This document shows, piece after piece, positions 1 to 64,000 of a stretch of DNA of 64,000 nt. Numbering within the stretch: the first letter of the stretch is position 1; every line of letters starts with the position of its first letter. Below the pieces are notes generated by a model, which made no database searches, was not told the origin of the DNA, and saw only the letters and a list, made by a program, of their open reading frames with translations. This DNA is from Blepharisma japonicum. Its lineage: Eukaryota; Ciliophora; Heterotrichea; Heterotrichida; Blepharismidae. A program made the translations under genes and the position numbers. Location of the stretch: contig CATKHK010000057.1 in the NCBI GenBank assembly GCA_949751835.1, positions 1 to 64,000 on the forward strand, written 5' to 3'.

Positions 1-154
1 TGCTCTTTATATATTTTCCTACTTCTTCTAGCCAAAGTTCTACATTATCAAATGTCTGTCTATCAGTTTTATCATATACAATTATTACTGCATCAGCGCC
101 TCTATAATACCCGCTTGCAATAGCTCTATATTTTTCTTGCCCAGCATTGTCTCA

Positions 155-169
155 CTGATTTATAATTAC
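155..169 (-). other. 15-nt intron in Rab copy A
   Basis: The sense sequence is GTAATTATAAATCAG, in phase 0. Removing it restores [15 protein letters not shown], the normal Rab spacing. If retained it would add five residues without a stop. Confidence 0.8.
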
Positions 170-192
170 CAGTTGAAGTTTTACAGTAGTTC

Positions 193-866
193 TTGAATTC
201 CACACCAATTGCTACACTATATCGATTATCAAACGTCCCATCTGATTGTCTAATAACTAAACAAGATTTCCCAACGAGTGCATCACCAACAATTACTATT
301 TTAAATTGACAGTCACTGAATAAGTGTTACAAGCTGCATTTTGATACCATCAGGATATATTAATTATTAGAATTAATTATATAATAAAGATTTTGCTTCC
401 TAATTTACAAAATAAGCAGGATTAGCAGAAGATAAGAAGTGGGGAGCAAATTTTTTATAAATTGTAAGAAAATTTCTTAAATCATTAATATTTTAATAAA
501 GCTCTTATAAATATAAATTTTACTTCAAAAGTTATCAGCTTGTTATTTTCTTGAATAATAAAAAATACTAGACAAATTTGTAAAGTGATAATTTAATTTA
601 ATTCACTTGTTTGCTGAGAAATATTTCATATTTATCTAAAAAAATAATCTGATAAAATACTTTCCTATCTTCTAATTATCTTGTTTTAAAGGCTTTTAAA
701 TCTTTTATACTTTAGAGAACGATTAAATTTTATCTGGAATGTTTTAATATACATTTTTCTTTTATTTATATTACGACATAAATTATCAGGAGTAAATTTA
801 TTAAATTTTAATGAAAAACCTTTATAACAGAATGATAGACTTTAAGAATAATTTAAAATTCTAACA
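193..866. repeat. Direct repeat of ~670 bp, copy 1 of 2
   Basis: From 361 to 864 this block matches 6163-6666 at a constant offset of 5802 with only scattered base changes; to the left the match goes on to about 193 (5996 in copy 2) with one net indel. It carries the start of the Rab gene and its upstream flank. The copies are in the same orientation and bracket the zinc-TPR cluster. The right edge (near 866) is where a sulfatase-like fragment begins here and where unrelated sequence begins in copy 2, so this is a duplication breakpoint. Confidence 0.9.
316..330 (-). other. 15-nt intron in Rab copy A
   Basis: The sense sequence is GTAACACTTATTCAG, in phase 2 (TT|T). Removal joins MVSKCSF to DCQFKIVIVG. 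If retained it gives TTG TAA, a stop. Confidence 0.8.
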
Positions 867-1040
867 AATTTTTTGGAAAAACTAGAAAAAGCTGGGGATC
901 TAAATGAAGCAGTTGTAGTCATAACTTCTGATCATGGTTTGCATATGGGACCTTATTACACAGGAAGTAAAATGGGTGCTTTTGAAGAGAAACTTCCAAC
1001 TTTATTTATGATTTATCCTCAATGAGTCATCAACAAGTAG
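858..1040 (+). pseudogene. Fragment of a sulfatase/alkaline-phosphatase-superfamily gene
   Basis: An open stretch of about 60 codons reads LEKLEKAGDLNEAVVVITSD, then HGLHMGPYY...GAFEEKLPTLFMIYPQW, ending at TAG (1038-1040), with one TGA read as Trp. The SDHG motif followed some 15-20 residues later by an E-x-x-LP motif resembles the metal-binding core of DUF229/sulfatase-like proteins. There is no start and no room for the rest of a catalytic domain, so it is a dead fragment. Its left end coincides with the edge of the 670 bp repeat, which suggests that it was cut by the duplication. Family assignment is from the motif only. Confidence 0.55.
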
Positions 1041-1168
1041 TATAGGGATTCTCTATTGGTATACCAAGGTAATGTTTATCGTCTATATAAAACTGTTGTA
1101 AAAATTATCCATATAAACTAAAGCTACTGTTGCTAAATTGCTATTGTTTTATTAAAATAAATTTAGAA

Positions 1169-3580
1169 TTATGCTAAATTATTTGCTCTTTCATATAATT
1201 CATTTGCTTCTTGCATTTTACCTATACTTTCAAGAGCTAATCCTTTATTTCTATAATAAATCGCACAATTGGGATTGATTCTGATTGCATCATTGTAATA
1301 TATTACTGCTTCTTCATATCTCCTTTCATATTTTAAAATATTTCCTATTCCATTGTATGCACCATCATCATTTGGATCTAATCTAATTGCTTTATTAAAG
1401 CAGTCCATAGCTTCATCTCTTCTCCCATAATCTAATAAAGCATCTCCTTTATTTCTATAATAAATCGCACAATTGGGGTCGATTCTGATAGCATCATTGT
1501 AATATATCACTGCTTCTTCATATCTCTTATCATTATAATAGATATTTCCAATTCCATTGTATGCATATTTATGATTTGGATCCAATCTAATTGCTTCATT
1601 ATAGCAGTCCATAGCTTCATCTCTTTTCCCTAAATTTGATAAAGCATTTCCTTTATTTCTATAATAAAGAGCATAATTGGGATTGATTCTGATTGCATCA
1701 TTGTAATATATCACTGCTTCTTCATATCTCTTATCATTATAATAGATATTTCCTATTCCATTGTATGCACCATCATGGTTTGGATTTAATCTAATTGCTT
1801 CATTATAGCAGTCCATAGCTTCATCTCTTCTCCCTAAATCTGATAAAGCATTTCCTTTATTTCTATAATAAATCACGCAATTGGGATCGATTTTAATTGC
1901 ATCATTGTAATATTTCACTGCTTCTTCATATCTCTTATCATTATAATATATATTTCCAATTCCATTGTATGCATATTTATGATTTGGATCCAATCTAATT
2001 GCTTCATTATAGCAGTCCATAGCTTCATCTCTTCTCCCTAAATCTGATAGAGCATCTCCTTTATTTCTATAATAAAGAGCATAATTGGGGTCGATTCTGA
2101 TAGCATCATTGTAAAATTTCACTGCTTCTTCGTATTTCTTATCATTATAATAGATATTTCCTATTCCATTGTATACACCATCATAGTTTGGATCTAATCT
2201 AATTGCTTCATTATAGCAGTCCATAGCTTCATCTCTCCTCCCATAATCTAATAAAGCATCTCCCTTATTTCGATAATAAAATGCATAATTGGGGTTGATT
2301 CTGATAGCATCATTGTAATATTTCACTGCTTCTTCATATCTCTTTTTATTATAATAGATATTTCCTATTCCATTGTATGCACCATCATCATTTGGATCTA
2401 ATCTAATTGCTTCATTATAACAATCCATAGCTTCATCTCTTCTGCCTAAATCTGATAGAGCATCTCCTTTATTTCTATAATAAATCGCACAATTGGGGTC
2501 GATTCTGATAGCATCATTGTAATATATCACTGCTTCTTCATATCTCTTATCATTATAATAGATATTTCCTATTCCATTGTATATACCATCATGGTTTGGA
2601 TCTAATCTAATTGCTTCATTATAGCAATCCATAGCTTCATCTCTTCTCCCATAATCTGATAAAGCATTTCCCTTATTTCTATAATAAATTGCATAATTGG
2701 GGTTGATTCTAATTGCATCATTGTAATATTTCACTGCTTCTTCATATCTCTTTTTATTATAATAGATATTTCCTATTCCATTGTATGCACCATCATCATT
2801 TGGATCTAATCTAATTGCTTCATTATAACAGTCCATAGCTTCATCTCTTCTTCCTAAATCTGATAGAGCATCTCCTTTATTTCTATAATAAATCGCACAA
2901 TTGGGGTCGATTCTGATAGCATCATTGTAATATTTCACTGCTTCTTCATATCTCTTATCATTATAATAGATATTTCCAATTCCATTGTAAGCATCATCAT
3001 GGTTTGGATCTAATCTAATTGCTTCATTATAGCATTCCATAGCTTCATCTCTTCTCCCATAATCTGATAAAGCATTTCCCTTATATTTATAATAAATTGC
3101 ATAATTGGAGTTGATTCTGATAGCATCATTGTAATATTTCACTGCTTCTTCGTATTTCTTATCATTATAATAGATATTTCCTATTTCAATATATGCACCA
3201 TCATCATTTGGATCTAATCTAATTGCTTCATTATAGCAGTCCATAACTTCATCTCTTCTCCCTAAATCTGATAGCGCATTTCCCTTATTTCTATAATAAA
3301 TTGAATAATTGGGGTTGATTCTAATTGCATCATTGTAATATTTCACTGCTTCTTCATATCTCTTAAAATTTTCAAAAATATTTCCTATTCTATTATAAGT
3401 AGCATCTTGATTTAGACCTAACATAGCATACAAGGATTCTGGACTGAAGTTATGGATTCCTTGAGTTGCTTCATAATGCCAAACTAAGTGCTCACTGCAC
3501 ATATAAGCTTGCGGAGAAGTGCAATTGCATGAATATTCAGCATTTCGATTGCATCCAGACATAGAGCACTTGTTTTCCAT
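1169..3580 (-). CDS. B-box-like zinc module plus long TPR array protein (copy 1)
   Basis: A single open frame of 803 residues runs from ATG (3578-3580) to TAA. Residues 5-43 form a zinc-binding pattern, C-x4-C-x7-C-x-C-x7-C-x2-H-x3-H-x7-H, similar to B-box fingers. From about residue 60 to the end there are some 21-22 tetratricopeptide repeats of 34 residues. They alternate between two types (NKGNALSDLGRRDEAMDCYN and GNIYYNDKRYEEAVKYYNDA), so the true period is 68 residues, or 204 bp. TPR arrays usually form protein-binding solenoids; the partner is unknown. The units are nearly identical, which points to recent expansion or homogenisation. No TGA codon is used. A tandem paralogue lies just upstream on the same strand at 4055-5854. 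No intron is needed. Confidence 0.9.
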   Translation of the reverse strand: MENKCSMSGCNRNAEYSCNCTSPQAYMCSEHLVWHYEATQGIHNFSPESLYAMLGLNQDATYNRIGNIFENFKRYEEAVKYYNDAIRINPNYSIYYRNKGNALSDLGRRDEVMDCYNEAIRLDPNDDGAYIEIGNIYYNDKKYEEAVKYYNDAIRINSNYAIYYKYKGNALSDYGRRDEAMECYNEAIRLDPNHDDAYNGIGNIYYNDKRYEEAVKYYNDAIRIDPNCAIYYRNKGDALSDLGRRDEAMDCYNEAIRLDPNDDGAYNGIGNIYYNKKRYEEAVKYYNDAIRINPNYAIYYRNKGNALSDYGRRDEAMDCYNEAIRLDPNHDGIYNGIGNIYYNDKRYEEAVIYYNDAIRIDPNCAIYYRNKGDALSDLGRRDEAMDCYNEAIRLDPNDDGAYNGIGNIYYNKKRYEEAVKYYNDAIRINPNYAFYYRNKGDALLDYGRRDEAMDCYNEAIRLDPNYDGVYNGIGNIYYNDKKYEEAVKFYNDAIRIDPNYALYYRNKGDALSDLGRRDEAMDCYNEAIRLDPNHKYAYNGIGNIYYNDKRYEEAVKYYNDAIKIDPNCVIYYRNKGNALSDLGRRDEAMDCYNEAIRLNPNHDGAYNGIGNIYYNDKRYEEAVIYYNDAIRINPNYALYYRNKGNALSNLGKRDEAMDCYNEAIRLDPNHKYAYNGIGNIYYNDKRYEEAVIYYNDAIRIDPNCAIYYRNKGDALLDYGRRDEAMDCFNKAIRLDPNDDGAYNGIGNILKYERRYEEAVIYYNDAIRINPNCAIYYRNKGLALESIGKMQEANELYERANNLA
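1230..3380 (-). repeat. 204-bp tandem repeat encoding paired TPRs
   Basis: The coding sequence of the TPR gene is itself a DNA tandem array: the phrase encoding RRDEAMDCYNEAIRLDPN recurs about every 204 bp, ten times, with few changes. The weaker 102-bp half period is the single TPR. Confidence 0.9.
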
Positions 3581-4054
3581 TTATCTATAATTTTATATTT
3601 TATCAGATGTTCTAAGAAATTTATGGATAATTTTGGAATCTAAAAGTTGGTTAAAGCCTATTTATATACAAAAAAAAAAGTTCCTTATTTTTTGCTATGA
3701 AGCCATTTTGGAAAAATGACTAAGTCAAAATCGGTAAATTTAATTAACTCCATTGCCAAAGCTGATCAAATACCATCAATAATTAGTGTAGGGATAACCT
3801 AAATTTTAGTTAGTTAGTTATTTGTATAATAAGTAGGACAATTAAGATTGATTCTGATTGCATAATTGTAATATATCACTGCTTCTTCATATCTCTTGTC
3901 TTCTATAAAAGATATTTCCTATTCCATTTTATGCATTAGCTTCATTTGGATTTAATCTAATTGCTTCTTAGTATCTTTTTGTTGTAAAAATTATCCATAT
4001 AAGCTAAAGTTACTATTGCTAAATTGCTATTGTTTTATTAAAATAAATTTAGAA
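3581..4054 (-). other. Spacer between the TPR genes, with a TPR relic
   Basis: Bases 3581-3650 are the upstream flank of copy 1 and match 5855-5935, the flank of copy 2. Around 3810-3980 is a short decayed TPR stretch (minus strand) with indels. From 3981 to 4054 the sequence repeats 1092-1168, the 3' flank of copy 1. The spacer therefore holds the remains of a further unit between the two genes. Confidence 0.75.
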
Positions 4055-5854
4055 TTATGCTAAATTGTTTGCTTTTTCATATAATTTATTTGCTTCTTGT
4101 ATTTTACCTATACTTTCAAGAGCTAATCCTTTATTTCTATAATAAATCGCACAATTGGGATTGATTCAGATTGCATCATTGTAATATTTCACTGCTTCTT
4201 CATATCTCTTATCATTATAATATATATTTCCTATTCCATTGTAAGCATCATCATCACTTGGATCTAATCTAATTGCTTTATTATAGCAGTCCATAGCTTC
4301 ATCTCTTCTCCCTAAATTTGATAAAGCATCTCCTTTATTTGTATAATAACTTGCACAATTAGGGTCGATTCTGATAGCATTATTGTAATATTTTACTGCT
4401 TCTTCATATCTCTTTTCATGATAATAGATATTTCCTATTCCATTAAAAGCAGCATCATGATTTGGATCCAATCTAATTGCTTCATTATAGCAGTCCATAG
4501 CTTCATCTCTTCACCCTAAATTTGATAAAGCATTTCCTTTATTTCTATAATAAATTGCACATTTGGGGTCGATTTTAATTGCATCATTGCAATATTTCAC
4601 TGCTGTTTCATATTTCTTTTCACGATAATAGATATTTCCTATACCGCTGTAAGCAGCATCATTATTTGGATCTAATCTAATTGCTTCATTATAGCAGTCC
4701 ATAGCTTCATCTCTTCTCCTTAAATTTAATAAAGCATTTCCTTTATTTATATAATAAAATGCACAATTAGGGTCGATTCTGATAGCAATTGTGTAATATT
4801 TCACTGCTTTTTCATATCTCTTATCATTGTAAAAGATATTTCCAATTTCATTGTATGAACCACCATTATTTGGATCTAATCTAATTGCTTCATTATAGCA
4901 GACCATAGCTTCATCTCTTCTCCCTAATTTTGATAAAGCATTTCCCTTATTTGTAAAATAAATTAAAGAATTGGGGTCGATTCTGATAGCGTCATTGTAA
5001 TATTTCACTGCTTTTTCATATCTCTTATCATAATAATAGATATTTCCTATTTCATTGTATGCAGATTTAAGATTTGGATCTAATCTAATTGCTTCATTAT
5101 AGCAGTCCATAGCTTCATCTCTTCTCCCTAAATTTGATAAAGCATCTCCTTTTTTTCTATAATAACTTGCACAATAAGGGTCGATTCTGATAGCATTATC
5201 ATAATATTTTACTGCTTCATCATATCTCTCATCATAATAATAGATATTTCCTATTTCATTGTATGCAGATTTAAGATTTGGATCTAATCTAATTGCTTTA
5301 TTATAGCAGTCTATCGCTTCATCTCTTTTCCCTAATTTTGATAAAGCATCTCCTTTATTTCTATAAAAAAATGCACAATTATGGTCAATTCTGATAGCAT
5401 TATTGTAATATTTTACTGCTTCTTCATACCTCTGATCATAATAATAGATATTTCCTATTTCATTGTATGCAGATTTAAGATTTGGATCTAATCTAATTGC
5501 TTCATTATAGCAGTCTATCGCTTCATCTCTTCTCCCTAATTTTGATAAAGCATTTCCTTTATTGCTATAATAAAATGCACAATTAGGGTAGAATCTGATA
5601 GCATCATTGTAATATTTCATTGCTTCTTCATATCTATTATTATTGTAAAAGATATTTCCTATTCTGATATAAGTAGTATCATCTATTCGACCTAATTTAG
5701 CATACAAGGATAGATCCCTGAAGTTATGGATTCCTTGAGTCGCTTCATAATGCCAAATTAAGTGCTTACTGCACATATAAGCTTGCGGAGAAGTGCAATT
5801 GCATGAATATTCAGAATTTCGATTGCATACAGGCATAGAGCATTTGTTGCCCAT
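4055..5854 (-). CDS. B-box-like zinc module plus TPR array protein (copy 2)
   Basis: With TGA read as Trp the frame runs unbroken for 599 residues from ATG (5852-5854) to TAA (4055-4057). Two in-frame TGA codons (4508-4510 and 4166-4168) fall inside otherwise perfect TPR units, replacing an Arg, so they are sense codons rather than stops. The N-terminus MGNKCSMPVCNRNSEYSCNC repeats the zinc module of copy 1, and about 16 TPRs follow, ending in the same YEKANNLA-type tail. Copy 1 is the longer by about six repeats. The two genes are head-to-tail and share both flanks, so they arose by tandem duplication. Likely a scaffold or adaptor; the partner is unknown. Confidence 0.88.
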
Positions 5855-5995
5855 TTATCTATAATTTTATATTTTATCAGATGTTCTAAGAAATTTATTG
5901 ATAATTTTGGAATCTAAAAATTAATTAAAGCCTATCTAGAAGATTTCTCCTTCTAATTATCTTGCTATAAATTTTCTACATGGACTATTGAGTTA
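5855..5995. other. Upstream flank of TPR copy 2
   Basis: The first ~80 bases repeat the upstream flank of TPR copy 1 (3581-3660), so they probably contain a shared promoter. The rest is AT-rich and shows no gene. Confidence 0.5.
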
Positions 5996-6152
5996 TTGAA
6001 TTCCACGCAAATTGCTACAATATATCGATTATCCAACGTCCCATCTGATTGTCTAATAACTAAACAAGATTTCCCAACGTGTGCATCACAAAAATTACTA
6101 TTTTAAATTGACAGTCACTGAATAAGTGCTACAAGCTACATTTTTATGCCAT
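5996..6152 (-). pseudogene. Rab-family GTPase, copy B, truncated pseudogene
   Basis: This is a close copy of positions 193-350. The ATG is followed by GCA TAA, a stop, the P-loop region carries a one-base deletion, and similarity ends right after the GVEF codons. Nothing of the remaining Rab domain follows, so this copy is dead. The 15-nt intron site is still recognisable. Confidence 0.85.
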
Positions 6153-6667
6153 CAGGATATATTAATTATTAGAATTAATTATATAATAAAGATTTTGCTT
6201 CCTAATTTACAAAATAAGTAGGATTAGCAGAGGATAAGAAGTGGGGAGCAAATTTTTTATAAATTATAAGAAAATTTCTTAAATCATTAATATTTTAATA
6301 AAGCTCTTATAAATATAAATTTTACTTCAAATGTTATCAGCTTGCTATTTTCTTGAATAATAAAAAATACTAGACAAATTTGTAAAGTGATAATTTAATT
6401 TAATTCACTTGTTTTCTGATAAATATTTCATATTTATCTAAAAAATTAATCTGATAAATTACTTTCCTATCTTCTAATTATCTTGTTTTAAAGGCTTTTA
6501 AATCTTTTAAACTTTAGAGAACGATTAAATTTTATCTGGAATGCTTTAATATTCATTTTTCTTTTATTTATATTCCGACATAAATTATCAGGAGTAAATT
6601 TATTAAATTTTAATGAAAAACCTTTATAGTAGAATGATAGGCTTTAAGAATAATTTAAAATTCTAAG
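5996..6667. repeat. Direct repeat of ~670 bp, copy 2 of 2
   Basis: This is the partner of 193-866, in the same orientation. It carries the Rab fragment and its upstream flank. From 6163 to 6666 the two align without a net indel. Confidence 0.9.
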
Positions 6668-6720
6668 CGATTTACTATCATTAAATTAAGCGATAAAAAT
6701 TTATTGTTTTAATAATCATT

Positions 6721-7752
6721 ATGTCAAAGAATTCAAGCGATCAAGAAACTGTGAAAAGAAGCTCAATAGATCGCCCTAGAAGAAAACCTCAAAAAAAATT
6801 CAAGATTGAAGAAGAAGTATCTCTTATTAGCGAAGAGGAAGAGTATTATCTGAAAGAATACGACGCTATTCGTTCTGAATATACTGAATTCAGTCTTTCA
6901 AATACAATTATGAATATCCTATACAAAGTAGCCCAGATGTCCTCAAGCCCCAATGCTACATTCATAAAAGCGACAATGCAGCTATTAACTTCGGCGTCAA
7001 TAGACCTTGCCCTTAATGAAATGGAGGCATCCCTGTTAACAATCATTTTAGAAAGAATCGATTGAAAAAACCTCTCAAGCAGCTGCTATCTAAACCTTCT
7101 TTTCGCAGCATATGCTTCAAAGTCCTATCTAAATGAAAATTTGAAGCCGTTTAACGTGCATCTTGAAAAAATGAATTCAAATTTCTTAATAAACTATGAA
7201 AGTTGGCGCAGCTCAAATAAACATCTGCTTAAAACTGACTCTAAGGAAATAAACAGCCGATTCAAGGAATATAGCAAGCCTTATCTTGGCCTTGGGGAAG
7301 TCCAAATTATTGATTATAACCACTGTGTGGACGATATTTTGAGAATTGCAAATGACAGCTCAGTTAAAGAAGAAAAAGAAGAAGAAAAGCTAGAGGATAT
7401 TGAGGATGAAGAATCTGAGACAAATGAAAATAGTCCTGGTAAAAATTCTAAAGAAACTATAGTAAGCGAAGAGGCCCCAGCCAATCCTATTTTTGTGGTT
7501 GGTACTTTATCTCCATTGCAGCCTGAGGAGATAAGTAGAGATAAAAGCCAACAAAGTTTTGATGCATTTCTGAATACGCTTCCAAAGCTTGTAGAAATTC
7601 CAGATTTCCAAGGATTTGAAGGGAATAGGACCCGAGGTTATGAACTGACGCCGATCATGACACCTGGACTCCAAAATCTGGACTATCCAGCGGAAAGCGA
7701 CTGAATCGAGCTTTATTGAGTATTTGTTGATTGCTTTTGGCACGGCAAATAA
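6721..7752 (+). CDS. Unrecognised acidic protein, 343 aa
   Basis: The frame opens at ATG 6721 and runs to TAA 7750-7752, crossing TGA at 7063, 7702 and 7717 as Trp. The N-terminal 35 residues are basic (DRPRRKPQKKFK) and the next 15 acidic. The middle (about 45-175) is mixed hydrophobic and probably helical (LLFAAYASKSYLNENLKPFN). A low-complexity Glu/Lys stretch lies near residues 220-245. No signal peptide, membrane segment or known domain is visible. It sits just right of the duplicated 670 bp block and converges with the next gene. Function unknown. Confidence 0.75.
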
Positions 7753-7984
7753 TACTCATTCTAATTATTTTTTTATTTATTAGTTATAAATTGGTGTTGA
7801 AAAAATAAACTAGAGATTTTAGATGATCTAAATTAGAATTTATTGGTTTTTAAAGGTCTAGTGAATTAATTTATATATATTTTAAGTATAAAAAGGGTAT
7901 TTAAAATTGAAGCACATTTACATATATATTAAATTTTAAACGGCGCTTTAAATTATAATTGATAACAAAATTTTACAGCGCAAG
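7753..7984. other. Convergent intergenic spacer
   Basis: AT-rich 232 bp between two gene 3' ends. No gene or clear repeat is seen. Confidence 0.5.
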
Positions 7985-8625
7985 CTATCTGCAAGGGAGA
8001 CTATATTTTCTGATTTTATCTTTAACTGAGGAAATACTGTTTGAATTAAACGACAGCTCAAGCTCTAATGTATGTTTTCTCTTTTTTGTTCTCATACTTC
8101 TACTCATTTCTGGTAGCTGAAAATACTCGTTTTCAAGTGCAATTTTTTGTTCCTCTAGCAACTGAAGCTTCTCTTGAAAATTATTAATATGGGATCGGTT
8201 TTCTTGTAAATCAGAAAGTGCTGCAAGTGAATTTTTAATTTTTCGCTTACTATCAGAAATCAGCTCTATAGGCTGATCATAGTTTAGCTCATCAAAATTT
8301 TCATAAAATTCTTCATGAAAAATTGGTTCACTAAGCCTCGTGTCTTTCCGTTCATGTATTATTCCTTCTGTTGGCAATGAATTTGAGATCGAGTCCTTAA
8401 TAGCTTTAATTCTTCGCTTAAACTTTTACTATTTTGTTTGGGGATGTCTATCTCCATCATACATTTTTCATGGATTTCGCTATTTTCATGAGTATTTTGG
8501 CTGTTTTTTCATTCAGAAACTCTATTGAAAATATCATTAATATTTTTATCAGATGGGTTTAGGTGGCCTTCATTGAAAACCATTGATTCTTTGATTTCTT
8601 TGATCTCTTTTTTTATGATATCCAT
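7985..8625 (-). CDS. Unrecognised coiled-coil protein, frame change unresolved
   Basis: Two minus-strand open stretches adjoin. One opens at ATG 8623-8625 (MDIIKKEIKEIKESMVFNEG) and runs with one TGA to TAA near 8355. The other covers 7985 to about 8425, ends at TAG, and encodes a Leu/Glu/Lys-rich helix (NFQEKLQLLEEQKIALENEY). They overlap in different frames. A splice removing 2 modulo 3 bases would join them, but no standard 15- or 16-nt intron is visible; a 20-nt GT...AG candidate exists around 8401-8420. The stretches may be one gene with an unusual intron, a gene with a one-base error, or a decaying gene. No family is recognised. Confidence 0.5.
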
Positions 8626-8749
8626 TTCTTCTTTAGTTAAATAATAAAAAAAAATTATTTTCGACTATAAAAATCAATAGGCATATATATTCTAATTTTA
8701 TTATAAGAACAATACACTTCTCAAGGATTGTCAGGTATTATTGAATTTT

Positions 8750-9105
8750 TAATCAACTCCCAAGCATATCATCTCTACTTTCATAAATCGATCCATCATC
8801 GCATTCATTAAATGCAGTCTCTCTCTTGCACTGGCAACGATCTTTCTTCCATGTCAGCAAAAATCATAAGAAATCATTGAAAAAGAGTCAATGCCAATCG
8901 AGTATAATAAAACATTTTTGTTTTTAAATCCAGCAATCAACATATCTCCACTAAATGCAGCGCAGCTGCAAAAGCACTCAGCTTCTGGCAGTGGAGTTAA
9001 TTTCATTCATTTATTCAGATCAAAAGCAAATCTAGTAGATGAAGTTAAGGCAGAAAGCTTTTCTTATCCCCCAAAGCAATACACATATTTTTGGAATTGA
9101 TATTC
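8750..9105 (-). pseudogene. Relic of a Kelch-like gene, 3' part
   Basis: Minus-strand reading gives VYCFGG, then FDLNKWMKLTPLPEAECFCS and NVLLYSIGIDSFSMISYDF, matching the Kelch-like genes at 15317-16444 and 55157-56878 line by line, with a final TAA at 8750-8752. The tail is rearranged and frameshifted, and the 5' half is missing. Conserved features such as the TGA-encoded Trp before MKLTP remain. Confidence 0.75.
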
Positions 9106-9289
9106 TATATTGACTTAATCCACTTTTAATCTACTTTCAATGCCCTGCATGTCAGCTCAATTCAAGAGAGGATAGTTGATGAATATCCGCAGGCTTTTCC
9201 AGATGGATTTTAGTTTGTTTTTGATTGTCTTGGCTAAATTTAAACTTTTTCTTCTGTAAAATCTAAATGAAACAAAAATTTTGAGGCGC

Positions 9290-9640
9290 AGCCATTAGTT
9301 GAGTAAGATTACTGACTGAGATATTCAGATTTTAAAAGAAGCGCTCTTTTTTGTTGTGAGAGCTGCTCTACTTACGATTTTCCTATAAATTTGAGAATTT
9401 TAATTTCTGAATTTTTGTTAAAAGAGCTTGCTTAGTATGTGCCTTTTCTTCTATGATTTCTGGGTTTCTGGATGCTTGAGTTTTATATGTTCAATAGGCG
9501 CTTCTTGAGAATTAGGCGGAATAGGCTAAAGACGATGATTTAAGCGGTAATTCCCAGTTTTTGTTGAAATTATTGAATCTTTAAGCCTTGAGTCTCTGAT
9601 TGGAAGTTGCCTAATAAGTTTTGACAGATTGAAATTCATT
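9290..9640 (-). pseudogene. Decayed open frame, unrecognised
   Basis: From an ATG at 9638-9640 the minus strand reads MNFNLSKLIRQLPIRDSRLK and keeps a protein-like composition for about 80 codons, but TAG codons interrupt it and no 15-nt intron explains them. It may be a dead gene or chance. No family is recognised. Confidence 0.3.
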
Positions 9641-10345
9641 TATATAGACTTATAATTATTAATTTATATAGCTGAGTGCACTACAGCTAGCCGAAGCTAA
9701 GCTATAATAATAACAAAATCCCCCAACAAATAATTTCATATAATTTTATTAATTTTAAGTTAATTTAAGTAAATAATTCTTAAAAAGGATAAAATAATAA
9801 CGATAAATGAGATTTTAGTAAACAAAATATTAAAATTGTTTAAAGTATTTATTAATCAAATTTTTAATTTCCTTCTGTGAAAATAAATATCTAGCTATTT
9901 AGAAAACACAATACTAAAACACTAAGATTATTTATCTCATAATATAATCGAGATTTCTTTTAGAATAATTCATATTTTTGCGCCAAATTAAGGTTACTTT
10001 ATAAATAAAAAACCCTATTTAGTTTTTATTAAAAAGTTAAATTTAACATAGTATTCCTAGTGAATAATTGACTCTATAATCAGCATTTAAATATTCGGTA
10101 ATTAAAATCTTAATAAATTATATAAATAGTCTCATAAAAAAATATCTAAAATTAATTCTGTTACCATAGCCTTCAATTTTTGTATTTTATTTTCTCTAAA
10201 ATCAGGGCTTTCGTAAGGATGTCTGATTCATCATAAAAATAAATATTACGTAATACTCTGATTTATGACGCAACTTTTTAATAATTTAAAATATCTCAAT
10301 AAATGGACAGCTCTTGCAATTATAATAATACTCAAACTATAAAAA
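9641..10345. other. AT-rich intergenic region
   Basis: About 700 bp with homopolymer A/T runs. No gene, RNA or repeat was recognised. The right end presumably holds the promoter of the receptor gene that starts at 10346. Confidence 0.5.
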
Positions 10346-13300
10346 ATGCTTTTCAAATTGGTGGCTATACTTAATCTAGCGTGATGTCTTAATCTTCTCA
10401 TAGTCGATAACAAAGAAGCTAAGACGAATTTTGACTCACTTGAAGACTTATACACAAATATTTATATTGAGCATAAAACCTTCGAAGAACTCATAAAAAT
10501 AGAAGATGAAATTGATAGAGATACTATCCTTATTGATTTATCCTCAAATATCCAGTCTCATTTTTGACTATCTCAGCTAGCCTCAAGACAAAAAATTCTT
10601 CATATCATCAATGATGATTTTAATGATGGATATAGTGCCTGGACCTTTTTGCTAAAACCTAATCCGTATAGATATATAATATCCTTAGTAAATGTTCTAA
10701 AAAATTTTAACTGAAGCTCTGGAATTGTTTTTCTCTCTCATAAAAATTCATGACTGGAAGAAAAAATTAACGAAATATTTGATAATGATTTTCATTATAT
10801 TATTGTTGAAAGCCAAACTGATATTTCTCAAGTAATAGACAGAGAAGTTTTTAGACTTGGCAGTTACTTATATTATTTATTTACAGAAAGTAATATATCT
10901 GAGGATATTATCCAAAACCTCATAAAGACAAATTTATTATTGAAAGACAGTGGTATACTATTAAGCCAGGAAAGCAGCTATAAAACTAATTTTAACGGTG
11001 CTTTAATTCTAACTTCAAAAGGCCAAGAAAATTTAAAATCATATGATGAACAAATTGTCCAAAGCTTAAAAAATCTAATTTATGAAATTTTTGCAGCGCT
11101 AAATTTTAGCAATACAGGAAATGACATTAATTTTATTATGAAAGATATTCTTATGTCTATCTGTGATAGCCATTTCTGCGAAAATTCTTTTAATTTAGTC
11201 AATATTCAGTCTGGAAATCGGGTTATTATTGGAGATTCTTTGTCTTTTCCTATAAGCAACCCAATAATTTTTCCAGGTAATTCTCCAGAAATCCCTGAAT
11301 CTCGAAAAAAAATCATAAAAATTAGCATAAGTAATGGATCTATTAACCCAACAACCCCTCCCATGCCTTATACCCATACAAATTACTATGGTTGCTATAC
11401 GGCCATAAACCAAGTAAATACTGGCCAGGATTTAATACAAAATTTCATGCTTTCTCCTACAACTTTTGATTGTGGAGTTTCTGAATATAATGCTACTTTT
11501 ATGTACAATTGTTTTTCTAAAAATTTCGATGATATTGGTATCATGCATTTCCCCTCAAGCTTTCCTCCAGTGGTATTAGGGACAATGGTGACGTTTTCTC
11601 ATTTAAATCATAGCATCCCACTAATTGCAGGTATGTCTTTTGATGACGAAATGATGTTATCGCAGAAATATCCATTTTTCTCTAGGACAAGTTTTGATTA
11701 CGTATATGTAGCTGCACAGTTTGTAAAGCTACTCTATACATTGGGCTGGTTAAATTGTGCCGTCCTATATCAGGTTGAACCTTTGTGCTCAGCCATGTAC
11801 CAGCAGTTTGTAGAAACAGCTGAAAAATATAATGTGAATATCCTCAATAGAGAAAATCTTCGTGCAATCCCAGGAGATGTCAATAGCTATGAAGCCTTGC
11901 TAAACCATACAGAGATTGTTCAAGAAGTCATAAACAGCAACGCTCGGCTGTTAATAATGATTATGCTTGCTGACATTTCTATTGTAACTATGGACTTATT
12001 TTACGATTTAGGCATAAGAAATGGGGATTTAATAGTATTATGAGCAATGCCAGCTTGAATTAATACTGTATATGTCCCGAGGCCAGGTGGATTAGACCTG
12101 GCTAAGACCTATGAAGTTTCGCTTCCCTCAATTGCATTAGGCCAGCCTGGCTATATAGGAGAGGTTGGAAACTGGGTCGAAAACCAAATAGCTAGCACAT
12201 ATGGAGGAGACCCCTCTCAAAGTAACTTAGGCTCATGCTGAAATTATGATGCAGTAAGGCTTGGAAGTTATGCATTAGATTTCATGATTGACAGAGGTCT
12301 TGATTACACAAATGGGACACTATTAATGGAAGCTGCCAGAAAACAAATTTTCACAGGTTGTTCTGGGACAGTCAGAATTGAGCCTGACACAAATAATAGG
12401 TTTATTGATTTTCTGATACTGAAAAATGCGGTGTGAAATCCTGCTACTAATTCTGTACAAGTTTCTAATGTGGCGTATTGAAATCCTACTGGGAATGATG
12501 TTTTAACAATCCTTCAGCCATTAATTTATGCTGGAAATACAACGATAAAGCCTAGCGATTTTAGAATTGTGCTAAATAACTGTCCATTTCCAGACAAAAA
12601 AATTAGGACTTTTGATAAAGGAAGGTATTTAGTATTTGGAATCTGCATAACAGTCGCTGTAGCTACTGCTGGGATTACTATCGTTATATGAGAAAAATGA
12701 TGGAATATAAGAGCTGAGGATTTAAAAGAAAGGCAAGAAATTTCAGTTCCAGACGCCATTATGGCTGCGACCATTTTAATTGAATTTTTCCAATTATTGG
12801 CTATGGGTCCAGATATTACTCCTATAAATTCATTGATTTCTGATATAGGAAAATCGTTTTCATTGGATTTCGAAAGCTTGATACAGGTGAGAAATGATGT
12901 TTTTTGGATTTTTATTGATGGAGTTTTTGGGTCGATTATATTGTGAGTCATTTTATCTGTGATTGTTTTGTTTAGATTGGACGAAATTTTTAATAGAGTA
13001 GCGATTATTCGACACCTCAGCTCTCTTTCTGATTACTTAATGCCTGTACTTGGGAATTTATTGTTTATCCCCTTTATGTCAGGCTTATTGGATGTCTTTG
13101 TATGTGATAAATCAATTGGAGACGATTTCACTCAAAGTTTTATGTCTAAAGATTGTAACCAATTTTGTTGGGTAAATAATCATATAATATATGCAACCTT
13201 TGCGTTCATTGGGATTATTTTATATGAGCCTCTAGCAATATTCTGTCGACCTCTCTGGCAAGAACTCCAATCTTTGGCACATGTAAAATACTCTCCCAGG

Positions 13301-13729
13301 CATCTCATGTTGAAAACTATATTCCAAATAACCCTTATTGTTATGAATAAAACAGTAAAACGGGCTCAAGATATTGCTCATGGGGCGATTTTTACTTTTT
13401 TTGTGCTTATTTTTGCCATTTTTACACATGGACACAAAGCTTATAATTATCCTAGATTCAGCTGGTGGCTGACTTTAAGCTTGTTTGGGATTGTATGAGA
13501 ATCATTTTTAACTACAATTAATATAGCGATTGGGAAGAATGATTCTCTTATATGAGTTGTTATATTAATAGTTGGATGGGCTGCCATTGGAATTATAGGG
13601 CTATGGGTACAAAAGAAAAAATATCCTAGTTTGCTTTTTAGAAGTAAAGGAAAAGATACTACAAATTTATTCAAATTTGCATTTACATTTAGCAGAGGGA
13701 AAAACAAAGTAATTTCATTTAAAGAATAG
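10346..13729 (+). CDS. Binding-protein-like (ANF-receptor type) multi-pass receptor, paralogue A
   Basis: With TGA as Trp a single frame of 1127 residues runs from ATG 10346 to TAG 13727-13729. Residues 1-20 are a signal peptide (MLFKLVAILNLAW). The ectodomain to about residue 755 looks like two type I periplasmic-binding folds in tandem: each contains the helix preceding a strand with pattern ...LLYTLGWLNCAVLYQ, and the second has FYDLGIRNGDLIVL. A conserved IIFPGN motif marks the junction, and the Cys pair FDCGV...YNCF is shared with the paralogues. The C-terminal ~350 residues hold about eight hydrophobic segments, starting at GRYLVFGICITVAVATAG. Such ectodomains bind small ligands in class C GPCRs, guanylate-cyclase and glutamate receptors; the membrane part is not clearly a 7tm_3 domain. 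Probably a chemosensory surface receptor; ligand unknown. Confidence 0.85.
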
Positions 13730-14654
13730 TTATTAGAAAATTATTAAAGATAAATTAGCTTTATTTAAGCCTTATTTTAAATAATTATGATGAAGCCCTC
13801 TTGGTTTGGTTACTTGAGTTAACCCATGACATTTTTATGTCTCCCTAGGAATTTCTCTTATAATTTCTGAGCAAGTATAAGCCCGACTTTATCATAAAGG
13901 AATTTAAAGTCCCATCTTTGGCTGTAAACATAAAGATAAGCAAAACATTTAAAGCTGATTTTTGCTCTTATAATTATTTTCATAATCTTAATTTGAAAAA
14001 CATTTTTAGGGTAGCACCTTCAAAAGCTCTGAACATCTCTAGTAGTTCTTCAAAACACTCAGTGTAATGGGGTAATAGTTGTTTCATAGTCAATTCTTGA
14101 TCTCAGCAATAAGTTACTATAAAAATTGGCTTTTTATTTCAAAAGACTTAAAAAGGTTATTCAAAATGGTTTTTGTTGGCGAATTTTTCATTTAACTTAC
14201 TAATTTAAGCATTTTCTTAGTCCTCATCGCTGAAAAGGCAATTTATACCTTAATTATGAATTCTTCGTCTGATTCTTTTGCAGCTTTAAATTCATACCCT
14301 CTATTTCAAATATAAGGCTTCGCTTATGGAGCAGTTAATAAACTTGAAATTGTAGTGAAAGGAAGTTTACTTAAGGCAAAATTAAAAAATATCAAACTAT
14401 TAATTTCTGAACCTCAGCATGTAGAAGTGTCTTTATTCTCTTCTCTACCAGAAGCAAATTCAAATTTTGTGAGTCTTTCTCTTTTGCTTCTTTAAACTAC
14501 ATAATCTTGATATTAAGAAATATAAGAGATTTTCTAGTACCCTTTTAGAATGGGATTTATTAATATCTTACCTACATTTTTTCTGTATAATTTAGGTTCA
14601 AGCAACTAAATTAAGTTAAATTGAGTGCCATAAAAGGTATTCTATAAGTTCCAC
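13730..14654. other. Intergenic region, no convincing gene
   Basis: A minus-strand frame of 92 codons (13858-14133, TGA as Trp) has no start and no known relative. A plus-strand frame from an ATG near 14257 is broken by TAA. Both are most likely chance or old relics. No RNA gene is recognised. Confidence 0.4.
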
Positions 14655-15005
14655 TTTTATTTTCACTATAGGCAATTGATATGAGCCTTTAAGAAGTCCA
14701 TGAATAAGCATCCTCTAAAGCTATAAAGTTTAGCGATTTTCTTCATTATGAAATTGGAATATTTGAATCCAAAAATGGCCAGCCGTTTTGATACACATTC
14801 ATTGCAAGCTTTTAATTTTTAAATTATTAGCCATTTTTATTTTCATATAGGTAATTTCATATGAGCCTCCAAGAACTTCATATATAAGTATTCTCAGGGT
14901 CTAAAGATTTTAGGTAGCCAAGCTCATTACTTCATTATAAAATTGGAATATTTAAATCAGAAAATTAATAGGCCGTTTTGATGAACAGTTTTTTAATTTT
15001 TAAAA
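14655..15005. repeat. Diverged tandem repeat, two ~175 bp units
   Basis: 14655-14826 and 14835-15005 align at an offset of 180: both read TTTTATTTTCA..ATAGG..AATT, then CATATGAGCCT (or GATATGAGCCT), then ATTGGAATATTT and GCCGTTTTGAT. The units are diverged and non-coding. They lie just upstream of a Kelch-like gene. Confidence 0.8.
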
Positions 15006-15119
15006 TATTCATTACAAAGAAAATGCGATAAATAAAACAAATATAAATATTTGCTTCATTATATTGATAAAAAGCACAAGATATTGCTTATTTTTTATAG
15101 CAGAGGAAATTCCGAGAAG

Positions 15120-15305
15120 ATGCCACAGAAAAGTTGCTTAGACAAAATTACCCTGCTAGACGTAAGAAAAATTTCCGACAAAAATTACCCGAGTAAATGT
15201 CCGAAGATAAAATTATTTACATTTAAAAAAATACCTGATCTTATGTCGTATTATGAAAAATCCACTACCTCGGAAAAAAATTCTGTAAATTGTTCCTATG
15301 CATAG
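15120..15305 (+). other. Short open frame upstream of a Kelch-like gene
   Basis: ATG 15120 opens 61 codons (MPQKSCLDKITLLDVRKISD), ending at TAG. It could be the 5' remnant of the Kelch-like gene that follows, but the frames differ and no 15- or 16-nt intron joins them. No family is recognised. Confidence 0.25.
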
Positions 15306-15316
15306 TGGGCAATTAA

Positions 15317-16444
15317 ATGCTAATATCAATTGATTTGGTATTAATGAAAGATATAAGTCAAAAAATAAAAAGAATTGATATTACCAAAATTTATAACATG
15401 GAGCCTAAAGATTTAAATCAGTTGAGGTTGCTTGATTTTCAACTAAATACAACTAAAGACGCCCTAAATCATGAATTAAGTGACAATATTGCCGAGCCCA
15501 ATCAAAATTCTAATAAACAATTATTAAGCCCTGAGCAGCTATGAGCAAAAAGATCTGTCATTTTAAGTAGGCCCAATGATCATAATACAGAGGGAGATTT
15601 TCGGACTGCTTGCTTATCTAATAAAAGGAATTCTACTTCGAGCCCACAATTGAATGAAGCTTACCAAGGCTACGTCAAAGCTTATCACACAATTACATCT
15701 CTTTATCTGACTAAAAATGGTATTAATGGCATAACAAATTTGATTATCTATGATACTGAAAATGAAGAAAAACAAGTAAAAGTGTTGGAAACCCCAGAAA
15801 CACTGGACTATGGAACATGCATTGCCCAGCTTCCAAATGGTGAGCTGTTCTGTTTTAGTAATTGAGATTCATCTGGGATTACCTTAATAATTGATAATGA
15901 TTATAAAGTTCGAGAGCTGCCATCTGGGCCGCCTTGTAGCGAATCATCAGCTATTTATTTCAACAGAAATGTTTATTGCTTTGGAGGAAATTTGAACCAT
16001 GAAGAATTAACTTTTTCTTGAAGATTTGATTTGGATAAAAATCGGTGAATGAAGTTAACTCCAATGCCAAAAGCAGATCAGTATTGTCATAGCATAATAT
16101 TTAACGGCAATATCTTGATTTCTGGGTATGAAAATAAAAATCTTTTACGTTATTCAATTGATATTGACTCATTCTCTATAATTCCTTATAAATTCAAAAG
16201 AATAACAAAAAAGATCCTGATAAATGCAGAGAGTTTATATGTGATTGGGTGCAGTTACGAGTGAACCATCTATGAAAGTAAAACTAAGGATGAGTATGAC
16301 TGAGAACTAGTAAAAAAGTGAGTTTTAAGTCTTTGGCCATCTCAGGTGTACTGCACATACAATAAAGGAGCAATCTATATGATAACAAGCGAAGAAATAT
16401 GTTGCAACTTTCATTTAAGTAAAAAGAAAATATCCATTTTTTAA
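15317..16444 (+). CDS. Kelch-like repeat protein, apparently lacking the zinc module
   Basis: A frame of 375 residues runs from ATG 15317 to TAA 16442-16444 with several TGA-encoded Trp. An in-frame TAA directly precedes the ATG, fixing the upstream limit. Residues 1-130 are polar and helical. From about 135 the Kelch-like part begins: LIIYDTENEEKQVKVLETPE, CIAQLPNGELFCFSNW, VYCFGG, FDLDKNRWMKLTPMPKAD, NILISGYENKNLLRYSID. These blades carry the hydrophobic-FGG-x(n)-Trp rhythm of Kelch propellers. The intact paralogue at 55157 has an extra ~190 residues including a B-box-like finger, so this copy may be 5'-truncated. Probably a protein-interaction module; function unknown. Confidence 0.75.
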
Positions 16445-16798
16445 TTAATAGATTTAAGTTTATCAATTTAAAATAATCTTAAATCTTAATTAATCTAAAA
16501 ATTTTGCAGTCATATGCATAGGCATCCTTAATCCTCCTTCATAAATTTTAATATTTTGGATAATTAAATTAATAACTCAAACAGGCAGGCCATAAAATGA
16601 TAAAAAAATAACTAAAAGGAATATATCATTAATAATTTGCAATCCAAAGATTAATAATCAATGAAGCAAAACTTCACAAGCTCGCATCCTGCACACTCAA
16701 TTAAACGTTAAAAAGTTAATTTATCCTCAAGGAGTTTCCAAAAGATCCACGATCTTAAAAAGAATATTGTTGAAGAAGTAAAGGAAGACTTTATAAAA

Positions 16799-17600
16799 AT
16801 GCACTCATTGTGCAAGGGTTCTACCTTCCATCTCCCACTCAGACAATATTATCAAGATGATAGCTGCTACCATCAAAGCAAACTCCTTCATCTTATTGAT
16901 AAAGATGATTATGACAGAACTAAATGGATTATTTATGACACTGAAAGTGGAGAAGCACAAGTAGAAGCAAAAGAAACTATGCAATTATCAGACTAAGGCT
17001 CATGCATAACCAAACTTCCAAATGAAGAATTGTTCTCTTTTGGAAGATATGATCCTCTATCAGGTCTTACTCTTATTATTGATAGGAATTATGAAGCCAG
17101 AGTGCTACCATCTGGGACATCATGTTGACACTCTTCAGTTATCTATCAAAGATGGTATCTTTTGCTTTGAAAGATGAAATAGTTATTGTGCCTTGAGAAT
17201 ATTGAAGAATTTGATTTTTATCTAAATAGATGGCTTAAACTGGCTTCACTACCATGAAATGATTACTGTTGCCATAGTATAATATCAAATGGAAATATTT
17301 TGATATCGGGATTTATAATTAAAAATATTTTGATATAGTCAGCTGATATAGATTCATTTTCGAAAATCGAATATGACTTTTCAGCGATGAAAAGAAAGAT
17401 TTGATAATTGCAAAGAGGTTGAGTTTGATTGAATGTGGGGAGGATTAATATATGAAAGCGGAGTTGGAGATGAGCATGCTTGACAAAAAATAGCCCACTC
17501 AGAAATTTGAGGTGATGACTCATATCAACTTTCTTGTCCATATAATAAGGAAGGAGTTTTATTTGGGGTAGCTATGCTCTTAATAAAGTTTGAATATAAT
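16799..17600 (+). pseudogene. Kelch-like pseudogene directly downstream of an intact copy
   Basis: Recognisable blocks in order are KWIIYDTESGEAQVEAKETM, CITKLPNEELFSFGRYDP, LTLIIDRNYEARVLPSGTSC, then frameshifted versions of the FGG, RWLKLASLP and NILISGF blocks. A TAA follows MQLSD and several frame changes occur afterwards, so it cannot encode a full protein. It lies in tandem with the gene at 15317-16444. Confidence 0.8.
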
Positions 17601-18291
17601 ACAGCTATCTTATTTTTCTGCTAAATAATACAAATCCATATAATAATTTCCAAATACAGCACAGTATACATAAGAAAAAATGCTTCTCCGCTTTCATATT
17701 ATAGCATCTACATTAATTTCCCTATATAACAATGATTTACATCCATTTTATTTTTTAAAGTATATAAGAAATTCAATCTGCCTGCAAAATATTTATTATA
17801 TAAAGCAATCAGATTTTGCGTATCTATTTAGCACTAATAAGATTTCATGCCGATTTAATTAAAAGATTAATAAAAGTTGCTATTAGTAGCATTTTACTTC
17901 TTATTCTAATATTAATTTAGCCACAATGAAATATTTAAGCAAAAAAATAAGCATTTTGAGCTGAAGCATCAATTATTCAAAAATTAATTATATTTTATCA
18001 AATTAGATATGGAAATCTAAAAGGTCGAAATGAACTTAAATTCTCTGAATATGCCTCAATAATGCACAATATAATCCTTCATAAAGCTTAATCAATATTT
18101 TACAAGCCAATTATTAAATCTTCAAAATCTAGTAGCTAGTACTGCAAGCAAATAAAAGCTATTGAATTTATGTTAAGCAAATAAAATCATGATACAAATT
18201 TCTATTCTGAGGTGATAACTATGAAAAACCTTAAAAAACTTGCAATATTGGCACTTTTTTAATAACTCCTTAACACTATATAAGATTAATA
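17601..18291. other. AT-rich intergenic region
   Basis: No supported gene. A 45-codon open stretch near 17957-18090 (FWAEASIIQKLIIFYQIRYG) looks protein-like but has no start and ends at TAA; it may be a relic. The right end should carry the promoter of the receptor at 18292. Confidence 0.4.
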
Positions 18292-21200
18292 ATGGCTTTG
18301 CTCTTGTTCTTGATCATTCACCTACATTTTCTGTTTGGGATGTCAAACGCATACAATATCGATATACTAGTATCAAAATCAACAAACCCTGACTTGGTAG
18401 CATATCTATGGAGTTCAATTAATAAAAAGTTTCAAAGTAATTTTACAATAAGTCTTTCAAATGCTGAAAACTGCAATTTTCAATCTGACTGCATACATCT
18501 GCCAAGTATTGCTATTGATGCAACTTTCAGTACTTTTTACTCATTTCAACTTAAGCAATCTTCTGAGACTCAGCATTTCCTTTATATAAGCTTGAGGGAG
18601 CCAACAAACAGCTATGGAAAATATGAATTTTTTAGTCATATTTCTTTTGATTTGCGTTACCAAGCTTTAAGGCAGCTAATAAATTACTTCAATTGAGAAA
18701 CCTTTATTATTGTATCAAATAGTGCTGCTGATCAAATTCCACTCCTATTTAAAAGTGAAGGTAAAGGTATAACTATTCTCTCTGCAGATAATGAAACACA
18801 AGACAGTTATGATTTATTGATAGGAAGGGAAGTGAAATCTCTGGGAATTGGAAATATAATTATTCTCAATAATGGGAGGAGTTCATCAATGCTAGTGAAA
18901 AGTTTAGAAGCAAAAATGATGATGCGAGATGGATATGGAATTATCTTGGGACCCAATAGTGTGTGAGGTCAGTTCAGCAGTGATGGATTAGTGATTTACA
19001 CAGAAGAAGGTCTTGAAAGTGCAGATAACTACAACCAATATGAATATTTGGCTATCGAAAAGCTATTATGAATGATTTTGCAAGTCCAAGATTATACAAC
19101 TGAAGAAATTAGGGTTCTTCTTGAAGAAAATACGCAAAATCACCATCCTTTGCCAGCATTTTCTATCATTAATATTCAGAATGGAGAAAAGACCAAAGTT
19201 GGAGAAATTAATAATGGCATAATTTCCATATCAAGTCCTTTGATTTTTCCTGGAAATTCATCTGCCATTCCGAACTTGCCAAAAGTAAGTATAGCTATTT
19301 CTATTGCTGATGGTGTAACAGATCCAGGCAGTCCTGATTTCACCTATCTTGCTTTAATAAGGCAGGGAAATTACTTTGCACTTAGAGTTGCCTATCAGTC
19401 TAACCTCTTACTAAATTTTAATATGAAAATACAGTCCACAGACTGTGGAGCTACTGTATATGATCCTACCTATTCACGAGAATGTTTTGTAAAGCTCAAA
19501 GACAAAATGGGAGTCGTTTATTTATCACCTTTAACTGACAGTATCTGCTATGGAGATATAATGGATTTGCGGGCACTTGGCATTAATATTCCATTAGTCT
19601 CTGATGGATGCGCTATGTCAATGTTTTCAAGCAAATCCACATTTCCTGAATTTATGACAGTTCTTAAAGAGATAGCCTATACAGCAGGCATCCTTCCAGA
19701 AATCGCAAATATTTTTGGCTGAAAAAATGTTGTGGTGATACAAAGACCAGACTGAGCACAAAATGCATATAATGTCGTGATAAATCAATGCTCAAGCTTG
19801 CATATAAATATAGTCAATAACCAGTCTTATTATTTTAGCAACACTTATACGATTGATCAAATCGATATCTATAGAGATTTATTTACAGATATCATTAACA
19901 CGAAATGCCGAATAGTGATTGCTTTAGTCGATCCTTATTCATTTGGTAGTTTACTTATTACACTTTATGACTTAGGTATGAGAAAAGGTGATTTATTCTT
20001 TTTACAGCCATATCGAATCTCAGTTACAGATATTGCTGTAGGGTTTCCAGGATATGAAGATAAACTAGTCGAATTACTTCAGAGGTCTTTAACTGTGCAT
20101 ACAGCTGAATGGATTGGGAACTATGGGAAAGCTATGAAGACTCAAGTGGAACAAGCTGTTCATTGGTCAAACTTTCTTGGTTTTTCTTTTGATCAGACAA
20201 TGCTTGCTCTGCATGGCCTTGACTACAGCGTTATTAAAGGGGATAATCTTGAAAATTTCACAGCTGTGAATGAAAATATTCGAAAGCAGAAGTTTGTAGG
20301 AGTTACTGGGACTGTTTCAATAGAGCCAAGCAGCAACAGCAGAAGTAATTTTTATCTGAATATTTTCAGTGTTCTACCTGTTGCAAATATTTCTGGCAGC
20401 GGAGATGAAATTGTTGGGAATTACAGTATTACAGGCATCCAGAGATTTCTTTTTAGTAAAATTATCATGCCAGATGGCACAACCAAAATTCCGAGCGATA
20501 TGAGAATAAATCCGATAGACTGTCCCTTTGATTACAGACTGGTGCAAGACTCTTCTAAAGGCAAATTGATATTCCTCGCTATTGTGACTTTTTTCATAAT
20601 CTTCGAAATCTCCCTTGTTATTTTTCAGCTGAAAAGATGAAAATTGGGGAAAATAGAGGACCTAAGAGAACCAAAATTAATGAAATTTGGAGACTTGTTA
20701 ATGATGATAATCCTTTGAATAGAAACTCTTGAACTAATCTCAATTGGCCCAGACATGAGAGCTTATAGTAGAATAATTTTCAGACCAATTGCTTTAGTTT
20801 CTTCAGATTGGAGTGGGCCATTAGATATCACTGGAGATCACTTTTGAATTGAAATTTATATAGCAATCTCACTAGTAAGTTTTATGATTTGCTCAGCATT
20901 CATAATACAGAAAAGACTAAACAAAAAGTATTCTCATCACTTATTCGAGCTAGCTGAATATGCATCAGAGATAGGGGTTATTCTGCTTTGCAGTATTGCA
21001 TACATCCCGTTATCATCTATTCTTTTATCGGTATTTTTATGCAAAGAAAGCACAGGAAATTCAATTACTAACAGTTTTGTGTGTAACGATTGCTATACAT
21101 ATTGCTGATCCGGGTTTCATTTAAGCATTTCTATGCTATGTTTAGCTATTTTGCTAATGTACTTAAGTTTAGTAATTTATTTTCAGCCTTCAAGGCAGCT

Positions 21201-21810
21201 TTTTCATCCTATATTCAACGTTATCATAAATCCGAAAAGTGCAGTATATAAGTCTGCCTGATATTTTATCATGATTGGAATCAATAAAAATATTCATTTG
21301 ATTAGCGAAGCTCTGGAAGGGCTGGTTTACTCTTTTTTATTGCTTGCCCTTGCTTTTATATATTGGAAAATAAAGATTTACAATTATCCACGCATGAATA
21401 TGTGGGCGATTTTCTCAGCTTTCGCTGTGATTTGAAGCAATGTGGTTTTTAGTGTGCATTCTGTTGTGGACAAAGGAAATAATATATTTTGGGAGCTAGG
21501 TCTAGCAGCAGGATGGGTTATTTTGATAATTACTGGCATGATATTGCAAAATATTAAGTTTCCAAGCCTACTGATGACTGACAAAGGCATTGAACTAGGG
21601 GTTTTGTTTAAATTCAGCATGGGAGGTAAAGTCTGTGCTGTAGAAATAAATGAATTAAAGAAGCAGCCCAAATTTCACCGCCACAAGCAGAAGCACAACT
21701 CATTTTCTGAAGACCAGCATTTAATCAATTCCAAAATATCTTCAGAAAGAGCCGAAATAAGTGCTCAAAATAATTTTATTCCTCCAAAGTGTTGGGTAGA
21801 CCCTAATTAG
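18292..21810 (+). CDS. Binding-protein-like (ANF-receptor type) multi-pass receptor, paralogue B
   Basis: A single frame with TGA as Trp gives 1172 residues, ATG 18292 to TAG 21808-21810. The signal peptide is MALLLFLIIHLHFLFGMSNA. The ectodomain has the same two-lobed plan as paralogue A: ALRQLINYFNWETFIIVSNS in the first fold, the LIFPGN motif, the STDCG...RECF Cys pair, and LITLYDLGMRKGDLFFL in the second. The first membrane segment is GKLIFLAIVTFFIIFEISLV near residue 757; about seven more follow, with IYNYPRMNMW matching YNYPRFSW of A. It is the most diverged of the three paralogues. The C-terminal tail of ~70 residues (basic, His/Ser-rich) is longer than in A. Expected at the cell surface as a ligand receptor; ligand and effector unknown. 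Confidence 0.85.
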
Positions 21811-22049
21811 AATATTTGTTAATTATAATAACTAAATATATCAGCTCATAACTACCTGACCTCTTAAATAATATTTTAAAATTACTTATGCAGAATAGTT
21901 CAGCTATTTATAAAAAATCAGAATATTTTCGAAGAATTTCTTTGTCTTTCTATATCTTTTACAAAGGATAAAATGTTAAATGAGTTATTTAGATATATCA
22001 TTTTCTAAAAACTGGTGAAGAAAATAATCTTCAACAAATAGGCGAATAA
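21811..22049. other. Intergenic spacer
   Basis: 239 bp, AT-rich, between two genes on the plus strand. Presumably holds the phospholipase promoter; no motif was recognised. Confidence 0.5.
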
Positions 22050-23039
22050 ATGTTATTCTTTTGGTCCATTATATATCTGCTGGGAATAGCCTATGCGGAT
22101 CCCAGCTGCTATGCGGTCTCTTTGGAAGCTGGAGGGACTCATGGCGCATTTGAAGCTGGAAGCCTTTGGCAGCTTGCTAATACACCAACAGTTAATTCTG
22201 CTTATAATGTTGTTATAGGAATTTCAACTGGATCCTTGAATGCTGGAGGTGTTGCTCAATTCGCCCAAGGCAATGAAAAAGCGATGGGAGATTTTGTAGT
22301 CAATACTTGGCTGACTCTAAATGGATCACAAAGTACTTTTGTGGAGTGGCCAGGTGGGCTTCTTGAGGGTATCCTCTTTCAGAGAGGATTGCTTGATAAC
22401 AAACCTCTGGCAAATACTCTCCATAAAAGATACACTTATGGGATTAACAGAAATATCACTATTGGCTCCACAGACTTAGACACTGGTCTTTTCGCACAGT
22501 TCAACGAAAGTTTGGGCTCACAAGGAGTTTTGACTGCCATAACCTGCTCAGCATGTCCTGCATTCTTTTTCCCTCCCACTAACTATTTGGGTGCAACATG
22601 GATCGATGGAGGCACTGTTATTCTTCTCGATTCTTATGCAGCAGTTGATAGATGTCTTGACGTCGTCGCAGAGCAGTCTCAAGTAACCGTTGACATCATT
22701 TTTACTGGGCCTTATTATGCCCTTCCAGCCGAAACCAAAATGACAACGATAGATGTCTATAAGCGTATTGCAGAGATCGCTTACTATGATGCAAAGATGA
22801 AGAACTATTACAGCGCGATGACAGCATGGCCTGATGTTAATTTTCGGTATGCTATTTTCCCTAGTGTCCAGATGCCAGGAGGATTTATTGAGCCTCTTAA
22901 TTTTAATCAAACAATTCTTGAATGGGAGGTTCAGCTTGGCAAAAATGATACAGCGAATATTATTCAAAAAGGCGTCAGTGGGAGGACTGTTTTGACTCAA
23001 ATGTATGAGGAAAACAAGAAAAATATAATTTATCCTTAA
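22050..23039 (+). CDS. Secreted patatin-like phospholipase
   Basis: 329 residues, ATG 22050 to TAA 23037-23039, no intron and no in-frame TGA (all seven Trp are TGG). A signal peptide (MLFFWSIIYLLGIAYA) precedes the patatin fold. The oxyanion-hole loop is present as EAGGTHGAFEAG (residues 26-37), the nucleophile elbow as GISTGS (Ser near residue 60), and the second catalytic residue as the Asp in WIDGG (near 189). Patatins hydrolyse acyl ester bonds of phospholipids with a Ser-Asp dyad. The signal peptide without other membrane segments suggests export or a lysosome-like compartment. It lies between two receptor paralogues; no functional link is shown. Family assignment is firm, substrate unknown. 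Confidence 0.92.
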   Translation: MLFFWSIIYLLGIAYADPSCYAVSLEAGGTHGAFEAGSLWQLANTPTVNSAYNVVIGISTGSLNAGGVAQFAQGNEKAMGDFVVNTWLTLNGSQSTFVEWPGGLLEGILFQRGLLDNKPLANTLHKRYTYGINRNITIGSTDLDTGLFAQFNESLGSQGVLTAITCSACPAFFFPPTNYLGATWIDGGTVILLDSYAAVDRCLDVVAEQSQVTVDIIFTGPYYALPAETKMTTIDVYKRIAEIAYYDAKMKNYYSAMTAWPDVNFRYAIFPSVQMPGGFIEPLNFNQTILEWEVQLGKNDTANIIQKGVSGRTVLTQMYEENKKNIIYP

Positions 23040-23238
23040 AAATAAATTATAAGCAAATTGAGATAACTTTATATAATTCATAAACAAAATAACTTTAACA
23101 AAAGTAAGAAATTTAGTATTTGCCCCGGATTCATTAGAAAACTTACTTTTTCTGCGCTTTAAACTCAAGAAAGCTTTAAGTATCCTTGATTTAAAATAGA
23201 AATTTCTATTTTATGAAATTAAAAAATGCCGATAAAAA
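23040..23238. other. Intergenic spacer
   Basis: 199 bp, AT-rich, between genes on the plus strand. No feature recognised. Confidence 0.4.
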
Positions 23239-26200
23239 ATGATAAAAAACTATCAAAACTTTGCAGGTATAGGATTTATTAAGACATGATGATATATTTT
23301 AGCTGTACTAAATTTGAGCTCATCTATTAGCATTCTTGTAGTTCACAATAATTGAACAGCACCTAGCAATATTTGAGCTGAAGAATTAGTAAAAAAATTT
23401 GAATCCCTTATTGAGTGACATCAATGCAATTATTCAGCCATTTCAGAGTGTATAAATATGAATCCAAACATCCTAATTGTTCTTGATTTATCAGATAATT
23501 TTGAAGTGCAACTGAGTCTATCTCAACTGTGCAAAGTTAACCAGAAAACCCACTTAGTTGCTCAGAAAGCGTATGATTCTTATTACTATGACGAATGAAC
23601 TTATAGCATTATCCCTTCAAAATCAACTCAGATGGATGCGTATTTTGCAACTCTGAGTTACTTCAATTGAACTCATGGACTTGTAATTACTGATGAAGAT
23701 AATATATATAGCAAGAAAGAGTTTTTAGATTATTCAGATACTTTTGATTATTTAACTATAGAGTCATCAGCAAACATTGATAAGCTAGGAAATCGAATTA
23801 TCAAGCCTCTAGGCACCACAATGTATTATATTTTCACAAGCTCTACAATTTCATTAATAATTCAAGATATGCTGATATCTAAAAAACTCTTATTAAAAGG
23901 AGACGGGATAATTTTAAATCAAAACAGCGGTTATGGATGTACAATTACTGAAGCATTTATTGTTACGGCTACAGGACAAGAATTTGCAAGTACTCAAGAG
24001 GATTCTTTTTTGAGTTCTACTGAAAATTTAATACAATATTTATTAAATAGCACAATGGAGCTAACAACAATCGAAGGACTCAAATATTTGCTGAAGGAAT
24101 ATAACAAGAAAAATCAATTTTCAATAGTAAATATTAAAGACAGTAAACGAGAAATCGTTGGATCAATTTCTGTAGGTATAGTAGCCATCTCAGATAAATT
24201 AATTTTTCCAGGAAATACAAATGTTGTACCAAAATCTGGCAAAAAAATTTTGCACATGACAGTGTCTGGAGGTTCCACAAATCCTGGTACTCCTCCATAT
24301 ATATCTATATCACATTTCTATTATGGCTCATATGTTGCTTGGAACTTAATTAATCAGGGCACGTTCGGGATCTTAAAAAATTTTCAAATAGCCTACTTTA
24401 TTTTTGATTGTGGTGTGGCAAATTACGATGAAAATTTTGCAACAGCATGCTTTACCAAAGACATAGACAAATTTGGATTAGTTCACATATCAGCAGCTTC
24501 TTCTGCCATGGCTATTGGAGAAATAAAGCTCTTTAAGAAGCTGAATTTAGCTATTCCAGCCATTGGAGCAACTCAACTTAGTTATTGGTTGAATTCAACA
24601 GCAGTTTATCCTTTGTTCACTCGGGTAGTTGTTTCAAACTACTATCAGTTTGCTTTGTCCTCCCTCTTGCTTAAAGCTTTAGGCTGGAAAAAACTCTGTG
24701 TTCTATATGGGAATGACACACTCGGGAGTTCAGGGTACTCAGCATTTATGGAAAATGCTGAAAAATATGGGCTAGAAATTCTGAATCCAGAAGATACAAG
24801 GATGCTGCCAGAAAACTTAAATAGAACTACAATAAAAAATTATATTAGTAAGCTGCAACGAATTATTGATACACAGGGAAGACTTCTAGTTTTATTATTG
24901 CAATTACCTTTATTCTATTTTGCTCTTGAAGCATTCTATGACATGGGTTTTAGGAAAGGAGATATCGTTATTTTGGCTTTATCCTCGGACCACGTTTCCC
25001 TTACACAATACGATTTTTTGTATACTTATAAAGTAAAGGAAGCAGGAATTCCAATGATTGCTATTTCAGGACAAAAATGAGTTGGCGAGACTGGAAAAAT
25101 GGTTTACTCACAGATAAAAACTCAGTATAACACTGTCCCATATTCATCTGCTTGCTATTTTCATGATGCCGCATATACCATTGGTGTCGCTTTAGATTAT
25201 ATGATAAATCAAGGGCTTGATTACTATGATCCTTACCAAACAAATTTGGCGATGAGAACTCAGAAATTTACCGGATGCACTGGAACAGTTTCAATTGATA
25301 AAAATAGTAATGACAGGATTATGGAGACTTTCGATATTAATGTTAACAAAATAGACAATATTTCTGGAAATATAACCTCCTATAAAATGGGAGAATTTCA
25401 TCCTGATAGTGCCACAATGTTGACTATTGAGAATCCGATTATTTATGGAGATGGGACTACTATAAAGCCAGATGACCTGAGAAATCAAAACAGTAAATGT
25501 CCTTTTTCTGATAAACTTGTGAGAACGTTTACGAAAGGAAGAATACTTATCTTTGGCGTCTGTTTTGGGTTTGCTTTTGTATCTATGGCTATAACTGCAT
25601 ATATATGGAAAAGGTGATGAAATATATCATTAGAAGAGCTAAAAGAAAAGCAAGAAATTTCTATGCAAGATTATATTGTTGAATTAACCGTGCTTATCGA
25701 ATTTTTCCATTCGCAGCTATGGGCCCAGATATAACTCCAATAAGTAATTTCTTAGCAAAAATCAGTAGTACTTTTTCTCTTAGCTTAGAAAATTTTTTGA
25801 AGCTCAAAAACGGAGCATTTTGAATTGTGGTTGATGGAGTCTATGCAGCTATTATATTATGACTAATTTTGTGCTCAGTTATTCTGCTAAGACTAGATGA
25901 AAGATTCTCCAGGGTATCTATTTTCAGGTTTTTAGCTTGGCTCTCAGATTATTTAATGCCTATTTTAGGTAATTTGTGTTTTATTCCTTTCATTTCAATG
26001 TGCTTGAATGTATTTGTATGTGACCAATCTATTGGAGAAGATTTTACCGATAGCTTCCTTGCTCAAGATTGCTATTATTTTTGTTGAAAAAACGAGCATT
26101 TGATATATGCAATTTTCTCTTCCATTGCTCTTACGTGCTATGAGCCACTTGCAGTTTTTTGTAGGCCTTTGTGGCAAGAATTGCAGAATTCATTGCATAT

Positions 26201-26699
26201 ACACACAGCTCCTCTATTTTTGATGGTAAAAACTGTTGTCCAAGTAATTTTTATAGTCATGAATAAAACAATCAAAAGAGCTGAAAGCACAGTTCATGGA
26301 GCTCTATTTGCAATCCTAATGGCAACTTATATCGGTTTCATATTCAGATTCAAACCCTACAACTATCCAAGACTTTGCTGGTGACAAGCCCTAAGCCTGA
26401 TTGGTGTACTTTGGCTTTCAGTGCTTTCAATAATCTCAGCAAATGCTGAAGAAAGCAATTTAATTTATTTTCTAGTTCTGTGCATAGGGTGGGCAATAAT
26501 CGCTATCATCGGGATTTATGTACAAAGAAAAAAGTACCCCAGCCTGCTGTATAGAAGAAAAGGTTTGGATACAAGTCATTTGTTCGCATTTGCGTTTGCC
26601 TTCGGCGATAAATCAAAAAGAGCCCTTGCAAAAATAGTCCCAAATCGATTGTCTGAAGATCCAGTGTTTAATCTTTCATCTATGAAACAGATTTATTAA
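23239..26699 (+). CDS. Binding-protein-like multi-pass receptor, paralogue C, with one frame break
   Basis: From ATG 23239 the frame (TGA as Trp) runs through two binding-protein-like folds (first FATLSYFNWTHGLVITDEDN; second LLLKALGWKKLCVLYGNDT and FYDMGFRKGDIVILAL), the LIFPGN junction, the FDCGV...TACF Cys pair and the first membrane segment GRILIFGVCFGFAFVSMA. At 25711-25715, opposite FFQLLAMGPDI of paralogue A, one base is missing and the frame shifts; the rest continues to TAA 26697-26699 with the same membrane segments and KPYNYPRLCWW. No 15- or 16-nt intron explains the shift. The remainder is intact for about 1150 residues, so this is either a very recent pseudogene or a one-base assembly error. 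The start is uncertain: the first Met gives a longer than usual leader (MIKNYQNFAGIGFIKTWWYI). Confidence 0.75.
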
Positions 26700-26761
26700 T
26701 ATGAATTTTTAAGGCTTCTTAATTTAACAATTTTAATTAATAGTTAAAGGATTAATTTACA

Positions 26762-26813
26762 AAAGTCACTTTACTGAGTCATGTCCACTCTTTCTGCTTT
26801 CATTTTCTTTAGC
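26762..26813 (-). pseudogene. Tail-end relic of a Kelch-like gene at a duplication junction
   Basis: The minus strand reads KENESRKSGHDSVK and a stop, resembling the end of the Kelch-like gene at 27837 (KKKKMKEGRVDFDSL, stop); the DNA shares the CTTTCATTTTCTTT stretch and surrounding bases. It abuts the left end of the partial receptor copy. Short match, so moderate support. Confidence 0.45.
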
Positions 26814-27750
26814 AAAAATAAGTAGTAGTCTTTCCCTAAACCTAGAAAATATTTTGAACCTCAAAACAGAGGATTTTGAATTGTGGTTGATGGAGTCTAT
26901 GGGGCTATTATATTATGAATAATTTTGTGCACAGTTATCCTGCTAAGACTAGATGGAAATTTCCCGGGATATCCATTCTAAGGTTTTTAGCTTGACTCTC
27001 GGATTATTTAATGCCTATTTCAGGTGATTTGTACTTTATTACTTTCATTTTAATGCGCTTGAATACATTTGTGTGCAACCAATCTATTGGAGAAGATTTT
27101 ACCGATAGCTTCCTTGCTCAAGATTGCTATTATTTTTGTTGAAAAAAGCATTTGATATATACGATTTTTTCTTTCATAGCTCTTATGTGCTATGAGCCAC
27201 TTGCTATTTTTTGCGGGGCTTTATGGCAAGAATTGCAAAATTCATTCCATATAAATACAGCTCCACTATTTTTGATGGTAAAAACTGTTGTCCAAATAAT
27301 TTTTATAGTTATGAATAAAACGATCAAAAGAGCAAAAAGCACAGTTCATGGAGCACTATTTTCAGTCTTAATGGCTGCTTATATTGGATTCATATTTAGA
27401 TTCATGCCTTACAATTATCCAAGACTTTGCTAGCGACAAGATCTACGTCTAATTTGCGTACTGTGGCTTTCTTTGCTTTTAACAATCTCAGCAAATGTTG
27501 GAGGAAGTATGCTAATTTATTTTCTTTATGTGTGCATAGGATGAGCAATATTGTTATCATCGGAATTTATGTGCAAGGAAAAAAGTATCCTAGCCTTCTA
27601 TATAGAAGAAAAGGTTTGGTTACAACTAATTCATTCACATTTGCGTTTGCTTTTGGCAAAAAATCAAAAAAAGCCCTTGCAAAAATAGTTCTAAATCGGA
27701 TGCCAAAAGATTCTTCATCTAACCTTTCATCCATTAAGCAATTTGCGTAA
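26814..27750 (+). pseudogene. Partial receptor copy (C-terminal membrane part only)
   Basis: This stretch repeats 25757-26699 of paralogue C at high identity, from the segment after the second membrane helix to the C-terminus (TTNSFTFAFAFGKKSKKALA). It has several frame changes, and TAG replaces the TGG of CWW. No ectodomain or signal peptide is present. It is a truncated tandem duplicate of a host gene. Confidence 0.88.
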
Positions 27751-27836
27751 TAGAAAATATAATATCAACTTAAAGCTTCTTTAAATTAATAATATTAGAT
27801 TAATAATTATTAAAGGGATCGGCTATATACAAACTT

Positions 27837-28952
27837 TTAAAGTGAGTCAAAATCAACTCTTCCTTCTTTCATTTTCTTTTTCTTTAAGTCAAATTTAAAG
27901 CAAGAAATTTTATCAATGCCAAATAAAACTCCGTAAAGGCAACTATCACACTGCTTTGCATGAGTAAAGCCATATTCTTCATTTAGCTTAATGTCTCCAA
28001 TTTTATTCCAGCTATATTCATTTCCGATTTCGCTTTCCATTATATTGCCTTCCAGTTCTATTACGTAAACCCTCATATTAAAAGTAGCCAGCAGTTTAAG
28101 CCTGCATTCATTAACGCTGACGGCAGGAATCTCTGAGTAGCTTTCAATTTTTCTATCAAACTTATAAAGTTTTTTAAAAAAAAAGCCACAGATCAAGATA
28201 TTTTCTTGAAAAACAAGGCAAGAGCATCCAAAAGAAGCGACTGGGATAGGAGTCAGCCTAATCCATCGGTTAGCGGATAAATCAAATTTATAAGCAGTGT
28301 CCAGTATTTGGAGTTCAAACATCCCACCAAAAATAAAAATGCAATTTTGATAGTAAACCCCAACACATCACGATGCGTTAGGCCCATTAGGTAGCCTTCT
28401 TTTGATAGAAAGCGTTTTTAAATCAAATATATAAGCTTTTGCAGACGAAAACTCCCAGCATCCAAATGAAAATAGCTCTCAGTTAGGAAGTTGGACTAGG
28501 CAGGCTTTATCAAAAGACTCTGGAATATTTATTTCAGCCTGGCTTAGCCTAGAGTTCTTCATGTCATAAATGACCACACCAGTCTTGCTTGGCACTCCAC
28601 AAGTAGAATACATGAATTCGGACTCGAAACTTAACTGCTCTGAGAAGATCTTAAGGCTGGTTTTGGTAGAATTCCAAGCATCGATGAACTTTGAGTAAGC
28701 ATCCATGAATTCAGCACTGATTTCGTTTAAGAATTTGCGCTCTTCAGGAGCTATTTCTATGAGAGAAATCCTATCAAATTCTTTTTGGAGGCTGGTTCTT
28801 GTTAGTTCATAATTTGATAGTTCACCTGACAAATATTTTTTCTGCTGCTCTTGGAGTACTTTTTCAAGTGAAGATAGCTCCAATAATTTTTTATTTAATT
28901 CTTGGGCTAGGAATTTGCTTCTTTGTTGTGTGCTTCTCTTGATAGATTCCAT
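27837..28952 (-). CDS. Kelch-like repeat protein with coiled-coil N-terminus (copy E)
   Basis: A frame of 371 residues runs from ATG (28950-28952) to TAA (27837-27839), with TGA as Trp at 28479 and others. Residues 1-70 form a coiled coil (QRSKFLAQELNKKLLELSSL). The Kelch-like part begins near residue 130 (VVIYDMKNSRLSQAEINIPE) and shows ACLVQLPNWELFSFGCWEF, CIFIFGGM, FDLSANRWIRLTPIPVASFG and NILICGFFFKKLYKFD. There is no zinc module. It is a tandem paralogue of the gene at 29174-30277 on the same strand, with 221 bp between. Likely a cytosolic interaction protein; partner unknown. Confidence 0.82.
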
Positions 28953-29173
28953 GTTTTAATTTTCATAACTTTTGGTTGAATAAAGCCAATTTAAGCTAAC
29001 AAGCAGTATTTTATTCTTAAAATGATTAGTTATTATTAATCAAATAAAGCTCGAAAACCTAGAGAAAAGTAGAATGCTTCAGTTAAGACTAAACTAGTTA
29101 TAGTGATTCTATGTGACAATATGCTTGAGAAATATATTTACAAGTATTTTTTAATTTTAAATAATCTATTAAT
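28953..29173. other. Spacer between tandem Kelch-like genes
   Basis: 221 bp, AT-rich; the promoter of copy E should lie here. No motif was recognised. Confidence 0.4.
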
Positions 29174-30277
29174 TTAGCATGGCTTCTTTATTTCTATCTC
29201 TTCCAATTTTCGTTTGCTAAGATCAAATTTGTAGCATCAAGAATCTTTCATATCATATAAAATATTATATACAGCACCATTACACTGCTTTGCGTACCCA
29301 TAACGGCAATCATTTACAGTGCAAGCAAACATCCCAATCTTATATCATTGAAAATCATCTTCTCAGCCACTTTCAACAATTTTCCCACCAACCTCAAATA
29401 AATAAGCTCTCGAATTCCCCACACTTAGAAGCTTCAGCATACACTCTCTTACATGAACTTCTGATATTTCTGAATAGCTCTCAATATCTAAATCAAGTCT
29501 ATAAATCTTATTGTGAAAAAAGCCACAAACCAAAAGCTTTCCGTTAAAAGGCACAGAAGAGCATCCAAAAGATGATTTTGGTAGCTGGGGCAGTTTGGTT
29601 CAGTGGTTTTTGATGAGATCGAACCTAGTTACAAATTCTGATCCTGGGGTTCTATAAGAACTGGAAAATACATAAACAGAGTTTTTATAGTAGACTCCTC
29701 CTGCTCATAAGGCTGGAGTACCTGAAGGAAGTATTCTTTTAAGAGTAAGTGTACTGAGGTCAACTATAGAGCAAGCACTAGAAGTTAAATCTCAGGTTCC
29801 ATAGCAGAAGAGCTCAGAATTTGGAAGCTGGATTGTATAGAGGCTGTGGCGTGATTCTGGAGAGGCTTGCTTTAACTGGTAGGTGTCTATATCATAGTAG
29901 AATAGGCATGACTTATTATCGACTCGAAAATTCACATAAAGATACCTTGAAGATAAGTCTAAATGCTCATTTAAGCAATTCAATTTTTGATAAATCCTGT
30001 CTCGGCTACTCATGTAAGTGTTGTAAGCTATGGTAATTTTTTCATTTGATTCATATAAAAGCTGCAGCTCTTCAGGATTTTCATTTAGCAAAGTTCCCTC
30101 AAGCTTGGCTTCAATTAATTTTGTTGATAAATTAAATATTTTGACTTCCCCAAGAAAGTAATCTTTAGATGTAATATCAAGCATCTCCTCTAGCAATGAA
30201 AGTTCTTTTATCTTTTCAATAAGTTTTTCATTCAGCGCATTTCCAGCATCCTCTATTCTCCTTTTGATGGTTTCCAT
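29174..30277 (-). CDS. Kelch-like repeat protein with coiled-coil N-terminus (copy F)
   Basis: A frame of 367 residues runs from ATG (30275-30277) to TAA (29174-29176), needing several TGA-encoded Trp, for example in FCYGTW and KNHWTKLPQLP. Residues 1-60 are helical (LNEKLIEKIKELSLLEEMLD). The Kelch-like part starts near 135 (CLFYYDIDTYQLKQASPESR) and continues with YTIQLPNSELFCYGTW, SVYVFSSSY (here the usual FGG is replaced by FSS), FDLIKNHW and LLVCGFFHNKIYRLDLDIES. It is closely related to copy E and was produced by tandem duplication. Function unknown. Confidence 0.82.
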
Positions 30278-30489
30278 AATTTTATTGAGGCTTTCTTCCT
30301 ATATGAAATTATTTCTTAATTAAATAACATTTTTCCTGCATCATGAAAACATAATTATTTTTATTTTAAGTGATTTTTCATATATCTTGAAAGGACATCA
30401 CAAAGAAATAGTTTAAAGCTGTTCTTTTTTCAATATTATCAATAATAGTTAAACAATGATAAAGAAAAGCTTTTATCATAATAATAAAT
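30278..30489. promoter_or_regulatory. Divergent intergenic region (shared 5' flank)
   Basis: 212 bp between two divergently transcribed genes, so it should carry both promoters. AT-rich; no specific element was recognised. Confidence 0.45.
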
Positions 30490-33400
30490 ATGCTAGCTTG
30501 GCTAGTCCTTTTGATTAAAATCTCTGATGTTTTCTGCATTTGTGAATTTGAATGCAAAACTTTAAACCTTGAATTATGTTTAAAATGCATTGAAACAGAA
30601 ATCCTAGTGAAAAAAGAATATTCTTCCAAAATTTGTAATTTATGGTCTCAAAAAGAATGCTCCGTATCTAAAGAATTTATTATTTCAACCCGGAAAGACT
30701 ATATTTGAATCAATTCATTTTATCATGATCAAATTATTATTAGCTTGACAAATGAGTCGCTACAATCCAGTATTTCAGCTAAGTTTACAGACAAAAGAAA
30801 TTCAACTCTAGAGAAAATATGTCAAATCGAATACCCAAATTTTCAGCATTTTGGGTTTAAATTTAAAGGTGGAATGCGTTCAAATCCAATATATATTTGA
30901 ATAATTGGCTCCTTTAAAGAGGATTTTCAAGGTTTTGTATCAGCCCAAATTATAAATGAACCAAAATCTACTTCATTAGCAGAAATTCAATGCTTACCAA
31001 TACCAGAACTAAAAAGCATTGAATGCTCTCAGTCTACTGCAAAATGCCCCCCTTGGCTTTGGCCAGAAAGCTTGCCCTGAGAAGCTAAAAGAAGATTGCT
31101 TCTAAATTGCGGTGATGCAACTTGTAATATGTGTCCTACAAGCTTTAGCAGTACTTGAGGGGACTGCTCTGATTGTGGAGCATCTTTATTTTTATATCAA
31201 GGCTTGTGTTGAAAAGCCTGCCCATCAGGAACAGTTAAAAACTCTGAATATAATACATGCGATAAGCAAGAAATTTATTCACTTGACTTAAGCCTATATG
31301 ACGTCATATCAAGCAGCCCATCAGGGATGAAACTTTCCGCAGATTATAACTGCCCTAACCCTTATCCTGTCCTCAACCGAGGCTTTTTCTTTGATATTTG
31401 TTCCCGCATGTCTTCTGATTCTTTTATCATGCCTTACTTCTTTTCAGTTTCTGGCTGGCTTTTTGTGGTCGATTACCAAAATGCCTGAAACCAAATACTG
31501 CACTGGAATTCAGACTATATCAATATAAATAACAACCATTTAGAACTATATGAAAAAGTCATTGAGCCAAATCCTTTTACCCTCAATCAATGAAACTACT
31601 TTTACATTTCTCAATCAACAGATTGGAGTTTTGTGTATCTTTCAATATCAATGAATGGTGGCTCCACAACATCAGTGACAGAGTGGATTAGTTCTACTTA
31701 TCTTAACATAAATGACAATGCAAATACTCTATATGTTGGATCTCCATTTATAAGTACAAGCAAACATGGATTTCATGGATACTTGTATAGGCTTCGAATT
31801 TATACTGATTATCAGTCAACTGGAGCTTCAAATGATTACTATATAAGTAATTGCTCAGGCGATTGCTCAGCTTGTCCATCAGAGAATATTTGTCCTAGTA
31901 CTCACTGTACTTCTACTCAATATGAATATTTTGATGGCTGCAAGTCATGTGCGGCTTGTGAAACAAGCTGTGTTAGAGAAAGTGACTGCAATTTGTGCTT
32001 AGACTATTGTGATTCGTGCAGTTCGTTTTCTTTGTGTAGTTCATGCCAAACCTACTATTTTCTTGGCCCTTCGTCTAAGAGTTGCCATTCAGGAGGATGC
32101 CCTTCAGGCTCTTATGATAATGGTAATTATCAATGCAAGTTTAGCGTAGGAATGATTGAAGGAAGGATCCCCTGCTTAAGTTTGATTCTAAACAAAATTC
32201 AAGGCAATTTCACAGACACTACTTATAAAACAAGCACCCAAGCTGGAGTCACAGCTGATTTTTATCCAAAATATGATGCATATGATCCTTACCCATCCAA
32301 GGGTCGAGGCTACTACTTTAATGGCCACTCATTGATGCAGGTCACTTCATTTATGTTTAATGTTGAATTCAGCATTTCAGCTTGAATTTATCTGCCTACT
32401 ACAAATAGTGGAATTATTTTCACAAAGCAGATTAAAGATAGCTCTTCCACAATATTAATGGCTTTTGAAATAAACAGCAGCAATAAGCTCCAACTTACTT
32501 TATATCTAACTATGAGTAAGACTGGAAAGGTGCTGAGAGCAGAATCAAAACAAATTGTGTATGATTCTCAATGGTACAATCTTGCAGCATGTGTATACTA
32601 TACAGCTCCATATTCTCAAATAACATTTTCAACTGCGGGAACAACCATGAGTATTGGGTATTATAAAGCTTCTTTATTTGGATTATTTTTAGATTATAAT
32701 AATGGCTATACTGCAACCATTGGAGCATCTAAGTCATCTAAAGGCTATGAAAATTTTATAAAGGCTTTTATATACAGCATAAAAATATGAAATTTTGAAA
32801 TGGACACTTGGTATAATGACCATTCATCAGGCAGCTGCGGGAATTACCCTCCAGCTGCTGACAGCTGTCTTTCAGCTCAGCCAATTGAGAAGTTTTATGA
32901 TGGGAATTATTGGCAAACTTGCAAGTCAAATTGTACTACAAAAGGTTGTGTGAGATCGGATACTCAATGCAACCTATGTGAGCTTGAAAATTGCTACCTC
33001 TGTGAAGATTGAACTGGGTGCAATACATATTGTGACTCAAGCTGCGCTACCTGCAATGGGACAAGCTATAAAGATTGCATAACATGTGCTAATTCTACAC
33101 GTGTTTTAGCTTATCCTGGACAATGCAGCTGTATGACAAGCCAATACTTGATTTCTGAGTCACCCTATTCATGCGGTGACTGCTATAGTGCCTGCAGTGC
33201 ATGTGTTGGGCCTAATTATAATGATTGTCTGAGTTGCAGCAGCCCAAACATTAAATCTGCTAGCTCTCCAGGATTTTGCTCATGCAATTCTACTCAATAT
33301 ATTAAGTCTAAAAGCCCTTTGGAGTGTGCTGATTGTGATTCAAGCTGCCTTACTTGCTCTGGAGGTGGCAAGTATAGCTGCCTGTCATGCCCATCTGGAT

Positions 33401-35271
33401 TTGTTTTAGAAAATGATGGGTCATGCACTTGCGGAGAAGGGAAAACTTTTTATAGTGGCAATTGCATACATTGTGCTGATGAAAGATGCAGCAATTGTAC
33501 GAATAGTCCAGATATCTGTATTTCATGCTTTTCTCCATTTGTTATAGGTGGGCTGGGTTGTGTATGCTATGCTGGAACCAAAGAAGAAAATGGAATTTGT
33601 GTTGAAAATATTCTTTATGTGAATGAGTCTTATTCAGATAATACTTTCTACCTACTATTTAGTGAAGATTTGAATCAAACTTTAAGCATAAATGATATTT
33701 CTATCACTGTTCGAGCTGATATTCCAGTTACAGTTGCTTCTGAAATTAAAACTATTTCAAAGAACTACTATTATAAAATTCCTGTGGAATTTACTCCTAC
33801 AGATGTAAATGGAGTAGTTACTTTGCAGCTGTATATTAATAAAGTATTATATGGGATGTCGAATTCTATTATTGAGCAAAGGCTGTTTATTCATAACAAT
33901 GTTACTATAGCTGGGCAGCCAAAAAGTAGTGAGCAAATTGCAAACGAAGAAATTGCTGCAGTCTTTCCCACCTCTGCTCAAAAATCTCTGACCTCAACGG
34001 TCGCGTTTTATGGTGTCGTCCAGTATCTTTGAACCCAGAAATCCTCAACTTTATGAATATACGTGAATATGGTCCAGATTATTGCTTTTGCTCCTTTGAT
34101 GAATATTGATATTCCTTCAGATATATACGATATGCTTAAGGGCTATATTTCTTATAAATCTATCCCTAATCTTGGAGTATGGATTTATGAAAGCCGCCAT
34201 ATTGGGCCTGAGCCAATAACTAAATTTTATAAATACGGATATAAATCAGGACTTTTTGTTCTCTCTGCAGGACATATGGTATGAATCTCTCTAATGTTTT
34301 TCGCTTTATGGGGAATTTTGTTTCTGCTTTATTTAATTATCCCAGTTGCAAAGGTTAGGAATGTGCTAAATACCAAAGTTTTAATGAATTTCGAGTATTC
34401 TTGGCTTATTAAGCTTTGATTACAAATTTATATATTAACTATAGCTGGCGCAGTAATTGGAATTAATAATCCTGATGGGAGTCGATCTGACTATGTTGCT
34501 GACTATACTATCTCGTGGGTTGTGTTTCTTTTGTCTTGAGTTATTAATGGATTGATTATTTGGTTCATATGGAAAAATAAAGCCATTATTGAGTCTGGGA
34601 ATGAAAATTTCATTAAAAAATATAGTTCATTGCTGGAAGATTTTCATTGTAAAAAAGGATTTTTAAGCATGTGCTATTATCCATGGTTTCTGCTGCGAAG
34701 AAGCTTATATGCACTAATACTGTATAACCTAGCTGACGTTCCTGTTTTGCAATCAGTATCAAATATCATTTTAACTCTCATCACAATAATTTATATGATC
34801 AAATATAAGCCTTATAAAAGTGCACTAAATAATCAAGTGGAAATAGCTGCAGAATTTGTAGTGCTTATAGTATTCATATTTTTAACCCCCTTTATTTATA
34901 CAGATTTATCAGTGTCTGCTAGAGAAGCTTTCCAAACTATTATTCTGTTATCAATGATATCATTTATTTTATATAGCTATGTTATTTTAGTTTTACAGTA
35001 TTATGGAAAAATCAAGGAAAAGCTAAAGAAAAGAAAAGATCTTAAAGTAGCTCAAGATACGGGAATTGTTTTTCCAGTGAATTTCTCAGATTTTATTAAT
35101 GGTAGTAATGCAGATGAAGTGAATAAACATGACACTATATATACTACTCCAAGAGAAGGAGCAGCTGGAAAGAAAGATCCAATCAGCACACCTGATTCAT
35201 CAATTTTTTATCAAAAAAGGCTGAATAGTGAGTGTCCCTCATTTGATGGGACTTCTGTCATCAATGAATAA
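30490..35271 (+). CDS. Large Cys-rich/LamG-like multi-pass surface receptor
   Basis: One frame of 1593 residues, ATG 30490 to TAA 35269-35271, with about twenty TGA-encoded Trp. Signal peptide: MLAWLVLLIKISDVFC. The ectodomain alternates furin-like Cys-rich blocks (for example CPTSFSSTWGDCSDCGASLF, and SCLTCSGGGKYSCLSCPSGF near residue 960) with two concanavalin/LamG-like domains (about 310-450 and 590-765; VEFSISAWIYLP, WYNLAACVYY). After a Cys-free stalk about seven hydrophobic segments span residues 1165-1505 (LMFFALWGILFLLYLIIPVA; ISWVVFLLSWVINGLIIWFI), followed by a ~85-residue polar tail. This architecture recurs in ciliate surface proteins with a membrane part reminiscent of TRP/polycystin-like cores, but the family is not established here. 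Likely a plasma-membrane sensor or adhesion protein. Confidence 0.85.
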
Positions 35272-35522
35272 CTGTTCATTATTATTAGAACTGAAAACAT
35301 AATTAAATATTATAATTATGCTCTTTATTATCATGTTTAAAGATGTAAATGAAATAATGCAAAACTAGTAAAATTATAGATATTTAAATTTAATATATTT
35401 GTACTCAAATTGAGCATAGCTTCTGCTTTTCCTTTTGGTAGACTTGATCTCCAAAATTTTCCCATATAATCTCCAAAATTTCCCCATATTTTCAAATCTA
35501 TTATTTTCATTTCAAACTCTAC
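35272..35522. other. Intergenic spacer
   Basis: 251 bp, AT-rich, between genes on the plus strand; no supported feature. Confidence 0.4.
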
Positions 35523-35990
35523 ATGTCTTCTCAACAGCTCAGTCCCTATAAAGCTTTACGGCACAGAATAGTCCAGCTCACAAATTTACCAGGATTATCA
35601 TGCAGAGCGAAGCTCTGCAAAGACCAGCGAGGTGCAGTTGGTGAAATTTTTTCCGAAAAGATAAAAATGAATTCATCCTATCATGAGCAGTTTGGCAAAA
35701 CTTCTCCTGTCCGAAGACCATCTCCTATATACCCCAAAGATAATGTTATTTTTGAAGGAAAATGTGAGTATGTAACACAATCAAGGCTAAATTTTTGTGA
35801 GAAGCCCTACTATCAGAACCAAAATCGACCCCGCTCACAAACACCTGACCGCAACCGAAGCGACAATTTTTTGACTGATGCCATGACTAAGCGATTCGAG
35901 GCAAGGACAGAAAAACAGGACCAATTCGCAAACTTCCAGATCTCATATTCTACTCCTAGGACTAAAAAATCAGTTAATTTTTGTGTATAA
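35523..35990 (+). CDS. Unrecognised basic protein, 155 aa
   Basis: ATG 35523 to TAA 35988-35990, no intron, no TGA. The protein is polar and basic with many Pro, Arg, Ser and Tyr (KTSPVRRPSPIYPKDN, RPRSQTPDRNRS), without signal peptide or membrane segment, so it is probably largely disordered. Short Tyr/Phe-containing phrases (MNSSYHEQFGK, RLNFCEKPYY) recall microtubule-associated small proteins of cilia, but this is only an impression. The next gene on the same strand starts 11 bp after its stop. Confidence 0.7.
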   Translation: MSSQQLSPYKALRHRIVQLTNLPGLSCRAKLCKDQRGAVGEIFSEKIKMNSSYHEQFGKTSPVRRPSPIYPKDNVIFEGKCEYVTQSRLNFCEKPYYQNQNRPRSQTPDRNRSDNFLTDAMTKRFEARTEKQDQFANFQISYSTPRTKKSVNFCV

Positions 35991-36001
35991 TTCATATAAA
36001 C

Positions 36002-38095
36002 ATGTCTTTAAGAGGAATTATAGATGTCATTATCCATTTAGAGAGCTTTAGAAACATTGACTTATACAACCCAGGACTTTATCATTTAGAAATCTCTGTT
36101 TATCATATGGTTTCTGGGCATACCGTCCCAGCTCACCCTTATAATGTGATTACATGTGACACAAATACAGAATATCTCAGGACTGTACCTGCAGAAATCG
36201 AGGATTTTTGTTTCAAATCTCAAGGGTTTTACATCAAATTTTGTGATGAGGAAATTTTTTTGCAAGATATCATTGTATTTAGGACAGAATTAGACCATGA
36301 AACAGAAAATGAAATCATTATTCAGATTAATCTTATGTATTTAGATATAGAATACTCTGAAGATATTTTTGAGAAAAATACTATGAAGCTTAATAGAGCG
36401 GTTTCTGTAAGCGAAGTCAAGCTGAGATTAAGAGATGCTATAGAAGGGATCAACCAATTTTTCCCAGTAATTTTTGATAATGAGCATTTTTCTGTGTTGT
36501 CATTGACCGTTCATTCTTTACCAATTGATTTTCGATTTAGGTCAAAGTCTATCATTGACTCAATATCAAATAATAGGCTCAGCATAAAAAGAGACAACTC
36601 TATAGACATGACAAGAGAAATTTCTGAGTGTCTGTTTGAAGGAATTGAGACACTGAGGCAAGAAGATATTGACAGGATCTACGACAAATATGTGAGGATG
36701 ATCGAGTGTGTCCATGATAAAATTCAGAATTTAATCAAGGACTGAAACGATGGGCTGCATTTGCAACTATTTTATGTAAATGGCCGAAGCCCAAGGAGAC
36801 TTTCCATTGATAGAATTAAAATTCCATTGGCTGAATGGAATTTATCAATGGAAGATTTCGCGAATAAATTCCTCAGCGATATCCAAGAAATGGCAACAAA
36901 AATGTGCTATTTATCTACTACATTTTTAGAAATTCTGGCCAAAGATTCCTGACACATCACAAGGTCTTTGGAAATCGAGTATATTGAAAACCAAATGAAC
37001 TATTGGGAAAAAAGCATTTTTATGGAAATGAAGCTTGTAGCTGATTTTGCCTTAGAAACTGACCAAAATTTAGGGGAGAGACACTCCTCTGTGGCAAGAA
37101 CACTCAGAAGGACTGAAATTTATAATGAAAACCAAACTTTATCCCTCCAACTTGTTTCTAATGAAGGGTCTCGTAAAGAACCTCCTGTTTTGTTTTTGGA
37201 TGTTTACTCAAAAGTATGTGAAAATTCTTTAACTCTATTAGACACTTCAAAACCTTGAAGTCCTAATTGGCTGAGCTATTCCCCAAATATTGACTTTCAG
37301 AAGCAAGGAACGCATTTAATTATTCTTGTTCATGGTTTTCAAGGAAATTCCTTTGACGTCCGATATTGGAGGAACTACTTTGCCCTTTACCGTCCAGATG
37401 CGTTGTTTTTATGTTCGGTTTCTAATGAAGACAACCCTGATCGCGATATAGCAGAAATGGGAGTAAAGCTATCAGAAGAAGTAACGTTTTATATCAAGCA
37501 ATATTGCCCCAGAAGTCTTACAAAAGTATCTTTTGTTGGTCACTCTTTAGGAGGAGTCATAATACGAGCAGCTCTTCCTTTTCTATCAGAATTTTCATCA
37601 AAAATGCAATTTTTTCTGACCCTTTCGACTCCCCACTTAGGCTATATGTATAACTCATCGAAAATTATTGATGCAGGGATCTGGCTATTAAAAAAATGAC
37701 GACGAAGCAAATGTCTTGTACAGCTATCCATGACAGATTTTCTTAATCCTAAAGATTGTTATTTATATAAACTGAGCAACGAAACTGGACTGGAATGGTT
37801 TAAACATTTTTGCCTAGTCAGTTCTCATCAGGACGAGTATGCTCCATTTGGGTCAGCAAGAATTGAAATCAGAGAAAATATTGAAGAAAATTTTTCCGGG
37901 AAAAATGAATATATAGACATGGCGAGAAATATTATGAAGAAGCTCAAGGTTGAGAAAATTCATAGAATCGATGTGAATTTTAAAATGAAGAAGTCTTTGA
38001 ATAATTTCATTGGGAGAGCTGCTCATATTGAGATGCTGGACAATGAAGCCTTGATTCAAATGTTCATGTTTTCATGTGCAGGATTTTTCGAATAA
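36002..38095 (+). CDS. FAM135: FAM135-type putative serine lipase, copy 1
   Basis: 697 residues, ATG 36002 to TAA 38093-38095, with TGA as Trp at several points. Residues 1-115 match the N-terminal domain typical of FAM135 proteins (DVIIHLESFRNIDLYNPGLY). The C-terminal third is an alpha/beta-hydrolase of the DUF676 type: oxyanion-loop motif LIILVHGFQGNSFDV (about 437), nucleophile elbow VGHSLGG (Ser near 514), acidic residue in SSHQDEYAPFGSARIE (near 610) and His in RAAHIEML (near 672). STPHLG after the elbow is also characteristic. The middle is helical and variable. Family members are presumed lipases of unknown substrate. A paralogue lies at 58555-60621 on the other strand. Confidence 0.92.
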
Positions 38096-38153
38096 TATGC
38101 TAAATTATAATTATAAGCGTGAAATAATAGGCCATAAATATATTTTACAATTT

Positions 38154-41100
38154 TTACTTATTTTGCTCTTTTTCTTCTTCATTTTCCTCTTCCAGAATTG
38201 AAGGGTTGAAAAGTATTTCTGGAGGCCAGCCTTCTCCTGCAAACCTGAAGCATTTTCTTAGTTTTGGATGATTACCATAAATAGGCACCAAGCTCGGATC
38301 TACCATTTCCAGAAGTTTGGAAGGCTCCATTCTAATAAGATTCATGTACTGATCAAAAGTTCTTCTCAGCCTTCATCTGCGACACCATTTTTGAATCACA
38401 GCTGCTCCATTATTCAAAACCATGATTGCTGATTTTCCTCCTCTAAGTATTTCTTTAAGCTTGATTTCGTAATAAGTTTTAATTTCATTGATTTTGCTCA
38501 CTAAATCTTCTTTTTCTTTATCCATTTTAGATGAGTAGTCATTCAGCACATTATTGACTGAAATATAAAAGCTGCTGACATTTTCAACAAAATTTCTTCG
38601 AAAATCTTTCAACGTTATAATTTTGGAGTCAAAATTGTCTATAAGGGAATTATTTTCTTTTATGATATTTTCCATTACCTCTGTAAGTTGTGGTATTATA
38701 GAAGATTCTTTAAATTGGAAATTCTCTGCTTTGACAATTTTTTCGAGTTCAATTACTTCGTCTAAAGTTTCCAGTTCTTTGATTGTTTTTTCATTAACTT
38801 TTCTATGGAGTTTTTCCTTGAATATTTTAAAACTGTATGCTATTTCCATTTGAAGTGATATCATTAAATCTTTATTTTGTAAATTTATTGATCTAAAATT
38901 TTCCAACTGAGGACCAATGATATTTTTTAATTGGCTAAAATTATATGCATTATTTTTCATAATTTTTTTAGCATCTTCTCGAAGTTTCTGATTTTCATCT
39001 GATCATTCAATTCTTTCTATATTTGAAATTTTTGAATCATTGGAAAGCTTGTCCAGTAGATCATTATTTGTTTTTTCAAGAATTTTATATTGACTCTTTT
39101 CGTTTGCAATAGCCGTTTGAATTTTCAATTTGTTGCATTCTTCACTTTTTGCCCATTTTTCTGAAATAGCCATTTGAAGAAGGGTTTGCATTGCAATCAA
39201 ATAGTTATGCATTTCAAGAGTAAAGCTTCCCCTTAGACTGGATATATATCCCTTCAAATCTTTGAGTTCATTTACTAATAAAACAGATTTATTGTTTATA
39301 TTGCGTATTCGAGTTAAATTCCCTTTAATTTCATTTTGCTTTGCAGCTATCTCCTCTTTAAGAGAAACAATTTCATTTTCTTTACTTTTAATTGATTTGT
39401 TATGGTTCTCTTCTAATTTTTTGCACTCAATAGTATATAATTCCTTATCACTCTCTTTTTCTTTCTGTAGTTTATATATTTCACTTTTCAAACTATCACT
39501 TTTCGCTTTATGAGAGGCAATTTCAGATTCTTTGCTTTTAATAGTGATATTTAAATTTTCTTCGAGTTTATTTTTTTCCATTAGCATTTTTTGGATCCCC
39601 TTTTCTTTTTCTAATATCTTTTCAGACAAATAGTGATTTTCCTCTATGAGCTTTTCACTTTCTGCCTCTTTTTGAGTCAAGCAACTCAATACTGTTCTGT
39701 TTTCTTCTTTAATTTTGCTAGTTAATTTTTCATTTTCACTTTCTTGATTCTTCAGCTCCTCATATCTAATCTTAAACTGGCTGATTTCATCTTCTTTACT
39801 TTTGATAAAACTATTGAGATTTGCTTCAATATTTTCCTTTTCTTCATTTATTAGCTGCACTATTTTTGTGCTTTCCTGCTGATAATTAGTCAATTCAGTT
39901 TTTAATTCTGAATTCTCAGCTTTCAACATATTTATTTCATTTTCCCTGGTTTTTATTGATTCAGTAAGATTTTTCTCAATAACTTGCATCTCTTTTGTCA
40001 TTTTCAGTATTTCTCAGTCTTTAATTTTTTGAACTTTAGACAGTTCATCCTTTAGCTCATTATTATTTGCTTTCAAGCTATCAATAACACCTGGATCAAT
40101 TAGCTTGCTTTTCAGGATCTTTATCTCTTCTAAAATTAATTCAATTTCTTTCTGCTTCTTGGAAAATTCTTCACTTTGCCGCTTGCTTACTTCAACCAAC
40201 TTCAAAGTTTCATTTTCTTTATCTTCAATGGCTTTTGTGAGCTTTTCTTTGTCTATTAATATTAATTCGATTTCTTTGCTAGCTTCAAAGAACCGTTTTC
40301 CAATAACTTCTTTCTCATTTTTAACATTGCCCAGTTCTTCAGAAATCTTTATTGACTTATCTTTTATATGAGCTACCATAAAAGTAGTAGTTTTATTGAA
40401 ATGTGTCATAAATTCGTTAATTTTTCTTGAATACTCAGATTTCATGGCCAAAACTGTGCTTTTGGATTCTGAAATCGACTCTTTTATTTTACAGGCTTTT
40501 CTGAAAATAGATAATTTTGACTGGTGATATTGAAAAGCAAGAGACTGCCTTAAATTTTGCTCTTTTTCTTTGTTCTCACAGACGATTTCTCTTATTTTTG
40601 ATTTTATTGTCATTAAGCTTTCTGAACTTGCCTTTAATTGCAGCTTTTGAAGGTTTTTTATATCATTGATGCTTAATTTCACACTTTGAGCTGTCTTTAA
40701 AAAAAGTTTAAGGCTTGCTTGTAGCTTGGATTGTGTTTTAGCAGCTTTAAACAAGCTAAATTTTAATTCCTCATTTTCTCTTTTCTGAAGTTTTGCTTCA
40801 TTTATTTGATTTTCTAATAAGCCACTTAGATTGATATTTGCCAGCTTTGTTTGACTATTCTCATCTATTGCTTTTCTCAAGAAAATACTTATGATTCTTA
40901 TCCCATTTTGGCAGTTCGAATTTCAATTTCTAGATTCTTTTATTAAATTTCCTTTTATTTCTCTTGTTGCATTTTTAAGAGCGTGAATCTCAGATGAAAT
41001 CATTGGAAATTTAATGGATAAGCAGTGCTTTAAGTTCTTTATTTTCTTTTCTAACTGAGCTATTAGAGAGTCTTGGCTCTCAATTTTCAATAAATAATAA

Positions 41101-42362
41101 TTAATTTCTTCATCTTTTTGGTTGTCAACCTTTATTTGTGTGATTTGACTAGCTAATTCATTAATAACTTTTTTGTAATTTTCCACTTCATTTTGGAGCT
41201 CTTCTTTTATACCATATAATTGTTCATTTTTCGTATAAAGAGCATATAATTCCACCTTTAAACTCTCATTTTCTTCTATTAGTCCCTGACTATCATTATT
41301 ATTTCTTTTTCTCATTTTTTGAAATTCCTTAAATTTTTCACCAACAATTTGTTTCCATAAATATTGGTCATAACTCACTACTTTTTTCAATTCCAAGTTC
41401 ATTTCTCTCATCTCTTTTATTTTCTTTTTAATATTTATCATTTGCCAATTTAAGTTTGGCCCTGATTTCTTCCCTTTGCTTTTCTCAGCTTCCAGTTGGC
41501 CTTTCAGCTGCTTCAATATTTCTTCATATTGGTTTGGAAAAGGATGTCGATTTGCATATTTTGAATCCGGGTTTAATTTACCATGCTTCCATTTTTCAAT
41601 TTCTATAGCAAACATATACAATTCTTGGATTTTTCTTTTTCCTGAAAAATTCCCTTCAAAAATACTAGCTTTTTTCTTCATTAAGTTGACCATATCATCT
41701 CTTGACCTATCTGCAAGCTCTACTGCCGTTTTTTCACTGGCGAAAATGATATTTTCAAAAAAACTTTGTGTGTCATTTTGGCTGATTAAATAATTGATTA
41801 CTTTTCCTTTAATTACTTCAATAGCTATAGCTGCCTCAATTATTTCTTCCAGGGGAGAGTCTTTGTCAATTTCATTACTTTTTTCCACCAATAACTCTAC
41901 TGCTTTTTGAATATTCAAAGGTAGCTTCCCACATTTTGAAATTATATTTTTCAAATTTTCGACAGATTTATTTATCAAGTCTCCACTTTTCCCGGTAGGA
42001 ATAAGCTGATTTGGAGAGTAAGACAGTTCTAGATTTCTTGGTGTAAGGTCCCCAGCTTCACTTGTATAGCTTGCATCCCCAGTTGTAATAAGACTCTTAG
42101 AGTTGATCAGCACAGGCTCACTGCCTCAGCCTGTATGAGAATGATTTATTCTTGATGGGGACTGAAAAAATTCATCTTCATTTGTCTTAACTGTATTTGT
42201 TCGGGAATGATTTCGTAGTGTCAGAAGTTTGTATAATTTTTGGTACTCTTTAATATAAAATGATATCGGCTTTGAGGACAAATCTTCTGTAAATGAAGCA
42301 GATTCTACTGGAGAGTGCCCAGAAAATTCACTTGCAGGGACTGTTAAATGAACTTTCCTCAT
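38154..42362 (-). CDS. Long coiled-coil protein with C-terminal IQ motif, 1402 aa
   Basis: A single frame with TGA as Trp (at 42114-42125, 40923, 40002-40013, 38961-39002 and 38373) joins what would be six fragments under the standard code: ATG 42360-42362 to TAA 38154-38156. Residues 1-160 are Ser/Thr/Pro-rich; residues ~160-290 are mixed helical; residues ~300-1330 are mostly Leu/Glu/Lys-rich coiled coil. Near residue 1325 an IQ calmodulin-binding motif reads VIQKWCRRWRLRR, fitting IQxxxRxxxxR, with one Trp from TGA. The C-terminus has a compact Pro/Trp-containing stretch (LVPIYGNHPKLRKCFRF) and an acidic end. This plan suits a cytoskeletal, basal-body or cortical protein regulated by calmodulin or centrin, but no specific family is recognised. 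Only 12 bp separate it from the upstream SNARE gene's stop. Confidence 0.85.
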
Positions 42363-42374
42363 AATTTATTATAG

Positions 42375-43028
42375 TTATAATCTTGTTAATATGAGTAACA
42401 AAAGCACTGAAATGACTAGGAAAAATAAAGCTAAAAGAAAGATCGTGCAGAATCGCTTTTTCGTTCTGCCTCTTCTGTTTGCAATTTCTAGCTCATCTAC
42501 TACTCCACTTGTATTTTCTCCTGCTTCATGAATGTTATTTTCTATGAGATCTAATTTTAGCCCTTGTTCTCTTGTAATTTCTGCAAAATCTTTGAGCATT
42601 TCTACAATCAGGGTCATTTTTATCTCGACTGTGTGGATTTTTTCGTTTCTTTCTCTTAACATTTCTTCAGTAAATAAATCATGGACTTGGACTTGAGCTT
42701 GTGCCTTTTGTGCTTTTTGGGATTCCTGGAATGAGGTAAGGGCGTTTTCAAACTCATTGGAATAAGTTTGCATTAATTTTTCTTTTTTTGTTTGCTCTGA
42801 TTGAGACTTAGGTTGATAATTTTCTATGTCTCGTAAGGTTGACTCAATAAATTCGCATTCTTCGTTTGCTTTGGCTAAGAAATTTGCTCCATTACTTGAG
42901 GATAAATTAGTTTTTAAAGCCTCCATGTGTTGCCTTAAATCTTTTTCTTTTGCTTGTAAAGTATTATCAAGTAGGCGTTGCTATCTCTTGATTACCTTGG
43001 CATCAGATTCTGACTTTTTCTTCGACAT
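42375..43028 (-). CDS. Qa-SNARE (syntaxin 7/Pep12-like)
   Basis: Two exons (42996-43028 and 42375-42980) encode 212 residues. ATG at 43026-43028 gives MSKKKSESDAK, a 15-nt intron is removed, and the second exon starts QRLLDNTLQAKEKDL. The SNARE motif lies about residues 115-178 (ERNEKIHTVEIKMTLIVEML and FAEITREQGLKLDLIENNIH), with the zero-layer Gln in EQG. A basic patch (RRGRTKKR) and a single C-terminal membrane anchor (FCTIFLLALFFLVISVLLLL) follow, so it is tail-anchored in an endomembrane. At 212 residues it is shorter than most syntaxins, so the Habc domain is reduced. Role: vesicle fusion, likely endosomal. The start is set by the intron; without it an internal Met at 42926 would be chosen wrongly. 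Confidence 0.9.
42981..42995 (-). other. 15-nt intron in Qa-SNARE gene
   Basis: The sense sequence is GTAATCAAGAGATAG, in phase 0 between AAG and CAA. If retained, TAG stops translation. Confidence 0.93.
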
Positions 43029-43400
43029 TTTAAATCTAAGTAAATATAAATTTTAATTATATAATTGCTTTAGGTAAAACTAATTATAATCAATTATGCA
43101 ATTGCATAAAACAGTAACATGTTAGAAAACTTTTCCATAAATGAAGACAAGCCAATGCTTAGCTAAATTAATTTTTTTATGCATGGACTATTTTAAATAA
43201 TTGCAACATACCTTATATTTTTTTCAAATCTTTTAATTAATTATATATCTTAAATTTCATATAATTGAAAATAAAATAATTTTTCGCCATTAAAGCCTTT
43301 TATTAATCCTAAATAATTTAATTTTTAGTAACTATTTTCATATCTTTAATAGAATAAGTTTCTTCTCACAATTTTCATAATTTTATACTTTACTCTAAAT
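43029..43400. other. Intergenic region
   Basis: 372 bp, very AT-rich, between two genes on the minus strand. No gene or repeat recognised; it should contain the SNARE promoter. Confidence 0.5.
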
Positions 43401-44072
43401 TTAAAAGATCTCACAAATGCATGCACAAGCACATCTTGGAGCATCCATAGCTAGCTGTTTTGACCTTTTTTGTTTTTCACTCGATGTAATCTTTTTTGTC
43501 GGCCCAATCATCGGCTTTTCTCCCCCAGCCATCAAAACGATAGTAGATCTCAAAATATCTGTCAGCACATCCTGAAAGGCCTTATCCACATTTTCTGCTG
43601 TTAAAGCAGAAGTTTCCATATACAATAATTGATTTTTTTGAGCATAAATTTTGGCTTCCTCTTGTGGGACTTTTCTCTCATTTTCGAGGTCATTTTTGTT
43701 GCCGATCAGCAGGACTGAAAGGAGGGAGTCCCCCATCAGCTTCAATTCTCTGATTCATTTAGACAGATTTTTGAAGCTTTCTCTGTTTGTAATGTCAAAG
43801 ACAACAAGAGCGCCTTTGACCCCTCTGTAGAACGAAGGAAGTATTCCGCGATACTGGTCTTGGCCTGCAGTATCTCAGATTTCAGCTTTGACGACCTTGC
43901 TGTCGATGTCAACAATTTTGTAATCATTTTTGAAACCATGGGTGCTTGGCATGCTATAACAGAATTCATTTTTTGTAAATCGGCTTCGGATGCTAGATTT
44001 TCCAACTTTTGAGTCGCCAATAATGACGAGTTTGAAGCTGTAATCTATGTCTCTACTATCGTTGTTTTCCAT
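43401..44072 (-). CDS. Rab GTPase (Rab11/Rab2-like)
   Basis: 223 residues, ATG 44070-44072 to TAA 43401-43403, no intron. All guanine-nucleotide motifs are present: P-loop GDSKVGKSS, switch II WDTAGQDQYRG, NKND and ETSA. The Trp of WDTAGQ is TGA (43875-43877), strong evidence for the code, and a second TGA gives Trp in LSKWIRELK. RabF-like phrases GILPSFYRG and ALVVFDITNRESF place it among Rabs close to Rab11/Rab2. The start MENNDSRDID is preferred over an in-frame Met ten codons upstream. The tail is odd: instead of a terminal CC or CxC it ends RCACACICEIF, so the prenylation signal is unusual or an undetected 3' exon exists. Role: membrane traffic. Confidence 0.92.
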
Positions 44073-44359
44073 GAAAATATGAATTATACTGATTGCGGCC
44101 AATCAATAGAATTTGGACGTCTTAGCATCAATTTATATTAAAAAATTGAAAAGGATGGGTTTAATATATTGTATGATATTATTGATAATTTAAATAATAA
44201 GTTATTTTTGATATAGGAGAAATTGAATCCTTTTATTCTATATGTGCAAAATAAATGTTTTTGACTAAAATTTCTTGAATAAAAGATATCTTGTTATAAA
44301 ATTTCTAAATTTCAGAGTTTTTGAATTCTTTATTGCAAAATCTCACATTTTAATTATAA
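44073..44359. promoter_or_regulatory. Divergent promoter region between Rab and TIM17
   Basis: 287 bp between divergent starts. Strongly AT-rich; both promoters must lie here. No specific element identified. Confidence 0.5.
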
Positions 44360-44923
44360 ATGGCACAACGAGAACCTTGCCCAGAAAGATTCTTTGACGA
44401 TCTTGGAGGAGCCTTTGCAATGGGCGGCGTTGGAGGGGCAATATTTTATTTCTTAAAAGGTTTCTATAATGCTCCATCCAGAGAAAGATTCAAAGGTGCA
44501 ATGACCGCAGTAAAGCTTCGAGCACCCATCCTAGGAGGTAGTTTTGCTTTATGGGGAGGCCTGTTCTCGACTTTCGACTGTTTTTTATTATGGTACCGTC
44601 AGAGCGACGACCCTCTTAATGCAATTGTTTCAGGGTTCACAACGGGTGGGATTCTTGCCCTTCGTTCAGGATTTTCAATAGCATGGCGAAATGCAGTCGC
44701 AGGTGGCATCATTTTGGGCATTATTGAAGGCGTCAACCTCGCGTACACAAGCATGATGGTTAAACAAGGCATGCTGATGATGCAGGAAATGCAGAAATTG
44801 CAGGTGGAAAGACAAAAGAGGATAATGAAAGGCCTGCCTGATTTCACACAAGAAGAGCTGGAAGAAAAGATGCGGCAGACTCAGGGCAAAGGGGGACTGA
44901 GTGCAATGTTCAGTAGAGGATAA
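44360..44923 (+). CDS. TIM17: Mitochondrial inner-membrane translocase subunit Tim17
   Basis: 187 residues, ATG 44360 to TAA 44921-44923. The N-terminus REPCPERFFDDLGGAFAMGG is the Tim17 signature, followed by Gly-rich membrane helices with the expected GxxxG-like spacing (GGVGGAIFYFLKGFYNAP; GGSFALWGGLFSTFDC; AVAGGIILGIIEGVN), four segments in all within residues 15-130. The hydrophilic C-terminal tail (VERQKRIMKGLPDFTQEELE) is common in Tim17. It is part of the TIM23 complex that imports presequence proteins. All Trp codons are TGG. It converges with VPS51 with 37 bp between stops. Confidence 0.95.
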   Translation: MAQREPCPERFFDDLGGAFAMGGVGGAIFYFLKGFYNAPSRERFKGAMTAVKLRAPILGGSFALWGGLFSTFDCFLLWYRQSDDPLNAIVSGFTTGGILALRSGFSIAWRNAVAGGIILGIIEGVNLAYTSMMVKQGMLMMQEMQKLQVERQKRIMKGLPDFTQEELEEKMRQTQGKGGLSAMFSRG

Positions 44924-44960
44924 CTGGGAAAATTTACTAAGCCTTTCTTTTGAGTTAGAC

Positions 44961-47267
44961 CTAAGATTTACTTTTAATGTTTAGTTGTTCTTTTTTATTT
45001 TCCACAATGCTCTCTAGTAATGTTTTTTGAAGGCTTACAGGCTGTGTGCTTCTGTTGGAAACCGTAAAATTGACTTCGTGGACGTATCCAGACAAGATGT
45101 CGTTATCATCCATAGCGACGATTTCGTCAATACAACTTCCCATAAAGTTAGAGTCGACTTCTATTTGTTGGACTCCTCCAGTACCAAATTCCCTCATCCT
45201 CAGCTCTTCATACATGCTTTTAAACGCCAGCTTCACAATGCTGCTTAAAATGCTGTTCAGCTCAAATTTTACATTTTCATAGATTTTCGCTTTTCTTGCG
45301 AAAAGTCTTTCCATTTCCAGTTCTACGTTATGCTTGGCCCTTTTTCTCTTAAATCTCTGATTAAGAGCCTGTTCTCCTCTGAAGAAGACTTTGAGTTCTT
45401 TTTTGGCGATTTTCAAGTTTTCTATGATTTGGACGATTATCTATATTAAAATTACTGGATGCACGTCAATTGGTTCAGTGTCTATGAGTCAATTAATATT
45501 GGCGTATTCTTCTAACATGTCAGAAAAGAGCTTTCCGTAGTGCTCAATGTAGATTGTTAAGAGGTCTTCTTGAGTTTGCTTTAAAGTAATAAGAAGCTCT
45601 GGCTTTGCAACCCTTTGGATGATATCATTTAGTTCTGGCTTTGAAATTCCGAGGTCAGAATAGGAGCTTGATATAGTGCTGAGAAGCTTGGGGAGGCCAT
45701 TTTCTTCTAGAGAAATTGAAATTTTGAGAAGCGCTATCAAAAATGTCCCGCTTTTATTAATTTTGTACAAGTTTGAGAGAGAAGGGTCATTGCTTGCATA
45801 TCTTGATGAAAAAGATGAGACTGCCTGCTTGAAAAACTGGAAAAATTGGATTAAATGGGACACTATCAGTGACACAAACATGATCCCAGACGTTAAATAA
45901 GATTTTGATGACTCTATTAATGGCTCCAGTTCTATTACAGACGCAATCACAGAGTACATAATATCATAAACTGCTTTTTCTGTAGGTCCTTCAATGGACT
46001 CAGGCAGTCCTTCAGTCGAGTTTTCTATATCTCTGCTAATATTCACTAAAAAATTAATTAAGTTTCCTTGCAAATTTTCTATGACTTTTTCCACCTCATG
46101 CCTAATAGTAAATTCAAATAGCTCAGAAAACTTATCACTTACACTGAACTGGTTGCTAGAAGCCACTAATGCTTTAATTTGCTGCATATCCGAATTTACT
46201 ATATGAAGAGCCTTCGTAAAAGGTCCAAGTTCTGAGTTGACTTCTTTTAATTTATTTTTAATATTGTTGATATATACTGTAAGCACATCCCTCACGTAAT
46301 TTATCATCAAATTTTTCTGTTTTTCACTGAAAATTTCATTAAAAGAGACCAGCGAGTTTACAAACTGAGGAATCCCTTGTTCATGGACCTCCAAAATATA
46401 CCAGCTGAAAGAGCCTTCTTTTATAGAATATTCTCTGTCAGTTTCATTTATATTGACTCTGATATCTTGATCAATGCTTTGAATTGAGCTATAAGAATCT
46501 GCCATAGGCATAATTGGGGTTGATTTTACAGACAAAGTCGCTTTTTCATACAGCTTTTTTAGGGTTGAAATTATGTGACTCTTGTGGCTATGTAAAAAAT
46601 ACTAATTGAAAAACAAAGTTGGCAGCTTTTCTGATTCGTCTCCAAGCCACGCCATTTCTTTTGTGTACTTCGTAAATAAATGAGCAGGCAAGCTTGAGTC
46701 CTGCAGCTTGCTTCATAAGATTTTTTTAATAGATTCTATACATTCCATGGTTTCTTGATAGATAGAAGCATAAGAAGTGTCAGTTTTATGCTGCTGCAAA
46801 AAAGACTGAGAGTTGTGATAGCTTTCAGCTGCTTGATGGAAATCTACAATTTTATTCTTATCAGAGTTATTTTCTATTGCAGATCTTAAAAGTGCTGGCA
46901 AGTCACAGATGAATTTGATTTTCTGCAGCTCTTCATGTATCCCTACCAATTTTTTGATTTCTTGCTGTTTTGGTCCTAAAACTTCGTCTACTTTTTCAGT
47001 CAAGCCTTGTATCTTGTTCATACTTTCTTCGAGCCTTTTCATTTCGTCTTCCATTTTCTCAACGTTGGATTTCATTGATTTTATTGTGTCAGTAGCTGAT
47101 ATGAATTTGTTGTAATTTTCATATACTAAAGTTTGCATATTTCCATCAAGTGTCCTAATTTCTGAAGATAAATTGTTCTCAAGCGATAATAATTCTTCTA
47201 AAGTATGGCTCGTGATAAGCTCATAGAAAGCGCTTTCAGAATCAAAGTCGACTTTGTCGATATCCAT
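44961..47267 (-). CDS. VPS51: VPS51, subunit of the GARP/EARP tethering complexes
   Basis: Three exons (46603-47267, 45456-46587, 44961-45440) encode 758 residues, ending at TAG. The N-terminus is the Vps51 domain: ESAFYELITSHTLEELLSLE and LVYENYNKFISATDTIKSMK within residues ~10-75. Helical rod-like sequence follows, as in CATCHR-family tethers. Human VPS51 is of similar length. Both 15-nt introns contain in-frame stops if retained, and the frames agree only after removal. TGA gives Trp at 46713-46715 and 45489-45491. The start ATG is 47265-47267; the in-frame TTG upstream is not needed. Role: tethering of endosome-derived vesicles at the trans-Golgi, a natural companion of the Qa-SNARE and Rab nearby, though linkage may be chance. 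Confidence 0.92.
45441..45455 (-). other. 15-nt intron in VPS51
   Basis: The sense sequence is GTAATTTTAATATAG, in phase 0. If retained it ends in TAG in frame. Confidence 0.92.
46588..46602 (-). other. 15-nt intron in VPS51
   Basis: The sense sequence is GTATTTTTTACATAG, in phase 2 (TA|C). If retained, TA+G makes a TAG stop at the exon edge. Confidence 0.92.
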
Positions 47268-47293
47268 ATTAATTTTTAGCAAATTGGAAAGAA

Positions 47294-48202
47294 TTATTCA
47301 TTTTTAAACCAATACTCAGAAATATCCAAAGCAATAAAGCAGCTAGACCTGACAGGCTCAGCTGGATCTTCTTTATATTTTTCTCTATATATTTTTTACA
47401 ATATTGCTAGTGCTTCAGGAGAGTCTGTGATTGATCCAATAGCTTCAGCAGCTTCATGTCTCGTAATATAATGATTACTTGTGTTTTCTAATGCTTGGAT
47501 TAAATAAGGAATCCCCGCAACTGCCTTTTCCTGCATTTGGCCTAGCACAAAGGCAATTTCATGCTGAAAAAGTGCAGAAAAGTTCTGATTTCCAAATCCT
47601 TCACAAATTGCTAAAACTGCTTCGTCAGTTCCTATATCTCTTAAAGAAAATAGAGCCCGATACCTATTAAATAATGATTGGGTTGTATCGTGATAAATTT
47701 CTTTTAACTGAGGAATTGTAAGCTGGGCTGCAAATTTAGGGGCTGGGTCTATAGAAAGAATTATAGGGGATGGAGGAATACTGTATAAAAGTTACTCTTC
47801 AGGATTTTGGAGCCAATTAATACGGTCAATTGCAAGCTGACAGGTTTCTGCAAGTTCTCTGATGGGGGAGGTTGAGTAAGTTTGTAATAATGGAAGGAAA
47901 AGAGGGTTTCCTATTGCTCCTAGTGCTTCTGCAGCTTCGTGACGAGAAATAACTGCTAAAGTTTCATTTTCTAAGACACTTATTAAGAATGCTTCAGATT
48001 CTGGAAGGTGGATTTGGCCTAGAACGTAACAAATTTCATGCTGAAGAAGCTGGGAATCAGTAGAAAATCCTTCAACTAAAATGGGGACAACTTCAGGTGT
48101 TGCGATTGTGCGGAGGTAAAATACTGCTCTCATTCGTTTTGTGATGGGATTTGTAGGGGTTATTAATGCTTCACGCAACTCTGCAAGGTTGTATCCAGCC
48201 AT
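47294..48202 (-). CDS. DOHH: Deoxyhypusine hydroxylase
   Basis: Three exons (47796-48202, 47400-47780, 47294-47384) encode 292 residues, ATG 48200-48202 to TAA. The protein is made of HEAT-like repeats in two symmetric halves and has the four His-Glu pairs that bind the diiron centre: LLQHEICYVLGQ, SRHEAAEALGAIG, LFQHEIAFVLGQ and TRHEAAEAIGSI. Length and order match eukaryotic DOHH (about 300 residues). It catalyses the second step of hypusine formation on eIF5A. Two 15-nt introns, both phase 2, are needed. The VPS51 start lies 26 bp beyond its stop on the same strand. All Trp are TGG. Confidence 0.96.
47385..47399 (-). other. 15-nt intron in DOHH
   Basis: The sense sequence is GTAAAAAATATATAG, in phase 2 (TT|A). 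Removal joins ALAIL to EKYKEDPAEPVRSSC. If retained, TTG TAA stops translation. Confidence 0.94.
47781..47795 (-). other. 15-nt intron in DOHH
   Basis: The sense sequence is GTAACTTTTATACAG, in phase 2 (GA|T). Removal joins WLQNPE to DIPPSPIIL. If retained, GAG TAA stops translation. Confidence 0.94.
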
Positions 48203-48406
48203 TTTAAAGCTTTATATAAAGAGATCTAAATGATAGTGATTTTTAAGCAGATTATATTAAAAAGAAAATTAGTGAAATTATAGAGTGTTTCTAATAATTA
48301 TTATTTTAGATGGGTTATTATTTTACAATAATTCAAAGCATAATAAATTAAGTATTATAAAAAGAGTTGTTCAGTTTTACTGGGTAAAAATCATAAAAAT
48401 AGTAAA
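48203..48406. promoter_or_regulatory. Divergent promoter region between DOHH and a small basic protein gene
   Basis: 204 bp, AT-rich, between divergent starts. No particular element identified. Confidence 0.45.
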
Positions 48407-49084
48407 ATGAAGTCAAATAGCAATTTAAGAGAACAAATCTTGGAGCTTTCTAAACAAAATAAGGCTAAGAAAAAGTTACTAGACAAAACAATTGAAGAAG
48501 AAAAAAGCAGAATCTCTCTCTGAAACATCGAAAACGCAGAAAAAATAAAGTAATTTTATATCAGGCTACATATAAAAAAGAAAAATTCGTTAGAAGACCG
48601 AATCATTCAAAAAATTTTCACAAATCCTAAAAATAGCAAAATTTCTCCTTATAGCTCACTTGATTATGGTTATCCAAAAGAAGAAAAAGTACCTTTATAC
48701 AATCAAAATATCAAAAAATTCCAGAGCTTCAACCTGGCAAGCCCAGTAAGTGAAATTAAAACTGAACGAAAATCTGAGTTAAAATTAACTGGAAAAAAGG
48801 GTCATTCGCTGTCTCAGAGTCGTGGAATGTCACCAAAACTGAATAAAAATAGATCAAACAGCAGCTCACATAGCTCATTATCTTACAGAGGTTGAAAAAT
48901 TAATAGAAAAAACAGCAGGGAAAAGCTGGTTCATTCAAAATTCAGTGTATATCAATCTGCTTTGAAAAATTTCCGAGTGAAAAATATCCGCGATAAAGAA
49001 AAGAAGGACATCAATAAATCTCTTGATCACATAAATGAGGTAATACAAAAGTCAAAACAAAACAGAATAAAGAGGCAGATTTAA
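48407..49084 (+). CDS. Unrecognised basic Ser/Lys-rich protein, 220 aa
   Basis: This gene is easy to miss because an intron and two TGA codons break it up. ATG 48407 opens MKSNSNLREQILELSKQNKA, the 15-nt intron 48550-48564 is removed, and the frame continues to TAA 49082-49084. Residues 1-60 are coiled coil. The middle is Ser/Lys-rich (SLSQSRGMSPKLNKNRSNSS) and the end basic and helical (KNFRVKNIRDKEKKDINKSL). No signal peptide or domain is recognised. It lies 45 bp upstream of the next plus-strand gene and shares a divergent promoter region with DOHH. Composition suggests a nucleic-acid- or microtubule-binding protein, but nothing specific supports this. Confidence 0.82.
48550..48564 (+). 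other. 15-nt intron in the basic protein gene
   Basis: GTAATTTTATATCAG, in phase 2 (AA|G). If retained, AAG TAA stops translation. Confidence 0.9.
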
Positions 49085-49129
49085 TTAATTTAATCCATAA
49101 AAGTTACATGGAAATATATACAAAATAAT

Positions 49130-50944
49130 ATGTCTTTACAAAATGATCCAATATTAAGTGAAGTTATGCTTAACACTTTGGAAGAGAGTAAAAAACTCGA
49201 AAAATCAGGAAGACTGCGAGATGCGCTGGTAAAAATAGAAAAAATTTCCTTTGATGCCTTGAACGCAAAACTTCCATTTTCAAAAAATATTATACAACAG
49301 GTTGTACAGCTATGCAATAAAATTTTTTCTCAAGATTCAAAACTCAAATGACTGCGAAGAGCTGAACAAATTCTTGCAGCTTATTTTACGAAAACACAAA
49401 ATACACTAGATGAAAAAATGTTTAGATTAATGATGCTGACTTATAACAATTGGGCAACTTATCATCAATCCTTAAAAAAACCAAGCAATGCATTGAGCTA
49501 TTTAATACGTGCTGTTAAGTTTTACGAAGACCATAATGTCTCGTCGCCAGAGTCCTTACAAATCGCAGCCAAAACTATGCTGAATATGAGTGCGATATAC
49601 TCAGAAATACATAAATTTAAAAAAGCTAGAGGAATAGCAGAAAAATCTTTATTTATATTACAAGATGAGCTCAAGCAGCGCTTAGAAAGCAGATCTATGG
49701 AGCAGCTCTCTGAATTTGAAAAGAAAAAGGTAGAAAACCTGATAAAAACTTATATTATTGCATTTTATGATATCGGAGTGGCTGAGGAATCTTTAGGAAA
49801 TCTCAAATCTGCTGTAAAAGCTTACCGAAATGCAGTTTCTATAGGAAAACAATTTATTTCAAAAAGTGATGAAACTTTGATTATGGCACAAGAAGCCTTG
49901 GTAGATGCAAGCTCGAAATTATCTGAAAAATCGCTTGATAAAAAAATAAAGCCAATGACTAGCAAAGAATTCACTAGAATTTTAAAAAACCATAGGAGAA
50001 ATATTTCAAGTGCCACTGATTATCAAAAATCTCTGTCTGATCTCAAGCTTAGTGTAGAAAAACCTGGAGATCAGCCTCTTTCTCCAGCCCTAAGTGAAAT
50101 TGGGTTATCTCCTATTCATATGAAAGAAGAAGCTAAAAGGCCTGAGAGATATTATTCTGAAGAGCAATTACGCCTTTATCAAAAAAAATTAAACCAAAGG
50201 AGTAATAGATTTATAAGCGCTGACGAATATTTTTTTTCAAAGCTTAGCAAAGCTTTTGAAGTAAAAACACAGAAAATTCGCCCTTGTTCTGCAACTGAGC
50301 TCAAAAGATTTCAAAATAGCGAAAAAATAGATAGAAAAATAATTTCTGAGCTGAGATTGAAAAAGCGGTCAATTCTTGGGTATCCAAGTTTTTCTAATAG
50401 AGATTTTGACGCTGTTTTCCAGAGAATTGAACAAATGAAAAAAGAAGACGTTGAAAGATCAAAGAAAAACGAGATCACTATGAAATCCAAGCTGAAAACA
50501 AGGGTCTACAAAGATATTCTCCAAGTTTTAAATTCAAATCTATCATCTCAGCCAAATTCTGCTAAAATTTATCCTCAGCAACGACTATATTTTAAGCCCC
50601 CAATAACTATGGATTTCCAAATGCATCATAGTGCAAGCATCGAAATGACTGCGAAGAAAATGATCAGGCCAGCGACCAGCAATAATATTGACAATGCAAA
50701 TAAAGAAATCGAAGAAATCATTGACAACCTCCATATTGATATGAAGCACTCCAATAAACATCTAGAAACTGAAGCAGCTAGCAAGAATAGTGAAGCCAAA
50801 GAAGAGCCAGCTTGTGAACTTGTTCAGTCTATCCTAGAAAAAGCTAAAAAAGAACTTAAAACTATCCCAATTGTAAAAAGACATCCTCTGAAACGAGCAA
50901 CAACAGCAGCAGTTTTTCAAACATTTTCGTATATGCCAAAATAA
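49130..50944 (+). CDS. TPR-containing protein, 604 aa
   Basis: ATG 49130 to TAA 50942-50944, one TGA (Trp at 49349-49351). Residues ~10-270 are helical with degenerate TPR motifs (MFRLMMLTYNNWATYHQSLK then NALSYLIRAVKFYEDHNV; DIGVAEESLGNLKSAVKAYR). The remaining 330 residues are polar and basic with short helices (FISADEYFFSKLSKAFEV). It is unrelated at sequence level to the repetitive zinc-TPR genes at 1-6 kb. The architecture, a TPR head with a disordered tail, is common in cilium-associated proteins, but no orthologue is recognised. Confidence 0.82.
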
Positions 50945-51038
50945 TAGTATTTTAAACATATAATTCCCCTCTAAAATACTGCTTCTTTTCCGCTCTCTCC
51001 CAAATACGGCACTTAACTGCCAATTTAAAATCTTTAAA
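50945..51038. other. Short spacer
   Basis: 94 bp between genes on the plus strand. No feature recognised. Confidence 0.4.
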
Positions 51039-52599
51039 ATGTCTGGATTCAGCAAGCTGTTAGAAGAGCGAGGGATCCCAAAGTCCTTATACACGCCTAT
51101 TACTTATACTTCTCAAATCCAAGAGCAATCGCTCGCAATTGAGCTGATTTCAAAACTCTGCTCATCCTACCCAGTCCATGAAAACCCATCTCCATCATTC
51201 CCAGAATTCACAATTGCGTATATTGTAATTTTCTATTCAGTGCCGCTCCCACAAGACGCTTGACGAAGTCGCACAAGAGGCTTGGGCGTTTTATAATACC
51301 TTGCAAAAATTTTCCAACGAAAGTGGGGAGTTCTTAATGCTGAATAATTTTCTAAATGAAAATTGGAATAAAGAGACTTTTCTTTTTTATTTAAAAGCAA
51401 GAAAAGCAATTATACAGGTCAAGCTTGGGGACTCTTCAAAAGGGACTGTAGAGCTGAAAGACTTGATGCTGGGAACAAATGAGTGGGTAAGTTTAGTTTC
51501 AAAGCTATTCCAAGAGACGTTAAAGCCAACTTATTGTGTGCAAAGGATGACAGCAAGGCTGCTTGATGCAGATTACTCAACAGAAATTCCTGCATCGATT
51601 TTCATTGAGTTTTGTGTGAATGAATTTCGTGAGGTAAAACTCAAGGAAATTAATAAAAGTTCAATGAAAAAACTGAATAATGTGCTTTTACCGTCTAATG
51701 GGCAAAATAAGCCTAAGCTTCCAGCAAGAAAAAACGAGCTGCCAAAGAATTTCAATATTATGGACTATGGGAAAAAGCCATCAAAAACTTTAATAAAGCA
51801 GCCATCTGTAGGAAGTCATAAACATGTGGAATCGGTGAAAAATATTGATTTTTCTAATAAAATTGTTGATGAGGAGCTAGAAATGGCGACAGTAGAAGAG
51901 TCTCCTCAGTCACACGAAAAGCCAAAATATTATTCAATTTCAATGTTTTCTACTGATTGGGAAGACCAAAAAAGAGAACTCGAAGCCGATCTTGAAGACT
52001 GCCAAAGAGATTTGGAAGAAGTCATAATCGAAAGAGACAGGATAAAAGAAGCTCTGGAAGAAACAATCGAATTTTGTGACACAGTTTCTTATGAGCATGA
52101 TTTACTTATAATACAGAACTCTAAGCTTAAAAAACTTTTAAGTTATGTCACAGACAAGCTAATCAGAGTTGATTCAAAGTTAATTGCTGATATAGATTTT
52201 TCCGAAATTTTAAATGACCCTTGTAAAGATTTTAAGCCAACTGGAATTTTGAAAGAAAAAAGGGATTCGAAATCTTTTATCCCAAAATTTCCAGAAGTTG
52301 AGTCTTATGAAGAAGTAGAAAATGTGCAATATGATTCTAAGAAAAAAACATCAGAAAGTGACAAAGAAAATAAAAAGAGAAATATCCCACCTACGCCAAA
52401 ATTTACATTTGAAAATGAAGAGTTTCCAAAAGAAATATACACGACGCTGGTTGATTATAATCCTTCACAGTCTGGATTGCTTAATATGGTGAAAGGGGAT
52501 AGAATTCAAAAGATTTCTGAGCATGAGGATTGATTTTTTGGAGAAAATTTGCAGACAGGTGATAAAGGCTTTTTCCCACCGAACTTTGTATCTGCGTAA
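51039..52599 (+). CDS. Coiled-coil protein with C-terminal SH3 domain
   Basis: Two exons (51039-51224, 51241-52599) encode 514 residues, ATG to TAA 52597-52599. The 16-nt intron shifts the frame and its removal joins FTIAYI to CRSHKTLDEVAQEAWAFYN. Residues 1-150 are a helical domain of unknown type. Around 305-350 is a coiled coil (KRELEADLEDCQRDLEEVII). Residues ~455-514 form an SH3 domain: TTLVDYNPSQSGLLNMVKGD, then WFFGENLQTGDKGFFPPNFV. The key first Trp of the SH3 ligand groove is TGA (52531-52533). SH3 domains bind Pro-rich peptides, so this is probably an adaptor in the cortex or endocytic machinery. No closer family is recognised. Confidence 0.88.
51225..51240 (+). other. 16-nt intron in the SH3 gene
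   Basis: GTAATTTTCTATTCAG, in phase 0. The only 16-nt intron found here; if retained it shifts the reading frame. Confidence 0.92.
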
Positions 52600-52766
52600 T
52601 AATATTTTAAACATATTTAAAATAATTATATAATTGAGCATATATAAGCTAATTTTCTATAAAGATTTAAAGTCAAAATCTTCTTTTAGAATTAATAAAT
52701 AAATATCAAATTATACAATGAATTGTGATTGAAGACATAATTAAGCTTAAATATTATTAAGTTTTT

Positions 52767-53334
52767 CACTGTGAATTGTCCTTTCATTCCCATTTTATTA
52801 TAATTTTTGGGGGTAAATCAAATGGCTATGCTGTTAGAACCTGTCTGCTTATTGGCATCAAACACAATCAATTGAAATTTCAGTACTGGAAGACCAAAAA
52901 TATCCCAGTGTATTTTGAAAATTTTGTTTTTTTTTGGAGGGCTTGAATGCTTAAAGGTGAACAAGTAACCATTGATAAGAATAATTTACTGAAAAATAAA
53001 TGAAAAAGTATAGCTAACTTACCTGAGCCAGCATGGCAAACGTCAACAATTGCATTTGAAAGGAAAACTCTGATAGCTGAGTTTAAGCTAGGACACATAT
53101 GAGAATATAATCCTGATGAAGATTCTTATCAAAATTTGTTTGAACTAGGCAAAGAATGATGAAAAATGATTTTTGTATTTAAAAATCAATGCTTTGTATA
53201 GCTTGAAATTAATGCTAATGAAGACCAAGAAACTAGCCTAGAAAAATATTTATTTGCAAATCGCCAAGATAGCTGTTCATTTTTTAATGCTTTGTTGCTA
53301 CAGATAGGTGCTTTTGCTATTCATCAGACATAAA
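52767..53334 (+). pseudogene. Kelch-like pseudogene
   Basis: Blocks resembling the Kelch family are FIIIFGG near 52793, KWKSIANLPEPAWQTSTIAF near 53003 and GHIWEYNPDEDSYQNLFELG. A TAG and frame changes break the frame. It is more diverged than the other copies. No intact start. Confidence 0.55.
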
Positions 53335-53499
53335 TAACTGCAAAAATTGGACTTATTATGAGAAAGTAAATGGACATATTAGCGACCTTCACAGGACTAT
53401 TTTCTGTCTTCCGAGAGGACATAAAAATTAATCATTATAAGCTGCTTAAATACCTGCAAAGTAAGCTACTTTTCCAAAGTCTCATCACAAGATATAAAT

Positions 53500-54640
53500 A
53501 GCTATGCATATTCCTCTTTATTATATGAGCAATACGCTTGCCCAGGATGAAAATCGATTGCTGAGCCTGCTATTGGTCTTCAATTTGTGTCTCTTCCAAT
53601 TTCGCTTTCATAGGTTGATTTTTCGCATTCAATCAAATACAGTCTCTCTGCATTTATCAGGATCTTTTTTGCATCTGCTTCAAACTCATAAGGAATTGTT
53701 GTGAAAGAGTTGCTATCAATTGAATATCGCAAAAGATTTGTATTATTCATTCCAGCAGTTAAAATATTTTAAATATTATAAGACTGTAACGATAATCAGC
53801 CTCTTGCATTGGGGTTAATTGAATTCATCGATTTTGATCCAAATCAAATCTACTAGATAGAGCTAAATAGTCATCATTCTCTCCTATAAAAAAATAGACG
53901 CTGTTGTTGAAATAGACATGATGAGAAATAACAAGGAATACCAGATGGCAGCACTTCGAATCTACCATACACATCAATTATCATTGTAATCCCAGAACAT
54001 TCCGAATTACCAAAGCAGAATAGCTTGCCATTTGGAAGTTGAGTTATGCAAGTGGCAATACCTAGTTGTTGTAGAGTCTGCAAGAATTGGCTTCTTTGAT
54101 TTCATTTTCAATGTTATAAATAACTAAAACAGTTAAGTCGTTCATACCGTCTGTAAGATTATTAAGAGATGTCTTCTGTTCATAAACATTAAGATAATTT
54201 TTGAAATCTCTCATTAGCTGTCGATCATTAGGATTATTTTGATATGCTGAGCAAGTTGCTCTAAAATCCAGCTCTTATTCTCGATTGTTTGGTCTACTCA
54301 AGATCTCAGCTGCTTTATTTCTTAAGGCGTCCTTTAAGTTGAGATCATTAGTAGCGGCATTTATTTGAGAATTAGGCAAGCTGATCCTATTTTCTGTTTT
54401 TGCTTGTTTTGGCTCTTTTACCTTTTCAAGCCTCTCATTTTTGCTAAAGAAGTCGAATCCTTAACGTTTGCTGAGTCTATACTTGCTTAGCCCATTAGTT
54501 TTATTATGCATTTCAGAAGCATTTTGCATATTCACCTTTAGCTCTTCTTACTTTAAGGCTTGAGTTTGGCTCGATGAGGATTCTGTTTAAGCTGGCAGAG
54601 CTTTTGGTTTTGCTACCATTTTACTAGACACGCAACCCAT
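53500..54640 (-). pseudogene. Kelch-like pseudogene, inverted relative to the intact copy
   Basis: From an ATG at 54638-54640 (MGCVSSKMVAKPKAL) the minus strand follows the intact gene at 55157-56878 through most of its length: NLKDALRNKAAEILSRPNNR, then CITQLPNGKLFCFGN, YLALSSRFDLDQNRW, NTNLLRYSIDSNSFTTIPYE and LINAERLYLIECE. It has several TAA/TAG stops and frame changes. It starts differently from the intact gene: no zinc module and a MGCVSSK start typical of N-myristoylated proteins. Oriented opposite to the intact copy, about 0.5 kb away. Confidence 0.85.
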
Positions 54641-55156
54641 TTTTATAAAGACTAAATTAAATTTATGGAGCTAAATATAGACTTATAAAAAGTTCATTCA
54701 TGAGAACAAATTTATGAGTTTAGATTTAGTTTAACTAGATTATATAAGAACTCAAAGTTGAAACGGCGACTTCAATTAATTTTTCCTGATAAGTCATACT
54801 GAATACAGAAAATTTCTTTAAATATGGAAGTTCGAAAGGATTTTATATTTGATATAGTAGCCATGACCTTAGAAAGTCAGTATTTCAAAGAATGTAATGA
54901 GCAGACCAACAGCAATAACATTAATAATAGATTGCAACTAATATTTGAAGAAATCTATTTTTGCAAACACTTTTTATGATTGCTGAAAAGGACATAGTCT
55001 AATCATAGAATTTAACTTTAGAATAGAATTCAAGTTCTTACCTTTAAGTTATAGCAATTTAGATTATTAAGATTATCTGCATTTTTGTTGAAGATAACTC
55101 AGAAATTTTAGAATAAGAAATAAAGGCTCTGTTTACAATAGTTTTAATAATTGTAG
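54641..55156. other. Spacer between divergent Kelch copies
   Basis: 516 bp, AT-rich, between a dead minus-strand copy and the intact plus-strand gene. It should hold the promoter of the intact gene. No other feature seen. Confidence 0.45.
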
Positions 55157-56878
55157 ATGAATCAGAAACAATGCTTCGAGCCAGGCTGTGAAAATGAAGT
55201 TGAGTATGCATGCAAATGCACCTCTCCTGAATCTTTCTTCTGCAAACCGCATATCGAAAGGCATATTAAAAAGAAGATTGCTGGTAGGAATCATTTATTT
55301 GACTCTATTTTTACAGAGCTTAATGAAGATACAAAGCAAGCTATTCTTAGATTTCTTATGAAAGAATATTCAAAGTATAGCAAGCTAAAGAAGTCAATAA
55401 TAGACTCCTTTAATCGGCGTCTGTTTAATTTAGAGAAAGATTTAAAAGAATGCATTCAAAATTTAGATATTTATTCAGTTAATATAGAAAATGCGATTTT
55501 AAGAACTTGCGAAGCTAAAAAAGTATTAAAGTCAGACCAAAACTCATTTTTAGAGCTATTGACTTTACAGCCTGATGAAGCTGTAAAAAAAGTAAAATCG
55601 ATGATCTCAGACTGAAATGATTGGTACAAGGGTGCAAAGTTGTTTTATATATACAATGAAAACTTAGAAAATTTAATTGAATCTTTCCTTAAATTGAGAT
55701 TTCAAGCATATCTCGATATTATGCACTCCTGCAAAGAAAGCAATATTGAAACAAATAATGGAATTAGAAATTCTGCTGGGGTTAATTCAGCAAGCATTAA
55801 GAATTCGATTTCTTTAAAAGAGATTCAAAATTTAATAAGAATAAAAGCAAAGAATGAGAGTGAAACAATGCTGCTTAATTCTAATATAAACTCCATTACT
55901 AGTGATCTCAACAGTAAACTCGAAAAGATAGAAAGCCCATTAAATCTTATTGTTAATACCTTAACACAGAAAACAGCTGAGCTCTTGAGTACACCAAACA
56001 ATCGAGAATTAGAGATGGATTTTAGAGCAATTTGCTCAGCGTACCAGGAAAATTCTAGCCTTTATGATCCACTGCTAGCGCAAGCTTGCCAAGATTATCT
56101 TAATACTTATCAACAAAAGACATCTCTTTATAATTTTACAAATAGTCTCAATGGAACTGAATTCTGAATTTTTAACACTGAAACTGGAACCAAAGAACTC
56201 GAAATCTTGGAGACTCCAAAACCACTAGGCATTAGCACTTGCATAACTCAACTTCCAAATGGCAAGCTATTCTGTTTTGGTAATTGGCCAGTTTCTGGAA
56301 TTACAGTGCTAGTTGATGTGAATCGAAGAGTCAAAGTGCTGCCACCTGGAACTCCTTGCGGTCACTCATCATGTATCTATTTCAACAACACCGTCTATTG
56401 CTTTGGAGGAATGAATGGTGACTATTTAGCTCTATCTAGTAAATTTGATTTGGGTAAAAATCGATGAATTCAATTAACTCCAATGCCAAAAGCTGATAGC
56501 GGTTGCAATAGTATAATATTTAATGGGAATATTTTGATTGCTGGAATGAATAACACAAATCTTTTGCGATATTCAATTGATAGGAACTCTTTCACAACAA
56601 TTCCTTTCAAGTTTGCAGAGGAGAAAAGAAAGATCCTGATAAATGAAGAGAGACTCTATTTGATTGAGTGCCGTGGATCAGTCTATGAAAGCGAAATTGG
56701 AAGTGACATGAAATGGAAAAGAATAGCAGACTCAAGAATCAATTGTGATGCTGATCAAGTGTATTGTTCATATAACAAAGGAGGAATATACATTGGGGTT
56801 TGTTATTGAGATTTCAATTCTAATAATGATTACTACAAGTTTGATTTGAATGAAAAGAGATTGATTAAATTAGAGTAA
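55157..56878 (+). CDS. B-box-like zinc module plus Kelch-like repeat protein, intact copy
   Basis: 573 residues, ATG 55157 to TAA 56876-56878, with TGA as Trp at several points (for example DKNRW-type blocks). Residues 6-46 form C-x4-C-x7-C-x-C-x7-C-x2-H-x3-H-x9-H, the same zinc pattern as the TPR genes at 1-6 kb, including CKCTSPESFFCKPHIERH. Residues ~60-330 are helical (TKQAILRFLMKEYSKYSKLK). The Kelch-like part from about 335 contains WIFNTETGTKELEILETPKP, CITQLPNGKLFCFGNW, TVYCFGG, FDLGKNRWIQLTPMPKADSG and NTNLLRYSIDRNSFTTIPFK. This is the most complete Kelch member in the window and the best reference for the truncated and dead copies. Architecture suggests a TRIM-like or KLHL-like adaptor, but no RING or BTB domain is present. 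Confidence 0.87.
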
Positions 56879-57921
56879 TTAAAATTAGTATTTTTAAATT
56901 AGTCTACAATAGTTTTTATTTGCGTTTTTATATTATATTAATTTAAGATATCCTGATATAATACCTTGTCAATTATTTACCTCTAAATTCTAAATTTCAG
57001 AAAATCCAAAACCTCTTCATTTTGGCGAATTAATAGCTAAATCAAGTCTTTTATAATTTCAATAAACTAAGACTCTAAGCTAATTTTAATCAAAATATCT
57101 ACCTAAAATTTTTAATAAAATTAGATTTTATATTAGTAGGATAAGTCTAAATTAATTTCAATGAAAATAATAAATTGCTCATAAATTAAGATCTAATTAG
57201 TAATAATTTAATTAAATATAGTCTAATTCATTAAATAAGTTATACCTTCTTGCATTTCCACAACCTACTTCAAGCACTAAAATATCCTTTCCTGCATCAT
57301 TTTCCTTATTTAATATTATAAAATCCTTGTCTGCCTTAGTGTCGATAAACGTCATGGAATTTTATCCTTACCAAAATTGCACTGAATAATCAGTTCAGAT
57401 TCACAGAGAATTACTAAAAAAGAGATGAGGTTTCAAATTGTGAAATTATTGGGTAATGAACACAAAATAGCTAGGAAAAACATGATTGTGGCATTCAAAA
57501 ATTTTACTTATCATCAAAAAGTTTTGGCGAAGCAAAATTAAAATGGCATTAAAAATTTAACTTTATTTTTCATGGAATACTAGAACAATACAAAAGGTAA
57601 AAATTGTTTATTTTTTTAGTAAAGGCAGGCTGAAAAGTACATTTTATAGTCTTTATTAATCAGGAGAAATACATATGATTATATTAGTATTAGTATTAGT
57701 ATCAGCATTAGCATTAAATTCATTTATTCAGGTATTTTAATTTACTATAGAATTTTATATGATTTTTATATATAATTATTATATAAAATTGCATTATAAT
57801 GCACCAGGAAACAGACTTTGATATTTAATATTTAAAATATATAAGATTCAATATGATAAAAAGCAGGGTAAATTGACACTCACCCCACTCCTCTGATTCA
57901 GCAATTTTTAGAAAAGGAACG
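56879..57921. other. Intergenic region with a possible methyltransferase relic
   Basis: About 1 kb, very AT-rich. At 57235-57362 the minus strand reads MTFIDTKADKDFIILNKEND followed by DILVLEVGCGNARRYN, where VLEVGCGNAR resembles motif I of class I SAM-dependent methyltransferases; nothing else of such a gene is present, so it is at most a relic. Near 57685-57720 is a short run of TTAGTA-like hexamers. No other feature. Confidence 0.45.
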
Positions 57922-58545
57922 ATGACCAAAACTTATACAAAAATAGACCAATTAAATAGAATTCTTAAGACCCGTTCAATAACATTTTTTAAAAATCAAG
58001 AAGAATCGCCTCCTGCTATCACTCACAAAAACAGGGATATACATAGTAAAATATCTGAATTAATAGAACTGATAAGAGATTTACGCACAAAGACCAACAC
58101 GACAAATGATAATGAGCAAATTCTTAAAAAATTGAAAATAACATTACAATCTTCAAAAGAAGAAGAAAAACAATTAAAAAGTGTCCTCAAATTTCACGAA
58201 AATAGCGTCAAAGAAATATATTCTGCCTTGAAAAACAACGAAAATTCCACACAGTTGTTTACTTTAGCAGAAAAAATAAAATCGAATAAAAATTCTTTAT
58301 TTTCAATTGATATTAAATTTGACACACAAGATATAAAACCGAGCAATCATTTATCCCCAAAATCTAAGTTCGTGAACAGCCCGTACAACTCCCCATCGTT
58401 CTCTTATCATCGAAAAACTAAAAGCCAAACTTTTATAACCCCAATAGCTCTAAACTTAGACTCAAAGCTGAACTCAATAAAAAAACGCACCAAAAGTGTC
58501 CTAGACAAGATTAATTTTGATAGAAAAACTAGGGTAAATAATTAA
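57922..58545 (+). CDS. Unrecognised Lys/Ser-rich coiled-coil protein, 207 aa
   Basis: ATG 57922 to TAA 58543-58545, no TGA and no intron. Residues 35-120 are a coiled coil (HSKISELIELIRDLRTKTNT, LKKLKITLQSSKEEEKQLKS). The C-terminal third is basic and Ser/Pro-rich (SPKSKFVNSPYNSPSFSYHR). No known domain. Its stop lies 9 bp from the stop of the convergent FAM135-type gene, so transcript ends must overlap. Confidence 0.75.
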   Translation: MTKTYTKIDQLNRILKTRSITFFKNQEESPPAITHKNRDIHSKISELIELIRDLRTKTNTTNDNEQILKKLKITLQSSKEEEKQLKSVLKFHENSVKEIYSALKNNENSTQLFTLAEKIKSNKNSLFSIDIKFDTQDIKPSNHLSPKSKFVNSPYNSPSFSYHRKTKSQTFITPIALNLDSKLNSIKKRTKSVLDKINFDRKTRVNN

Positions 58546-58554
58546 TTTTTGATT

Positions 58555-60621
58555 TTAACTAAAAAACTCAGGATATCTATACACTAACATTCTCAAAAAA
58601 CCTTCATTTTCCAAAAACTGCATATGCGCTTTTCTCCCTATCATTGTGTCTATTGACTGATTTAGCTTGAAATTCACGTCAAGCTTAATCAATTTCTGCA
58701 AAGTTAGCCTATTCAGCAGATTATGGACCATATTTATATATAAATTTCCTTTTTCTGCATCTTTTGATGCACGAGGTGGAACTTCCATGCGTGCAGAGTC
58801 AAATGGGGCATATTTGTCTTGGGCTGAGCTTACTAATACCACATATTTGAACCATTCTAAACCTTCATATTTTGATAATTTATATAAAAAAGTCCCTTCG
58901 ACTGACTCATGGTCTTCAAAACAAAGCTGTTTCATAGACAAAAATTTTTTGAATTTTTTTAGCACCCACATCCCGGCGTCCAGGATTTTGCTGGAGTACA
59001 TAACCCCTAGGTGTGGGGTGGATAAGGTCAGAAAAAGTCTCATTTTGTCAGATAAGCAGGATAAATAAGGTAAAGCAGCTCGGATTATTAAGCCTCCTAA
59101 GCTGTGACCGATAAAGGAAATTTCGGGGGTTTCGTCAGGACATCATTCACTTAGAAAGTGGATTAATTCTTTGCTGAGCCGAAAACCCATTTCTTGTATA
59201 TCGCCTTCAGTCCGATTTTCATTTGAGGTGGACTCAAGGAAAAAACATCGGGGATAGACCATTCCGATGTAATTTTTCACGATTTTTAAGTCATATGAGT
59301 TTCCTTGGAATCCGTGGACCAGCACAATTACATGCATGTCTTCTATAGGATTTCCGCTGGGGGTTCTAATTAAATTTTCATTATTTACATCATTTTCTGC
59401 ATAAAAAATTTGCTCAAACATAATTGGGTGTAGTCTGGCTACAGGGAATAAAGATTCCTCTTGTAGAGGAAGGAATTCTAAATTCATAAAATAAGGGCTT
59501 CTTCTCATAGATTTCGCAGTGATTTTGTGCAATTTTCTGGAGTTTTCGACTCCACAGATATCAAATTCTCATTTTCTGTGTATTTCTCTTACGACGAATT
59601 CACCATATCTTTCCATCAGTCTATCCTCATAAATTCTTTTAAAATATTTGCAACTTTTTCTAGGATTTTTTACAATGATATCTCTAAGCTGTATAAATGC
59701 TTGGTAAATAAATCCAGCGAGAAGTTTCGACTCTCTTAATAAATTTTCACATACAGTATACGGGTCACTGCTTCCTAATTTTTCAGAGAAATTTCGACTG
59801 CTTGCATCCCCATCATTTTCATCTATAAGTGGCAGCCTTAATGCTTGCAATTTTATAGCCTCCCCAAGTGAACAAATATTAGCAAGGCAATCTATATGTG
59901 TTCTCATTCCTTCATGAACCTGTGCCAAAATCGAGATATATTCATTATATTTTTCATCAATTTCATTAGCGCCTATAAAGCTTTTCAGTCTTCCTTTTTT
60001 ATCAGCAAATAGTTGATTAACAAAGGTATGCATGTCACCATATGGTAATTTATAATCATAAAAAATCACATGGACTATTCCTTCAACTGCACAAAATCAT
60101 CTGGAGCCAAAAAAACCTGGAAGAAAATCGTGGAGGCCTTTTAAAGGGTAAGAAATAATGAAATTCCTAGTTTTTACCACTGAGAGGACATTTTCATAGG
60201 AAACTTGATGGGTGCTCTGGACAAGTGGCTTTTTCGCTGAAACTTCGCCATATAAGAGATCTAGTTGTAAAGTCAAAGGGATTTGTGAAAAATTTTCAGT
60301 AACCTCGATTTCCAAACGAAAAGTTGCGACTTCGTTGAGTTTGACTTTTTCTTCACTATACCTAATCAGAAAAGTTTTTGAGTGGACACATAATGATTTT
60401 TCGTCTAAATAGCCAGAAATAATATTGTGTGGGTCTACTTTAATGAGATCTTCGCGAGAAGATTTTGAATAAGTGTAAGTAATGGGAACTGCGTAAATTT
60501 TTTGTTGGGAAAGTTGATAATAGCAGGAAATTTGCAATTGATAGAGTCCTTGTTGAGAGAGATCAATGTTGACAAAGCGATCTAGTTGGACGACAATTTC
60601 TAAGATTGATTTAAGTGGCAT
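58555..60621 (-). CDS. FAM135: FAM135-type putative serine lipase, copy 2
   Basis: 688 residues, ATG 60619-60621 to TAA 58555-58557, joined across several TGA-encoded Trp. The N-terminal FAM135 domain begins LEIVVQLDRFVNIDLSQQGL. The C-terminal alpha/beta-hydrolase shows VIVLVHGFQGNSYDLK (about 435), IGHSLGGLI with the nucleophile Ser near 503, STPHLGVMY, SSAQDKYAPFDSARMEV (acid near 600) and GRKAHMQFLE (His near 665), so the triad is complete. It is collinear with the gene at 36002-38095 but clearly diverged, so the duplication is old. Presumed lipase or esterase of unknown substrate. Confidence 0.92.
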
Positions 60622-61323
60622 AATTAATTAATCAAAGTTTTTTATTGAGAATCTGATAATTTAATATTACATAAAAAATAAGCAATTTGCAAAGAATTTA
60701 GATAAACTATAATTAGTTATAGTCTATGAGTGGGTTTTCACTGAAAACTGAAGAAAATTAATAATTTATATTTTTTGATTTAAAATAAAATTTTACTAGT
60801 TTTGGATTTAAATTTTTATACATTTTCTCCAACATTAATGCGAGGGAAAAATTGCCATAGAAATTTGGAACTAATTAGATTCAAATTTATTAAAAATTAA
60901 ACAGATATTTTTTATATGCTGTAACGTTAGTAAAGCAGTAAATAGCATTTTAATGTCGTTTAAGTAATAATACCTAAGTTATGTGTCGAGTTCCCAACCT
61001 CTTTAGTCATTTCACTGATACTCTCAAACTCAATGAACGAAACACTGTATCAATTTGCGCTGCAGAATAAGGCCGAACTCTACCGAGATTTTGTTAAGAA
61101 AATTCTTCTATAGTGATGCAAAACTTCAATATAATAGGTTCTCAAAATTACAAAATAGTAGTAAATTTTCATTGATTCTTAAATAAGCAGTTTTTTCAGT
61201 TTTAAGATCGTTTTGGAAGTTTAGCATGTCCTATTATTTATTCATAAAATGTGTCCTCAAAAATTAGCATCATATTTTATAATAAAGAAAAGAATAAGGA
61301 TATTAAACATAAAATTTATTAAA
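60622..61323. other. AT-rich intergenic region
   Basis: About 700 bp between the start of the FAM135-type gene and the end of the bromodomain gene. No gene, RNA or repeat recognised. The left part should hold the FAM135 promoter. Confidence 0.5.
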
Positions 61324-62025
61324 TTAGCCTAATTTTGATTTTTTCGATGGATTTCCATCATCGTCTCTTTGCATATTCATCATTCCGCACAGCTTGTCAA
61401 ATGTCGCTTTATCTAAATAATCCACTTTTATCTGTATCCTGTCTGAGTCTAATTCTTCAATAGCTGTTTTACATTGGCTTTCTACAAGTTTTACAACTTC
61501 AGCCAAAACATCATGAGGCGATTTTCTGACTTTTTCAGCTAATTCTACTTTCGCCTCAAAACTTACATTTTCAATTGGAACTTTGATTTCTTGCTCAATT
61601 ACAGGAGGTTCTTCTCTCGGCCTTTTTTGAGGCTTTTCACTAATTAACCCATGCTTTCCACAGTATTTTTTGGTTCTTGCTTCCATGCTCTGTGCTTGCT
61701 CATAAATTGGCTAAATATGAATTACCGATCCCATCTGGTTATAAATTTTACAGTTCTCCCAGACGAGATTGATATCAGAAATTATTTCTGGGAGTGAGCT
61801 GTATTTTTCTGATTTTATTTTCTTTTTTACTGTGGATAAGTCCATTGGATGCTTTATGACTAAAGGATAATCATCGAGGCCAGCTGCTTTATAGTCAACA
61901 GGCTTGAGGAAAGGAAAAGCTTCATTTTGTTTTTCTAAGTGCTTTAATAAATCTAAGGCCTTTTTAGCGTCTTCTTTTGATAGACTTTTCTTTTTGGACG
62001 ACTCTTGTTTAGCTTGGGGATCCAT
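61324..62025 (-). CDS. Small bromodomain plus NET-domain (BET-type) protein
   Basis: Two exons (61726-62025, 61324-61710) encode 228 residues, ATG 62023-62025 to TAA. Residues ~18-115 form one bromodomain: FPFLKPVDYKAAGLDDYPLV, IKHPMDLSTVKKKIKSEKY and VWENCKIYNQMGS, with the acetyl-lysine-binding Asn in IYNQ (near 96). The 15-nt intron interrupts the bromodomain just after QMGS; removal gives PIYEQAQSME, the expected next helix. Residues ~142-205 form a NET (ET) domain: KVELAEKVRKSPHDVLAEVV and IQIKVDYLDKATFDKLCGMM. Animal and fungal BET proteins have two bromodomains and are far longer; single-bromodomain forms occur in plants (GTE). The end is basic (PSKKSKLG). Role: reading acetylated histones in the nucleus. 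Confidence 0.94.
61711..61725 (-). other. 15-nt intron in the bromodomain gene
   Basis: The sense sequence is GTAATTCATATTTAG, in phase 0. If retained, TAG ends the protein inside the bromodomain. Confidence 0.94.
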
Positions 62026-62091
62026 AATAATTATTCTAAAGATTTGGAGGGAATTTTAAGATACTTATTTAAAAAATTAAAAATACAGGAA

Positions 62092-63135
62092 TTACACAGA
62101 TTCAGCATCTTCTTTAGATAATCCTAAAAGCTTTTGTTTTTGTAAGGAATTCAGCTCTTTTTGTGCTTTTAAAAGAATATGTTTAAATTTGTCAATTTCC
62201 TGCTTAATTTTTGATATTTTCATATCAATTGGCCCTTCTAAATCAAATTCCACCTTAATTTTTGAGCTTTCCAGATTTGATTTAATTTCAATGATTTTTG
62301 CAATTTTTTCATTTCCCTCACTTTTTTCTGCTGCTTTTAAGCATGCTTTTGTGCAAGTTATATCATTTTTGCAATACTCGTAGCAAATATTATATTGGCA
62401 TCTATTCATTTCAATAAAATCTTCAATATATTCATAGCAAGCTGAAGTAATCACACTAGAAATATTTATACTCTCTTTAGGAGCCTCTTCAATTTTTGAC
62501 TTTTCCTCCACTTTTTGTACCCCACAATGAGAAGTGCATTCTCCATTCCCATCACAACATAAATCACAAAAATTTTCTAAGCATGAGTGGATTGTATGTA
62601 GCCTCTTATCATTAGAATTCGGATCAAAAAATTTGGTGCAAAACTTGTTTGATTCATTTTCGCTACAACTTTTCTTTTCTTTTTCACCTTGGATATTTTT
62701 TGAGCAGAATTTTATGCATTTTTGCATTTCTGTGTCAGTTTCTGAGTTTATTTTCAACTCTCCAGAGCAGCAGTCATAGCAAAAGCTATTATAGCATTTA
62801 AGTTTATCTTCTTCTACTGAATTATATTTTTCACAATATGGTTTCATAGCTTCTTTCATCTTTTCACTTGAGCAGACTTTGATAAAAATTTCTTCAGGGT
62901 CATTTTTTACGTTAGAGGCTATATGAGTCGATCTGCAAAGATTTAAGCAGTCACTTGAAGAATATGATTGGCAGCAATAATCACAAAAATTCACAAAGCA
63001 GGCAATTGTAGCAGCACTGCCATTGGAAGAGAGAAGTTTTGACTCGCAGAAATCTTTTTGAGTTCCGCTTGATTTGGCTTGGATGCATTCTTGATAGGAA
63101 AAGACTAAAGATATAAGTGTAAGAAATATGAGCAT
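62092..63135 (-). CDS. Secreted or lumenal Cys-rich protein, 347 aa
   Basis: ATG 63133-63135 to TAA 62092-62094, no intron, no TGA. A signal peptide (MLIFLTLISLVFS) is followed by four related Cys-rich units, each with a core of the form C-x(2-3)-[FI]C-x2-C(C): CFVNFCDYCCQSYSSSDCLN, CYNSFCYDCC, CLENFCDLCCDGNGECTSHC and CQYNICYEYCKNDITCTKAC, separated by polar linkers. The last 75 residues are charged and helical (KIKQEIDKFKHILLKAQKEL), probably a coiled coil for multimerisation. There is no membrane anchor. No known family is recognised; the plan suits an extracellular-coat or trichocyst-type component. It diverges from the ACP gene. Confidence 0.8.
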   Translation of the reverse strand: MLIFLTLISLVFSYQECIQAKSSGTQKDFCESKLLSSNGSAATIACFVNFCDYCCQSYSSSDCLNLCRSTHIASNVKNDPEEIFIKVCSSEKMKEAMKPYCEKYNSVEEDKLKCYNSFCYDCCSGELKINSETDTEMQKCIKFCSKNIQGEKEKKSCSENESNKFCTKFFDPNSNDKRLHTIHSCLENFCDLCCDGNGECTSHCGVQKVEEKSKIEEAPKESINISSVITSACYEYIEDFIEMNRCQYNICYEYCKNDITCTKACLKAAEKSEGNEKIAKIIEIKSNLESSKIKVEFDLEGPIDMKISKIKQEIDKFKHILLKAQKELNSLQKQKLLGLSKEDAESV

Positions 63136-63368
63136 TTTAAATTTTAACAGTCATAATAAGGTAAAATTAATAAGAAATTTGATAATATGATGTTCAGACA
63201 AATTTTCTTTAGCAATCTGAAAATTATTTTTTTTTAAGTGAACGTTAAGACCGAAAATCTTTAGTTATTTAGCATTCTGATAAAGCATCAAATAAAAATA
63301 GACACAAAATAAATATCTTTCCTTTAACCTCCCAAAAAATCTTTCTTTACTAAAAATTCCCATAAAAA
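63136..63368. promoter_or_regulatory. Divergent promoter region between the Cys-rich gene and ACP
   Basis: 233 bp, AT-rich, between divergent start codons. No particular element identified. Confidence 0.45.
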
Positions 63369-63794
63369 ATGCTTTTCCGTCCAAGAATTGCTTTCAGAGT
63401 CATGTCAACTTCCATGATGCAAGCAAGCGCCTTCCCCCACAATGAAAACACCACCAAAATCTCTCCTATGGTGTACGATAAAGAAGGGACCATTGTTCCA
63501 CGCAACTATTTAGTCCTTAGAAAAGAAGAAGAGATTGAAAAATACGTCCTTAACTTGCTTCACAATTATTTCCGCACGTGCAATAAAGCGGCTCTTTCTA
63601 TTGATAGCTATCTCCCTCATCATGGATTAGACAGCTTAGATGCCGTTGAGCTTGTAGTAAGGATGGAAGATGAGCTCGGCTATGTCATCCCTGCTGAAGC
63701 ACTCCCAGGTTTTAAGAATGTTAGAGCTTTCGTCAATTATATCAAACAGACTGAAGACTTTAAAGCTGAGTTTAATAAAAACCCAATAAACTAA
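63369..63794 (+). CDS. ACP: Mitochondrial acyl carrier protein
   Basis: 141 residues, ATG 63369 to TAA 63792-63794, no intron. The first ~35 residues are rich in Arg, Ser and Met without acids (MLFRPRIAFRVMSTSMMQAS), typical of a mitochondrial targeting peptide. The ACP domain follows: VLNLLHNYFRTCNKAALSID, HHGLDSLDAVELVVRMEDEL and GYVIPAEALPGFKNVRAFVN. The Ser of GLDSLD (near residue 92) carries the 4'-phosphopantetheine arm. Roles known for the family are mitochondrial fatty-acid and lipoate synthesis and structural roles in complex I and Fe-S assembly. The His-rich insertion SYLPHHG before the DSL motif is slightly unusual. Confidence 0.95.
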   Translation: MLFRPRIAFRVMSTSMMQASAFPHNENTTKISPMVYDKEGTIVPRNYLVLRKEEEIEKYVLNLLHNYFRTCNKAALSIDSYLPHHGLDSLDAVELVVRMEDELGYVIPAEALPGFKNVRAFVNYIKQTEDFKAEFNKNPIN

Positions 63795-64000
63795 GCTTAA
63801 TCTACAGGGTTAGATTATATAAGATAGATTTTTAGAATTAATGTTTATACTTTAGAAATTTGATTTTCAGGAATTAGGTGAAGGTAAAATTGCCAAATCG
63901 ATTGCACGATTAAAATTATTAATTGGGCTTATTTATAAACAACTTAAAAAATTTTTTATAAGGGAATCAGGTTTGCCCCTTTTTTGATATATAATTAATT
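63795..64000. other. Right-edge intergenic sequence
   Basis: 206 bp, AT-rich. No feature recognised; no telomeric repeat. Confidence 0.4.

Follow-up and report, generated by a model that had tools for sequence, protein, structure and literature searches.

A large family of likely chemical-sensing surface proteins with two Venus flytrap domains in the ciliate Blepharisma japonicum

What kind of protein is encoded by the cluster of long open frames on contig CATKHK010000057.1 of Blepharisma japonicum, and what might it sense? The window analysed is a stretch of 64,000 nucleotides, and all of the genes discussed lie on its forward strand and were translated under table 4 (TGA as Trp). Gene 1 (10346..13729) is an intact receptor gene, a single open frame of 1127 amino acids that runs from an N-terminal hydrophobic leader through two domains, D1 and D2, and a nine-segment membrane part to a basic C-terminal tail. 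The leader peptides of the window genes are putative, judged from the sequence by reading. Gene 1 D1 (10346..11302), delimited by a family profile that has gene 1 among its members, ends in NPIIFPGN and appears, from the PDB matches of that profile, to have a degenerate type I periplasmic-binding fold like that of GluN1 amino-terminal domains. D2 (11279..12601) is a type I periplasmic-binding (Venus flytrap) domain, identified with Pfam ANF_receptor and bounded by the family profile. The membrane part (12575..13720), defined by genome matches, hydropathy and the family profile, contains a CPF sequence, nine hydrophobic segments, a Cys loop, RPLWQ and KAYNYPR loops and the basic tail. Gene 2 (18292..21810) is also intact, with a single open frame of 1172 amino acids, and the family profiles place its D1 at about 18307–19275, its D2 at about 19255–20538 and its membrane part at about 20518–21666.

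Gene 3 (23239..26699), recognized from its open frames, its ANF_receptor match and its alignment with gene 1, has a broken frame. The family profiles locate its D1 at about 23281–24234, its D2 at about 24214–25515 and its membrane part at 25495–25710 and then, in the next frame, at 25635–26633, so that the open frames 23236–25734 and 25515–26699 divide the membrane part between them. The alignment reveals one base fewer than in gene 1 near position 25712. No GT..AG span that restores the frame begins within 25641–25735; 19 such spans of 20–119 nt begin further upstream, at 25519–25614, and on reading all of them would delete or misread coding sequence that can be aligned to gene 1. Because no GT..AG span restores the frame without damage to coding sequence, an intron was rejected as the cause, and gene 3 is a pseudogene or carries a sequencing error. 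The fourth copy (26804..27747) arose by duplication of gene 3's 3′ half and has decayed, retaining 84.7% DNA identity to it over 948 bp. It comprises the membrane part only, spread over several frames with in-frame stops, and the membrane profile matches it in four short frames. Short introns were also considered for nine frame breaks, which do not all necessarily lie in family genes: GT..AG candidates of 17–35 nt occur at some of them, none convincing, and candidates of 15–16 nt at none. A first-pass annotation had described three full paralogues and a partial copy in tandem; genes 1 and 2 bear this out as intact genes, but gene 3 is one base short and the fourth copy is decayed. The tandem arrangement does not hold, since the membrane parts of genes 2 and 3 share only 25% and 54% identity with that of gene 1 and the three genes fall into three different clades. 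The window genes are thus neighbours and did not arise from one another in tandem.

The Pfam ANF_receptor model, which was built without these genes, matches genes 1, 2 and 3 with E-values of 1.6e-11, 5e-16 and 5.5e-23. Our own profiles find D1, D2 and the membrane part in that order in all three, with E-values that follow by construction since the profiles contain the window genes. A search of the PDB with the D1 profile (13 members) returned the GluN1 amino-terminal domain (E = 7.6e-17), and the best 60 of 170 matches are all NMDA-receptor chains. The IFPGN motif had been annotated as a conserved hinge; it is present, but at the end of D1, where it aligns with the terminal “IIWPGG” of GluN1. 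When D1 domains were searched alone, ANF_receptor matched 6 of the 13 at E-values up to 1 (best 2.2e-17) and did not match that of gene 1. The D2 profile (63 members) matched 210 PDB sequences at E-values up to 0.001; plant GLR3.4 (E = 6.8e-22, the best) and GABA-B1 (E = 1.6e-19) are among them, and the best 60 comprise GLR3.4 and GABA-B, taste, mGlu and calcium-sensing receptors. By sequence, then, the ectodomain does not lack the bilobed fold, and the two type I binding folds proposed at first pass are supported by ANF_receptor and by the matches of both profiles to receptors of known structure. A profile–profile comparison of D1 with D2 was set aside as proof of kinship, as the alignment covered only the junction stretch common to both.

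The SYGAT motif of amino-acid-receptor pockets was found in only two of the 63 D2 domains read (those of the core members L001 and L002), with a near form in L003 and L006; neither form is present in the window genes. With this motif missing from most of the D2 domains read, those of the window included, many family members may not bind amino acids.

Hydropathy over 68 aligned members indicates nine hydrophobic segments, so that the membrane part is polytopic as annotated, with nine segments rather than about eight. The YNYPR sequence noted as conserved proved to be a local form of the family motif [YF]NYx[RK], which occurs in 59 of the 68 members; a loop motif RP..Q and a tail motif LF[KRA]F are each found in 44. 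One lysine is invariant (68/68) and, together with a near-invariant Gln, falls within predicted membrane segments. Cysteine is present at column 3 in all 62 rows with a residue there and at positions 177, 194 and 198 in all 68, and a nine-span model with N terminus outside and C terminus inside places these four conserved cysteines outside. Evidence for this predicted topology is mixed. Lys and Arg are more frequent inside (0.174 per residue) than outside (0.096), and outside sequons number 97 against 59.3 expected, compared with 42 against 40.3 inside. However, one NKT-type outside loop, which is also the most basic of the outside loops (KR 0.210), accounts for 49 of the 97; outside loops 1–18 and 80–113 have fewer sequons than expected, and inside loops 38–60, 133–153 and 286–300 have more. 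In D1, sequons are below expectation (35 against 54.1).

Searched against the PDB at E-values up to 10, the membrane profile had no match. In a Pfam search of the 68 membrane parts (E up to 10, with filters that drop most matches above 0.1), no family among the best 25 of 33 matched more than three members, and the best match, S_4TM (E = 7.1e-4, two members), was taken as chance. Scans of viral and prokaryote contigs gave 1 and 10 pattern matches, none of which was confirmed as a relative; such scans, with short patterns of one protein, detect close relatives only. The membrane part may bear some resemblance to fungal TRP-like (Flc) proteins. The view that the membrane part is unlike described receptors stands for the libraries searched, in which it has no match in the PDB and only scattered weak ones in Pfam. 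Sequence likewise links it to no channel or transporter, and structure models bearing on this point are poor: two AlphaFold2 predictions, made from window sequences only with alignments of 4 and 5 rows, have mean pLDDT values of 38.6 and 38.3, for which reason no statement on the fold of the membrane part is based on them. A Foldseek search with the full-length model placed class C flytrap domains at the top (E = 8.7e-8), with TM-scores of at most 0.26 among the 50 best rows; the outcome is in line with the sequence evidence and contributes little beyond it.

A search with the membrane part of gene 1 located 106 further places in the genome, at 44–92% identity (worst E = 8.4e-95). Given these matches and those of ANF_receptor in three genes, chance can be excluded as the source of the sequence similarity. 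In total, at least 213 places carry this membrane part (212 from the union of searches and one read directly), a few of them broken, and the family is estimated to occupy about 1.6% of the 45 Mb genome. Of the 101 ANF places kept, 96 were examined, and these 96 adjoin a membrane-part place. D2 and the membrane part share one frame at 59 of 68 loci examined, 55 of which have a D1 signal directly upstream; the other nine do not show the two in one frame, and one of them, L072, was covered over a shortened stretch. The window genes belong to a family that, in this unicellular species, numbers some two hundred or more surface proteins with a likely role in chemical sensing.

Among the 1711 pairs that the 59 loci form, 1407 are less similar in D2 than in the membrane part. 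For 57 close pairs, which are not independent of one another, the median dN/dS is 0.175 in the membrane part and 0.214 in D2, and the D2 value is the higher in 49. Purifying selection acts on these close pairs, less strongly on D2 in most of them, and gene-wide positive selection was not seen.

Several known systems share parts of this architecture. Class C GPCRs (GABA-B, mGlu, CaSR, taste T1R) also carry an extracellular ANF_receptor flytrap before a polytopic membrane part, but they have one flytrap and seven helices where these proteins have two and, by hydropathy, about nine segments; 7tm_3 (PF00003) has no match in genes 1–3 at E-values up to 1 and is absent among the best 25 of 33 Pfam families for the 68 membrane parts (E up to 10). 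Ionotropic glutamate receptors (NMDA GluN1, plant GLR) resemble the family in their type I amino-terminal domain, whose end motif IxxPG(G/N) in GluN1 is shared by D1, and GLR3.4 is the best D2 match in the PDB. Here, however, a second type I flytrap replaces their second-type ligand-binding domain; that bipartite domain with its pore loop was not found in genes 1–3, in which only ANF_receptor exceeds a curated Pfam cut-off. Trypanosome receptor-type adenylate cyclases, proposed environmental sensors with two flytraps in most ectodomains (PMC6027212), are a similar protist family by description, yet have one span and a catalytic cyclase in place of about nine spans, and Pfam finds no catalytic domain in genes 1–3. 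A GPCR survey of 24 ciliates (PMC9960496) also lists candidate surface sensors, with the largest sets in heterotrichs; the survey selects by 7TM families, reports no family C and does not name Blepharisma in its main text. A selection of this kind would probably pass over the proteins described here. The word “receptor” does not occur in the main text of the Blepharisma somatic genome paper (PMC9942806) or in the available portion of its sister paper (PMC9942856), and no published description of these proteins was found in the open-licence literature.

We consider it probable that these genes encode chemoreceptors of the cell surface, a large family whose inputs vary while the transducer is common to all. 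A small extracellular molecule would close D2, the ligand being amino-acid-like in core members and varied or unspecified in expanded ones, while D1 would serve as a dimerization or allosteric domain like the amino-terminal domain of GluN1. The membrane bundle may then sense this closure by way of the short cysteine-containing linker (CPF...) and the Cys loop, and its conserved, presumably cytoplasmic loops (RP..Q, [YF]NYx[RK]) and tail (LF[KRA]F) may bind a common partner, so that many inputs would yield one output. We lean slightly towards a metabotropic, GPCR-like output over an intrinsic channel, though both structure models are poor. The size of the family and the clustering and divergence of its copies point to food, prey, kin or mates as what is sensed, not to one housekeeping ligand. 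The first-pass idea of chemosensing is in keeping with the number and clustering of the copies and with their faster divergence outside the membrane than within it, features that fit environmental sensing.

Alternatively, the membrane part might itself form a pore, gated by closure of the flytraps in the manner of ionotropic glutamate receptors, with membrane potential or calcium as the output that drives ciliary reversal. Such ligand-gated channels would accord with GluN1 as nearest solved relative of D1, with the plant channel GLR3.4 as top D2 match and with the invariant lysine and near-invariant Gln inside predicted membrane segments; we regard them as unlikely, given that Pfam detects neither a second-type ligand-binding domain nor a channel family in genes 1–3 (E up to 1) and that the PDB offers the membrane profile no match (E up to 10). 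Adhesion or surface recognition, in mating-pair contact, self recognition or prey contact, with flytraps that bind proteins and not small ligands, seems quite unlikely: conserved loops and tail argue for signalling and core members keep the pocket motif, even if its loss from most D2 domains read and the faster divergence of D2 in most pairs speak for it. Nutrient uptake, in which flytraps catch solutes and pass them to a permease-like membrane part, we hold to be very unlikely. Bacterial solute-binding proteins share the flytrap fold, and a polytopic membrane part with an intramembrane lysine would suit a permease, but the listed Pfam matches contain no transporter family beyond scattered weak ones, the PDB contains no match, the ectodomain relatives listed (best 60 of 210 for D2, best 60 of 170 for D1) are receptors, and more than 200 diverged copies would be unusual for such a role.

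The flytrap fold class often binds amino-acid-like ligands, and a subset of the family could be conceived as receptors of gamone 2, a mating signal derived from tryptophan. This amino-acid derivative is described as common to Blepharisma species (PMC10892320). With no pocket motif in the window genes we consider this highly improbable, and since the family occupies at least 213 places, gamone 2 sensing cannot be the function of the entire family.

Returning to the chemoreceptor reading, we raise only tentatively the possibility of a new eukaryotic receptor class, one that would couple twin flytraps to a transducer of nine spans with no kinship to GPCRs or known channels. Having expanded to more than 200 genes, it would be a main chemosensory repertoire of one cell and would rival animal chemoreceptor families in size. 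Chemical sensing by single-celled ciliates is poorly known. If the reading is true, one cell would deploy some two hundred receptors with the binding domains of glutamate, GABA and taste receptors, joined to a membrane transducer without match in the libraries searched; the family would be a new example of flytrap domains wired to membranes, and would provide concrete genes for work on chemotaxis and mating signals.

Pfam assigned ANF_receptor to all three receptor genes of the window (gene 1, 10346-13729; gene 2, 18292-21810; gene 3, 23239-26699; all forward strand), with the strongest stretch always in the inner flytrap domain (D2). In the PDB, 210 distinct sequences matched a profile of 63 D2 domains (E ≤0.001), the top matches being plant GLR3.4 (6.8e-22) and GABA-B1 (1.6e-19); taste, mGlu and calcium-sensing receptors were also among the best 60 of the 210. 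The profile of 13 outer domains (D1) reached GluN1 at 7.6e-17, and its stretch ‘ysIiNiqn..VG....iifPGgst..p’ aligned to GluN1 ‘YSIMNLQN..VG....IIWPGGETERP’. The IFPGN motif is therefore present as the first-pass annotation stated, not as a hinge but as the terminal motif of D1, equivalent to the end of an ionotropic-receptor-type amino-terminal domain. Tested alone against ANF_receptor with an E limit of 1, 6 of the 13 D1 domains matched, the best at 2.2e-17. That of gene 1 gave no match at this threshold; judged by sequence it is degenerate, and its assignment depends on a family profile that includes this D1 itself. Taken together, the profile and ANF_receptor matches support both of the proposed type I periplasmic-binding-like folds at sequence level.

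In the alignment of 68 membrane parts, hydropathy gives nine segments, rather than the roughly eight suggested earlier. Placing the ectodomain outside puts the Cys loop outside and the basic tail inside, and the distribution of Lys and Arg (0.174 per residue in inside loops vs 0.096 outside) agrees with this topology. The outside loops show an excess of sequons (97 vs 59.3 expected) that the inside loops lack (42 vs 40.3). However, nearly half of these outside sequons (49) come from a single NKT-type loop, which is also the most basic outside loop, and sequons are fewer than expected in two outside loops and more numerous than expected in three inside ones, so that the predicted nine-segment topology is favoured, not proven. 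Six columns are invariant (numbered as in gene 1): P81, C179, C196, C200, W201 and K249, the last five being alignment columns 177, 194, 198, 199 and 247. The column-247 Lys (gene 1, 13313-13315), identical in 68/68 rows, lies within a predicted membrane helix, and 63 members have a Gln four residues beyond it. Conserved motifs include RP..Q in a loop (44/68) and LF[KRA]F in the tail (44/68); a second loop, noted as YNYPR, is indeed conserved, its family-wide form being [YF]NYx[RK] (59/68). The membrane-part profile matched no PDB sequence at E up to 10, and no Pfam family was found in more than 3 of the 68 (best E 7.1e-4, two members), in line with the earlier impression of a different membrane part. 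Two structure predictions gave models too poor to support any fold.

The genome (45,185,585 bases, 224 contigs) and the window (C57:1-64000) were read with TGA as Trp. Of the three paralogues described as full, genes 1 and 2 are intact, with open frames of 1127 and 1172 aa respectively; gene 3 is one base short near 25712 relative to gene 1, within the second membrane segment. The partial fourth copy (26804-27747, +) is a decayed duplicate of the 3′ half of gene 3 (84.7% identity across 948 bp). Scanning the window's six-frame ORFs (at least 40 aa) with the profiles brought up no additional member with an E of 1 or less. A tree built from 68 membrane parts places gene 1 together with a pair of genes from contig C89 (93 and 90% identity), gene 2 with one from C8 (69%) and gene 3 with C34 and C145 genes (79%). 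The tandem cluster thus consists of neighbouring genes, but is an assembly of three lineages.

Between genes 2 and 3 lies a patatin-like phospholipase (22050-23039, +; Pfam 1.5e-12) with a hydrophobic N-terminus. Four kelch-repeat-like genes surround the receptor genes (15317-16444, +; 27837-28952, −; 29174-30277, −, matching below the curated cut-off only; 55157-56878, +). The window also holds two FAM135/DUF676 serine-esterase-like genes (36002-38095, +; 58555-60621, −), two adjoining genes made mostly of tetratricopeptide repeats (1169-3580, −, 21 TPR_1 stretches; 4055-5854, −, 15 stretches), and two long open frames with no Pfam match at E up to 0.001 (30490-35271, +, 1593 aa; 38154-42362, −, 1402 aa).

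The first-pass annotation had called for a paralogue count. Six genome searches with membrane parts, in each of which only about a hundred top candidates were scored, together gave a union of at least 212 distinct places on 59 contigs. Of 101 ANF_receptor places (retained from 106 rows), 95 have a membrane part no more than 2.5 kb away on their own strand, and one more such place, read directly, also has one, which brings the counts to at least 213 and at least 96/101. By our reading, about 9 of the 212 are short or carry TAA/TAG, and a single frame spans D2 and membrane part in 59 of the 68 loci examined. Neighbours occur within 12 kb for 171/212 places (largest clusters 21, 20 and 16), strands agree in 122/132 adjacent pairs, and at some 3.5 kb per place the family would occupy an estimated 1.6% of the genome.

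Of 1711 pairs (59 loci, window genes left out), 1407 are less similar in D2 than in the membrane part. For 57 close, non-independent pairs, median dN/dS is 0.175 for the membrane part and 0.214 for D2, and D2 is the higher in 49. Receptor families commonly combine a constrained membrane part with a faster-evolving outside, but there is no sign of gene-wide positive selection here. For the ligand pocket, two stretches that hold amino-acid contacts in class C receptors were compared across the 63 D2 domains. SYGAT is retained in two (L001 and L002), both also with IGPxx[ST]xEA; L003 and L006 have near forms, and in these stretches the motif is absent from the window genes. In this core group of four loci, spread over four contigs, D2 matches ANF_receptor over almost its full length and keeps most of the amino-acid pocket motif. 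Its members are the best candidates for tests of ligand binding.

Searches of an open-licence library yielded no published description of this family, and the word ‘receptor’ is absent from the main text of the Blepharisma somatic genome paper (PMC9942806). A GPCR survey of 24 ciliates reports families A, B, E and F as present and no family C (PMC9960496); since proteins were selected there by 7TM families, proteins like these would probably have been missed. Glutamate-family receptors in ciliates were likewise sought via 7TM_3 in a 2025 GPCR study (PMC12716839). Trypanosome adenylate cyclases mostly have two flytrap domains like the present family, but combine them with one span and a cyclase rather than nine segments (PMC6027212). 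We do not assign the family to class C GPCRs, because the class C membrane domain (7tm_3) gave no match in genes 1-3 at E up to 1.

For the output of the membrane part, a metabotropic mode is our first guess; that it forms an intrinsic channel is the main rival reading. Given the folds, architecture, copy number and constraint observed, the best-supported interpretation is that these proteins are chemoreceptors, which would sit at the cell surface, bind ligands and signal, with variable inputs feeding a common output.
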